Part shown: positions 1-64,000 of the stretch, piece by piece
Position numbering within the stretch: position 1 is the first letter of the stretch
Layout: each line of letters begins with the position of its first letter
NCBI GenBank assembly: GCA_018389105.1
Contig: JACATO010001658.1
Span: 62,001-126,000 of the forward strand
DNA length: 64,000 nucleotides
From: Nautilus pompilius
Taxonomy: Eukaryota > Mollusca > Cephalopoda > Nautilida > Nautilidae
Direction of reading: 5' to 3'
Position numbers and translations under genes: made by a program
The notes under the pieces: model-generated
Told to the model about the DNA's origin: nothing
What the model saw: only the letters and a program-made list of their open reading frames with translations
The model's database searches: none

Positions 1-618
1 ATATTGCCTGTCTCCCCGAAGGTGCTTCCCGACATCGCCCTGACAGCACTGCGGCACTCGGAAAGTCAGTTGCCCTTTAATCACGGATACACGCGCATTT
101 ACCACGGGCTTTAGAGACCGATTTGCAAACGCAGTCTTCGGCTGACGTGGCTGATCGATTAGCCCCCCCCACACACAGCATTCAGGTGTTATAGGTTTCG
201 TCTGTTCTGTAAAGGTGTGAAATCCACTACGGACACCCAGCGTGAAAATCTTTGCACGATGTAGGTGAAACATTCAGATTATTTGTTTTCTTCTGTTTTT
301 TTTTTTTGTTTTAAAAATCGCCCTCATATCTGACCAAAGCTTAATTTTCCGTGTGGCTGATTACACCGGACATCAAAGAATAGCTTTTCGTCTGTTACCG
401 AGGTACATGCAGGTGTCCTTTATCGCTGGTCAGAATTGACCCAGCATGTCAGGATTTGTAGTTGGAAAAATGCCATTGTCAGTCCTTGTTTATTAATAAA
501 TCAAGCACATCGCAAAATTGCAAAAAATAAATTCATTTCACAATATAAACACATTGTACAGTAACTGTTATCCATAAGCTCAAACATACTGTATAAAGTA
601 TATATTAACTGTTTAGAA

Positions 619-1473
619 ATGCTATGCGTACTTGATTTTACGATTGTGAACAGCAGCAGTTCCCCATCACGGTGGACTTGTATCTCCCCTGATAGCAGGT
701 CTCTATTGCCAGTGTGTGTTGGTGGAACCTCTCACCATGCTCATCACTCACAGCACCAAGCTTGGCTGGGAAGAAATCCAAGAATGCAACTTCAGCGACA
801 TACAGCAGCCCGTTTCTTCAAAAGGCTTTTATCACGTCTTGAACCAACTCGGCATAGTTGTCTGCTTTGTGGTTCCCAAGAAAATTGTGGACTACCAGTT
901 TGAAAGACTCCCATGCAGCCAGCTCGAATAATTATCTTGTGGCCTAAATGGAACTGTAGGGAAAAAATCCCGCTCTTCCTTCACTTCTCCAGGTCTCTCT
1001 TCCAACCAAGCATCTCAAACCCACTGCCATCCAAACGCGATACGTTTTACCATCGCTCCGAAGTATTCATCTGATGCCGATTATCAGTCGACTCGATTTC
1101 TTTCTTCTGGGCCAAGCGAGGCCTTTATAGCTGCAACCCGGCGGACCATTCCAAGGGTTCTTGGCTGCCTGTTCCTGATTGATGTCCGGATGCTGACTGT
1201 TGCCGAAGAAGTGTGCTCAGGAATTCTACTTGTCAAGAAAGCGTTTGCTCTAGACTTTCGAAGCAGCGGTCTATCTTCCTGTTTCCCAATTTTTCTCGTT
1301 TTTCCTCAGCGCCCCCCTTTTCACGGTTGAACCAGTTGACTTCATTTTATAAATGGCTGCTTGCACATCACTCTCTGAACTTCGGCTTTCTTCACAGTCT
1401 CCTGTTGGCTGTGGCCATCTTCACGAAAGCTAATAATGGACGGCTCTGTGTTGTATGGAACCCAGACTTTTAG
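619..1473 (-). pseudogene. Fossil of a repeat-borne protein family (LDFFP / SDEHGERFHQ motif)
   Basis: Read on the minus strand, about 640-830 gives LDFFPAKLGAVSDEHGERFHQ-like text in pieces (LDFFPAKLGA, VSDEHGERFHQ) followed by an ETCYQGRY block. Upstream, near 830-930, comes a block resembling 'FQTGSPQFSWEPQSRQLCR', and further protein-like text extends to about 1,470. From memory, this motif order marks an uncharacterised ORF family found in many copies in arthropod, cnidarian and other invertebrate genomes, which suggests a mobile element origin; I do not know its function or the parent element. The copy is clearly broken, with several interruptions. A plus-strand reading across 716-931 is a shadow of it. 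Confidence 0.45.
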
Positions 1474-3900
1474 CTGCTATTTTCATCCGCTAAATAAAGC
1501 GATATAGGTTACCAATAATGATGTTTATTAACATGTATACATAATTATAGTATGAGCTACAACTATACAAGCTATGTCTGATGAACACAGCGACATCACG
1601 CTCTAGATATGAAATACATTTAAAATGCATATCCTTTATAACTCTCTGAATCCACAATCGCGCAAACCTCTTAAAGTGATTACTGTCACAATTTTTTTGG
1701 TTTGTCTGTTCTGATACTTGATTTATCAGATTTCTAATTATTATTTCTTTAAGAAATATTTAAATTAACAGTAAAATTTTCGAAAAGTCAGATAATACTG
1801 ATTTTGTAGGGCTGGCTTATGGTTTTGGACGCCAGTGTGAATACATAACAAAACAGGAAAAGGACTTGTGAACCATCGCACGATTTTTTCAGTAACTCAT
1901 TTTCATCTTTAAAACGAATAAGTAAAAGATAAACAAACTATTTCACATTTCTAAAGAGAAAACGAAAAAAAAAAAACAACTTGTTTTCATTATTTCACAA
2001 CCGCAAATTTCTCACGTTTCGAAATGATGTCTGTGCGTGAGCGAGATATACGAGGGGGGGGGGGTGGGGCATTGAAAACATGATACCAATTTAAATGACT
2101 TGTCGGAATATCGTGAGAATTTTTGGGGCGCAAAATAGTTGCTGTCATCGTTAGGTGTCAGTAGTTGTATTGTTTACTCTCGGATGGCGAACGATGCGGA
2201 CTTTTCGTCCGGTGGGCTGCGGCGGTTTCTTACAAAAGAGAGCGTGAGCTGGTTTGAGTGGGGGGGGGGGGCAGCTGTACGTGTCTTCCTGGTTGCCCCA
2301 GCGTCTAAGGTGGTCCAGAGATGGAAGTATCGCCAATAAAGACAAACGCCGTGATCGAGAAGCAGCAATAAAACCGCCGAGAAGATTAACTTAAAAGCGG
2401 ATTGGGTGACTTCAGCTCAACGGGCAGCCCAGCCCCCGCTGCAACTCTTTTAGAAGCGAGATCTCTAACCCCCTTAGGACCCCTATAAGATTATCTCGTT
2501 GCTTATTGAACTATCTACTGGTGATTCTATGCATTCTGCAGGGAGAGGATGATTTCCGATCGCGATGAAATGTTTTCCGCAAATGTATTTGCCAAGCGAT
2601 TAATCGTCGGAGAAAGATACAGGGGCTGAAGATGAGATATTACGTGGAAAAATACCGTCGTCATCTCTTATTATATAACAGTAAACTGTCATAAATCCGT
2701 GCATCTGTGTGTGTGTGTGTGTGGGGGGGGGATAAATCTTCTGAAAATAATTAGGGGCTCGATTTCCTTTGTTACGCCACTCTCTCCCCCCCCTACTCCA
2801 GCTTGTATCTAATGGCATTTTCCCGAAAATTGTCCTCTCTGTCACCGCTTGTTCTCTTGCTCTGCCGACGGAAGCGAGGCTCGCAGACAGGGTCAAAGGG
2901 TAAAAGTCGCCTTTCGGTTATGGCGTCACCCGGACCCCCCCTCCACAACAGCTTGAGAGCGCGCGCTCACGTGCCTACTTTGCATGTTAAAAGCCAGGCT
3001 CGTTAACTTCGTTTTAATGTCGGCCCGGACCGCGTGGAACACACGTATCTATGGTTTGTCGCCGATCTGCAAGAATTAGGCAGTAAAATCAAATTACCAA
3101 AACTTTTCATTAATGCAACGGAATCCATTTGTTGTTGTTGTTGTTGTTGTTGTATTTAAAGCAGCATAAAAATACCCGAGGGCGACACGGCGCGCAAAGC
3201 GAAGAGGCAGAGAGAAGCAGAACTGTGAAGGTATTTACAAAGCGAAGATATCAATCTGTTAATCTGGTCTGCGGATTTATTCCGGCAGACAAAAAAAGTT
3301 AATCGTCACCAGATGTTGTCGAAAATTTAAAGAGGATTTTTTAAAATTTTTTCCTTCTGTTCTTTGTGCGCAGTCTGAGCGTAGCCATCATCCGTCCGCC
3401 GATAATTTAGAAAACCTTCCCACAATGCAACGCCCGAGAAAGAAAAACGATACTGCTGCTACTGGTAGTAGGTAGGTAGTAGTGGATGGTTCTTTCGATG
3501 ATGAAAATACTTCCTCGAACCCCGATTCGCAGGATAACATTTATTAGAAATATTGTAGATTTTTTTGGAAAAAAGCAGCTTTAAGAAAACCCGTAGACTT
3601 TCCACGCGAATTCTTTGTTTTAATTTGTAATATCATTAAAAAAAACAAAAAACAACCTCCCTCCCCCCTGTTTTATCTGCGACATCGGAGCTCAGCTGAC
3701 GATCGCTTCCTATAAACCCTGCACTCGAACACTTCAGCGACACACGCCTCTGACGTACGGGTCACATGACACCGAGGTTCTGACAGATCAGTACACGGTA
3801 GCATGGGCGTCCGCGAGGGTGAGGGGAGGGGACAAAAGTTGAGGGGGAAGCAGTCAATGGCTATAGTGTAATGATGATTTTATTCTTTGACCAACGGATA
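1474..3900. other. Gene-poor, CpG-rich intergenic DNA
   Basis: I see no convincing coding exon here. The stretch holds short simple repeats: a (GT)n/G run near 2,707-2,731, a (GTT)n run at about 3,130-3,152, and A/T and G homopolymers. A short plus-strand reading begins with ATG at 2,184 (MANDADFSSGGLRRFLTKES) and runs about 50 codons to a stop overlapping an AATAAA at 2,335. It has no recognised similarity and no splice context, so I do not call it a gene. Confidence 0.5.
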
Positions 3901-3941
3901 AGAGTTAACGAGAGTCTGACCGCACCCATCCGAAGGCCAAA

Positions 3942-3953
3942 AGGTCAAAGGCC
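3942..3953 (+). promoter_or_regulatory. DR1-like nuclear receptor half-site pair
   Basis: AGGTCA-A-AGGCCG is a direct repeat of the nuclear receptor hexamer spaced by one base, the arrangement bound by HNF4 and RXR heterodimers. It lies about 390 bp before the first candidate exon of the membrane-protein gene at 4,337. A separate TTTGACC half-site lies at about 3,886. Function is inferred from motif form and position only. Confidence 0.3.
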
Positions 3954-4336
3954 GGGAAGAGAGTAGCAATATAGAAAGATACAATGTGAGGCACTGGCAG
4001 AGCGCGCATACGTTCCCCGCCCCTACTGTGACTTATCCCGCGGACATTTTTCGTCGTTACCCCCCCTGCGAACGCCCATAAGAGCTGCGTCTCTCTGCGG
4101 CAGATGCAGCGGCCCCCCTGGGTCCGAGTCTGCGGTTGCTCTTTGCTGAACGAAACAATGCACAGAAGTCCGGAGCTCCGTGCACAGTGAACGATCGCTA
4201 AATCGGGCCCAACTCCTGTAACAGTCGCTGTAGCCGGTTGGAATGGCGAGAAAATAAAAAAAAAGAGAAAGAAAACATTCGCAAAAAGCGTATTTTTTAA
4301 ATTTACTTAACCAAAATTAAAGGACACGTATCCAGA

Positions 4337-6458
4337 ATGACGTACAGCGATTCACCCAGGAAACGCAAGCAGGTAAGAAGCCTTTATGGCGGGCGGCCAT
4401 TTATAGGCAAGAATTAAGATGCAAACCATCGCATTCGCAGTCCTCTTGCTGCTCTCCGATGTCGCGAGCAGCTGGCCAGTAATAGCTGGTCGGTGTTTCG
4501 TCTTCTCTTATTTCTATCCCGCGACCATTGAATGAATCAGATTTCTATTTGTGCTCTTAGATCTTTTGGTTTTTGAGACGGGTCCCATATCTAAGCTGAG
4601 GTTACTTTAAAAAGATAAATGAACGCCCGCCTTTATCAGAATCTAAGTATATCTATACTCTTGAGTCGGTCCCCACCCCAGCTCGTCCCGATCTAAGCGA
4701 ACCAAGTTCCACCCAACTGCGCAGAATCGTCTTGGCCTTCCTTAGTCCTTCCCTCTCGAACTGCTTTGGAAATCGAGGCCGAATTATTCTTTTCCCTTTC
4801 TGTTTATTTATTTATATTAACGCTTACACGCTTTCTCTCTCTCTCCTCTCTCTCTCTCTCCTCAAGGGTGAACGAGGATGGCGCCACAAAAGTGTATTAC
4901 CTGGTCTGCTACAACGGAACGGTCCTGGGAAAGAACGTCACAAGTTTGCGAACCAACAGGAACATTCGCCAAAAACTTAACCGCCGCTATCCCTGCCATA
5001 TTTACGTCCACCAGGCGGCGGCAAAGACTCACACACAAAAGGTAAAACGAATAATTCACATTAAAAAAAAAAATGCATTATAATTTATATTTTGCAGTTA
5101 TTTATTTATTTATTATTTTTTTTTTTAAAAAGTTATTTAAATAAAAGAACGAGACAAAACAAAGGTCAGCCACTTGTCACGTGAGTAAACACGAGATCTC
5201 ACGAAGCGTCAGCCCGTCGCTGAGAGTCATTATTCATACAAACATTTTAGCAAACATGAAGCAGAGGGCGAGGCACACCGCGGACTGTCTAGTTTAATTT
5301 TCTTTATAAACGGTGAAGTATTTATCCTGGCTATATATATAAAGGACATGGGAACATGTGAGGATTAAAAAAAAAAAAAATTAAAATAATAATTTCCCAT
5401 TAAAATTCTACAATTGTCCAGAGTGTTGCGAGATTTTCTGCCTCCTCCGTCCTTACCGGATATCTGATGAGGATATTTCCGCTGTAACCACTAATTGGAA
5501 TCAGTCGCAGCAGGCCGCACAAGTGCCGTGAACACGAAGCCAGGGCCGAGAATAATTGTGAATAATGTACTGCAAGCACAACCAAGATGTTCTGTTTGTC
5601 TCTTGCCGTTGTCTTCTGATCGGGACGTCTTTCTCTTTCAGATCGAATTGCCAAAGGATAATCAACAAATTCCGCGATGTAAGCCGCAATACTAGGAAAC
5701 TTTCCCCACTAACGACAGCCAGCCAGCCAGCTCCCTATCTGACCGTCTTTCTTTTCCCCGTAAAACAAGGACCACGCGCAGTTTGCTCGATACCCGTTTC
5801 TCCCATAGCGCCTATGGGCTTAAGACAAAATCTCAAAAGCAACCCGTTATCGTGTTTATTGACCATACCTCTCTTTTTGGGACATCATGACGTCATATAC
5901 AACGGAGATAATTCTGCTCGTGCTCACAAACCTCCGACTTTCGACCGGCAAAACCCAAAGCCGGGTCTCTCCTTAGAGGAAAAACTGAGGAACGACACGG
6001 AGATGGTCAAGGGGCAAGTTTTCGATACCAGCGAAATTTTAAGATCGCTACCACTTCAAATCACGTGATTCTACCGGAAAGTTCGTTGCGCATGCGTCAT
6101 GTCTAATGTCACTGGATTACATCAAATTCTGAGATCGCTGTAACCGGTTTAGCTAGTAACAGTTAACATGCTTTTTATTACGGATCTTTCCAACTACGCG
6201 GTCAGGGGCTCCTTAAAGATTACTCGGCTCGAATCTATGGAATCTATATATTGGCAAGTTGTTGTAGTTCTTTCTTCTTCTTCTTTTTTTTTTAAAGAAC
6301 AATTGTTCGAAGTTTTAACAAAGAATATTCGTGTTTTTTGTTTTCCCACAGACGCAGAATCTTCCCACGGAGTCTCTGGTGGCGATTTTCGTGTCTTTTG
6401 GCTTTGTGGCCCTGGTGCTCGTCATTTTAGCCGCAGCTGTCGTCTGCAAAATTATCAG
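4337..6458 (+). CDS. Candidate small single-pass membrane protein (partial, novel)
   Basis: Three exons join in frame. Exon 1 (4337-4372) reads MTYSDSPRKRKQ up to a GTAAGA donor. Exon 2 (best start 4877, after a long pyrimidine tract; an AAG acceptor at 4866 is the alternative) to 5041 reads DGATKVYYLVCYNGT and onward, with two N-glycosylation sequons (NGT, NVT) and two cysteines, then a GTAAAA donor. Exon 3 (6352-6458) follows a TTTTCCCACAG acceptor and encodes TQNLPTES, a hydrophobic segment of about 24 residues (VAIFVSFGFVALVLVILAAA) and VVCKIIR, ending at GTGAGC in phase 2. This looks like an outside-in membrane protein with a short ectodomain. No signal peptide is visible, so the true first exon may differ. 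I do not recognise the family. A possible tail exon lies at 8036-8318. Confidence 0.45.
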
Positions 6459-6964
6459 GTGAGCATTTTCTTCTAAGAGGGAGTGTGTTCGAAGATTTGA
6501 AGAAAAGGTCAGGGTCAATAGTGTACATTTTAGGCCCCGGTCCTAATAAGGAAAGTGTCGAAACCACTTATGACCCACCCTTTTTTCTTTTTTCTTTAGA
6601 GAAATCGAAAAATCTCATCAATACGAATTTTTGGTATATTTCACTTCCCCTTTATTGCTAAGCGGCATTTACTTAATTATTGCCCATCAAAAAATCACTC
6701 TCTTGCACGAGAAACCACAAAAAAATTAAAAAAAAAAAACAACCTCAGATTAATTAATACTCCTTTTGTTAATACACATATTATGCATGATTAAGTCATA
6801 ACCATTTTTGCACAGTTTAGTTAATATAATAACAATACATTAAATTACAATGAACATCGTTTAGAAAGGTTATTATGCCTAAACATTACAGAGAGGATTG
6901 TGACGTCACGTTTCTAAATATTGCATCTTTTCTTTCCATATCTGTGAAACGTACTGTTATAAAC

Positions 6965-7010
6965 CACACGCACACGCACACACACACACACGCACACACA
7001 CGCACGCACG

Positions 7011-7043
<33 letters not shown>

Positions 7044-7064
7044 CACACACACACACACACACGC
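6965..7064. repeat. (CA)n / (CACG)n microsatellite
   Basis: An almost pure CA tract with interspersed CGCA units, inside the presumed intron after 6,458. The open frames read from it on both strands (TH and CV repeats) are low-complexity artefacts. Confidence 0.95.
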
Positions 7065-7619
7065 ACGACCATTTCTGTAAAAAAAAAAAACACAATGATT
7101 TATTTTAAAAATTGGTTTTAACTTTCACAAGTAAATAGATGACAATTAACTTCCTCATGCGAAACCTGTATTCACATCATTCTACAAGCACCCAGGTTAT
7201 ATGGCTTACTTAGAGAGACCAGTTTCCATTCACACTGACTCATCCACGTGTAAACTTGCAGAATATGTGGTTTTTAATATTTCTCCCCTCGTCGGTTGCG
7301 CTCATTCTCCCCCACCTTTTTGTAATAAACCCCCGCAGTTAGATCCTTTTGGCAGTCTTTCGAGCTTTGATGCTGTCTCTCTGTTCATCACTAACTTCCC
7401 CACTGGTGAAACTTCTCATGTTCTCTTCAGTAAGCTATGCTATGGCATCAGTCCGTCGTCCCCAAGAACAGGCTTAGTTCACCTTGCGCTCCTATACTTC
7501 CACCATCTCCATCAGCAGCAGTTTTATCCTAACTCCATCAGGTCTTTCATACAATTGAACACGAAGAGGACAAAAAAAAAACAAACACAAACTCCATTCA
7601 GATCAAACGTTACGCTTCC

Positions 7620-7805
7620 TTTAATTCCAGGAACTACTGATAAAATCTTCAATAACCACAACACCGGTGCTTTCCTTTCTCAGAAGCCCCCCACACTCTG
7701 AGATGTTTACGCGCGCGTGTAGGAGGCCCCGGAGATATCAGATGCGTACCTGGTGTTTATCCCAGATCCCAATCCGTGTAATCGTGAACAAGTCTACAAG
7801 CGCGA
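7620..7805 (-). repeat. Dispersed repeat, copy A (unclassified)
   Basis: This segment is similar to 36,870-37,065 through three collinear blocks: CTGATAAAATCTTCAATA, TGCTTTCCTTTCTCAGAAG and AATCCGTGTAATCGTGAACA. The second copy has the same order with sparse substitutions. Orientation is shown as minus because the reverse complement gives the more protein-like text. The class is unknown; it may be part of a larger element. CpGs in this copy are partly TpG/CpA in the other. Confidence 0.6.
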
Positions 7806-7877
7806 TGTCCAACAAGAGGAGAAGGAAGGAAACTGTTCCCATTTTAGTTTAAAATCTTATTGTTGTTTGTTTTCTTT

Positions 7878-7965
7878 TCGCTTTTTTTTTTTTTTTTTTG
7901 CTCCTGGATTCGGACCCACGAACTCCCTATCCGATTGACAACCGAGGCTTTGCCCACCCCCATTT
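7878..7965 (-). repeat. tRNA-like SINE remnant
   Basis: On the minus strand a B-box-like GGGTCCGAATCC is followed within a few bases by a long A tract (T tract at about 7,882-7,900 on the plus strand). That is the layout of a degraded tRNA-derived SINE ending in poly(A). No full A box or clover-leaf is visible, so this is not a functional tRNA gene. Confidence 0.3.
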
Positions 7966-8035
7966 TTTGTGATACTTACGTTTCACGTCTGAATTAATGG
8001 TGGCCACATTTTGCTGATCTCGACACTTGGTTCAG

Positions 8036-8318
8036 TATGCGGAGGAGGGGCTGCTTTAGGGGCGTCTATGACCAAACACGATCCGCTACGGCTGATCTTC
8101 CTAATTGCCCGAGTGGTGCCGCTCTTTCTCTACTCTTCATCCCTGGTTGCTGTGGCTCTCTTTGTTTAGAATTACCAGTAGACCGCTTCATCAGCTCCAG
8201 TTCTTTACCTGGACGGGCGAGGCGTTCCGATCGACCTTTGACGCACTCTTCGCTCCTGCCTCGCTCCCGCCTTCGGTTCATGACCTCTGGCGCTGGATGT
8301 CCATTTCGCCGAAATGCA
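8036..8318 (+). CDS. Possible cytoplasmic-tail exon of the membrane protein
   Basis: After a weak acceptor (GACACTTGGTTCAG) the frame required by exon 3 of the membrane protein (phase 2) is open: it would add S, then MRRRGCFRGVYDQTR, about 94 codons in all, up to GCAG before GTATCAGG. A basic juxtamembrane stretch straight after the membrane segment is what a stop-transfer sequence looks like. However, the acceptor has a poor pyrimidine tract and the open frame could be chance in CpG-rich DNA. No similarity is recognised. Confidence 0.2.
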
Positions 8319-8609
8319 GGTATCAGGTGCTTCTTCTCTGCACGTAACATCGAGGGTGGTTCGCTTACGCCACCAGCCCCGGATACGAGGCATTAGATAA
8401 TACCTGGCTTCCCTTCTTGATGGCGGTTGGGGTCGGACTGCAGACCCCGCCCAGTCCACGGTGTGCTTGTCTGCACACCTGTAATTAGTTGTGTGTCGAT
8501 TAGCGCATCAAGAAAACGGGAACTGATTGGCGTCCGACAGTTCCATGGTGGACACGGTTTGTATGTAATCCATCGTGTATGGTGGCTTTTGGTCGCCAAA
8601 CGATGTTGA

Positions 8610-9020
8610 AAGACCTAAACGTTACAGGGTCCTTCATGTCTAGAAATAAAGGTGAACTCATCGCCATTTCATAAATTTATTGATAGAAACGAGGCCCATC
8701 GACTGTTTTTTTCTCTTTTTTAAATCAAAAACACAAATTCTACACTAAAACTAAAAACACACAGAGAGTTGAGAACCTGCTGCTCACGTTTAGACATTTA
8801 GAACAAGATGTCCGGGGAACTGCAGCAGTCTGTTTACACTTTATTAGTGATTTCCTCTTTATTCACATCCGGGTCACCTCATAATCTTTATGCCAATTCT
8901 TCATGTTTCCTTTATTCTACTTCCGTCTTATTACGTTGGCAAAGCTGGTCAGCGAAAACTCGGCAATTTTCCATAACTTAATATGATCTATTCTTAAACA
9001 TTTGCAATAATAATAATCAA

Positions 9021-9102
<82 letters not shown>

Positions 9103-10640
9103 TTTAGAAAGTGTTTATTTTGTCAGTAATCATTCAAGAAATCTTTAAATAAATTTATTGTAAATCTTACTTAAAATGAATTTTAAGTAATCGAATGTAT
9201 TAATAATTTAATAATAAATATTTTACGTTACACGAGAAATTGGATTATTAAAATATTTCTGAAGTCTGTTTACGCTATCGTTAGTTTCCCCGGTTCAATC
9301 ACACAACGTTTATCTCCCTTGGAACATAATTTAACAAAGATCGATTCCAAAAATACTGGCGACCAATTTGTTTCGGTCTATAAATATCTCTTTTACCTTT
9401 TGATTTTCTCAGCTTTTTCTGAACGACTTTAATAAATATAAATATATATATATATATCTTCCGAGATTTTTTTGTTTTTAAAAGAAATAAATTAGTAGGT
9501 TTATACTGTAAGTGTTCTAAATATAACGTCCAAAGACCATTTAATAGGGGAGATAATGAAGTTTTGAGTCGCTGATTTTAATTGTGCATCTGAGAATTCG
9601 TCGAAATCTTTTTTTTAAAATTTATTTATTATTATTTACTGAATTATTAAAACGCAAAAAAAAGAGAGGACTCTATTAAAAGTTTCATATTAGTTTTTTT
9701 TTAAAATAAACATTTTATTTTATGTTGGAGAATATTATAAAGATTTTAAAACAGACCAATTTGATGTAAAGATTCGTGGGTGAAGCACCTGTCTCCATTA
9801 CCTGCTGCAAAGAGAGCTACGTGGGGCTCAAAACTTCACTACGACATCTTACTAAATACTTGGATCCCCGCCACTGTCCTCGCTGTAACATATTAAAGCT
9901 GCACTAACTGGACATCTAGTTATCCCGGAGAATCTACACACAGACTTTAGAGTAAGAGGTATGCAGGTGCATCCAGGACAACGGGTGACAAACGTCTAAT
10001 CTGGGTCTGGTGTCCTCATCTTCTTGTAGATGATGATGATGATGACAGGATAGAAGAGGCCGGAAACATTTTTTCGGAAAAAAATGAGGTTTTTAAAGGT
10101 ACGGAACGTGAAGAATTTTCTGGGGGTGGCTTTTGTTGTTGTTTTCTTTTCCCCTTGTTATTTCGACCTTTCAGATTACAAAGTGTATCGATGGACAACT
10201 TTATTACCATAGTAAGCTGAACGTCGGTAAGGTTTCTTTCAGGAACAGGGTGTCGAATACATGAGACGGCCTCAAAACCGTCCAGTGCCTCCAACAATCG
10301 ATTAGAGAGTACACTAGGCAGGTGAGTTAAAAAGACAAAGGGTTTATGTAAAGTGAAAGACTTTCTGCTTGTGTGTGGACATACATAAACCTCCAAGCCG
10401 GTCCTGATCGCGCTCCAAATTGGAGTTGACGAGTTAAATGTCACACACGTACTTCACGCACTATTGCGACTCTGCCGTGTGCTGCTGGGAGCGACTGAAC
10501 TTATTTCGTGTATGTCTTTTATTTTCCATAGTGTGAAGATGAAAGACGGCCGGGCAGGATCAGCTGAGACCGCGCTGTCAGGACCAACGAGAGCTCGTCA
10601 AGGCTGCGATATGAGCGTACAGAAAATACGTCACACACCT
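8610..10640. other. AT-rich intergenic stretch with (AAT)n microsatellite
   Basis: No supported gene. A pure AAT/ATA tract runs from about 9,010 to 9,101. Further AT-rich simple sequence lies around 9,430-9,460 and 9,600-9,740. A 140-codon minus-strand open stretch near 10,016-10,444 lacks a normal ATG and any recognisable motif, so it is not called. Confidence 0.6.
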
Positions 10641-10660
10641 TTATAACACCACCTTCAAAT

Positions 10661-11635
10661 GTAGAGAGAGAGAGAGAGAGAGAGGAGGAGGGGAGAGAAA
10701 AGATAGAGAAAAATTGTGTGAAGAGAGAAAAATAGAGAGATTGTGAGAGAGAGAGGAGGAGAGAGGAGAGAGAGAGAGAGAGAGAGGAGAGGAGAGAAGA
10801 GAGAGAGAGAGAGAGAGAGAGCTTGTGAGAGAGAGAGGGAGAGAATAGAGAGATTGTGAGAGAGAGAGAGAGAGAGAGAGAAAGAAATAGAGAGATTGTG
10901 AGAGAGAGAGAGATGAGAGAGAGGAAGAAATAGAGAGATTGTGAGGAGAGAGAGAGAGAGAGATAGAGAGATTGTGAGAGGGAGAGAATAGAGAGATTGT
11001 GAGAGAGAGGAGAGAATAGAGATTGTGAGAGAGAGAGAGAAAATAGAGAGATTGTGAGAGAGAGAGAGGAGATTGTGAGAGAGAGGGAGAGAAATAGAGA
11101 GATTGTGAGAGGAGGGAGAGAAATAGAGAGATTGTGAGAGAGAGAGAAATAGAGAGATTGTGAGAGAGAGAGAGAGAGATGTGAGAGAGAGGGAGAGAAA
11201 TAGAGAGATTGTGAGAGAGAGACAGAGAGAAATAGAGAGCGAGAGAGAGAGAAATAGAGAGATTGTGAGAGAGAGAGAGAGAACTAGAGAGATTTGAGAG
11301 AGAGAGACGAGAAATAGAGAGATTGTGAGAGAAATAGAGAGAGAGAAAGCGGAGAGAAGAGGAGAGAAGAAATAGAGAGATTGCGAGAGAGAGGAGAGCG
11401 CAATAGAGAGACTGTGAGAGAGAGGAGAGAAGGGAAAGAGAGAGAGAGAGAGAGAGAAATGCGAGAGAGAAAGAGAGAGAGCGAGAGAGAGAAATAGAGA
11501 GATTGTGACGCGAGAGAGAGAGAGAGAGAGAGATTGTGAGAGAAATAGAGAAGATTTGTGTGAGAGAGAGAGAAATAGAGAGATTGAGAGAGAGAGAGAG
11601 AGAAATAGAGCGATGTGAGAGAGAGAGAGAGAGAG
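10661..11635. repeat. Kilobase GA-rich tract with TTGTGAGAG interruptions
   Basis: About 975 bp of (GA)n broken at semi-regular spacing by the word ATAGAGAGATTGTGAGAG and variants. The repeating interruption shows amplification of a composite unit rather than pure slippage. The minus strand has no stops over several hundred codons (serine-leucine alternation), which is a property of CT repeats and not a gene. Confidence 0.95.
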
Positions 11636-11939
11636 CGGACTTCTCTTCCCCCGCCTTTATAAACGTGTTGTGGTTCGTCACGAAAGTCTGGGCAGTGGAA
11701 CTTCTTGGCGCATGAATAATTCGACATCGCGCTTAAGGTAAACAGGCCACTTTTGGAAACGGAACCACGATCACCCGCAAGACTATTTCTGTCAGAAGCG
11801 GAAGGAAAAAAAAAAAAACACACGGATAGTCTTTATAAGACCGGAAACAGGTTATAAGAATAAATTTGAGAATGTAATACGGTTGTTTTCTGTAAAATAT
11901 CACACCTGCAAGAGTTTTCGATAATGTAATAATACCATA

Positions 11940-12018
11940 TGAGTGCGCATGCGTCGGTTTCGGGTCGCGAGAATTCGCGCGACTGCCAGCGAGACTTCGG
12001 CGAGAGAGAAAAATGGAG
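11940..12018 (+). promoter_or_regulatory. NRF1-like promoter with ATG-GAG first exon
   Basis: The sequence GTGCGCATGCGTCGG contains an NRF1-type palindrome (TGCGCATGCG). About 65 bp downstream lies AAAATGGAG followed directly by a strong donor, GTAAGT, at 12,019. A start codon plus one more codon before the first intron is a common layout for housekeeping genes. I did not find the downstream exons, so the gene behind it is unidentified. The AAAATGGAG context also resembles a YY1 site. Confidence 0.3.
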
Positions 12019-15000
12019 GTAAGTTCAAATCCTATTTCTACAGTTACGAATAGACCCCCTCCTCCTCCTCCTCCTTCCCCCCTCCCACAGCAAGTAGCGT
12101 GCGTATAGTTGAAGTATTGCTTATCTAGTTAAGGGAACTCCGCGCCGGTCGGGGTTCTAACAGCCAAGCGGGATTTAGGTTCCAGCAACGATGCTAAACG
12201 ATTCGTATGCACTGTAAACTGCATTTAAAACAGCAGGGTTTCAGGTCGTCTTGTTAGCTACAATAACCACGACCCTCCCCCCCACAAATAAAGGGCCCTG
12301 TTCTGTTTTATTTAAAACTCTCACGGATGTCCGTGGCGATCCAGAACTATAACAGCAGAATTCAGATGTAGAACAAAGGTCAACTTTTTTTTTTAGAGAG
12401 TTCTCTCCCTTTCGATCGAAGTGGATGGTGTGTGTGTGTGTGTGTGTGAAAACCGGAAGAGATTGTGGAAACTTTTTTTAAGAGTCCTCACCCCTCACAC
12501 AGCGTTCGGGTTTTAGACGAAGATTCAGCTGCAATAAAAGATGGCATTCAATTCAGAGCTAATATACGAAAGGTCGTCAGGAGGCTTCAAAAAAAAAAAA
12601 AAAGAGGAAAAATCGAGGATGAAAGACGAGAATTCATCCCGACTGGAGATTCGAGGAAGATGACCAACTGGTTTGGGGGAGGGGAGGGGGAGGAAGGAGC
12701 TGAAGCCAAAAGCAAAGCAGAGCAAGAAAAATGACCCTCTTAAGATGGATGACAACAACACCAAACAGCCCCACTTCCGCCAGCTTTGTGGCAGGTAGAG
12801 AAATTGTGAACGCGGACGGCTATTCACGGTCGGTGATTGCTTAAAGGAATTGTACATTAAAGTATCGGAGTCATCAGCAGATCAGGGACATAAACTCAGC
12901 TCCGGCCTACTGTGATGAATCGTGCGAAGTTGATGACATATCACAGGTGCCCTCCTCTGCAGGTATGTCCCCGAGAGGACTTTATAGAATTATTGCCGCT
13001 CAGAGGCCAAACACGGGGAGAGGATTTTTTTTTTTTTTTTTACAGCGATTGTAGATTGTCTCGAGGCTAAAGAAATCAATAAAGCCATTTTGTCTCTGTC
13101 GCGACTGATGGGACGCCGAGTATGAAAGGGGCAAACAAGGGGTTTGTGACTGTTGCAGAAAATGTTAGATCAAAATATGATATCCTTTTCACCGTATGAT
13201 CCACCAAGAGGTACTTTGCGCCCAAGCATTTCCACCCGAGATCATGGAAGTGATGACCCCGGTCATACAAACTGTCAATTAAATGACCTCATCAGAAAGC
13301 TGCAAGGAAGAGGAAACACGGAAATTCTCGCTTTTAGAAGAAGTACTGCCGTACTAGCATAAACTAGCTCTGGTTGCGAGAGACCTGGAAAAAAAAAATG
13401 CCTGCTGGTTCATTTCCCCATCACTGAAACAATTCAAAGAATAGAAGAACGAGAATCCAAGAGACAAGATTCTGAACACATCCTGCTTGGAAATGGAGAC
13501 GACATCGTACTGGCCTTGAATTAGACAGCACTGCAAAGAGACCCTTCAGCAGACATCGCACTGAACTGATAATTGGCCGGGCGAATCTTAGTGATTTTAC
13601 AGGTGTACTCGCGTGACCGCTGACGTCTTGAGAAGGGAGGAGGATTAGAGGAAGCATAATGCTCCGGAGGATGGAGTCCATACATTGTTAATATGTAAAT
13701 TGTTTGTTGGCATCAGCAAAAATCGCTTTTTATTGTTAAAAATCAATATGCTCTATGTTCTGTTATCCAGTTTCTTAACCAGGAGGCTACATCTATTGCG
13801 GCTCTCAAAATACTTGGTTACTCAAGGAATTTAAAAGAAAAGAAAATGGGCCTTCCCTCCCCTTGCGGCATCCGGTAGTCCAGGATTGTCTGTTAGCCGC
13901 CCGGGTTACCATGCAGTGCCTAGGCGACGCTTCTGGAATCGCTTTAAAAAAACAGTGGAAATACACTTGAATTTAAACAAATAAAACGGAAGGTCAAAGT
14001 GACAGAATTTATTCCGTTTTAAAATTAATTTTACACAAATTTAAGTCAACCAGAATAATTCGGTATAGTAGATTTAAGTCGCAAACGTCGCTGCACACCG
14101 TAATTGTTCGCCAGTCCTCGAAGGTCTGTCATGGCCTGTAGTGGTGTTGGCGTTGATGATGTTGGATATCCGCGCTCCTCTGTGCGTCACGATACTTAAA
14201 AGACAATGTATTGTGATGGGTTGTGACCCGCCACGTTGCTGGGCGCATCTTTCCCGATTCAGCCTGTATCCTTCGATGCGCACCCTCCGCGCGCCTGTGT
14301 CAGGTGGGGACCACTCCCGGGCGTTTTCCATTTCCTCGGCGAGCTGAGCAGTCTACGCGATAATCCTCGAACCAAGCAGCCAGCATCCGCGGTTCTTCCG
14401 CCAGTCTGTCTGTCTGTCTGTCCGTCCGTCCCTCCCTCCCCACAATGTAATTCGCAGCTCTGGTCGTTGGTGTCGAGGGCGAGGACCCCCCCCGGACTCA
14501 ACACCAGCGATCAGTCAAGGGGAGCGCAGTCTAATCTGAATGTTTAACGCGGCAGTTAATCTCCTTTCCACCGTTGCAGTCTATCAGGGTACAGCAGCGA
14601 TGCGCTATAATGCCGGCGATTGACTTCGTTACAAATCCTGCTATTCGAAATTAAATTAAATTTAAAAAAAAAAAAAAAAAAAAAAATGGCAAACTGGTGA
14701 TAGAAATTCTGTTTGACCCCCCCTTTCACTTTCCGAAACCGTTTTCCTTCTCGGCGAACCCCCCTCTCTCTCTCTCTGTCCTACCTCCACAAAGTCTTGA
14801 GGAAATCTCGCAGCAGGGAGCTCAGAAGGGGAAAGCCTTAAACGACTTATGTAGGCAAGGTTGGAAGGGTTGAAAGTGGGTCAAACTACAAGCCAGTCGG
14901 GAGTTAACTTCACCACGTGTACCCCGGAAAAGCCTACCTGGGTCCCGCGTCCGATGGCCAATATTACGAAGCAACAAGGGATACATTTACAATTTCCTTG

Positions 15001-15120
15001 TTTGTCAGTTTAGCGCAAGAACAACAGCTCAGATTGGCTACACGACCCTCGCCCGTCCCGTTTATATTCCTCAATGGTGATTGGTTGTCCGCCCGCCCGC
15101 TTGTTCCACGTGGTTCGGTT
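12019..15120. other. No identified gene; protein-like blocks without homology
   Basis: Several short open stretches look weakly coding. On the plus strand, 12,530-12,730 is lysine- and glycine-rich (includes MTNWFGGGEGEEG). At 13,153-13,360 and 13,380-13,530 two blocks in one reading frame include PITETIQRIEERESKRQ and are separated by a stop. None has clean splice sites or a family I recognise; they may be a decayed retrocopy. Simple sequence: (TCTG/TCCG)n at 14,403-14,435, an A run at 14,662-14,684, and a TC run at about 14,763-14,780. Confidence 0.4.
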
Positions 15121-15174
15121 AAGATGATCAGAAATACGTTATTTAAAAACTATGGCTTTACTCAAATCCCAGGC
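15033..15174 (+). promoter_or_regulatory. Candidate promoter and first coding exon
   Basis: Two ATTGG (inverted CCAAT) boxes at 15,033 and 15,080 and a CACGTG E-box at 15,107 precede an ATG at 15,124. The ATG opens 17 codons (MIRNTLFKNYGFTQIPG) and ends exactly at a consensus GTAAGT donor at 15,175. The box spacing and the strong donor make a real first exon plausible. I could not connect it to later exons, and the peptide is not recognised. Confidence 0.25.
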
Positions 15175-15299
15175 GTAAGTCATTTTGAAAAAAAAACATT
15201 CACTCACCCTACAGTATACATGCAGTTAACGACAGAGAAGGATTTTTATTCACTTCTTTACTTTAGCAACACGTGAACAACACTGAAGCACAGCGATCG

Positions 15300-16540
15300 A
15301 TTCCTCCTATGAGGTCATCGCCAACTGCGGATTAATTCAATCTTTATCCGGTGATATATTACTAACTAGGGGATTCTCTCCAGGAAAAAAAGTCAAAAGC
15401 TAAATACAAATTCCTTTCAGCGACTAGCCTAAGTGCGATCGGCAGGCTATGTTACACGTTACGAATACCACCCAGAGTTCAGGGTCGAAAGAGGGGAGAC
15501 GGAATTATTTGGCTTAACGTAGGTAGTAGCTTGTTGTTGTTGTTGTTGTTCTCTTTTGGGTTGAGCAGACCCAGACACGAAAAGGTCGCGGCTCTTGTGC
15601 GCGCGAAGGTTGCTGTATTAATATTACTCTCGATACTTTTACTAACTCTTTAGGATTCAGAATGTCGTTTAACAGAGTCACCAATAAAGAATCCATGGCC
15701 GTGGTGGGAGTAGAAGGAAAGTTAAGTAAGAACAAAAGGGTCTCAGAAGAAGGAAAACACTTTTAAACTCTCGTCCTGTCAGCTCTGAACACCAGACAGG
15801 CTGCAGACGGTCAGTGTAGCCATATTATAGCTTAGACCGAAACGGTTAAAGCCAGACAGACACCCGCCTGGACTTGTTGGTGAGGAGTCGGTCGGTACCC
15901 ATGGCGATTGTGTTAACGCCATTCGCGGAGGAATACAGGAGAAATATGTTGCCGATGTGATGTGCCCTGTGAATAAGAGCGATGAAACTGGCCAATCAGG
16001 AACTTTTTACCTACAGGTTGCGGTCCACACGTCTAAATGCACGCATGTTGTGTTGATGTAGATCATAAACGCAAAGCATAATTTCATTTGAATATTTAAA
16101 TTCTTAGGCATAAAATGTAGGTAGATATGCCCGTTGTGCATTTTATGTTCATTCATCTGGAAGTCGCTTTGAACCATCCATACAAAGTTATTCATCTTAA
16201 CAAAAATAGCTTTCTGTTCAATATAAATGACGTCATCAATGACATCACCAGCTAGTTCGAACCCCTCGAACAATACCCTGAAGTACACCATCTATTTACT
16301 TTATTTACTCTTTAATCGTTTGTGGCTTAAAAAAGAACTAGTAGACTTATGTTGTTTTTCTCTTCTAAGATAATTTTGTTTAGAATAGAAATCCCTTTCT
16401 TTGTATTAAAAAAACAAACAAAACAAGTAGCTTACACGACCATACCATTTAAAGTTTGGAGACAACGCAGCTGGCTGTCATTTAGCCGGGAATATAACCA
16501 AATATAACAACGTGGACTTCCTACAACAAAAACAGAATAT
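15300..16540. other. Intergenic, nothing identified
   Basis: No supported gene. A minus-strand ATG-started open stretch of 94 codons lies at 16,007-16,291 (MVYFRVLFEGFELAGDVIDD) with no recognised motif. A short (GTT)n run lies at 15,532-15,549. Confidence 0.4.
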
Positions 16541-17307
<767 letters not shown>

Positions 17308-17309
17308 TT

Positions 17310-18150
17310 TGGAGCGCAATTTTAAAACCCTGGTAACAAAATATAAACACTGAAAATGCGCACATAATTTGATAGTTTGCACTGTTTCTCCTGGACCAAC
17401 TATTGGATGTTTTTTTATATTATACGCTGGACATTCATCTGATGGACAACTCACCAAACAATGTTAATATTTCCCCGCTGTAATTCTATCGGACAAGGAC
17501 GTCACATCGTCTAGCAAAACCTACAGGTATTGCACGTAAGAAGATTATAAGCTGTATTTTAGTTTTAGTTTAATTTAATTAATTTTCATTAATTAAAAAA
17601 ATTTTGGAATTTTTCTTTGAAAGGTTATTATACAAGAAGGCGACAAAAAAATTTTTTTTAGGCATATAAGCAATTGCTCTTGTGCAAAAAGAAATGATTA
17701 GCATTTCATTTAAGGGAGATAATTCGAATAATCAAGCCTTAAATGGCGCTTTATGCGAATTCGATTTCTTTCTAATAACTCATAATTAGTTTTAACAAAT
17801 TATGCTATTAATTTTATTTTAAATACGCAAAGAACAATCGCTAGCGTAGTATATACTGTATCTGCGTATATTCAAAGATAAAAGCATGTAGGTACACCAA
17901 AAATGCCAGTGGTTGTACTGAATTTGCCCTTTTCTTTCAGGGATCGTGTCGGTTGGTAAGGTAAACATAGACATTTTTAAAGGGTCACTTTAAACATTAC
18001 TCTTGTTGTTTTCGCTGAATATTAGTCAACTCAATGGTAATAAATCTATCTCCAAGAACAACAACAACAGCAAAACATCTTTAAGCAAATCATCGTTTAC
18101 AGATTAACAACTCGTTTCGCTGCGATTGATGTTGTCTTCGTTTTTCAAAC
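17310..18150. other. AT-rich intergenic stretch
   Basis: No coding signal, RNA gene or recognisable element seen. Confidence 0.5.
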
Positions 18151-18155
18151 AACTT

Positions 18156-18479
18156 TCATTTTTCTTCTTCCTTTAGCCCTACGTAAAAAGTCGACACTGC
18201 CAAAGTGGTGCCCGGATCTGTTCTACCTGCCCGTTGTAACTCTACCTGATAAGAAAAGCACCGATAGACAAACTCAAAAAAAGAAAAAAAATGTCTCCAG
18301 TTCAGTTTCAAAGCTTCCATCGATAACACGAAGACAGACAATCCGCACAGGGTTAGGGCGAGCAATAGCAAAATCCCTGTCGTAACCACGTAAGGTAAAA
18401 GGATCTTTCTACCGTTAGCAGATTCATACTTTGAGAAATTAAAATATATTGTAAAATTTCTATTCTCGAAAGTATGCAT
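18156..18479 (-). CDS. Unrecognised open frame with one membrane segment
   Basis: The minus strand is open for 107 codons from an ATG. It contains a 25-residue hydrophobic stretch (ILLPYVVTTGILLLLALTLC and following GLSVFVL) flanked by charged text (SANGRK before, EALKLNWRH after). TTTCTCAAAG just before YESANG and TTTTCTTATCAG before VELQRAGR both resemble acceptors, so this may be one or two exons of a single-pass membrane protein rather than one ORF. No family is recognised, and chance cannot be excluded in this AT-rich DNA. Confidence 0.22.
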   Translation of the reverse strand: MHTFENRNFTIYFNFSKYESANGRKILLPYVVTTGILLLLALTLCGLSVFVLSMEALKLNWRHFFSFFEFVYRCFSYQVELQRAGRTDPGTTLAVSTFYVGLKEEEK

Positions 18480-19104
18480 ATATTATCATGGAAACACATA
18501 CAGTGTATGCACGAATACTAGTAACTGCAGCTGAGAGACCCAAATAACACATGCATAATGCGCTGGTAGAGAAAATATACAAAAACAAAATGAATACGCT
18601 GTACAGTGCACTAGTATTTGGTGCGCGAGACCTTTGCTTTATATGCACACAAAGAGGTTATCAATTTATGATTTATCCTGTAACACTTTCCGCAATTTAT
18701 CCAAGGCATTTAATTTCCGTTTGACATTCTAACTAACCATATAACTCCATGTAGCCGTAATGGTGTGTATAGCAGGACTTTGCGCAGGTTAATGCATTTT
18801 ATTTTAGTGTTCCACCAGCCTCACACCACATTGGCTGCATGCAAGACGTCTATGGGATGATGGATAAGAACCCGCCCGTACCTGTTGGCAGTCGGAATAC
18901 CTTGGATTTTATGCAAATTTTCGAAATCACTGACAGATTAGAGTAAACCCTTTGAATGCCCAAGTAATTTTTTATTGTGGCACGTATGTACTGTACACTT
19001 AAGCCGTACGAAATGGGATAAAACATTACGTCAGTATCTAAGTTTTCCCACGTGTATCGCGAAGGGCAAGGACATGTGGCACCAATGCAGTGAAAATTTA
19101 TATG

Positions 19105-19850
19105 ATAGCATGGTCCAAATTTTGCCAAAGTCTAGTAAATTTTTTCTTTAGATCTTCCACAGATGTTGGGAGGAAGTCTTGATTTTCGTAGTTAGCGATC
19201 AAGATGTTCCCAAACGTTTCCAATCAGATTCATGTCGGGGTTTTAGGTTCTAGAGAACATTCTGCAACCCCTCCTTTGTCTCTTCCATAGGGTGGCAGTT
19301 TGACAAGTGACACAACCTTCTTGCAGAAAATGTCTTGAACTGCAAAATCCCTGAAAAATGACACTGGATAGTTATTAAGAATAGATAGGAATACAAAAAA
19401 GATTCAGACGTCCTTCGATGGATACCAGGTTAGTCTTTTTCGCTGCCTATATAATTACAAGCGTTGAACTATGAGTTGCCAGCAGGCCCTCTGAAATGCT
19501 CCACTTGCCCCTCTCTCTCCTTGTTTGTCCATTCGAGGTGAAGTGACTGGACTGAGAGTAGTCAGAGGACAGAACTGAACAGACGTCCAAAATGCCATAG
19601 GTCTGTGTATCATTTATTGTGCCCAGAGAACTTTGCGCTTTACGTTGGCTTCCGTAAGTGGGGGTCTTAGGCCGAGCCACGCATCCATTGTAGCCCAGTT
19701 TATGCAAATAACGTTGAGCTGTACGATGTGAAACATTCCCAGTATTGGCGGTGTCTGCAAACCTTGTGGGTGGGTTTGACCTCACCTGGAGAACGAGGAT
19801 TCTCTTGGTTAATTCTGTAACCAAGGCCGTTCTGGTTGATGGTTAGCTGC
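19105..19850 (-). mobile_element. Tc1-like DNA transposon fossil
   Basis: On the minus strand the Tc1 transposase is readable in pieces: LTKRILVLQVRSNPPTRFA and GNVSHRTAQRYLHKLGYNG (the second helix-turn-helix region), then SSHFTSNGQTR-like text where the first catalytic aspartate region should be, then NPDMNLIGNVWEHLDR from the DDE C-terminal block (family consensus 'SPDLNPIENVW'). Reading requires frame changes and passes stops near 19,240 and elsewhere, so the copy is inactive. The family moves by cut-and-paste into TA sites. I could not define the terminal repeats. Confidence 0.8.
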
Positions 19851-20535
19851 TATTTCATTTGCCTTACGAAAATCAACAAGGCTGTTATGCACTGCCCCGT
19901 CTGCGAGTCCACGATTCTGTCACTCCGACCGCGGTCCGATTGTCCAATCATGCGGCATCGTGCAATGACGAAGCATCACGAGCCTCAACTGTACTAGACG
20001 TCTTTAGTATTCCACCAGTTTTACTGTCTCATGACACGTGCCATCTATACAAGCGCACAGCCTTGTGGGTAACATGAGCTGTTCCATTATTTCCATAGAT
20101 GCTTATCCCACTCCAATAGGGCTCTGTATTTGTTTTGTTGTTATTTACGAAGTAGTATCTGAATGCCACTTTGAGTTGAAACGGCTTATATCTTAGATGT
20201 TTTCCCTCTGTTTATTTAGCATTTTATTTATTAATTTTTTTTTACTTTTAAATAACTAAATTCATTTTTTTTTAAAAAATTAAATCAATAATAAATTTAT
20301 ATATAGGAATACTTCAATATTTTATATTGACATCTGAAAACAAAACAGATGCCTCGACAGACGGGTAACCATATATCACCAGTTATCAATTTCGGCATAC
20401 TTAAACTATTATCTATTTATTTATTTATTAGTATAATCTTGGTAATCCGATACCATTTTCTTTTTTACAGTCTAATCCAACTTTTCGTTGTCGAACCAAC
20501 AACACTGCTTTCAGGACAATATTATTTAGAGTTAA

Positions 20536-20540
<5 letters not shown>

Positions 20541-20574
<34 letters not shown>

Positions 20575-20599
20575 GAGAGAGCGAGAGAGAGAGGAGGGG

Positions 20600-20636
<37 letters not shown>

Positions 20637-20683
20637 GGAGAGGGAGAGGAGATGGGGAGAGATGGAGATGGGGAGAGAGAGAG
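20541..20683. repeat. (GA)n tract
   Basis: About 140 bp of GA with GGA and GGGGA interruptions. The open frame across it (ERERERE) is low complexity. Confidence 0.9.
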
Positions 20684-20799
20684 AGAATTGTTTGTTTTCC
20701 GCCTTCTTATCCGTTAATTCTTTTCAAAATTAAAACCTATGAATTATTACCCTGATGCTGTCGTGGCCAACTGATTCTGACACTCGGTCACCTGAAAAC

Positions 20800-21190
20800 A
20801 TCTGAAGCCATGGTCAAACGCTTTGCATCACACGAGAAATAACAGAAACGGAATGTCTTTCCCCAACAGAGGTCACACGGCCAGATACTGCTCCCCCATC
20901 CTCCCCTAACCGCTTCTAAACGTCTGATTCTGAACATTTTTATTTGTCTTGGTTCCACTTGTGGTCAAGATTTATGGGGTCTCTTCCGAAACACGTATTT
21001 ACATTACCGTCACGTCTTCCAGTTTTGATCATTTTTGCCGTTAAGAAAATTCGGAAAAGCGCAAAGCGGCTCGCACTTCAAAACCCTAACGTTACTATGC
21101 AAATTCTGCGGTTTTAATTCGATTTTATTAAGCAACTTTTTTAAAATAATTTCTAGAGAGACCTAGTACTTCTGGCCGTGGCTATACGTG
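20800..21190. mobile_element. Tc1-type MITE, copy A
   Basis: Begins with AGCCATGGTCAAACGCTTTG and ends with the inverted form CTGGCCGTGGCTAT, giving imperfect terminal inverted repeats of the 'AGCCRTGGCCAAA' type known from Tc1-like elements. The middle matches the copy at 52,557-52,938, for example TTTTGATCATTTTTGCCGTT here against TTTTGATCATTTTCCCCATT there. It has no coding capacity. This copy keeps CpGs where the other has CA or TG. Confidence 0.6.
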
Positions 21191-21604
21191 CATCCACGAA
21201 CAAAGATGGCTTAGCATCGCTTGTTAAACCGATAATCTTCATTTTGCAGGCCAAGCGATTAGTCTTTTACTTTAGCTTTTGGTTTCGGTATAATGCTGAT
21301 TTATAGGAAGACAGGGCGAATAACGTGTTCATTCTTTATCTCGCATAAAATTAATTCCAGGGGATTTTCCGGATTTTCCCTCCCCCCCTTAACAGAATTA
21401 ACTCTTGGAAATAATAATATTAATAATAATAATAATGTTTTAGAAAACAGGTAAATAAAAAAAAAATAAAAATGCAAAGAATAAATGATTATCACATATT
21501 GTGAAAGCAATTAGATCTGATTAAGATAAAAGATAAAAAACATAATTAGAGATGATTTTCAGTCTTGTAAGCGATAAACGTTCGCGGTATAATTTTTCAC
21601 GATG

Positions 21605-22760
21605 CAGTCTGCCCAGCCCACGTGTATATTCCGTGCATAATGTAACTAACGTCTTTCATAATTGTATATTCCGTGTATAATGTAACGTAACGTCTGACGT
21701 GATTTATATTATGTGTATACTAACTAACGTCTGCCGATTGTATATCCCGTGTATAATGTAACGTAACGTCTGACATGATTTATATTATGCGTATACTAAC
21801 TAACGTCTGACGATTGTATATTCCGTGTATAATGTACTAACGTCTGACGTGATTTATATTATGCGTATACTAACTAACATCTGACGATTGTATATTCCGT
21901 GTATAATGTACTAACGTCTGACATGATTTATATTCCGTGTATAATGTAACGTAACGTCTGACATGATTTATATTGTGTATACTAACTAACGTCTGACGAT
22001 TGTATATTCCGTGTATAATGTACTAACGTCTGACATGATTTATATCCCGTGTATAATGTAACGTAACGTCTGACATGATTTATATCCCGTGTATAATGTA
22101 ACGTAACGTCTGACATGATTTATATTCCGTGTATAATGTACTAACGTCTGACATGATTTATATCCGTGTATAATGTAACGTAACGTCTGACATGATTTAT
22201 ATTCCGTGTATAATGTAACGTAACGTCTGACATGATTTATATCCGTGTATAATGTAACGTAACGTCTGACATGATTTATATTCCGTGTATAATGTACTAA
22301 CGTCTGACATGATTTATATCCCGTGTATAATGTAACGTAACGTCTGACATGATTTATATTCCGTGTATAATGTAACGTAACGTCTGACATGATTTATATC
22401 CCGTGTATAATGTACTAACGTCTGACATGATTTATATCCCGTGTATAATGTAACGTAACGTCTGACATGATTTATATTCCGTGTATAATGTACTAACGTC
22501 TGACATGATTTATATCCCGTGTATAATGTAACGTAACGTCTGACATGATTTATATTCCGTGTATAATGTAACGTAACGTCTGACATGATTTATATCCCGT
22601 GTATAATGTAACGTAACGTCTGACATGATTTATATCCCGTGTATAATGTAACGTAACGTCTGACATGATTTATATTCCGTGTATAATGTAACGTAACGTC
22701 TGACGTGATTTATATTCCGTGTATAATGTACTGACGTCTGACATGATTCTGTGTATAATG
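21605..22760. repeat. Satellite array of about 36-41-bp units
   Basis: About 30 tandem units built on GTGTATAATGTAACGTAACG + TCTGACATGATTTATATTCC. A shorter form replaces TAACGTAACG by TACTAACG, and a third, more divergent form (GTATACTAACTAACGTCTGA) is confined to the first 400 bp. Long and short forms are interspersed downstream, implying a higher-order structure. The array ends about 550 bp before the retinochrome TATA box. Minus-strand open frames reading YTGYKSCQTL are artefacts of the repeat. Confidence 0.95.
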
Positions 22761-23308
22761 TCTATTTTTTACCAATGAGCCAATGCTTTTGTAGGAGACA
22801 ATCGACAACGACACGGTCTTTAAAGGAGCTAACGTCATCGGCCTTATGCAAGGAATTCTCTCCTTTTTTTTTTTTAAAAAGGAAGAAATGAAGGAGGGTT
22901 AGGGTTATAGAGACTTTTATCAACTCACTGCGTGTTCGGCATGGGATCTCAGGAAGGGAAGTTGCGTTGGCTGGTTCAATGGTTCAACACCCAGGACCCA
23001 ATTTTATGCTTTTGTAGTATTCTCCTTAATACGGCCGCGCGACTCCCACCGCAACTGACCAGATTTACCGCATTCTGTTTAGTCCCCTCCCCGCAGCCTC
23101 TCTAGGTAATAATTTATTAACTCCAACGCTATAAATCTACACGGTATTTTGTCACTGTATCCCCGAGAAACTAATAACATCTCTCTCTCTCTCTCTCTCT
23201 GTTTGATCTGGTCGCTTAAACCTCTTTAGGAGAGATTACAGCAGTCAGCTTATTCCTACGACTTTTGACTGACACGTGACCCTGCCGACCGACCGGCTAA
23301 CAGCCGGG

Positions 23309-23316
23309 TATATAAG
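23309..23316 (+). promoter_or_regulatory. TATA box of the retinochrome gene
   Basis: TATATAAG lies 73 bp before the retinochrome ATG at 23,382. That spacing puts transcription start near 23,340 and leaves a 5' leader of about 40 bases. A well-formed TATA box suits a cell-type-specific gene such as an opsin. A (CT)n run lies at about 23,181-23,200. Confidence 0.6.
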
Positions 23317-23381
23317 ATGCCTCGTCGTCGAAATGCGGACGTAGGAGTACTGCCTCAGTGGTGTGCGTACCCAGCTAAGGC

Positions 23382-26300
23382 ATGACGACTGACACACTAG
23401 CAACAGGGCTGGCTTTCACCCAGACCGAGCACACGGTCACGGGCATACTCTATATAGTTTTAGGTGAGTACAATTTTGGAAATATGACTCTCTTCGTTTC
23501 TATTCGTACCATTATCGTAACCACAGAACTCGTCACAGTAAGCGTTTTATTTGATATTTGGAAAGACAAAATCATATAGATACAGAAATACAGAAAGAGA
23601 GAGAGAGATACGGTGTATAATTCTGCGATTACTCCGCACTTTTGAAGATTTGGTTTTATTATGTAACCATAAATTATCATCAGCATTTTGCGGACGGCCG
23701 GGGGTGTGGTGTGGCTCGGAGCCATACCAGGCCGACGAGAACGATTGAAGTGGTTTCTCGTTGCTTTCCTTAACAAATGCGAGTGCGCGACAAAGGCCCT
23801 ATTAAAACTCTACCTTTTGGATATGGGATAAAACCCAAAAACCCGTAAACGAAAAGGGAAAAAAAAAAAAAAAAAACACGTGCACACCACCGGTTGTGAG
23901 TAAACCGCCACTACGCCAAACCGAGTCGTTTTGACTGGGATTCGAACTCGGGGCCCTTCAACCATAGCAGGTTGCCATTAGACTGCCGCATGGCTTAACG
24001 TCGCTTTGACTCTTGAGATGTCACGAATTTTTAATAATCGGAGGCAATTTTTTTTTTTTTTTAAAGTTAATAACAGAACGCTATTGGTGACGTGGTATTT
24101 GCTGGAGGTAGAGGGTTAATCCGGAGTCGTGTCTCCCCCCCCCCAACGCCTGACCAGTGGTAACCGAACTAGCTGCTGAACGTACGTTTCAACGACCTTT
24201 TCCCGTGACCGTTATCAGAGTTTGCTCCTGTCTCTGAGAAGCGGTGATGTCGGCTTGCAGGAAGGGTTGTTGTTGTTGTTATTTTTAAAAAAAAATATTT
24301 TAATTTTTGGTTTTACGAGTGGCCGGGTGCGGGTTTGAACCTGCGGCCCCCCCCCTTTGGTCGGAGTTTTCCTAAACAAGGGTTTTGGCAAACGCTTTAG
24401 CCGACTCTAAGGGAGTTAAGTTTTACCCTAATTTTTTTGTTGTTGTTGTCTTTTTTGTTGCTGAAAGGTAAGAAGGGTGCAGTTCGATAATCTACCAAGA
24501 CGTTCACGCGCGTATTTCTAGCGGCTATGAAAAAGTATTTATATTAGATCGATTTCCAATCACCCCTCGACGTCTAGCAACTGGCGAAGCATAAACTTCA
24601 TGGATCGCTCCTTCAAAGCTCCCTCGCTTACAGTAGCGATGTAGTAGATCAGAGGATCAGAACCCATTCCTAGTCGCCGTGTCAAAAGCCTGATCTTCTA
24701 GCAGATCTTACCTATTTAAACCACCCAGTTTCATTCAACATCTTTTTGTTACCATTTAGGGATGTATCTCCGCAGCCTTCCCCGTCTGTGCCAACGCTCT
24801 AGAATTGGAACGACGCTGGCATAGCGCTGACATTCACACCTTCGTAGAACTTGGCTTTATACAAACTATATAAGATGTATATTAAAGGCAAAAGAAAAGA
24901 AAAAAAGGGTCGAGAATAGATCCTACAGATACAAAGTTTTTCTCAACAGAAGAAATTCCTGCATATCGCTGCAGAAGTTGTTTCGCCTTAAATGACAATG
25001 TAAACAAGTCAGGTGATTTTCCTTCTCTTTTCATTAATCTAAGGAAGAAATTGTTAAAAATTGTTTAAAATATCTTTTATTTGATAGAACGCTTCCAGTT
25101 TATTTAATTTAGCAAGAAAACTATGCCAGCAATCAGTCACTAATAATCCGAAAATTTTTGATATTGTAATTAAATTCAACATTTCGCATCACGCTGCGCA
25201 GAGATACAGGAAGTGGAGACCTTTCAATAAAATTTGTTTTTACTGACTTGTGAAAGTAGAAAAAATAATATACACTTCCAGAAGTTTCTATCTTAAATGT
25301 CAGACATAAGTAAACAACAACATCAAATAATAAAAATTAAATCCCTGACTGCACAAGGAAAGCGAACAAACTAAACATTATGAACTAAAATGGAAAAAAA
25401 AAAATTAAAACTTTCGGTTTTACTTTAAAAAAAATTTTTTAGTTTGGAATATTTTTGTCATTTTAAATGTCCATAATATTTTTTTTTTAAAATATCTACA
25501 GCTCACGTGACTTATTCGTGTTAGCACGACTGACGTCATCGGTTAATGCTCTAAATACTGCTTCCAAGCGAGGCTCGAAAGGTCATGGGGTCACTAAAAT
25601 TTTATAGAAAGGCTGATGGCTATAGTTGGTTATGCGTTTCACCAAAACTGAAGGATGAAACACATTTTAGGGTAAAGAAATGTTTTCTTATTATATTTTT
25701 AAAGCCAACAGCGGTTAAAACAAGTAACAGAAATTCCTTTTGTGTGTGTGTGTTAGTTGCAATCTTCAGCGCCATAGAAATTCACTACCTTATCTCTTAT
25801 TATTTGCTTACGTTTTTTGCATTTTTGCATTCGTTAACTATATATACTTTAAATGCGTTATCAATTTTCGACATTACAAACAATAAAAGTCATTCTAACA
25901 AATGTTCTGCTGAATTCAGTAGGCATTTACAATTTATGCTTTAAAGCTGTAAACCAGTAGGTGAAGTCTTCGGTTATGCACTTAGGAACCGGTTGATGGG
26001 AAATACTGAATGGCGGCCCAACGATCATCAGCACTGCCCGTCGATATCGTGTCCTCCAAACGTCCGGGGGTGTAATACAATTAACAGACTCCTGCGGAGT
26101 TCGGACCTGCTGGACCTCATTGTAGCACGAAAAACTACGATGGCTAACTTGGAGCGCCGCTATCCATTCTCATCCAACATATGGAATATCAAGGTTCGAA
26201 TGTTTGAGACGGTGCATGTTCTCTGACGGATCAAGAGTGTCCCGGGCCTTGTGTTTCTGAGAGGCCTACCTCGGTAAATAGTGGTCCTTCTACGTCTTCC

Positions 26301-29300
26301 CGAGGGGCGACGCAAAGGACAAGGATAATAAGTGCTCATGCAAATAGAAAAGCATCGACATTCTACAATGGAATGCTGAGGGAGTGTACAATTACCAAGG
26401 CTAACCTCATCACCATTTACAGTCAGGTGCGTCAAACGATGGTTCATCTGTACCTTGATAGGTGGCAAAGCAACAATTCACCCTCACATGGTGCATTCAT
26501 GGTTTAAGAACATGACGGAGATTTTAGGCATCTCCTGCCAGCGCAATCCCTGGATCTCAATCCAACGGAGCATCAGTGGGATAAACTGGAAAGACACGTT
26601 CGCCATCACGACCCTTTGCCTACCCCGCTCCGTACACAGCAGCGCACGATATTAATGACTGGATAGGAAGATTTTCCTCAAACACCTTCCAGCATCTTGT
26701 GGATTCTATGTCACTTGTGTCACGTCTGTTATTCCGGCAAAATCAGCAAATTCATTCATTAAATCCTACAAAGAAATTAAGTAAACATTCTTAATCAATA
26801 GAAGGAGAGTAATCGGAGAAGAAATAGAGTAGAGGGTGATATAACAGGACAAAAGATGACTGCAGAACTTTACTAATCCCACATGAAGATCTCAATCCTC
26901 AAGAAGGGGAAAACAAGACGAGGGAAGATAGATGTAGACCGGTCGGTTTGTCAACCTTTACTGGAAAAAATGTAAACATCCCCAACACACGACTGATGTA
27001 GTATTTGGAGAAGAAAAGCTCTCTTATCAAAGAGCAGGCTGCTTTCCAAAAATACCAATCAGTCAATCGATTAAAGACTAGGAAGCTCACCTGGTACAGG
27101 AGATAGGAAATACCTTTTAAAACAAGAAAACATTACTCGAAATTTGAGTGGATCTACAGAGACCTTACGACAAACTCTGGAACTTTAACTAATCAGAAAT
27201 GGAGTAAACGGCAATATGCTTAAATGGGCCCACCAGTTTCTATACAAGACTGGAACAAGGCAAAGCAGAAAAAAGAAGACTGAAAAGTAAAGTCCCACAA
27301 GGCGGCGTGTTATTGCCCACGCTCTTTCTCGTCCTCATAGATCATCTAATTGCAGAACTCCCATCGCAGAGCGGATGCAGGATCCGATGGCTGCGATGTG
27401 CAGAAAGATATCTGACAACAGCAAGTGCGAGGATGCAAGATGCGAACGGCAGACCAGGAGACTGGACATCAAAATGGGTGACCACCATCGACAAGTCCAA
27501 GCCTACAACACGCATATTCAGCATAGCCAAACGGTACAACCGGTAAAACTACAGGTGCTATAGACAAACTATACACCACAGGAGGAAACATCGACATTGT
27601 TGGGCATCACCGTGGACAAACACCTTACTAAAGCAAGACAAAGAACGGCGCTCGTGAAAAAATTGTCAGGAAACCACAAGTGGGGGGAGGTGTGTGGGGC
27701 AAAAATCCTTAAAAACGTTTTTATATGGGTGGCGTGCGGTCCACTCTAAATTATGGAATTGCAGCCTGGGCAACGGCGAAGACAAATCTTTACAAAGTAA
27801 ACCAAAGCCCACAATAAATGACTGCAATTAATAACGGGATTCACGCGAGCAAGACAATGGAAAGCATGACAGAATTAACAATGAAAGACAGAAGTGAAAC
27901 AAAATTTGTAATCCAAGAAGCCAAGTTCCAGAGAATGCGTTTTATATATAACCGCCCCCAAACCATTAAGAACTTTAATGAACCACTGCGTACTTACAGA
28001 GTAGATGCGCCATAAAAAAGAAGCGATTGCAGTTCATCAAACTGGACGCCCGACTGACTCCAAAAGGCAGCCGATTAGACGAAGTCAGGAACGCACCAAT
28101 GCAAGGGAACTGCCCACGAAGGATGGTTTTGCGACGAACACAAATAAAAATGAGAGGGCGGAGACCTACGAAGAAAAACGGAACATGTCTCTTTCTGTAA
28201 CTGGAGAGTACTGTACTAGTTATAGAACAGAAATAGATGTAACCGCAGAGAGCCCCTCGGACAACAACACTCAAAGTTATCTCTATTAATGCCACGTCAG
28301 ACGCGCAACCCCTAGAATCCCAGCAAGGTATTAAAAAATGGGCTGCAACAAGGAACTTGGATCCACTTCAAGCAACAGCAAGACTGGTGGCACCGCAGTA
28401 GATCCGATCTCATCGTGATATCAGGGAAAATGAAACTACAGATTATCTAGTCAAAGATGGGTCCAAGGAAGAAGACAGGGAAGAATTCACATCACATCAG
28501 GACTGAAAAAAGGAAAACAGAACACCAAACTTATCCCCATCACCAGTTCAAATGTAACTCGGTGAGACGGAAATGCTCTTTGATCCGAGTTCCATTGGAA
28601 TGTCCTCAGGATAAGCTCCCCAGACAAGACCCCCCCTAACCTTCACGCACGCACACCGAGCAGAAGATTCGCTCTAAGGCACATCGGCACAACCAGGTGA
28701 AAATCGTCAACACGGCGAACTCTCCCCCCCACTGTAGAACCGGTAAAGAGACGGCAGACAGAGCACGTGTTCTACAGAAGCATCCCCCTCTACAAAGTGA
28801 GAAAGACAACACGGCCAGGCCCGCACCACCTTTTACAGAAGAAGCCGATTGGTTACGGGGGGGGGGAGGGACCGGCTCCAGACCGGCTGGTACCTCCGGC
28901 ATCTTTTATTCGAACAGCTGGTGTTCAGGTGTAGACTCAAGACGACGAACGACAGAAATCTTTCTGGACCAATTACACGTCCCGGTGGCCGTCGTGGGTG
29001 ACTATCGGAGCGCACGGCAAGATCGACAAAAATCGAAGCAACCGTCTCACCGAATCAGAGCGACGCGGACCCCCTTTTACATGGAAAGGGACATCTGAGT
29101 ACTGTTTTGTCCGTGCAGATTCTCAGGTGTTGAGCACCCGAGGAATGAGTTGTGATGGCATACGCGGCTACATCAAAACGTCGCGAAACTGACGCCCCGT
29201 TACCTTGACAGCAAACAGCTGACTGCCAGTCCACGGCGGACATATGGAAGGATCTACCGCACTGCAAAAAGAATAGGCAATGGAGATTGACAGGTTTTTG

Positions 29301-32300
29301 TTGTTTTGTTGTTGTTGTGTTGTTATACAGGAAAGCCCCATTTGTATACATTTATGTTAAACGGATGCTATCGGTTTTTTGTAGGAATTCTGGGAATAAT
29401 CGGCAATGGGACCCTGGCGGTCATGTTGGCGCGGACTAAAGACTACACAAGCATCGAAATACCAACTTCACATTCAATTTGCCATTGCAAATATTCTGGT
29501 CGTAGCCGGCTTTCCGTTCACTGGATCCTCGAGTATAGCGGGAAGGTGAGAGTGTCCATGATCTCGTAGCACACGAGGATCATCTTAGTAAAATTTCTAG
29601 TTAAATTAGATCTTGTAGTTTTTTTCCTTCTTTTTAAATGGCAAGCTGCAATTTTTTTTTGGCAACGTTATTTCTTCCGCAGCGGTGACTGTCACAGAGA
29701 CTTAGTTATATAACCTAATATGAAATGGCATTTCTATTTATTACCTTTGAAAGTATCTGGTTGTGGTTACGGAAGGTAAGGGAGCCTAGAAGCATCGTCT
29801 GTCAGAGGTGTCTTTCCCGTTGGTTCACTTCCACACACACACACACACGCACGAGAAATAGCGGCACAGTTCCTTTTTATAGTCACGTGATCCGACAGCA
29901 GGAGAAAGCGGAGAAGAGGCTTCAGCTCGCAAACGCGAGAGATCTCGGATAAGTTTCGTTTTTTTGCTTTCAAGTCTGTCGCGTGGTCCAGACCGGCCTC
30001 AATACAGAGCCGCCCATGTTTTCCTATTTTCAGGTGGTTGTTTGGCAGCGTCGGGTGCCAGGCGTATTCTTTCGAAGGCATGCTGGCCGGCATAGCTTCC
30101 ATCGGCTTCGTGATAGCCGTCTGCATCGAGCGATACGTGGCCACTTGCTGTAAAGAGACATGTAGGTATATCGACCTAGTTCCCTCTCCCCCCTCTCTCT
30201 CTCCGCCACAGCCGCGGTACGTTGCACGGAATGAATAAATGGAACAAAAGAATTTCCAAATGGATAAACTTCTCCTAAATATGGAAGATTTACTCTTCCG
30301 GTTTGACGTTGTGTGCCACCCCCCCCCAACTTTGACAGGGTTCTCCCACCCACACCGGCCATGTGAGTTTCATCCGGGCATTTTTGGCTTTCTCCCATAT
30401 CTTAAAAAAGTACAAGATTTGTAGTAGGGAAATTTCGGGGTGGGGGGTGTAATGCCTCACAGTCGCCGTCTCTGGAAGGACCGGGCCTCCAGGAACGTGA
30501 TGCTGGGTCAGTCAGCGCCCCATCATCGTCACGACGGCCGGAAACCGCAGAGAAGTTACGCGCAGTCGCAGTAAAACAGGAAATGAAAGCGAAATCCTGT
30601 TCAAGATTCTCATTAACTCAACTGCTAAAGAATTAAAAAAAAAAAATTTTTTTTAGATTCTTATTTCTCACTTTAATTAATAAGAGAAAAAAACTTTTTT
30701 TTCCTTCTAAATTTTAATATCTGGAACCAAAAAGCACAAAGAAACAGAAAATATTAATATTTTTCAATAGTAATAATGATGTTTCTACGTATAAAATATA
30801 ATACAGCCAGCATTTTCCTTAGGTGCCCTATTGGTTCCAATTGCCACCTGAGTGCTTATTGGAACTCATCGAATATCTCCAGCTGACATTAGAAGCCAAG
30901 TGACACTGAACACACCTGGCGGATAGCCCTTCTTGATCTTTGGTAGTGAAAGAATGGAAGAGGAAAAACATTATAAACCTATTGAAGTAATTTTACTCTT
31001 GGCTGCTTTGTCAGTAACACGGGAAGAAACTATCCTGTGATGTAGTACATGTGGGTCTATTTAGTCCCTTGCACCTGACACTTTGTAATACTGCGGCGTG
31101 AATTCTTGAAGCTATTGTATTCATTGCCACCCAAGCTGTAATCTGTTCTGCCACATACTGTATAGAACAATGGATACACTTAATTCTTAAAGCTTTTCCT
31201 CATTATGGTAGGACATTTGGATGATTGCAAGCATTCAGCTTATGTAGGCATGGACAAATTGTTTTAGAAACCCCTTTTTTTCAAAAGAACTATTGTTTTC
31301 CAAATAACTGCTGAATGTTTGGGCCATTTTGTTTCCTAGCACTGATTCCAAGATTTTCTCAGGGTGAATAATCACCGATAAGTGGGAAGAGGTGGCTGGT
31401 CTTTGTTGTCTAACTTCCTATTATTAAAATTTGTCAGTGTTTATTTTTTTAAAAAAGTATTTTTCAATTACTCTAAAGATTTTGGAATAATTTTCAAGAT
31501 TAGACAAATGGCAGAAAAATAATTGAAATAAGTGATTATTAGATTTTGAAATGAGCAGTACTGCTTTTAATTACATTATAATATTTGGTTTCAGATCGAA
31601 CTAAGTACCCGAATTCGAGTAATACCATTGTGTTGCTTATTTGGGGAAATGCCTTGTTTTGGGGACTCATGCCATTACTTGGATGGTGTCGGTGAGTGCA
31701 TTTCTTTTGTTCTTCTGACAGTCAAACAGCTAAACAGAAGGTATAAAAGGACACACGACTCTGGCATCACAGAAATAAAATTCATACAAATCACCCAGGT
31801 TAATTTTTTTTAGTTCTGACTTCATGCCCTGACATGCATACTCCACATACTCATAGAATGTATATCTACGATACAGTTTAGCCAATTTATTTCTTATTGT
31901 TGTAATGAAAACATTTTTGAAAGCCTATAGCCATTAACAAAACAAGAATGGCCTAATACAGTTTTCAGTTTCGTTGATGAATCAAAGTCTTGGAGCTGCA
32001 ATATTTGAATATGGAATGATAGCAATGATTTGTATCACATACATAATGTTAGAATCATCAAGCTTTTTAACTTAGCACTACTACATATTTGATTTACCAT
32101 TTTGTGTGTTACATTATGTGACAGTACATCCATGTTTACAGATATAATGGTAGAAAGAGATGAAGACCATCTTTGTTTCTATGGCAAATCAATACTGTAC
32201 TGACAGGTGGACAGATAAGATTGTTGCTCATCTTTCAGATTGCTATTATAATGAAATCTGGATGAATCTATCTTCTAAAATAAGTAAACACTGAACATTT

Positions 32301-35300
32301 AAAAGAAAAGCGAATATAAAGAGCTGTTGTTAATGAATTTATTTTGGCCAGATGCTATGGCAGCTGCAGTAATGAGTACCAGATTTAACATATGGGTAAG
32401 TTTCTTTGTAGTCTTTCAAAATGCTCCTAGCTTTCACCATTTGATGATACATGCTGAATAGTCTTTGACCTGAAATTCATGACATCCTTGACCCTCAGAT
32501 TACTTACCATTGATGATACATGCTGAATATTGCCTTTGATCCTTGACTCCCAGATGATTACCATTGATACATGCTGAATATTACCTTTAACCTGAAGTTC
32601 ATGACATCCTTGACCTCCAGATGACGTTTTAAAGTCCATTGTTACTAAAAAAGATACCCTGAACTATAAAAGATGTTAGCATATAAATAATCTCATCATT
32701 AAAAGAAAATGGCTGCTGAAGTTCTTTTCTATTATTTCAGTCAACCAAGAAATCAAGCAAAGTTTACCTTTGCTGTTAGCAACCAAAAAACAGCATCATA
32801 TTCATCCTTGCAGTTATGATGGGAAACATGCAAGCACATTAGGTGGTGTTGGAAGACACAAAATGTTCCTGCACATGTTAAGATTTCTGATTTCATTGTT
32901 TCTGTAATGGTTTTAACAAATGCTAGCAGGCTGTAACCAGGTTCTACTGGACTGGATACATTTCTTGGTGCATGAAGGGAATTCTTATTTCTGTGCAATG
33001 CTGTATTAGTAGTAAATGTCTTGCTATAAAATTTGAAAGTATTCATTACATCTTTTTTTTTTTTTTTTGTAGAGGCACCAAAATTAACATATCTCCAGAT
33101 TATTAAACCCTCTCAAAGATTTCAGTTACAATTGCAAATCTTCTATATACAGTATATTAATTTTTTCCTAAATATTTCTAATGATTTTTAGGTTTGCAAG
33201 AAACTTAGTAAATTTAAAAATACAGTCTTGGAAAAAAAATGAAATGATGGCAGCACAGAGCTGTTACATTCAAGGAAAAATCCATTTACATTATACTTCT
33301 GGAAAACAGAGAGAAAGGTATAACATGAAATATAATTTTTAACACTTTTTTTTACAGTTATGGGTTGGAGCCAACTGGTGTGTCATGCACAATCAATTAC
33401 CAGATAGTGGACCAACAATACAAGTCTTTCATCCTTGCACTCTTTTGTTGCTGTTTTGCTATATTATGGCCAATTGCCCTGATATGCTTGATGAAAGCTT
33501 ATAGCGCTCTTGCCAGGACACCTGCATCAGAAAGAGACAGAGAGAAGGAGGCTTTCACCGAAGAACAGATCACAGCAGTAAGTAGCAGACAATCTTTTTA
33601 AATGTTTGCCACCAAGGGAAATGGCCTTGGACTAATCTTTCACTTGTAATTTAGAAAAAAAAAACAAAAAAATTTTTTAACATTATTACACTAGAGAAAT
33701 TCAAATGAAAACTGGGGGCTGGATGCCATTATGGCAATGTTTCTTTTGAATGTCCCCAGTTATAGAAAATATTTTTTAGAACTATAAAAAATAAGCATTA
33801 CATTTATCTCTACTGGTTTGGCCAGTTACAACATTTTATTACATCTAACTCTACTGGGCTGGCCAGTTGCAACATTTTATTACATCTAACTCTACTGGGC
33901 TGGCCAGTTGCAACATTTTATTACATCTAACTCTACTGGGCTGGCCAGTTGCAACAATTTATTACATCTAACTCTACTGGGCTGGTCAGTTACAAGTTTT
34001 TCAAAGTCTATTAATGTTGGAAATGATTGTTGAATGATTTGGATATTTGTCTTGGGACAGCTTATTATTGTATTCTTTTCACTATAAATTCTCAATCTAC
34101 TCTCCCAAATTCACAGTAGGATGTAGGATTCTTTCGATTTTATTAAAATTTTTTTTTTCAAAAGGCATTTTCAGGCTAATAAACAGGTGTGTGTGTGTGT
34201 GAGGTGGGGATGTCAATAGAAGTTAAAACAAAAATACATACTCATGAAATCCAAATCCTGATATTTTTAGCTACCCATTTTGTAAAATGTTTGTGCGGGC
34301 AAAAATATTTAGTGATGATGGAGTTTATCAAGTTTAATTATGTCCAAATGGTTAGACTGCTATGACTAAGGGCCAGAGTTTGGGGGATCAGCTAGGTTTG
34401 GCATCCCTCCTTGGTATGGTTTCTTCTCACTCTTCATGAGATGACCTTGCTGGTCCCCTCTCCAAAACCCAGTAGGGATTTTCTGGCTACTTGTGGCAGG
34501 GGTAACTCTGGACTGGCTTGCATTTTGACCAACACTAGAGAGCCCCCCACCCAGGCAACTCACTTAGTCAACCCGATGAGTTGAGGCCATTGTGGCTATG
34601 AATGGCGCTGTTTCAGTCAGCCATCAGTAAACTGAATGCACATCATGTGTAGTCCAGTGGTTTCAAAGACATCCAGAGATTGCTTTAGTCGCACACAGTT
34701 TGTCATCATGATAACCTCATCAAGTGAGTGACCTTGAGAAAATAGCAGCAGCTGCTCTCTTGATTTAACTCTTCTCTCTTCATACACTATCCAAAACTGA
34801 CATCATGATGCAGGTGCTCATGCTATAGTTATTTGTTGGACCACCATCAACAAACTTGGCTGTGGAACAAACAAGAATTTTTAATAGCAGTAGGTCTAAT
34901 TTACATATAAAAGTTCTTTTTAACCCTTATGATGCTGAAAGCAGATATGTCTGCTTTGACATTTATAGCCATTTGATGCTAGATTTACCTTCTATTGGGA
35001 TAAGTGGAATACCCTCACATCTATGAAAGCCCAGCAGCAATTTTCTGACCAAATTCCTAATTCCATTTTTTGGTGGATAATTGAAACATTCCAAGCTCAA
35101 AATTTAATTAAGTACCAAAAGGGTTAAAGTTGAAACTTGCATCATGGTAACAATAAGGGCACACTGGGGGTGCAAATGTTGTCCAGTGTGCTTATGATGG
35201 AAAGGTTTTTCTTAGCCAAAATCTCACCACTGGTGATCGTTCAGGGTGTTTGTTTGCTTGAATGACCAATTTCTCTTTAATTCTGTTAATGAGTCCCATG

Positions 35301-37652
35301 ATCACACTACAAAATGGCACCAAAGTCCACACAAGGCCAGCATCATCACAGACTTTATCGGAATCAATGTTGTCCTTACGAAGTAGCTAAGTCTACCCAC
35401 AAACCTGTTGCATATTCAACACTTGTGAAGGATACAAATTCAAAGAGGAAATACCCTACTTGCCCTTTTTTCCACAGATGATCGATGATCAGGGCATGCC
35501 CTGGCATGGCAGACAATGCTGGATAGTTGTCAAGAGACTTAGTGTCGTCATTCATTTCCGAGGGAGCCACATGCCACCCTGACTTCATGAAAATCTTACA
35601 ATTTTTGACAGTAAAGAACACCATACAAAAACTGTGATGCTATGAAGTTACCAAACATGTTGAAATTCAATTGCCTTTTTTAAATCTTTTTTTAGTTAAT
35701 AATGAAATGTTCCTCTCTCATAAAAAAGGTCATGAAATGGCCCTCAAAGTCCTGGGTGGGACTGGGCTGTTTGGCGAACCTTACTGAAATGGTTTCTTCC
35801 CTGCCTGGCTACAGAAGTTTCTCCCTGCACCTGAAAGCTGGATGTGGTATTTTAGCAAGGGGACGCAATTTGGCAAATGAGTTAAGCTAACTCACCGCAC
35901 CAGCCACTGCAAACTGCTGTGCGGCTGAAAATAATCTGGGAATGGCCTCCTTTTTATTTCACGACTCACTTGTTAGAATTTAATTTATAACATCACATTT
36001 TCTAAAACTGTATCTGCCATGCTTCACATAATTAGTACTTATGAATTAGTTTCATTTTGGGTAATTAATATATGTGTAAAGTGAAAGTTTACATGCAGAT
36101 AGGTGTAGTAGTAGATATATAGGCTAATGTGACTGAAACTGTCGTGTATTCTCTAAATTTGGCACAAAAGGGAGCATATAATTTGTTTTGATACCTTGAA
36201 TCTGATGCCAATGGTGAAACGCTTTTCTACTGTTATCATCTTAAATTTCATATTTTTTTTTTTAAACTATACACATAAATTAAAATATACTTGTAAACTT
36301 ACTAAATATATTTAGGTAAAATTTTTATGGTGATGTATACAGATCATACTAAATTTTCTCTATATCATAAATCAGCGTTACAAACAAAGTGGCAGATGCT
36401 TATAGAGCAAAAAAGAAGTAAATGCCAAACGCTGTCAGGGGAAGTGTCAAAATATTCCTTCCAGGCTGTTATTCCTCAACTTCCTGCACAAATTGCGCGC
36501 AGCACAAAATTAAAACCTGTAAAGGCCAGCAGATTATAAGATTTTTTTTTTTTTTTTATAAAAGACAGAATGTTTTTTTGTTAGTTCAGAGCTTCAGACA
36601 GAGGATTATCTGGACTAAGAGTTTGTGCTTTGTGCCTCTTAACTTCTTCAGCGTAAAAATATCTTGTCATCTTCCCCACAACTTTCTGATTGCTTTGAGT
36701 TTTGCTGTTCCTATTTTACATTACCATAAACCCATCTTACGCTGTAGTAATCTGGAATATTTTCATGTTTAAAGAGGTCTGCTCAGAACAATTAAAGCAG
36801 AAACGTTTTCTTTCCACATATGGGACTCTTTGAGAGATTGCCCGACAAAATCAAAGGTTACATTTACTTTTACTCCAGGGATTACCGATAAAATCTCTAG
36901 AATACTCAATAAATGCAACGTTGTGATGCTTTCCTTTCTTTGAAGGCCCAAACTTTGAGGTCTTTATTCATATAAGTAAAAACAAAAAACAACAACAGAT
37001 ACAAAATGTATACCTAGTATTTATCCTAATCCGTGTAATTGTGAACAAGTCTACATCAACGCCTCAAACCGAAGCGTAAACAAACACAACTTGTTATGTA
37101 TCTTTTTTCCCTTCCTTTTGTTCACTCAGGTACATTTATAAACCTTTTATTTTTGTAAAAAATATCTTTTCTGGTATTATTCTATTTTTTTTTTCTCTTA
37201 TAAAGCCGAATACAAAAGTCAGCAAAATCTGTATTTCCCCTAATGTGTGTTATACTGGGAATATCTTGTCAGTCTCAACATGGAGGACAAGCCATACAAT
37301 ACAATACGTATGGCAGTTGCAAATAATAATAAATAAAAAAAAGGGCTTACACAATGGCATTTGTACCATGAGATTTCTAAAACCAGCACAGACTACACAC
37401 GTTTCTTCTCTCCACTTTTTTTCCCCTTTTCAGATGTCATTTACATCCCTGATGCTGTCTGTAATTGGCTGGACCCCATTTGCATTCATCTGTCTGTACT
37501 CCTTGCTCTATGATTCGACACAGATCTCACATCTGGGAGCCACGCTGCCACCCCTCCTTGCCAAGGGCTCCACCGTCTTACACCCTCTGCTCTACTTGGT
37601 GGCGGGATCTCGACTTCAGGGTTCGTTCAGCTCTCGCAGGAAGTCGCAGTGA
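23382..37652 (+). CDS. Retinochrome-like opsin (retinal photoisomerase)
   Basis: Six exons: 23382-23463, 29385-29545, 30034-30161, 31595-31691, 33358-33577, 37434-37652, all GT-AG with matching phases, about 301 codons, the length of squid retinochrome. Seven-helix opsin. Diagnostic features: SSSIAGRWLFGSVGCQ before helix 3, ERY at its end, GLEPTGVSCTINY in loop 2 with the counterion glutamate six residues before the disulphide cysteine (bovine position 181), tyrosine at position 113, and the retinal-binding lysine in LLAKGST of helix 7. HPLLY replaces NPxxY, as expected for a photoisomerase rather than a strong G-protein signaller. Retinochrome binds all-trans retinal and photoconverts it to 11-cis in inner photoreceptor membranes. 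Odd: exon 2 carries one extra A near 29,438-29,440 that shifts the frame from ARTK to the continuation SKYQLHIQFAIANILVV; without it the length equals the squid protein. RGR/peropsin is the alternative family, less likely. Confidence 0.88.
23885..24005 (-). repeat. tRNA-like SINE remnant
   Basis: On the minus strand GAGTTCGAATCCCAG matches the RNA polymerase III B box (GGTTCGAATCC type), and tRNA-arm-like text (GCCATGCGGCAGTCTAATGG) lies upstream. An A tract lies at the other side on the plus strand (23,860-23,877). It sits in retinochrome intron 1. It does not fold as a complete tRNA by eye. Confidence 0.35.
24290..24420 (-). repeat. tRNA-like SINE remnant
   Basis: On the minus strand GGTTCAAACCC is a perfect B box, preceded by GAGTCGGCTAAAGCG in an A-box-like position and interrupted by a G9 run. 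An A/T-rich tail follows. In retinochrome intron 1. Confidence 0.4.
24430..25980. other. Retinochrome intron 1, unassigned part
   Basis: AT-rich sequence with homopolymer runs. An open frame near 25,585-25,944 has no ATG-supported family similarity. No RNA gene or regulatory site can be supported. Confidence 0.5.
25985..26765 (+). mobile_element. Tc1/mariner-type transposon fossil
   Basis: The C-terminal transposase block is clear on the plus strand at about 26,530-26,640: LLPAQSLDLNPTEHQWDKLE, then RHVRHHDPLPTPLRTQQRT, corresponding to the family's 'WPAQSPDLNPIEHLWDxL' motif, with the last catalytic acid in the E of TEH. Upstream pieces need other frames. A plus-strand EHDGDFRH block before it fits the region after the second aspartate. 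It lies in retinochrome intron 1, same strand, and is inactive. Confidence 0.75.
26860..28930 (+). mobile_element. Jockey-like LINE fragment (reverse transcriptase to 3' end)
   Basis: Plus-strand pieces give, in the expected order: RPVGLSTxxxKM-type motif (VDRSVCQPLLEKM), SKSRLLSKNTNQSINRLKTR for the 'QAGFRxNRST' block, KSHKAAC...LFLVLIDHLIAELP for 'VPQGxVLSPTLF', HQNG*PPSTSPSL for the 'TxKWxxxINxSKT' block, KIVRKPQVGGG, STLNYGIAAWATAKTNLYK, an RNase H remnant (HRDIRGNETADYLVKDGSKE near 28,408-28,470), and a terminal zinc-knuckle-like CRTGKETADRARVLQKHPPL at about 28,730-28,790. Reverse transcriptase plus RNase H plus the C-terminal cysteine block identifies a jockey/I-group non-LTR element. 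It is 5'-truncated and carries many stops and frame changes. No poly(A) or target duplication was defined. Confidence 0.8.
30600..31594. other. Retinochrome intron 3, start of the CpG-poor domain
   Basis: AT-rich intron sequence with no element recognised. CpG dinucleotides, dense up to about 30,570, become rare from here on to the right edge of the window except in short islands. Confidence 0.7.
32440..32625. repeat. Short tandem repeat, about 3 imperfect copies
   Basis: The words TTGATGATACATGCTGAATA, CTTTGACCTGAAATTCATGA and CATCCTTGACCCTCAGAT recur about three times over 185 bp, with one copy partly deleted. In retinochrome intron 4. Confidence 0.75.
33796..33999. repeat. 41-bp minisatellite, 5 copies
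   Basis: Unit ATTACATCTAACTCTACTGG + GCTGGCCAGTTGCAACATTTT repeats exactly every 41 bp from 33,796; the central three copies are near-identical and the outer two are diverged. In retinochrome intron 5. Confidence 0.95.
34920..35127. mobile_element. piggyBac-like MITE
   Basis: A 208-bp segment bounded by TTAA on both sides with ends CCCTTATGATGC and GTACCAAAAGGG. A TTAA target duplication plus terminal CCCTT/AAGGG is the mark of piggyBac-type non-autonomous elements. No coding capacity. Compare the element at 44,480-44,726. In retinochrome intron 5. Confidence 0.65.
36870..37065 (-). repeat. Dispersed repeat, copy B (unclassified)
   Basis: Partner of the segment at 7,620-7,805: shares CCGATAAAATCTCTAGAATA, GATGCTTTCCTTTCTTTGAA and AATCCGTGTAATTGTGAACA in the same order. 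On the minus strand it continues into readable text (ISQRVPYVERKRFCFNC) that could be a zinc-knuckle start, so the parent may be a retroelement; this is too short to classify. Confidence 0.6.
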
Positions 37653-37828
37653 CGAGTCTACGACCGACAGAACTCAGGTGAAACTTGTTTGCGTGTTCTT
37701 CATATTTTTAGATGTAAATTTACTGAAAACAAAACTCCCCCCTTCCTCCCCAAATGGTAATTTTGTTTTGTTAGTTTTTTTTCCCAACCATTAGCAAAGA
37801 TTTTTTTAAAAACTGTATTTCACCATAA

Positions 37829-37834
37829 AATAAA
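37829..37834 (+). terminator. Polyadenylation signal of the retinochrome gene
   Basis: AATAAA lies 177 bp after the retinochrome stop codon. It is the first canonical hexamer downstream. The convergent GAR1 gene ends about 540 bp further right. Confidence 0.5.
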
Positions 37835-38374
37835 GAACGGATGGATATATCCGTGCATGTGTATATAACCAAGTTCCATTATAAAAGTGTTGTCATTTCC
37901 AACATAAAGGTATTGCTTGACAGTCACTATGCTGGATCAACAAATGCACCCAAAATACCTGTAGCCAGAGACAGAAAAGGTTAATTCCAAGCAGCACCTT
38001 TCATGATTTATAGCTTCCCATAGACATCGTTTTATCTTGTTGGCAGCTCAGGGTCAAGGCGGGATTTCAGATGCTGCTGGGCAGAATAAGGGAGTGTGGT
38101 GGCAAAGGGAAGTGAGGAAGTGAAGGCCAGCACCAGCTGTAGCCACGCTAACGAAAGATTCCACTGGAACTCTGAGTAGGGAATACCCCCAACTCCAAAC
38201 GCAAGCTCTTGAAACGGTGGGGATCCCAACTCCCAAGCCAGCATCTTGGAACACCATTGAATTTAAAACGCAAGGAAGCTTTACAAATAATTTCCAATGA
38301 CAAAACAACAAATCAAATGCTTATTGTTTACTTTAAGATTAATAAAGACAATACATTTATGGACTTGGCGACCA

Positions 38375-41300
38375 CTACCTTTGTCTAAAGCCGCCTCCTC
38401 TGCCACCTCGACCTCTACGGAAGCCGCCACCTCTGCCTCCTGCCTCCTCCTCTTCCTCCTCTGCCACCTCTGCCTCTGAAAGGACCACCACGACCTCTAT
38501 TGTTCCCAGCTAGAGAGAAAGGGGGGAACAAACAAAACAAACCACTGCTTTTAAAAAATTCTTATTAACACACACACAACTCTACATCGATAAAATGGGA
38601 AGATTCTAGCTTCTAACGATAGGGGCACTACTCACTTCCTTTTCCGCTGCTCTGTCCTCCACGTTTTCCTAGGAACTTTTCCAAGGGAAGTAACTTCATT
38701 GGATCAATGAAAAACTACAAGTTATAAAATTTTAAAAAAAATAAATAAATAACATTCAAGTTTAAAAAGGTATTAAAAAGGTATAAAAACAATTTGTTTA
38801 GATGCACAAACATTAATGGAAGCACCACTGAATTTTTTTTTTTCTGGCAAAGTGAGTAAAGATTAAATTCAAGCCAGAACAATCGTGATGCCCGGAATGC
38901 TGACGTAGATCAGCTTTCCAAACAACACCAGATACTATCATCATTTGGTGTCGAACAACGGCTAGAGCTGCTTGCTACGCTCCACGCCCTGGTCATGCAG
39001 GGGCTGACAAATTAAACAGAACCCACGAAGGAGAACTTAGCAAAAATAAAAGCCAGCCTCACTGAATTTAAGAAGTTGTCATCCATTTTCTGATTCAACC
39101 ATTGCAGAAATAGGTAGATGGTGTTTGATTAGCTTTGCTGCTCTTGTTACCAGGTGTACGCCAGAAAGCCTACACAAAGACCCCCCAGGGACTGGCACAT
39201 TGAGTTGGCAGAATAGCGCGGTCGCTTTAGGATTAACATGTAAGGTTTAACTGGTACTGTCTAAACCAAAAAGCATACCTTTGTCACTTTATCAAAAGAT
39301 TTTGCTTTCATATTGTCTGACAGCTTCACTGAAAAAAACTAAAAAGAAACAAGTTAAGGAAAAAAAAAAAAGGAACTGATTAACCAAATAAATAGCAACA
39401 TTAAAATAAAATTATCTAACATCCCCATCTTTTATTCATTAACTCTTAATCTTGCTACAAACTGATGATGACAGGAAAGAGAACATGAGAACAACAAAAA
39501 AAAAAACTCTTACACTTTTTTCTTTTCCATTCAAAAAATGAACATTTTCTGTCTCAAAGAAAATCCTTCCCGTCAAAGTAAATACTAGCTGCCAAATGCG
39601 CATGAACATAGACCTAGGATTTAACCGACTAATCCAGGCAATCAAAGGATACATGATCTCGGATTGGTCCAAAAATTTCATCCACTTTCCCGATTTGTTG
39701 TTTATTTTCTAAGTACACAGGTGCATTGAAATAGGGGATTTTTTCATTGGTGCATTTGCATACCAAGTCCTCTTCACAAGGGTGACTGAAAATTCCAAGT
39801 TCTGCAACAGAAGAAATAAAAATAAAAAAAGAGGGGGGGGGTGACTGTAATTCTGCAGATGTGACCGAGGATTTTTAGGGGAAGTTTTGAGAAGTGGTTA
39901 AAACAAAAAAACAGCTCATCAAACAAAATGATTATTAACAGAAAATGCACCTACTGAGCTGATTACGTGCAACATTTGGAAATGACGACGACAACACTTG
40001 TATTGGAGGAAGTCCTTCAGATGGAGACTAGAGTTGCAGATGCTGGTAGTACTCTGGAGAATGCATGCAGACTGTTTGTTGTCACGGCGATTTCAGCATT
40101 ACACAGTGCTGTCAGTGAGAGTCAGTCCACTCCACTGAGCCAAAGATGAACAACCCAGTGAAAGAACTTCCTTTTTTAAGACAATTGTCTTCCAAATAAG
40201 AAAAAAAAAAAATATACCAGGCAAACCACTTCCTGGATAACAGAGCAGAGACAAAGCAAAACCAACCGACGAGCCACTCACTGACCAGTATATCCCGTTT
40301 CTCCACAGTGACACACAAGCTCGTCACCAGATAATCCAATGACGGTGCAGGAATCTTAACCATCAGCCTGTCACCAACAAACAGGTGGTGACCCTGCCAC
40401 AAGTTGTGGAGAGGAATCATTCCTCGTAAAAAAAAAAAAATAAATAAAATATTCTCAGATGAAAAAGAAGAAAGATTAGCTTCCTTCTGAGCTCATACCA
40501 ACTGATCCATCTATTTCCACCCAATACGTCCATTGGGTTTGCAAAGTAACGAAAGGTCGTCCCAGGTTTCCGTGCCTGAGGAGAGAAGCTTGTACCAGAA
40601 ATGACAGAGGCAAGAATGTTGTTTAAGATTTAACCTCAGACTGGTAGAGTTCTGTCCAAACAATGCCACTCTTTCATTTCTTGCAGCAACTTACACTGGT
40701 GCAGCCTCCTCCAAACAACAGCATACTTACAAGAAAATTTAAATCTAAAGATTTTTCACTCACCAGAAAAGTGACCCACCAGCAGAGAAAAGTCAAACGA
40801 AACATGCAAACATTATGGTAATCTGCAATAAAACCGCTGGCCTCTGACAGTAAAGATCAACCATGATCGAATTACACATAACAAAAATAGGAGACAACTA
40901 CTATTAATTGGGTGTCTGCACATGTGAGAGAAGTAATGAGTGATTCAGTTATTTCCCATTTACAAGTCACATGAGATGTTTTTCCTTGAGGTAGAATTGA
41001 GAAAAAGACTAAACAAAAAATCAAATTATTATTCTTCAAATAAGCATATTTAAAAGTGAATTCTTTGGGTAGTTTGAACAAGAGAGTGCTGTGCTTTGAA
41101 AATTCTGCCAATCTTCAATATATTAGCATAACTAATGAGATACACCATAATATTTAAGTGCCAGGTAATTTAGATGGAGTTTTTTCAACAGCTAGAGGAG
41201 AAAGGGTGGCATACTATAGAATCAGAAAAGCCAATGGAACCTACCAGAATGTGATTACAGAAAATTACAATAAACAAAAAAAAAAACAAAACATTTAAGA

Positions 41301-44173
41301 TAGATCTAATAAAAACTTTAGCAGCAGTAGTTACCCTGGAACTCCAATTATACATTGTGTACCTAGTTTTGTAAGACCATGTACAAACACACAAAACACC
41401 TACCTGTAACTGTTTCAGGAGGACCATAATCAAAACCCCTTTGTCCACCACCTCGTCCTCCTTTCAAAAAATAAATTAATGATCTGTATCAAATGTGGTA
41501 GGATTTCTAGCATCATCTTTCCTTAGGTATTGAGTAGTTACAACATCAATAATGTATGCAGTATTTAAACAACACATCTTCATTTAAATACAAAAATCAT
41601 CAGGATGCCGACATCTAAGAATTGCATACTTTCTGATTAGTATTTTATGTCCATGCTAAAGGATTACAATTAACTGTCTACTGTTGTTTTATTAGGGATA
41701 CAGTCATCAACAATTTTTTTTACCAGCAAACAAGACTCTTCTTAAATTACATAGAACTCCATTTAATAAGGTAAATATGTAGAAAAATAATAAAACAATT
41801 ACCTGAGATGGTTAAAAAGCTTGCTTATTGAGGACTACAGGATGAGGAGGCGGAAGAGTTATTCAGATGAAGAGACAGATATGTCTCTTCACCCACGGTT
41901 AAAACTGAGTCATTTTCCTTCCTCTCCAAGAACACATCAAGAGTCTGCTAAACTGCTGCCTTCTTTTTCTGCCAGTAAAGTTCTTTGTAGCATTCAAAAT
42001 TACCAATTAAAAGCCTATACACTATAGAGCTGCATTCTGAGTCCAGATTCTTATTGGTGAAGATAGCCGTGGCCTTGTCTATGAACTGGAAGGTCTCAAA
42101 CAACAATTTTGTAGTTAACATTTGGTAGGGGGTGGAGCATCTTCTTCATTCTTCACCTCTTCCTCAGTTCATTCTTGATCCAACAATATTAAATCCTCAT
42201 TAGACAATGGATGTACGGGGGACTCAAGCAACTCTATTAGTCAAAGAGCTAGCCTGGCCCCCCCCCCCACAATGTTACATCAAAGCTCTCCCACACTCCT
42301 CAAAATTCATTGACACATTCAGGATAGACATGGTGCTGAGCACCATTCATTCTGACTGTTGATACTTTCCCTCACAAATCCCTGATGTTACCATTGGCAT
42401 TCATGATATTGTAGTCATGCCAAAAATCTTTCAGGTATGGCTTGGCTTGTCTTTGTTGTCTAATGCTTGGATGAGTTGTCTGAATGTACAACATAAATAA
42501 TACGCCTTAAAGGTGGCCATGACCTTCTGATCCATCAACAGTAGCAAAGGAGTGGTGTTTGGTAGCAAAAAAACTACTTGAACATGTTCAAATAAAATGC
42601 CAAGATTCAGTGTATAATCTTGGCATTATCCAGTGCAAGCACTTCCTTATGAGATATTTTTGGCACAATATTCCTTTACTGCGGGGCAAAAGTGTAAGGC
42701 AAACCATTCATTGAAGATAGCCTCAGCTACCCAAACTCTCTTATTGGAGTGCCAAACAATAGAGAGACATGGTTTGGAATAACCCTTCAAAGCCCTGTGG
42801 TTCTCAGAGTGATACACAAGCAATGAGTTTAGCTCACAATTCCCTATTCTGTGTTATCACCAAGCAGAAGGGTTAGATGTTCTTTTGAAACTTTAAAGCC
42901 AAGTACAAACTTTTTCATCTTTGGAAAGGTATGTCCTGTTGGGCATATGCTTCCAGTAGAGCCCAGTCTCATCCACACTGGACACCTAGTTCAGGTGTGA
43001 AGCCACCTTCTTTAACTATTCCTTTCAAAATAGGTGGATAATGTTCAGTAGTGCTTCCTTGACAGCACTCACTCTCTTTTGCTATGCAGTTTCAGGTTAT
43101 GATAATAGTGACACTTTTTGAACTTGTCAAACCATCCATGGCTAGCTGCAAAAGGTTCTAAAACTGAGCCTTCACCCGAATTATCCCTAAGCTTAGATTT
43201 GAATTGCGACGTCTTATTTCATTCATCCACATCAATAACAGTCTTTCCATCTTTTCCACAGTGTCACCACAGTGCCTGGTAATATAAAATGTGTCTTGTG
43301 GTGTAATACTTTCAGCACCTTTCTGAATCTTTTCAACATTTTCTTGAAATGATCTAGGCCTGGGGTGTTTAGCCAATATCCACAACCTGTTCCTCTTTTT
43401 TCAAAGTGCCTTAATACATCCATCTTGACATCTAAGCTAACACTTTTTCTTTACCTCCTCTTTGAGCAGGAGCTACTACTATCTGCTGAATGTTTAAAAC
43501 TCATTTTGCTAGGGGGTTTAACATCATTTAACACTGAAATCCCCATCTCAGTCAAGATGTGTTGCTTGCTTCTAACTGGTGCTGCATCATTTATTTACAA
43601 AAAGCCAGGTACTTGTTGATAGAGTGCAAAGTTTAGAAGTAGCACATTTTTACAATGTGAAGTATGCGAAATATTTTTCTTAATTTACTATTTTTCATTG
43701 TTTTTTTTTGTCAACAATGTAAAAGCGGAACAATGAAAAGCAAGGAGAACTTGTAGTTTTACATAAACGACATTTTAATGTTTTAATAAGATCATTTAAT
43801 TAACATTTAAGTCAAAAGGGTGTCAAAAACAAAACAAAAAAGATACAAACTGTTATTGAATACAGGCTTTCTGCAAATTATGCTTTAAAAAAGTTGCAAA
43901 TTTAAAAGGATGCTTACTTCTAAAGCCTTCTCTGCCTCGTCGGAAGCTCCCACCTCCTCCTCCTCCTCCTCTGAAGCTGCTCCCACCACCTCCTCTTCCT
44001 CGGTAGCTGCTCCCACCACCTCTTCCTTCTCGGAAGCTGTTCCCACCACCACCTCTTTCTCGGAAGCTGCTCCCACCACTTCTTTCTCGGAAGCTGCTCC
44101 CTCCACCTCCTCCTCTGCCTCTTTGGAAGTTTCCATTCCTCCAGGAATCATTCCAACCACCTATTTTAGACAT
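38375..44173 (-). CDS. GAR1: GAR1, H/ACA ribonucleoprotein subunit 1
   Basis: Six minus-strand exons: 44173-43918, 41460-41404, 39801-39653, 39338-39279, 38714-38636, 38509-38415, all GT-AG with consistent phases, giving 231 codons as read (human about 217). The N-terminal glycine-arginine-rich region ([19 protein letters not shown], then FRxRGGG repeats) leads into the conserved core: [94 protein letters not shown], then a C-terminal RGG tail. GAR1 binds dyskerin in H/ACA snoRNPs that pseudouridylate rRNA and snRNA, and in telomerase RNP, in the nucleolus and Cajal bodies. Odd: at 38,441 an apparent extra base ends the tail as RRQRWRLP at 38,415; one base less would continue [11 protein letters not shown] to a stop at 38,375. 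The start at 44,173 was chosen as the first ATG in frame, matching the family's MS start. Confidence 0.9.
40099..40575 (-). CDS. Possible exons nested in GAR1 intron 2 (unrecognised)
   Basis: Three blocks on the GAR1 strand fit splice rules. 40575-40499: acceptor TTCTCTCCTCAG, reads [20 protein letters not shown] + IDGSV, donor GTATGAG, phase 1. 40422-40286: joins as [20 protein letters not shown] then [20 protein letters not shown] + EKRDIL, donor GTCAGT (GTGAGT four bases on is the alternative). 40134-40099: acceptor GGCTCAG, reads [11 protein letters not shown] and stops. Their phase cannot join GAR1 exon 2, so they would belong to another transcript. CpGs are more frequent here than around it. 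Caution: another frame of the middle block reads [15 protein letters not shown]-like but interrupted, so the frame choice is uncertain. No family recognised. Confidence 0.28.
41820..43600 (-). mobile_element. Tigger-like (pogo superfamily) DNA transposon fossil
   Basis: In GAR1 intron 1, same strand. Readable transposase pieces in order: [18 protein letters not shown] and [15 protein letters not shown] (N-terminal helix-turn-helix), [45 protein letters not shown] with the first catalytic aspartate, DGSEGHGHL and [11 protein letters not shown], and the C-terminal [15 protein letters not shown]. The 'LALDNAPG' block holding the second aspartate is recognisable but altered (LHWIMPR). Stops are present, for example in the KRR-RKSVS region near 43,460, and several frame changes are needed, so it is inactive. 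Terminal repeats were not resolved. The order and motifs match Tigger/jerky-type DDE transposases. Confidence 0.85.
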
Positions 44174-44479
44174 ACATAGCAAATGCTGGCATTTCAGAAA
44201 TTTGTATAAAAATATTAAAGAAAACCTACTTCTAATAAAATATATGGTGATTATCAGTTTTTTTCATCTTTTAGCCCCTTTATTAAAAAAAAAGGTTTAA
44301 AGTAAATGGATATATTCACTTATAATTTGACTTTTTCACCCTACATGTAGATGTCTCCTTGAGAAAAACAGGTTTTTAATATTAATAAATACAAAATAAT
44401 CATCAAGATATAAGGAGAAAAAAAAACAACAAAAGATAACTGTATATGTTCAGTATTTTAGTTAATTGAACATTTCAAA

Positions 44480-44726
44480 TTAACCCTTTGAACCCTAGTG
44501 GCCGGTTCACTGGCTTCTATTTAAACTTCCAAATACCCTGGCGGCTGATTTATTGGCCCGCCATGTGGTTTTCTTTACCAATCAATAATATGGTAATTCT
44601 CAACCAAACAGCGACCATGTTACATCTGAGTTTTGATCTGCAATACTGGCGAAAGTTGTAGCACGAAATTTTCAAAATTTTTTTGGGGATCTTGACATCC
44701 AGGAAGCTCAGTGCTCAAAGGGTTAA
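44480..44726. mobile_element. piggyBac-like MITE with perfect TTAA duplication
   Basis: TTAA at both ends (44,480-44,483 and 44,723-44,726) encloses CCCTTTGAACCCTAGTGG at the left and CAGTGCTCAAAGGG at the right, a clean inverted repeat CCCTTTGA/TCAAAGGG. It is 247 bp with no coding capacity. Ends and target site match piggyBac-type non-autonomous elements. It lies about 300 bp upstream of the GAR1 ATG. Confidence 0.8.
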
Positions 44727-44779
44727 TAGAACACATGATAAGGTTTGAAACTAAATCTTAATAGAGAGTAACAATTAGA

Positions 44780-45330
44780 AAGTCATACAATTGTTTCCTG
44801 TTTTTTTAAAAAAAAAAAAATTGCTTTTATTATTTCAGTAATGGTTAACATTGAATCTGTTTGTTCTTTTTTTATCTTGGTTGTTTCGACAGAGTTATAT
44901 GGGTTAGTTTCAGTAAAATAATAAAGACCACCATCAAAAACAGATTGGCAGCCACAACGATGTATGTAAAGTCTCTGTGTGGGATAGAAAAACAAAAATG
45001 GAACGTGCATTGAAAACACTTAATCTCAACTTTAAAACACTAGCCAAGACAAAATATCGAATTAAAACAATAAAACAGACATAGAGAACCACCCCACTCC
45101 ACAGTTAAAGGAACAGATTCAAATGATTGTTTCTCCATAATAATGCATAATGCCTAACACAACATGCAAATAATGTGCTGCTATACGCTTCAAAAATTTA
45201 CCAGTGCACAGTGTTATTGTAGTGACGTTACAAAAATGGTGAAATGCTTCACTAGTGTGTTCAGAGTTATTCAAGCTGGAAAGTGAAACATATATTCAAA
45301 CACACAGTGACATAAAGAATTCTTTAGTGA
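44780..45330. other. GAR1 upstream region
   Basis: No coding exon recognised. GAR1 transcription should start between 44,173 and the element-rich DNA to the right, but no TATA box, Inr or CpG island could be assigned. Confidence 0.4.
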
Positions 45331-45337
45331 GCCTCAC

Positions 45338-46215
45338 ATGAGAGGAGTAATCCTGTTAGTAAATATGTATTTCGATTTGCCAAGTTGTTTGGGTAGAAAA
45401 AGATCTATTTGTACTGAAGAAACTGTGGAAGCTGGTGCCAAATTATTGTGTGTGTGGCCCCAGCCAGTCTATTGGGAATGCTTTGACAGAACTGGCATTG
45501 ACTCTATCACACCTTTCCAATTTTGCATGACCTGAAAATAAAGCAATTTCATCCCAACACAGCTCCCTTGATGATTACAGCTGTACAGTGGAATTCTGAG
45601 AGATTTTCTGTTCTAAACTTGGTGTTGACCCCACATGCAAAATGTTTTGTGGAGTGGAAATTTATTCAACAAAATAGGCACACAAACAGACATTTACATC
45701 TCTTATGACAATCCTCATGTTGGATATAAGAGACACTAAACTGCCCGGCATTGTGTTTTGAGTTTGAATCTTTTGTAGAAATATTGCCGACCCAATTTTC
45801 CTTCAGGACAACGTCATGGGCGAGTCATACTTGCAGATATTGCAAGGCACCAAGTACTCTGAAATGCAGAACATAGACAATTTATGATTCATGCAAGATG
45901 GGGTACCCAATTACCAACCCATTTTCAACATGTGGTCTGATGATGGCTGGATGAAAAGTTTCCTAAGCAATACTTCGGAAATTCGAATGTCCTCCAAAAT
46001 CTTTTGATTTAGCGCCTCCAAATTTTTTTTCTTGTGAGCACCATGAAAAAAGTAAAAGGTGTATTTAGATAAATCCCATACCATTGCTGAACTAAAAATA
46101 AATAATGGAGGTTATGCATGGAATTAGTCCTAAACTGTGCAAAACGAGTGCTTTGTTCCACAAGTGAATGCCCACATGAGTGCTTGGGCAAAAATGGTAG
46201 ACAAGTTATTAAAAT
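45338..46215 (+). mobile_element. Mariner-type (DDE) transposon fossil
   Basis: Plus-strand pieces of a DDE transposase: EETVEAGAKLLCVW, YISYDNPHVGYKRH, DNVMGESYLQILQGTKYSEM, FMQDGVPNYQ (second catalytic aspartate block), then from about 45,990 PPKSFDLAPPNFFL and KVYLDKSHTIAELK, the family's 'WPPRSPDLTPxDFFLWG...EELK' order, and ECFVPQVNAH. Stops and frame changes are frequent, so it is long dead. It belongs to a different lineage from the copies at 19 and 26 kb, which carry NPIE-type C-terminal motifs. Confidence 0.7.
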
Positions 46216-46499
46216 GTCTTATGCCTCTTTTCTTGATGTGGCAAGTGTCTGGATTTCATGTTGTGACGCAGAATAAATGCAGATTAAAATGATGTAAAAA
46301 CAAACTTCCTATGTCATTTTGTTGCTGAAACACAAGCAGTTTAGTCTGTTCAGTCAAGTATGGAACACCATGTATGCATGTGTGTGTGTGTGTAGCCTCT
46401 ACAAGCTTTATCATCTCGTCTGAGAGACAGACAGACGAAGAGAATAAACACCTTTTGAGCCCATGAAGAGAGTAAATCATCTGCTTTCATAATGAACAA

Positions 46500-46700
46500 A
46501 AAAAAAAACAAGCAAACATTATTAATTTTAGGTGTACGAATTGTATGTTAAGTTGTACGTCTGAGAATTGTTCGACAGCCGTGTTTAATGAAGACAAAAA
46601 CCGATACCAGCCTTTTCCTCCTCCCAAAGAACTCCCTTGATCCCTACTACTGGAGTCCATCGATGTCCTGCTTTAAAAAGAAAAAAAATTAATTGTTGCA
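46500..46700 (-). other. Short CpG-bearing block, possible exon or insertion
   Basis: On the minus strand an ATG at about 46,660 opens MDSSSRDQGSSLGGGKGWYR and continues for some 50 codons. The block has several CpGs in an otherwise CpG-poor region. It could be an upstream first exon or a recent insertion; its phase does not join GAR1 exon 1 cleanly. Unassigned. Confidence 0.2.
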
Positions 46701-47289
46701 AAAAAAAATAAAAAAAATTTTCAAATACATTATAAACAGAATAACCTTATTAGAAATAATTTTAATAGATCACTATATACTTTACCAGGCAGGAATCTAA
46801 GAGCAACAATTTATGATGAAAGTTTCTTTTCAAAATCATGTTGAAATCCATGGAACCTAGGTGAGGATGTCCTTTGAGAAACATCATACCAATGATTAGT
46901 ATTTTTAAAAAAATTTTAAAAATACGCTACTGTTATTTAGGGATGTGCTGATTGTCAAATGGCCAATTAGTAAATTTCATAAAATTTTTGGGGCCTACTC
47001 CTAATGGGAAGCCAGAAATTTATTCCTGTGCACAGAATATCACCACAAGCAATAAAAATAAACAGGTCTAAAGGGCTGGCCATCTTTCTGCACTGGGACA
47101 GATATGCACGAGAAAATATCAAAAATACAAACAACATATCATAGAATTGCATCACGTGTGTAAAATGAAATGCTCATTAGTAGTCATGGGTTGATATAGT
47201 ACAGTGTGATTAGTTATCATGCAACCAATAAAAGTGTGATTATAAAAGTATAGGCAGTGATATCATTGTACAGTGATTAATGTGTGGTG

Positions 47290-47740
47290 AATACTATGGC
47301 TCCCAAGAAAGAAATATCACATGGTGAGCATATAAAAATCCAAGTCTTAGCTAGTAAAAAGTTAATCCATGCAGAAGATTGCAAGCCAGACTTTGTGTTT
47401 CAGGGGCTGTATGCAAGATTGACAAGGTTATGCAAAACTGGTACTATTAACAATAAATGCAGTTGAGGAAGAAAGCCCAGACTCTCCAAAAGTGATGTTA
47501 AGAACCTCAGGGTTTGTTCTCTACATAATAGACAAGTCGGTAGAGATCTTGTGAATGACCTAGCTGTGAGCGAGTGTTAATGTTTGTTTAAGAACAGTAA
47601 GATACACATCGACTCAAACTGATCTCAATGGGTGTGTAGCTGTTTAGGTTGTATGGGGTTGTGTGGCTACTGAAAAGGTCAAACAGCAACCAAATACCTT
47701 GGATGAATTGTCGAGTGCTACATATGTAGAAACCAAATAC
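47290..47740 (+). mobile_element. Tc1-like transposase N-terminal fragment
   Basis: From the ATG at about 47,296, MAPKKEISHGEHIKIQVLAS is a typical Tc1-type start. It is followed by LTRLCKTGTINNK, then GRKPRLSKSDVKNLRVCSL and HNRQVGRDLVNDLAVSEC, the paired DNA-binding region, and N*SQWVC-like text of the third helix. The 'GRPR'-type hook is GRKPR here. A stop precedes GRKPR, others follow, and the catalytic half is missing, so it is a truncated fossil. Confidence 0.75.
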
Positions 47741-47759
47741 TAATGCACTGTATGTATTC

Positions 47760-49000
47760 ATTTTGTTTTGTATATATTCTGTAATAATGCATTTTGTATG
47801 TATTATATACATTTCTCATTATTTGTGCATATCTTGTGTGTATTTCCATAATTATTTCCAATACTGTATATCAGGAATTTTTTTTTTTCAGAAAATATAT
47901 CTAAAAATTTGCTTTGATCACAGAATATGCATATGCTTTAAATATTCCACTATAAACAAAAAATATAACATTAAAATCTAATTTTCATGATTAAAAAAAG
48001 CCTCTCCACTGTTCTTGCTGAATTATTCATTTTTAGTAATATTATTTGTGACTGATCAGGAATTGCTAGTTTAAGAAATTATCCTTGAAAATATTAACAA
48101 GCTGAGGTGATTAAGCAGCCATGTCTTCTGTAGGAAACACACTGCTGTTATAAAGATATCTAGGAATATCTTAACCTACCTCTACAAACCCAGGCATGAA
48201 GTTCCTTTGTTATGGTGGAAAGGAAATACTCTCTCCACTTTAAAAAGCTGTCAAAAACTGGTATGGGTGCATTTATATGTACCTCCACCTACCATAAATA
48301 GTAACCACAATCCAGAAAGTGTTAAAAATGATATTTATGGAGTTTTTGACTTCAAATACGAAGTTATACTTTTTACAGACCTTCATTATTTTGTTCAACT
48401 TTGAAGGTTTGTAGGCAAGTATTACTTTCAATACTTTGGCTTTCTCATAGTTACATATTAATTAATATGGATTTGAAAATGGCTATGTTAATTTTTTTAA
48501 ACATAGAATTCTTTAAGCCTTAGTTATATTTTTGACAACTTCCAGAAGTTTCATAAATGTGTTAAGTTTTGAATCTATGTTTGTAGAACACTACTGGTTT
48601 TAATATTTTGGCTTTTAAATTCACCTAGTTATGTATTAATTGACTTTTGGATACACCTACATTGATTAGTTAACATTAAACTTTTAAAGATGTGAATTTC
48701 CTCTTTTTTTTTTTTTTTTTGGATAAACTTAAGTTTCATGAAAGTGTCTGCTTTTGAATTAAGTTTTTAGACCAGTATTAAATTTTTGTTTTTGGCCTTC
48801 ACCCGGTTATTTGCAGTGGCTTACTCTTGGCTGGGGAGAGGCAGTGGTCTGAGGCACCATTAAAATGCGTAAGTGTATAGGCTACACGAGTGCCGAAATG
48901 GTGAATGAATGCCCATGGGATTTACCATCTTCACCCTAACCTCCAACTTCAAGTCTGATCCTATGTCCCTGGTCGTCGTTAATTTGGATAAATTTATTTA
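47760..49000. other. AT-rich intergenic DNA
   Basis: No gene or RNA signal. T-rich runs at 48,703-48,720. A short less AT-rich patch at 48,800-48,960 may be a degraded short interspersed repeat. Confidence 0.5.
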
Positions 49001-49002
49001 TT

Positions 49003-49522
49003 GGCAAAGTCTGGTGATATGGAAAACAGAGACAGGAGCAATATCGCAGCTATAGTTTGTGGCAAAGTCTGGTGATATGGAAAACAGAGACAGGAGCAAT
49101 ATCGCAGCTATAGTTTGTGGCAAAGTCTGGTGATATGGAAAACAGAGACAGGAGCAATATCCCAGCTATAGTTTGTGGCAAAGTCTGGTGATATGGAAAA
49201 CAGAGACAGGAGCAATATCGCAGCTATATTTTGTGGCAAAGTCTGGTGATATGGAAAACAGAGACAGGAGCAATATCCCAGCTATAGTTTGTGGCAAAGT
49301 CTGGTGATATGGAAAACAGAGACAGGAGCAATATCCCAGCTATAGTTTGTGGCAAAGTCTGGTGATATGGAAAACAGAGACAGGAGCAATATCCCAGCTA
49401 TAGTTTGTGGCAAAGTCTGGTGATATGGAAAACAGAGACAGGAGCAATATCCCAGCTATAGTTTGTGGCAAAGTCTGGTGATATGGAAAACAGAGACAGG
49501 AGCAATATCCCAGCTATAGTTT
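49003..49522. repeat. 58-bp minisatellite, 9 copies
   Basis: Unit GGCAAAGTCTGGTGATATGG + AAAACAGAGACAGGAGCAAT + ATCCCAGCTATAGTTTGT, starting at 49,003, 49,061, 49,119, 49,177, 49,235, 49,293, 49,351, 49,409 and 49,467. Copies differ almost only at one base: ATATCGCAGC in copies 1, 2 and 4, ATATCCCAGC in the rest. The near identity indicates recent expansion. Confidence 0.97.
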
Positions 49523-49559
49523 TCCGCTCGCTGTTATGAAACATTATTATATCATCATC

Positions 49560-50700
49560 ATCATCATCATCAGGAAGAGGTGCGCGATTAATAGAGGTGA
49601 TGATTATAAATTGATACCAACCAACAATAATTTAGTAAAAGAACATTTCCATTAGCGCTCTGTTTTGTTGTACTGATGGTTTACAAATCGTGTTCACAGG
49701 GGTTTCTCTCCTCGGTGGGGGACAGCCCTGGGTTTTCCGGCACAGGAGATCTAAAGACCCCCACCCCTCTCTCTCTCTGTAATCAGAAGCCGAACTCCGC
49801 CAGGGTCCAGGTTTAAATGTACGGGTAAATTAAAGAGACCGCGGCTTTGATCGCCCGCCCCTCCCACCAACAAACACAAAGGGACGGACTTAGCCCCTTG
49901 TGCGCCAATAAAATAAAATAATAAAAATAAAAAAAACATTAAAACTTCCGAGTTTGGGAAAAAACTTACAAACTTTAAACTACGACTGACTTACCGAGCT
50001 GCTAGGGATATCCAGCACGTGTTTACGCGCGTGCGTGCGCGCGCGCGCGACCATAAATAGTTAGGGTTAGCGTAACGCAGCACGTGTTTAAAACGTACAT
50101 CTGTTTTTCACATAAAATTCCGAATCCGAAATCTTCGATTAATCGCGTTTAGTAAAACTGTTTTTTTTTTTTTTTTTAATTAATATTCGCTGATGATATT
50201 CTACTGAAAAACTTAGTGGTTGCGTGTTACGACAACGGGAGATACCCGTTTATGGCAGTAGCGGAGAACAGTAGCTTGTTTTTGAGGACGGTCGGCCTGT
50301 CGAAGGAATTCCCGTCTATTTAGAATGCCGAGCAGGTATACCAATAAGATCTCGTCTGGTACTAGTTCCGCTTCGCCGTTGTTGTTTTCAGTGTCTTTTT
50401 TGAACCAGTAGGTAGCTCGCAGTAATAAATCCACGGGGATCTAGAACGTTAGCGAGACACTGTTGTTGTTTTTGTTGTTGTTGTTGTTGTTGTCTGCGAT
50501 ATGGAGGAGGAGACGGACTCCACCCCGACAGGTCGTCGGCGGGTGTCCAGTTAAATTCGTGTTCCTCTTGCTGGATATTAGTGTAAGACGGTAGCCCGAG
50601 TTTCCACCTCTGTCACTCCTTGGTTCGCTTCATACTCCAGGCAGGCGGATTAAATAAGTCAGGCCTCTGGAGAAGGTAACGTGTGTAATACGTATAAGTA
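49560..50700 (+). promoter_or_regulatory. CpG-rich island, probable DDX46 promoter region
   Basis: A local return of CpG in the CpG-poor half, flanked by the two tandem arrays. It contains an alternating CG/TG tract (about 50,024-50,050, Z-DNA-prone) and two E-boxes in the same context, CAGCACGTGTTTA, at 50,016 and 50,081, plus (GTT)n at 50,463-50,492. It is the only promoter-like region between the GAR1 5' end and the first visible DDX46 exon, so I infer it serves DDX46, about 3 kb upstream. The first DDX46 exon (expected to encode only about MGRE) was not found. Confidence 0.35.
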
Positions 50701-50714
50701 ATCGTCAACTAGCA

Positions 50715-52010
50715 TATTAGCTGATACACACGTATATATAAGTAGATGCTATCCTTCATTAGTTGATAAACACAAATATATATATAAGTAGATGCTATCC
50801 TTCATTAGTTGATAAACACAAATATACACATTATATATATACATATATAATAAGTAGATGCTATCCTTCATTAGTTGATAAACACACACACACATATATA
50901 CATATATAATAAGTAGATGCTATCCTTCATTAGTTGATAAACACACACACATATATACATATATAATAAGTAGATGCTATCCTTCATTAGTTGATAAACA
51001 CACACACATATATACATATATAATAAGTAGATGCTATCCTTCATTAGTTGATAAACACACACACACCATTATACATATATAATAAGTAGATGCTATCCTT
51101 CATTAGTTGATAAACACACACACATATATACATATATAATAAGTAGATGCTATCCTTCATTAGTTGATAAACACACACACATATATACATATATAATAAG
51201 TAGATGCTATCCTTCATTAGTTGATAAACAAAATATACACATTATATATATACATATATAATAAGTAGATGCTATCCTTCATTAGTTGATAAACACATAC
51301 ACACATAATATATATATATATATATATATTAAGTAGATGCTATCCTTCATTAGTTGATAAACACACACACATATATATATATATAAGTAGATGCTATCCT
51401 TCATTATTTGATAAACACAAATATACACATTATATATATACATATATAATAAGTAGATGCTATCCTTCATTAGTTGATAAACACACACATATATATATAT
51501 ATAAGTAGATGCTATCCTTCATTAGTTGATAAACACACATACACATATATATATATAAGTAGATGCTATCCTTCATTAGTTGATAAACACAAATATACAC
51601 ATATATATACATATATAATAAGTAGATGCTATCCTTCATTATTTGATAAACACAAATATACACATTATATATATACATATATAATAAGTAGATGCTATCC
51701 TTCATTAGTTGATAAACAAACCACACATATATATATATATATATATAAGTAGATGCTATCTTTCATTAGTTGATAAATACAAATATACACATATATATAT
51801 ATATAAGTAGATGCTATCTTTCATTAGTTGATAAACACAAAATACACATTATATATATACATATATAATAAGTAGATGCTATCCTTCATTAGTTGATAAA
51901 CACACATACACATATATATATATATATATAAGTAGATGCTATCTTTCATTAGTTGATAAACACACACATACACACACATATATATATTATATATGTGTGT
52001 AAGTAGATGC
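50715..52010. repeat. Tandem array: conserved 34-bp core, variable CA/TA linker
   Basis: About 21 copies of the core AAGTAGATGCTATCCTTCAT + TAGTTGATAAACAC, each followed by 10-40 bp of CACACA and TATATA sequence. The cores are nearly invariant (few CCTT to CTTT or TTAG to TTAT changes) while linkers vary in length and composition. Open frames read from it (YQLMKDSIYL) are repeat artefacts. Confidence 0.95.
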
Positions 52011-52019
52011 TAGCTTATT

Positions 52020-52550
52020 ACTTGTAAGGTTCGGTAGATCCCTGCTGTGATGTACTTGCGCTATATATGACAGTATTTGTTTGAACTCGGAATCTTTAGA
52101 ATAACTATGATAATAGTCTTATACCTGGCCTCAAGGCCCTTATTAGTGTGGAAGTTTAGGTTGATTTAAAAAAAAAAATTAAACTTTTCAATGATTATTC
52201 TCTACCTGCCTGATATGACAGTAAATCTCAAAGGAAAAGAAAGGGTTAATTTAGGGATGTCACTTCAATTTGTATATTATGCAGGATATGTATATATACA
52301 TATATAACTGGATTTTTGTAGAGTTCTTGAAAGGGTTTGAAAATGTCAATTTTGAATCTTTTTGTTAGCTACTGATCATAATGGCAGATGCTCTCTTCAA
52401 ATTGTTTGTTCTTAAATCTGTATGTAGATTAGGCATTGCTAATAGTCTTCCTGGTTGGGCTGTGGAATTTAGTTCAGTAAAAACAGAGTTGTTAAACATT
52501 TTTGTTTTACAGAGATTATATATATATGAGACAGACTTCTTGCTCCTATG
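52020..52550. other. Intergenic or DDX46 intron 1, nothing identified
   Basis: No exon matching a DDX46 start was found. An open stretch from ATG at 52,381 (MADALFKLFVLKSVCRLG) has no recognised similarity. Confidence 0.4.
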
Positions 52551-52556
52551 CATACT

Positions 52557-52938
52557 ACAGCCATGGCCAAATGTTCTGCATCATACTAGAAATAACATGG
52601 AGAAAATTTATCTACAAATTATGCTCACAGTTTGACACTATACTCATGACCATTTTTAAATGTCTGCTTTTGAATACTTCTAATTGTCTTGTCTAGTCAT
52701 ACTTGTCATCTTGATTTATAAGGTCTTTTCAGAAATAATCTATTTGCACATTAGATTTCAAATTGTCATTTTTCAATTTTGATCATTTTCCCCATTAAGT
52801 AGGTGGAAAAATACAAGGCAGCACACACTACAATATGCTAACGTAATGTTAATATGGAAATTCAGTGGGCTTAATACTACTTTATCAGGCAAAATTAGAA
52901 AATTTTAGGTTGAGGCAAAATTTTTGGCCACAACTGTG
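52557..52938. mobile_element. Tc1-type MITE, copy B
   Basis: Left end AGCCATGGCCAAATGTTCTG and right end TTTTTGGCCACAACTGTGG form imperfect inverted repeats of the Tc1 kind ('ACAGNNRTGGCCAAA'). The interior aligns with copy A at 20,800-21,190. No coding capacity; CpG almost entirely lost. It lies upstream of the first visible DDX46 exon. Confidence 0.65.
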
Positions 52939-53565
52939 GACTGTATTAATTCTAGGATGAATTTTGTTAATGTAGATTTATTTTAAATAGTAGAATAAGC
53001 TAACAAAACTTGTTATGTAGGAAATGTTTAATTATTATTCTTAAGCGATTAGATTTTGGTATAAATGCAGAATTTGAAGGTAGTATTTTAAGTCATTGTT
53101 TTATGTTTTCCACCTTTGGATAATGGTAAGCATTATGACAGACTGGACATGACATTCTTGAATTTTACATTTGCTACTTATTTATTATTTATTGTGTAAA
53201 AGAAATGAGACAAAAGAATAAATGTAGTCTTGAAAATTTCAACTAATCAAAAAAATAAAAAATGACAGAAGTGGTGTACAGAAAACCATATAAATAACTA
53301 TCAAATATATTTAAATTATTTATTTATTGAAAACGGCTAACCATTTTTTTTTTTACAATATGAAATGTCTATAAACAAGTTTGTTCAGTGGGTTTTTTTT
53401 GTCTGAAATAAATTTTTATGAAAAATTAAGTGGATGAGAGTTTATCTTACAAAATTAGACCAAAACTTAAAAAATGTATGTACATGTCTGCATGAAATAT
53501 TGCAGCATATTTGATTTTATAGACTAATGTTTGCATGTGAATTCAAAGTCTCTCTTCTTTTCTAG

Positions 53566-56500
53566 ATCATACAGACGACGGTCAAAATCTCGAAGCAGGT
53601 CATGGGAAAGAAGGCATGAAGGCAGGTCTAGAAGTCCCATTAGATCACATCGAGATCGACGTTCACACTCTCGGTCCAGGGAGAGGCGGAAGCTACACAT
53701 TCGGGAAACAAACAGAGGAACGAGGTCACGGGACCGCCACTCAAATTCAAGTCCTCATTCTAGAGACAGGTACATATTGTGTGTTTTAATAGTCTTGCGT
53801 TTTGGAAATTTTTTTTTTTTTTGTTGTTGTTATGAGTAATAAATTACACCTTACCTCCATGGGTAACTCAACCAGCAGCTGAGTGTTGTTTTTTTCACCA
53901 TGGAAACAGACTTTTAAAGGCATTTTTTAAAGTTTAAATTCATGATATCCAAACTGAAAACAAATTTAGGAAAGATGAAAAGCATTTTTCACACACAAAG
54001 AGAGAGAGAGAGAGAGACATAAAGACCAAAGTTAATTTGCAGACAGCATTTCTAAACAAAAAAAAAATTTAGATAGTGAACTTTCAATAATTAATATTTA
54101 ACATCTTATTATAACAGTTCTTTGAAGGTGAATAGCGTTATTAACAATTGCAGTTTTTTGTGTATTTTAAGGGAGAGTTAATATTAGAATAAGAATAAAT
54201 AACGTTAATGTTTATAACACTGGCTAATAAACGAGAAATTTTCTTGCATTGAAACTGGTATGCAATTTTGGAGTAGTATTTCTGAAGGGATGTTGGAAAC
54301 TGGGTTGGTTAGTTATGAAAAAAAAAGCAGTGTGATATAATATTTTCATATGCCAATCAACAGAAGGTAAGGGTGTCTTGTAACTGTGACCAGCCAACTT
54401 CATTGGGTGTAGAACCTACTAGACCTCTTTTAATTAGCAGCAACTCATACAAAGCAATCTTGTATGGAAGTGCAAGATTAACACTGCTTCTTGCTTGATG
54501 CCCAACAAACCCTGAACTGCAGCTACTACCATGGTCCTCAAACACACCATATGCCATACTGATACATCTTTGAAGAAGAAAACACAATTGGTTATCCTTT
54601 TATGATATTAACAAGGCTTTTTTTTCTTTTTTAAAGTTAGAGAATCAAAAGTTAGTGTTACTTATGTATATATGTATGTATTATTATTTTGAATTTAGAC
54701 ATGGAAAACATTCCCAGTCTGAATCCCGATGTAAATCAGAATCCAGAAGCAGATCTAGATCTTTATCAAAATCTCCACCAAAATCTCAGAGTAGGTCACC
54801 CAGCACAGATAAGATAATTCTGCCAAGAGAAGGAGAACTTAAAGTGAAGGATGAACCTCTTGACAAGGTATGTAAGGAAGTCCATTCACTCCCTCAATTG
54901 TACATATATCATACTTTTTCATTTTTAACTATACCACTAGCTGTAAGGCAGCATGGCAGCTAGACAGTATCTTATTAACATACAGTTTTAATGTCCATCT
55001 CTATTTAAAATTCTGGAAGAAAGGAAAACATTTACAAAACAAAATCCGTCAGGAAAAGGTTTTGTTGACTTTTTATTTTTTTAGATAAAAGGATAGTCTA
55101 AAAATGTGAAAACTTGAATTTTACCTAATAATTTAGCTTCAGTTACAGATCTGTTGAGAAAAGTAGAAAATGTTTCTGAAAGAAAATAATATAATTTCTA
55201 TAGTTTTTTGTCCATTGATTGATTTTTTTCACAGTTACCTTAACTTCAAATCTGCTTTTTAACCTTTATTCTTTTGAGAAAACTGGATCCCATTGGAGAG
55301 AACCATTTTTTTTTAATTAGCAGATACCTTATATTAAGGTAAGTAATTGTTGTTGATTAATTTTCTTATTTTTGTTTTTAGGAAGAAGAGCATAAAAGGT
55401 TGGAAATGGAAATGCAGAAACGCAGGGACAGGATAGAAAAATGGCGAGCAGAGCGGAAGAAAAAGCAAGAATTAATACCGATCAATATTGCTCCTCCTGC
55501 TAAAAAGTGGAGCTTAGAAGATGATGATGATGATGATGATGACACTCAAGAAAAGGACAATGAGCAAGCAGGGGATGAAGTAGATCCTCTTGATGCATAC
55601 ATGCAGGTAACAACCAGTGTATAGGGATTTTGAAAGTGCTATAAAAAAATTCCAAAGTTCTCAAATCATTCCCAGGACAGTGGCAAAGATTTGTGTGCAT
55701 TAGAAAATATTTAGTATTGACTAATGAATGTTAAGATAAATCAAATAGAATTGAAACCATTATGGTCAAATCTGTTTCCGCTGAAACAAAAATTAAAGAT
55801 TTCCAGCCTTAGACAGTAACATATTAATTTAAATAATAATTGTTTTTTACTTTCACTTTTATTTAGATAATTGGGTAATTTCCAATTCAAAGATTTTTTT
55901 TTTTTTTTTTTAGTTTTAATGGTATCAGTGTTGTCGTATTTTCTTTTAAAAATATGATTGTGGTATTGTTTTCTAAATACATTTAATTGGATTTTAAAAG
56001 TACTTTCTGCATTATGTTTTGTGTCTCAGCAGAGTTTGATAAAACACCTTTTTAACTGTGCTTCTGTGAAACATGCTGAAAAAATAACAGATAGTTTTTT
56101 GTCATTTCTTAAAAATAAAGAAAAAATTGCATAATTTTGAAAGAAATAGAAGATTCATAAATTTTAAATCAGATCAGTACACGATTTCTTCAGTGTTCAG
56201 GAGCTTCTCCAATGGGTTGGCTTCTTGTCTTTAGAAACTTTCACATTATCTAAGAAAATAAAGTTTAGAAACTTTATCAAAGCATCTTTGGTATTTAGTT
56301 TTTTTTATGATTATGGATTTATTTTGCCTAGGTAAAGAAACCAAGGACAACCATTATATCTTGCATTTCATCTTGCTCTAACAGCAGCAGCTGTAACTGT
56401 CATTCCAATTGTGCCTGAAGTTTTAGTTGCCGGCGATTTTTCATAAAATTACTCAGCCATTCAGACAAATTGCTTAAAGATTCTTTTGCTTTATGAAGGA

Positions 56501-59500
56501 ATGTGGATTTCTGTTTTTCAAATTTACATTTTATTACAAACTCTGAAAATCATAATTAGTCTGTTAAATTGTCATTTTCTCTTGGATTTGTTAAAGGACT
56601 CATCTTCACTGCTGTAGCTAAAAAAAAATCAAAAAAGAAAAAAAAAACGTTTCAGAAACTTGATGACATTCCTGTTTGAATCATAATTGTGAAGAAAATG
56701 TTTTTGTTTCTGTAAATCATGTTTCTCTTTTTGCAGTGTGTGAATGATGAAGTGAAAAACATTAGAGAGAAAGAACAGAAGCCTTCCCCTGCCCTGTCTA
56801 AGACTGACAATGGAGTAAGTACATTGCATAAACTTTCTAAATGCATGTACATGTCCATTGTAGATATCTATCATTAACGTGTTTCTTTTCTTTTTTTTAC
56901 TGCTTACCAGTAATTTTTTAAGTCTCTTCTCACACACGCATGCATGCGCACACGAACACAAATTTTATTTTAAAAATTGAGATTTTTAAAATTTATTCGC
57001 CATGAGTAAGTAAGTCTAGAGTGACTTCCAATACACATCTGTTCATATTTTACATGGAAAATGAGTATGCATTTACTAAACAAGTTTAGAGAGATGCCTT
57101 TTATTGAAAAGAACTTAGTTCTTTTCTTTGTATATATTTTTTATTTGATAGCAATAACATGATGTGTTTGGGATTTGAACCCATCTAATATACAGACAAA
57201 ATAAATTGAAAAAATAAAAAGTTTAAATTAATTATAGATCATAGAAAATTGTTTTCTTTGTTTCCTTTAATCTGTTTCTCAATGTTAACTTTTCTCCAAA
57301 GCATTTTCCTGGTTAAAGGTTCAAACTGTCATTTACTTGTCATTCCAGAAGTGGCTAGAGATGATGATATAAGAAACACATGATTGTGGTTGTTTTATCT
57401 GCTCAGAATTTAGTATCTCATTAGCAGACCAATCTCAAGAGAAAGAGTTTAGATCAGTTCATCTACATGTCTTTTGTTGTCAGGTGTCACAGCACTTGGT
57501 GGCCTAGATGAACATGGCTTCCACTATTTAAAAAATATTTAAAATAATGGTTTCACATTCTTAACTGATGCTAGACTCAACACACATTCTGCAATTGCAC
57601 ATGAACGTTTTTAGGTTTTATGTCCTCTTTTGAAAGGAACACAGGTTTCAACACACTATTCATGGTAGACTCTGTTTGCAGTGTACTGCCACCTGTGGAG
57701 TAAAAATGATACTACTGATGTTAATAAGTGTGGGTAACATTAGATTTTGCATGAATAAACTCAAATTTGTCCAAATGTTTTTTCTGTAATTAATTAGGCT
57801 TATTAATTATAGTATGACCCTCTCTAGTCTTCACAGATGTTCTCAAACGTGTGTTGTAGTTTTTATGCTTATCTATTTGTATATCTTAGGCACAGGTGTC
57901 CAGTGCAGCTCCGGGAAAAGTAACTATGATTACTGCTGTGAAGAAGAAGATAAATGACCTTGGCAAGCACAAAGGAGAGCTAATGGAGAGCAATATTGAT
58001 GCAATGGAGGTTAGATTGTATCTCAATTCATTCACAACAATCAGCCATCTTTGAAAGCAAAAATGAGGATTTGAAAATTATTAGGAAGTCAATGATTCAT
58101 ATTTTCTTCTAAATATGTCTGCAGAGTTTTGTTGGGTAAACAAAAATGAAAAGTTTGTATTATGACAGAAAAAATATAGTAGCACCACCTCATTTCGTCT
58201 TTAAACAAATTTTAGGATGAGATTTTGGAATCTGTTTTTTAATTATTTACTGCTGTTATCTTCTCAGCTACCTCACTCTGAAAAGCCCTCCTTGGGGGGA
58301 TACAACACAATTACTAAAAAAAACATTTCTGTAGTGTCTTTTGTTTAGCTTGTATCTATGATCTCTTGTAATTTTTTAATGCTACATTAAAAAACCTATT
58401 TAAATCTATATTTCTTAGAAAAAATCTTAAATACTTTTGTCATGTTCTTTCAGAAAACATCAATATGTCAAATTAGGCATTTGAAGCTTCCTTATTCTTT
58501 CTCTGTAACTGACATAAGTCATGTGTACTTTGAATTACTGTAGTAAAACTTTGAAGTTTTACTAAAATATATCTCTTTTCTGTAATGGGGATTTCATTGA
58601 ACTATATACCCCAAAAGGGGTGGCACTAATAATTTTTGAAGAGGAACTAGAGGATGTATCACTATTTGAATGTATTATCATACCAAAAGTTCTGTTTGAT
58701 CTCATATTTATTTTATGACTTTTATTTTGATTGTTCATTAATAAGATAATGCACTTGTTTGTATAATCAGTTTGAAATGGGTTCATCAGTATTTAGTCCA
58801 GCAGAAGGAATTATTTTTGAAGACTCATATCTTTTAAGGTTTTTAAAGGAAGTCCAGTTTTGCACAAACTATTTGAAATATTTGACTATTTTTTAAAACT
58901 TTGTGGCTCCTATATAAATTTATTAAAGGGGACACTTGAGTCTTTAAAATTTTTGTTTCACAATGTAAAATTCGGTTGTTGAACTTGGTATGGTTAATGT
59001 TTACAAATTTTTAAAGAAATCTGGAAAAATACAAATTAAAAAAAATTTTTTTAAAAAGTATGTTGCATAAGCCATCCTGAAAATCTGCAGTTCAGTAGGA
59101 AAGATGTGTCCAAGTTCAATTTACATATGTTATGTTCCTGCCATCAGTACATTATTTGCTAAACTGTTACACAATTTAGTGTACACGATCAGTATCATGA
59201 GATATATCATTGTCACATGATGAAACATTTAAGCTTTCTGTTCTCACCAAAGTGTATCATCCAACCATTGATGATGATATTTAGCTCAAAGATGGCATGG
59301 TACTTAGTATATTTTATTAACCAGCTGTACCTACATAATTGTTGGAAATATCATTATTTAGAAGGATTCAGAAAAAAATTCTTAATTTCATATAGCATAA
59401 TATAAGTCCATTAACAATAAAACCATTGAACAGGTGCATAAGTTAATTTTATAAAAAAGATTTACTCCTATAATTTTTATCAAAACTTGGTATAATAATA

Positions 59501-62500
59501 ACCCATCTTCCTTTTTTCCATTAAAAAATTTGTTTGACCTGCGGTTTTATCATTCTTACTGACAGTTAAATAGAAATACAGAGATGTGTAAATGGATCTG
59601 TTTGCTGATCTTTTTGAATGCCCTGTTACCATAGCCAAATGAACTTGATGTTATCTAAGATGATTTAGGCTTCTACTTGTTTTTGAGACAAGTTGAAACT
59701 TTTTGAGCATTTGATCTCAAACAAATAAAATTATTTTTTTAGAAACATATTGATAAGACAAATGAGTGTAGTTGTATTTTCTATAAGCAAAGTAAATTAC
59801 GGTAATTGTTATAATCCTATAGCACCCTAACAGTTTAAAAGGATTAGATCTTACATAAAACAAAGTTTTACTTATTTTGTAAGTGATATTTATAATACTG
59901 ATAGCATTTTAAAATAAAATTAATGTCATTGATGCAATTTTAATGAAGCACTTCTCCAGATTATTTAACTTTGGCAGCTTTTGTCTTACATCAGTGAATC
60001 CTTTTCTTTTCTTTAATGCTTTAATATTCTCTGCTTTGTAGTATTCATCTGAAGAGGAGGAGGAAGATTTGGATGCTACCATGGCTGGGATGGTGAAAAA
60101 AAGAAAAGTATGTTTGCTTATCTCATTTTTTTATTATTGAATACAGTGTAAAGAAAAAAAAATGTGATGGTCAATAGTTACTTTTATTTAGAGAAATTAT
60201 TTTAGAAAACAAAATGACTTGTTTTTTGGTTTGTTTGTGTTTTGACAAAGTTGCTGGGTTCATTCTCCAAAAATAATAAAATAATTTAATTTAAATTTCT
60301 TACTGCCAGTTTGGTCCTGGTTGTTTATAATTAGTGCGGTGAGCTACTGAGTTCTTGGAGCATCTAGCTAAAATATATAGTGACTGTAGCAATGGTTGAT
60401 GAAGGTGTAAGTTGTCATACATTTTTGAGTGCCAGAACACTTACCAAATTTTCAAATAGAAGAAATCATATAGACAAATAAAGAATAGTAAGATGGTTAA
60501 TTCAGCTTAAAAAAAAAACAAACAAACGAACAGTTATATTTTTTGTTGCTTAACTTCTGGTAAGAATGCATATCCATGTGGAGATCTTAACATCAGGTGT
60601 TAGTTTGTAAGTGATCCCCATAAAACAAAGTCACAGTTTTTTGTGGTGGTGATTTTATTTTTATGTTAACAGTTTTTCTGAAAATATATTTTTATGCTTA
60701 TTTCACCTTAAGGCATCTTGTGCAAGGAAAGAGCACTGCGTCATGTACCAATGTCGTGTTGTCTCATTTTAGGAACTCATGGTGGTGGACCACAGCAGAA
60801 TTTACTATGCACCTTTTCGAAAAAATTTTTACGTTGAAGTTCCAGAAATGGCTAAAATGACTAATGTGGGTAAGAATTTTTTTTTTATTTTCCTTTTAAA
60901 CCATGAAGACTTGGCTAGGATAAATTATTCACACTCCTGTTTTACACCCTGATATTGCTTGGTTTTGATTTAGTCTCAAGTAATTGAAGTCTCCTAACAT
61001 TCATCTAATTTTTCTATTCAGTTTAGCTAATGTGATCTGCATTTACTGTCAGTCAAAGGTATACAAAAAAAAAAATAGCTTCAGATTAGAAATCATAATT
61101 GTTTGAGTTTGTTGATGTTTATCATATAATTCAGTTGAAATGTGTAGATTATAAATTCTGTAACTGTTCAGTTAACATTGAACCTCTTTTGTAAATTTGC
61201 ATTTACCTTAATATGTTGTAGTACACAGTATATACATTTTTCACTTATGTGAAAGTCTACAAGAAATATGCAGTTGGCCATATTTTGCACATTGCACATT
61301 GCACATTTTATTCACATGTTAGGATTATTTAAAAAAAAGGTGTTACTGAAATCAGATTGAACACTTCAAGTGGTGCAATAATTGGATAAACAAAGGAAAC
61401 ACATTGTGCAGCTCCTGCCTTACACAACAATATAAAGACTAACCATTTTGAAATCACAGACATTTAGATTGGTAATATATTTCTCTAAGGTTGAACTTGC
61501 TAAATCAGTTTCTAGAATCAATAACTTTGTTTGTGTGAAGGTTTGGATTACTTTATTTACTGGGTTGAGTTCTTCCTGGCTTATTCTGGACCTACTTTCA
61601 GCAATGTAAAAACATTTCTATATCTTGGGCTGCTGTTAGCTATGTTAAGATGATGTAACTTTCTGTACACATAAAGTTTTTTACCTTAATTTTAGCTATG
61701 CCTTAGCAAATCATCTAAAATTAAGTAGTTTTATAATAAAGTCACAAACTATACCAGTTCACCTGAAAATTCTAAATATGAATGTATCCATAAAGCATTT
61801 ACTGAAATTATAAAATATCTTTAATTACCAGTGGGTATAGAGATGGTAGTCAAGAATCACCATGGATTTTATTGCACTTCATGTCAAAGTTTACACCATT
61901 TATATAACAGCTTCCATTTTAATACTCTAATCTTCTAATTTTTTTTTTTCCTTGGGTAATTTTGCTTGTCAGAGGTGGAGTCACTCAGAGCAGAAATGGA
62001 GGGAATCAAGGTCCAAGGAAAGAACTGTCCAAAACCAATCCGAACATGGGCACAGTGTGGAGTCAGCAAAAAGATCATGGATGCTTTAAAAAAGTTTGAC
62101 ATTTTTCTTTACCTGTCTGTTCAATTACTTACTTTTCCTTTTCTTGTTCTGCTCAAAAGACAGCTATTTGGAATTGTTCTTTAATGTGTCTTTCTTTCTT
62201 TTTTTCGTTTGTAGACACAATTATGAAAAACCTACTCCAATCCAAGCTCAGGCTATACCTGTCGTAATGTCTGGCAGGGACCTGATAGGAATTGCAAAAA
62301 CAGGTAGTGGTAAAACACTTGCATTTCTCCTCCCAATGTTTCGCCACATCGTCGACCAGCTACCACTGGAGGAAGAAGATGGTCCAATAGGTAAACCTTT
62401 TAAGTGGGAGTGTGCTTTTCTGAGGTTTTTTCCTATTTTATGAGCAAAGCTCAGAATTGACCTGGTTTAAACATAGTATATTTTATTATTATGAAATTAA

Positions 62501-64000
62501 GATCAATAATGCAATGGTACAGAAAATTTACAAAGGGAGACAAATCAGCATCGTTTATTTCCATTTAGCAGAAGACAAAAGACTATATACTAACTGAAAC
62601 AAGTACAAGATATAAGACTTGCAGTATTCTGCTCTATTTGCTTTACTGACACTGGCCAGATAACTGATCTTAAAATGAGGCTTATTTGTTTAGATGCCTT
62701 TTGCTTTAAAATACTTGTAATTTGTGAAACAAAGCAAAACAAAAATGTTGATAAAATTGATAGTACAGTATATTCTGTTATTTTTAGTATAAATTACATT
62801 TATATATATTTATATATATAAAGCTCCTCTCTTTTCTTTCAAGCAGCTTGTTAATAGGAATATGTAATGAGTTAAATTAGCCATTATTATCAACCATATC
62901 ATAAAATTCTTCAATGTAAATATAGATGGAAATCAGAATACATGTAGAAATTTGGTGTGGATAACCACCATTTGTCTTGATTGTGTATGAGATATATTTC
63001 ATAGAAACTGTTAGCTTATCTTACAGTTTTTGTGGTTAAGTGGCTGTGACTTATGTTGAAGGAAAAATGGGGCAGGTTAGAAAAATGTGAAATATTGAGT
63101 GGGGAAAATGAAGCATATTTATACCCATGATGACTCAATAAGATTTTAGAAAAATATTATAATATAATGCATTATGTTGTTGGTGGTAGTGTACACCTAG
63201 ACCTACAAGAAGACAAGTCTGGTGGGACTATAGTGCCAAACCTGTCTAGTAGGAAGTGATGCTAATTCTACGTGATGTGGGACCAGGTTAATCTGACTTT
63301 AGCAGGGAAATCCCTACTAAAGTTCTTCACTTTTTGACAAAATGAGGGAACCAGAGTGTCTGCAGAAAATCCACTTGGCCAATTAGGGAAGAAGAATGAG
63401 AAAAAATCATGTCGGAGGTTCACCAAACTGAGCCATTCTTGCAAGAAGTAAACTTTGGTGTGCAACCTTACTGGTGTAGTGGGCTAACCAGTGGACTTCC
63501 CATGCTGCCCATGTATTATGACATAATGCAAGCTTGATTTTTAATAAAAACAAGAACCAGAGTAACAATTTTTTGCATTAAGCCTAGAATGTAGAAGAAA
63601 GTTTTTCTGGCTAATTGTTCTACTTTGGGATTTATAGTCTATGGATTCCAGTAACATTATTAATCAAAAATAATTGCTTTTTCAAAACAAAAGCAAGATT
63701 AGAATTGCTGGCCTTTGTTTTTTAAACTGACTTCTGAAAAAATCAGCAACAATCTGATTGAGATGTTGTGTTGAATAGCTTGGTGAACAAACAGCTTTTT
63801 TCCACTTTCTCCACAGCTGTGATTATGACCCCAACCAGGGAGCTGGCTATGCAGATCACATCAGAGTGTAGGAAGTTTACCAAACCTTTAGGTCTTGGTG
63901 CCACGTGTGTGTATGGAGGAACTGGGATATCTGAGCAGATTGCTGAGCTGAAGAGAGGCTGTGAGATCATTGTCTGCACTCCTGGACGGATGATTGACAT
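53566..64000 (+). CDS. DDX46: DDX46/PRP5 DEAD-box helicase, 5' half (partial)
   Basis: Ten exons: 53566-53769, 54699-54867, 55382-55606, 56737-56814, 57890-58009, 60042-60107, 60773-60869, 61973-62093, 62215-62390, 63817-edge; phases agree. RS-rich N-terminus ([20 protein letters not shown]), basic stretch ([18 protein letters not shown]), KKWSLEDD followed by an Asp run, [51 protein letters not shown] motif [19 protein letters not shown], motif I AKTGSGKT, motif Ia [11 protein letters not shown] block YGGTGIS, motif Ib CTPGRMID at the edge. The Asp-Glu-Ala-Asp motif and C-terminal half lie outside. PRP5 uses ATP to remodel U2 snRNP and proofread branch-site pairing in the nucleus. Human DDX46 has about 1,031 residues. 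Introns are AT-rich and CpG-poor. The start exon, expected upstream, is missing. Confidence 0.93.
54357..54569 (-). CDS. Unrecognised 70-codon open frame in a DDX46 intron
   Basis: Opposite to DDX46, between its first two visible exons. From ATG at 54,569: [40 protein letters not shown], then [20 protein letters not shown] and DTLTFC, stop. Composition is varied and soluble-protein-like rather than low complexity, unusual for an intron here, and it contains no CpG. A TCTTCTTCAAAG just upstream resembles an acceptor. It may be a piece of an old insertion. Family not recognised. Confidence 0.22.
   Translation of the reverse strand, partial: RCISMAYGVFEDHGSSCSSGFVGHQARSSVNLALPYKIALYELLLIKRGLVGSTPNEVGWSQLQDTLTFC
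58010..60041. other. DDX46 intron, no internal feature seen
   Basis: Two kilobases of AT-rich, CpG-poor intron. I see no transposon, snoRNA-like box pair or exon that I can support. Confidence 0.5.
62391..63816. other. DDX46 intron with a possible short repeat
   Basis: Mostly AT-rich intron. The segment 63,180-63,520 is less AT-rich, with GGTAGTGT, GTGTAGTGGGCTAACCAGTG and similar text resembling a degraded tRNA-related short repeat, but no clear polymerase III boxes are present. Confidence 0.3.

Follow-up and report, generated by a model that had tools for sequence, protein, structure and literature searches.

In the nautilus Nautilus pompilius, the CpG content of the DNA changes abruptly inside a single gene, within the third intron of an opsin gene. 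The boundary is well supported, from the sequence, as a mutational imprint belonging to a known kind of system and lying in an unusual place, and it very probably reflects mosaic CpG methylation in the germline. The window that we analysed comprises 64,000 nucleotides (positions 62,001-126,000 of a 909-kb contig, from a genome of 727.6 Mb). Using a change-point scan on the event "C followed by G", with the interval defined as all positions within 3 log units, we located the best change point of the window at 30,590 (interval 30,567-30,669). None of 200 block shuffles of the whole window, and none of 500 of the 26-36 kb region, reached the observed likelihood. With a longer part of the contig (256 kb), the interval was 30,561-30,704. 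The boundary that an earlier note on this DNA had placed at about 30.57 kb is therefore real, with a CpG observed/expected ratio (o/e) falling from 0.95 to 0.30. The hand counts of that note were exact as well (16 CG in 2,101-2,340 and 1 in 58,021-58,500), and the CpG o/e profile across the window, which it had proposed as a check, is not flat.

The CpG-rich domain (1-30,590; o/e 0.95) continues to the left as far as the contig end. To its right lies a CpG-poor domain of o/e 0.30 (30,591-49,790) containing the 3' half of the opsin and GAR1, followed by a CpG-rich island between GAR1 and DDX46 (49,791-50,731; o/e 1.40), probably a promoter region, and by a second CpG-poor domain over DDX46 (50,732-64,000; o/e 0.21). 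The description of CpG as nearly absent right of the boundary thus suits the two poor domains, but neither the island nor the region at 36-40 kb, where o/e reaches 0.42-0.59 per kb. The step at 30,590, sharp in CpG, has no counterpart in GpC, whose o/e is 0.94 to the left and 1.08 to the right of it and 0.94-1.10 over all four segments.

When the contig is followed over its first 256 kb, the CpG-rich side measures 92.6 kb from the edge to the contig end, and the CpG-poor side extends for at least 163 kb past the edge, with less depleted spots at contig positions 112, 144-147, 184-190 and 236-238 kb. A greedy segmentation of the same 256 kb gave six boundaries, missing the island at 49.8-50.7 kb (contig 112 kb). 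The opsin edge was the best supported of the six, with a ln ratio of 923 against 170 for the next, and had the narrowest interval (143 bp vs 205-686 bp for the others). Base composition changes here too: G+C is 0.54 in the 191 bp to the left of the edge and 0.21 in the 191 bp to the right, compared with 0.42 and 0.36 over about 90 kb on each side. This local drop accounts for part of the sharpness of the edge and, since it occurs at the same point, the exact base of the edge is fixed less precisely than the interval would imply.

A run of A12T8 is located 45 bp inside the edge (30,635-30,654) and is the longest of seven A7T7 or longer runs in the 256 kb. We rejected it as an edge element, as it had been chosen post hoc and the four other boundaries checked had no such run within 250 bp, although they do have A or T runs. 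An old SINE-like repeat copy, matching copies elsewhere at 70-77%, is found 0.3 kb inside the edge (30,871-31,029).

The opsin gene comprises six coding exons on the plus strand. Exon 1 (23,382-23,463), carrying the ATG, was picked by eye from five hits to a pattern of our own, and its phase fits exon 2. Exon 2 (29,385-29,545) encodes TM1-2, contains a one-nucleotide frame break and alone gave no Pfam match. Exon 3 (30,034-30,161) encodes TM3 with the ERY motif and matched PF00001 at E 1.8e-5, under the Pfam cut-off. Beyond the edge follow exon 4 (31,595-31,691; TM4), exon 5 (33,358-33,577; TM5, with a PF00001 match at E 4.7e-4, also under the cut-off) and exon 6 (37,434-37,652), which encodes TM6-7 with the lysine region and the stop. 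Exons 3-6 read as one continuous protein that aligned with rhodopsin at E 7.1e-20 over residues 2-209 of 220. The AK of TM7 is conserved in this alignment, and we take its lysine to be the Schiff-base lysine. The gene is putatively a retinochrome, the name given in the earlier note, after its likeness to squid retinochrome. The frame break of exon 2 sits near an A run and may be an assembly or sequencing error or a real lesion. Upstream of exon 1 there is a CpG-rich tandem array of about 29 copies of a 40-bp unit (21,625-22,748).

The two parts of the gene differ in CpG as the earlier note had said, though not exon by exon. Exons 1, 2 and 3 have o/e values of 0.75, 1.06 and 1.11, and pooled CpG per C is 25/92 (0.27) in exons 1-3 vs 14/134 in exons 4-6 (Fisher p = 0.002). 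Exon 5 (o/e 0.19; 0.04 CpG per C) and, in part, exon 6 (0.53) bear out the contrast, but exon 4, which lies 1 kb past the edge, retains four CpGs and an o/e of 0.91. The shift in codon choice within the gene that had also been claimed was clear in one of three measures: NNC among NNC/NNT codons before G fell from 13/19 in exons 1-3 to 3/19 in exons 4-6 (p = 0.0025), but NCG among NCN (9/32 vs 7/50, p = 0.15) and CGN among arginine codons (2/3 vs 4/8, p = 1) did not separate the two sets.

An assembly that joined two unrelated stretches at 30.59 kb would give an abrupt step in both CpG and G+C, as is seen, and the note itself had named misassembly as what would undo its claim. Equal-scoring DEAD-box and repeat matches occur on two other contigs of the assembly (G000:C2019 and G000:C2314), suggesting that some haplotype copies were retained. 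Against a chimera, the search with exons 3-6 listed 12 matches, four of which are these exons themselves, and the top hit among the remaining eight is only 27% identical, so that no second copy was found among the matches listed; a single copy fits a retinochrome, as far as the available portion of PMC10733189 goes. The flanks of the edge are unique except for short old repeats: the 431 bp to the left (30,160-30,590) had one match elsewhere, of 50 bp, and the 1,000 bp to the right (30,591-31,590) had 15 short ones. The reading frame, moreover, crosses the edge with fitting splice phases. We therefore regard a chimeric join as very improbable.

The earlier note attributed the loss of CpG to methylation eroding it to TpG and CpA, and several lines of sequence evidence point to such a history in the germline. 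To the right of the edge TpG and CpA stand at 1.30 and 1.24, vs 0.99 and 0.98 to the left. DEAD-box genes are generally housekeeping genes and opsin-like genes generally tissue-specific, and elsewhere in the genome the poor and rich CpG classes track gene type. In 16 DEAD-box loci chosen from 51 matches, the flanks were below 0.5 in every case (CpG o/e 0-0.47) and the exons ranged over 0.16-0.75, with 14 of the 16 below 0.5 and the other two at 0.64 and 0.75; pooled CpG per C was 0.076 in exons and 0.042 in flanks. In contrast, all eight loci of opsin-like or other rhodopsin-class genes, taken from the non-self matches listed in the search with exons 3-6, had an o/e of 0.73-1.17, with a pooled CpG per C of 0.30. 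Exons for the RFD and catalytic parts of DNMT1 are present on one contig (C649), on the same strand. Random stretches (13 + 20, drawn by contig, hence a small sample in which short contigs are over-represented) gave an o/e below 0.5 in six, of 0.5-0.75 in four and of at least 0.75 in 23 of the 33.

Repeats with copies on both sides of the edge were compared in seven alignments, kept from 102 rows once simple sequence, rows shorter than 60 and overlapping ones had been dropped; two of the seven pairs share one left copy. In the right copies, 39 of the 78 CGs of the left copies appear as TG or CA, compared with 4/18 in the reverse direction. The GC control was lopsided too (15/48 GC to GT or AC from left to right, 4/31 in reverse) because the left is richer in G+C. 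The excess of CG over GC was modest (p = 0.04; kept fraction, p = 0.03), and the repeat test adds little beyond the TpG/CpA excess.

This lopsided control and the difference in G+C on both scales are what could be expected if the edge were one of base composition without methylation, or if the rich side were merely young or repeat-derived DNA, for which a weak match to reverse transcriptase (RVT_1, E 0.008, under the cut-off) at 27.2-27.5 kb may also speak. By our own estimate, the drop in G+C is larger than the loss of CpG could directly cause, which counts against an imprint. Such an origin is nevertheless improbable, given that CpG is abundant in opsin exons 1-3 and in 90 kb of sequence, that GpC shows no step while TpG and CpA are in excess, and that CpG classes follow gene type elsewhere.

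The neighbours of the opsin on the CpG-poor side are GAR1 and DDX46. The coding exons of GAR1 lie on the minus strand (38,375-44,263). Its core exon, in 39,632-39,874, matched H/ACA RNP subunit 1 at E 6.6e-22; the first and last exons were placed by eye, with the stop near 38.4 kb. The opsin, ending at 37,652 on the plus strand, and GAR1 are thus convergent, their coding ends being about 0.7-0.8 kb apart if the end of GAR1 as placed by eye is used. DDX46 is located beyond the island on the plus strand (53,528-64,000) and leaves the window, matching DDX46 at E 1e-28; its DEAD domain (PF00270) is found at 62.2 and 63.8 kb, and its RS part was placed by eye. Two tandem arrays occur beside the island, one of nine copies of a 58-bp unit with 98% matches to its left (49,002-49,522) and one of about 19 copies of a 57-bp unit directly to its right (50,733-51,993). 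The stretch 50,732-52,031 contains no CpG. A scan of 20-52 kb gave no Rfam match at the gathering score, and an ARAGORN scan gave no match.

Farther into the CpG-poor flank, we picked by hand ten of the 298 open reading frames of at least 70 codons, 45 of which were listed, for a Pfam scan. Five of the ten matched (CUB, Sushi, hAT dimerisation, Transposase_1 and Mos1 HTH), and the other five had no Pfam match. The CUB and Sushi exons (L020:9687-9998 and L022:6918-7262) are of a non-housekeeping gene type; together with the transposon-type frames they indicate that the CpG-poor side holds more than housekeeping genes. The hAT-type frame (L023:1224-2300, 359 codons) is located in a less depleted segment (o/e 0.57) and is perhaps younger for that reason. 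Pieces of a Mos1/mariner-type transposase are found at L016:1080-2086.

Within the poor side, depletion is uneven. After masking the opsin exons, two GAR1 exon stretches, the arrays and the SINE-like copies, CpG per C was 0.031 in the deepest trough, just inside the edge (31,692-36,000), 0.086 over the tail-to-tail 3' ends (36,001-40,000) and 0.038 at 40-44 kb. The two troughs, at 31.7-36 and 40-44 kb, differ from the rise between them with p = 3e-5 and 2e-4. Among 40 non-overlapping 4-kb windows of the poor side, on a grid made to start at 31,692, the first, second and third ranked 1st, 36th and 11th from the lowest CpG. Of 88 overlapping windows, 79 had values below that of 36-40 kb and two below that of 31.7-35.7 kb. 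Depletion is weaker over the gap, with an o/e of 0.31-0.64 per 500 bp at 36-40 kb. Erosion in the 3' half of the opsin equals or exceeds that in GAR1; the state would accordingly be old, and nothing recent was seen. A young insertion was considered as the source of the rise and rejected: the non-self matches listed for 35.9-37.4 kb all lie within a single stretch of some 210-240 bp (68-89% identity), and masking this stretch keeps the rise.

We also followed the strand asymmetry of TpG and CpA. It was -0.155 in the coding part of GAR1 (38.3-44.2 kb), about +0.03 at 30.6-36 kb and +0.08 to +0.13 in DDX46. A bias as strong as that of GAR1 should be visible at 30.6-36 kb, though the control is weak: values of +0.07 in the upstream part of GAR1, -0.07 at 36-37.4 kb and -0.13 in the CpG-rich intron 1 make the asymmetry too uneven to decide on germline transcription, and we rejected it as a pointer to this.

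Two origins of the eroded opsin half have to be weighed. The earlier note proposed that the methylated domain of a neighbour had spread into the opsin. The domain of GAR1 would then pass its own 3' end and the gap and stop in intron 3 of the opsin, without germline transcription of the opsin being required. Such spread is tentatively a close rival, the less likely of the two origins on present evidence. The genes are convergent, with the short distance between their coding ends given above, and CpG remains low over the 36-40 kb gap. In the accessible text of PMC3827831, 157 tail-to-tail gene pairs of Ciona more than 500 bp apart lie under one uninterrupted methylated domain. The strand bias leans slightly to minus at 36-37.4 kb, as spread from GAR1 would have it, and all eight of the other opsin-like loci look unmethylated. 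Depletion is, however, deepest at the far end of the supposed domain and slackens between the two genes, the opposite of what a tail fading with distance should show; the window at the edge is the lowest of 40 and the next one towards GAR1 the 36th. The half-gene lacks a GAR1-type bias at 30.6-36 kb, and its erosion is no weaker than that of GAR1. The Ciona pairs, as the same text has it, lack a drop at the 3' ends, and a partial drop is seen here. A convergent pair is thus present, but depletion falls off at the 3' ends and is deeper farther away, and spread from the neighbour is poorly supported.

The alternative, that the 3' half of the opsin was methylated via its own transcription, is favoured because the trough is deepest at the edge, CpG rises between the genes and a GAR1-type strand bias is lacking. 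Taken as a whole statement, methylation scar included, we give this origin an even chance. It has points against it as well. The eight uneroded opsin-like loci imply that an opsin with a methylated body would be out of the ordinary, and, more weakly, the strand bias is not clearly plus at 30.6-36 kb and leans to minus at 36-37.4 kb. The four CpGs retained in exon 4, the nearly all-or-none methylation of Ciona genes and the length of the 5' part that would have stayed unmethylated also speak against it.

If the boundary is a methylation imprint, the DNA to the right of 30.59 kb would long have been methylated in the germline and that to the left would not, as the loss of CpG and the excess of TpG and CpA suggest. 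A wandering edge would leave a ramp; as the step is narrow, the edge presumably stayed put, moving by no more than about 150 bp over the time in which most CpGs inside it decayed. On the favoured origin, methylation would be targeted to the 3' half through a coupling to transcription of the opsin locus, either because the gene is transcribed in the germline over its full length, its protected 5' part then being unusually long (7.2 kb, counted from the ATG), or because transcription begins within intron 3. The methylated opsin body would meet the convergent body of GAR1 at their tails, and erosion would be weaker at the place where the two end. A speculative and rather unlikely extension is that the edge is fixed in cis, perhaps by a germline start site internal to the gene, next to the A12T8 run in intron 3, and stable to about 150 bp.

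In several respects the locus resembles the mosaic methylation of other invertebrates, as presented in the available parts of studies on oyster (PMC4378273), Biomphalaria (PMC8549274) and Ciona (PMC3827831): there are apparently two CpG classes, CpG is depleted in genes of housekeeping type, an island remains where a promoter probably lies, the edges are sharp, and DNMT1 is present. The Biomphalaria excerpt describes large methylated domains alternating with large unmethylated ones. That on Ciona describes sharp methylation edges, lower methylation at gene ends, which the rise at 36-40 kb over both gene ends resembles, and genes that are methylated either nearly throughout or hardly at all. 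Unlike what that excerpt describes, the opsin edge lies in mid-gene, 7.2 kb after the ATG. In one Ciona transgene, by the portion seen, the unmethylated part reached about 1 kb downstream of the start, compared with which the presumably unmethylated 5' part of the opsin, at 7 kb, is long. Convergent neighbours with depletion running over the gap are shared with the Ciona tail-to-tail pairs of the same source; unlike in these pairs, as far as that source goes, one partner here is depleted over only half its length, and the 3' ends are less eroded. In Nematostella, the regain of gene-body methylation accompanies transcription-coupled histone marks, according to the accessible part of PMC13345969. 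Among the literature matches listed, we found none for an opsin or retinochrome edge or an intragenic methylation edge, which is no proof of absence from print.

The opsin edge is a natural case in which to ask what determines the limits of gene-body methylation in animals, with two regimes in one gene and on one strand. Should relatives turn out to have the edge too, a position encoded in the DNA would be probable; should they lack it, an edge that follows transcription would be more likely. The case also shows that the CpG o/e of a whole gene, widely used as a proxy, can be the mean of two halves in opposite states. If the edge is indeed fixed in cis, one sensory gene would be exposed to two mutational regimes, and one protein would evolve under two codon pressures.
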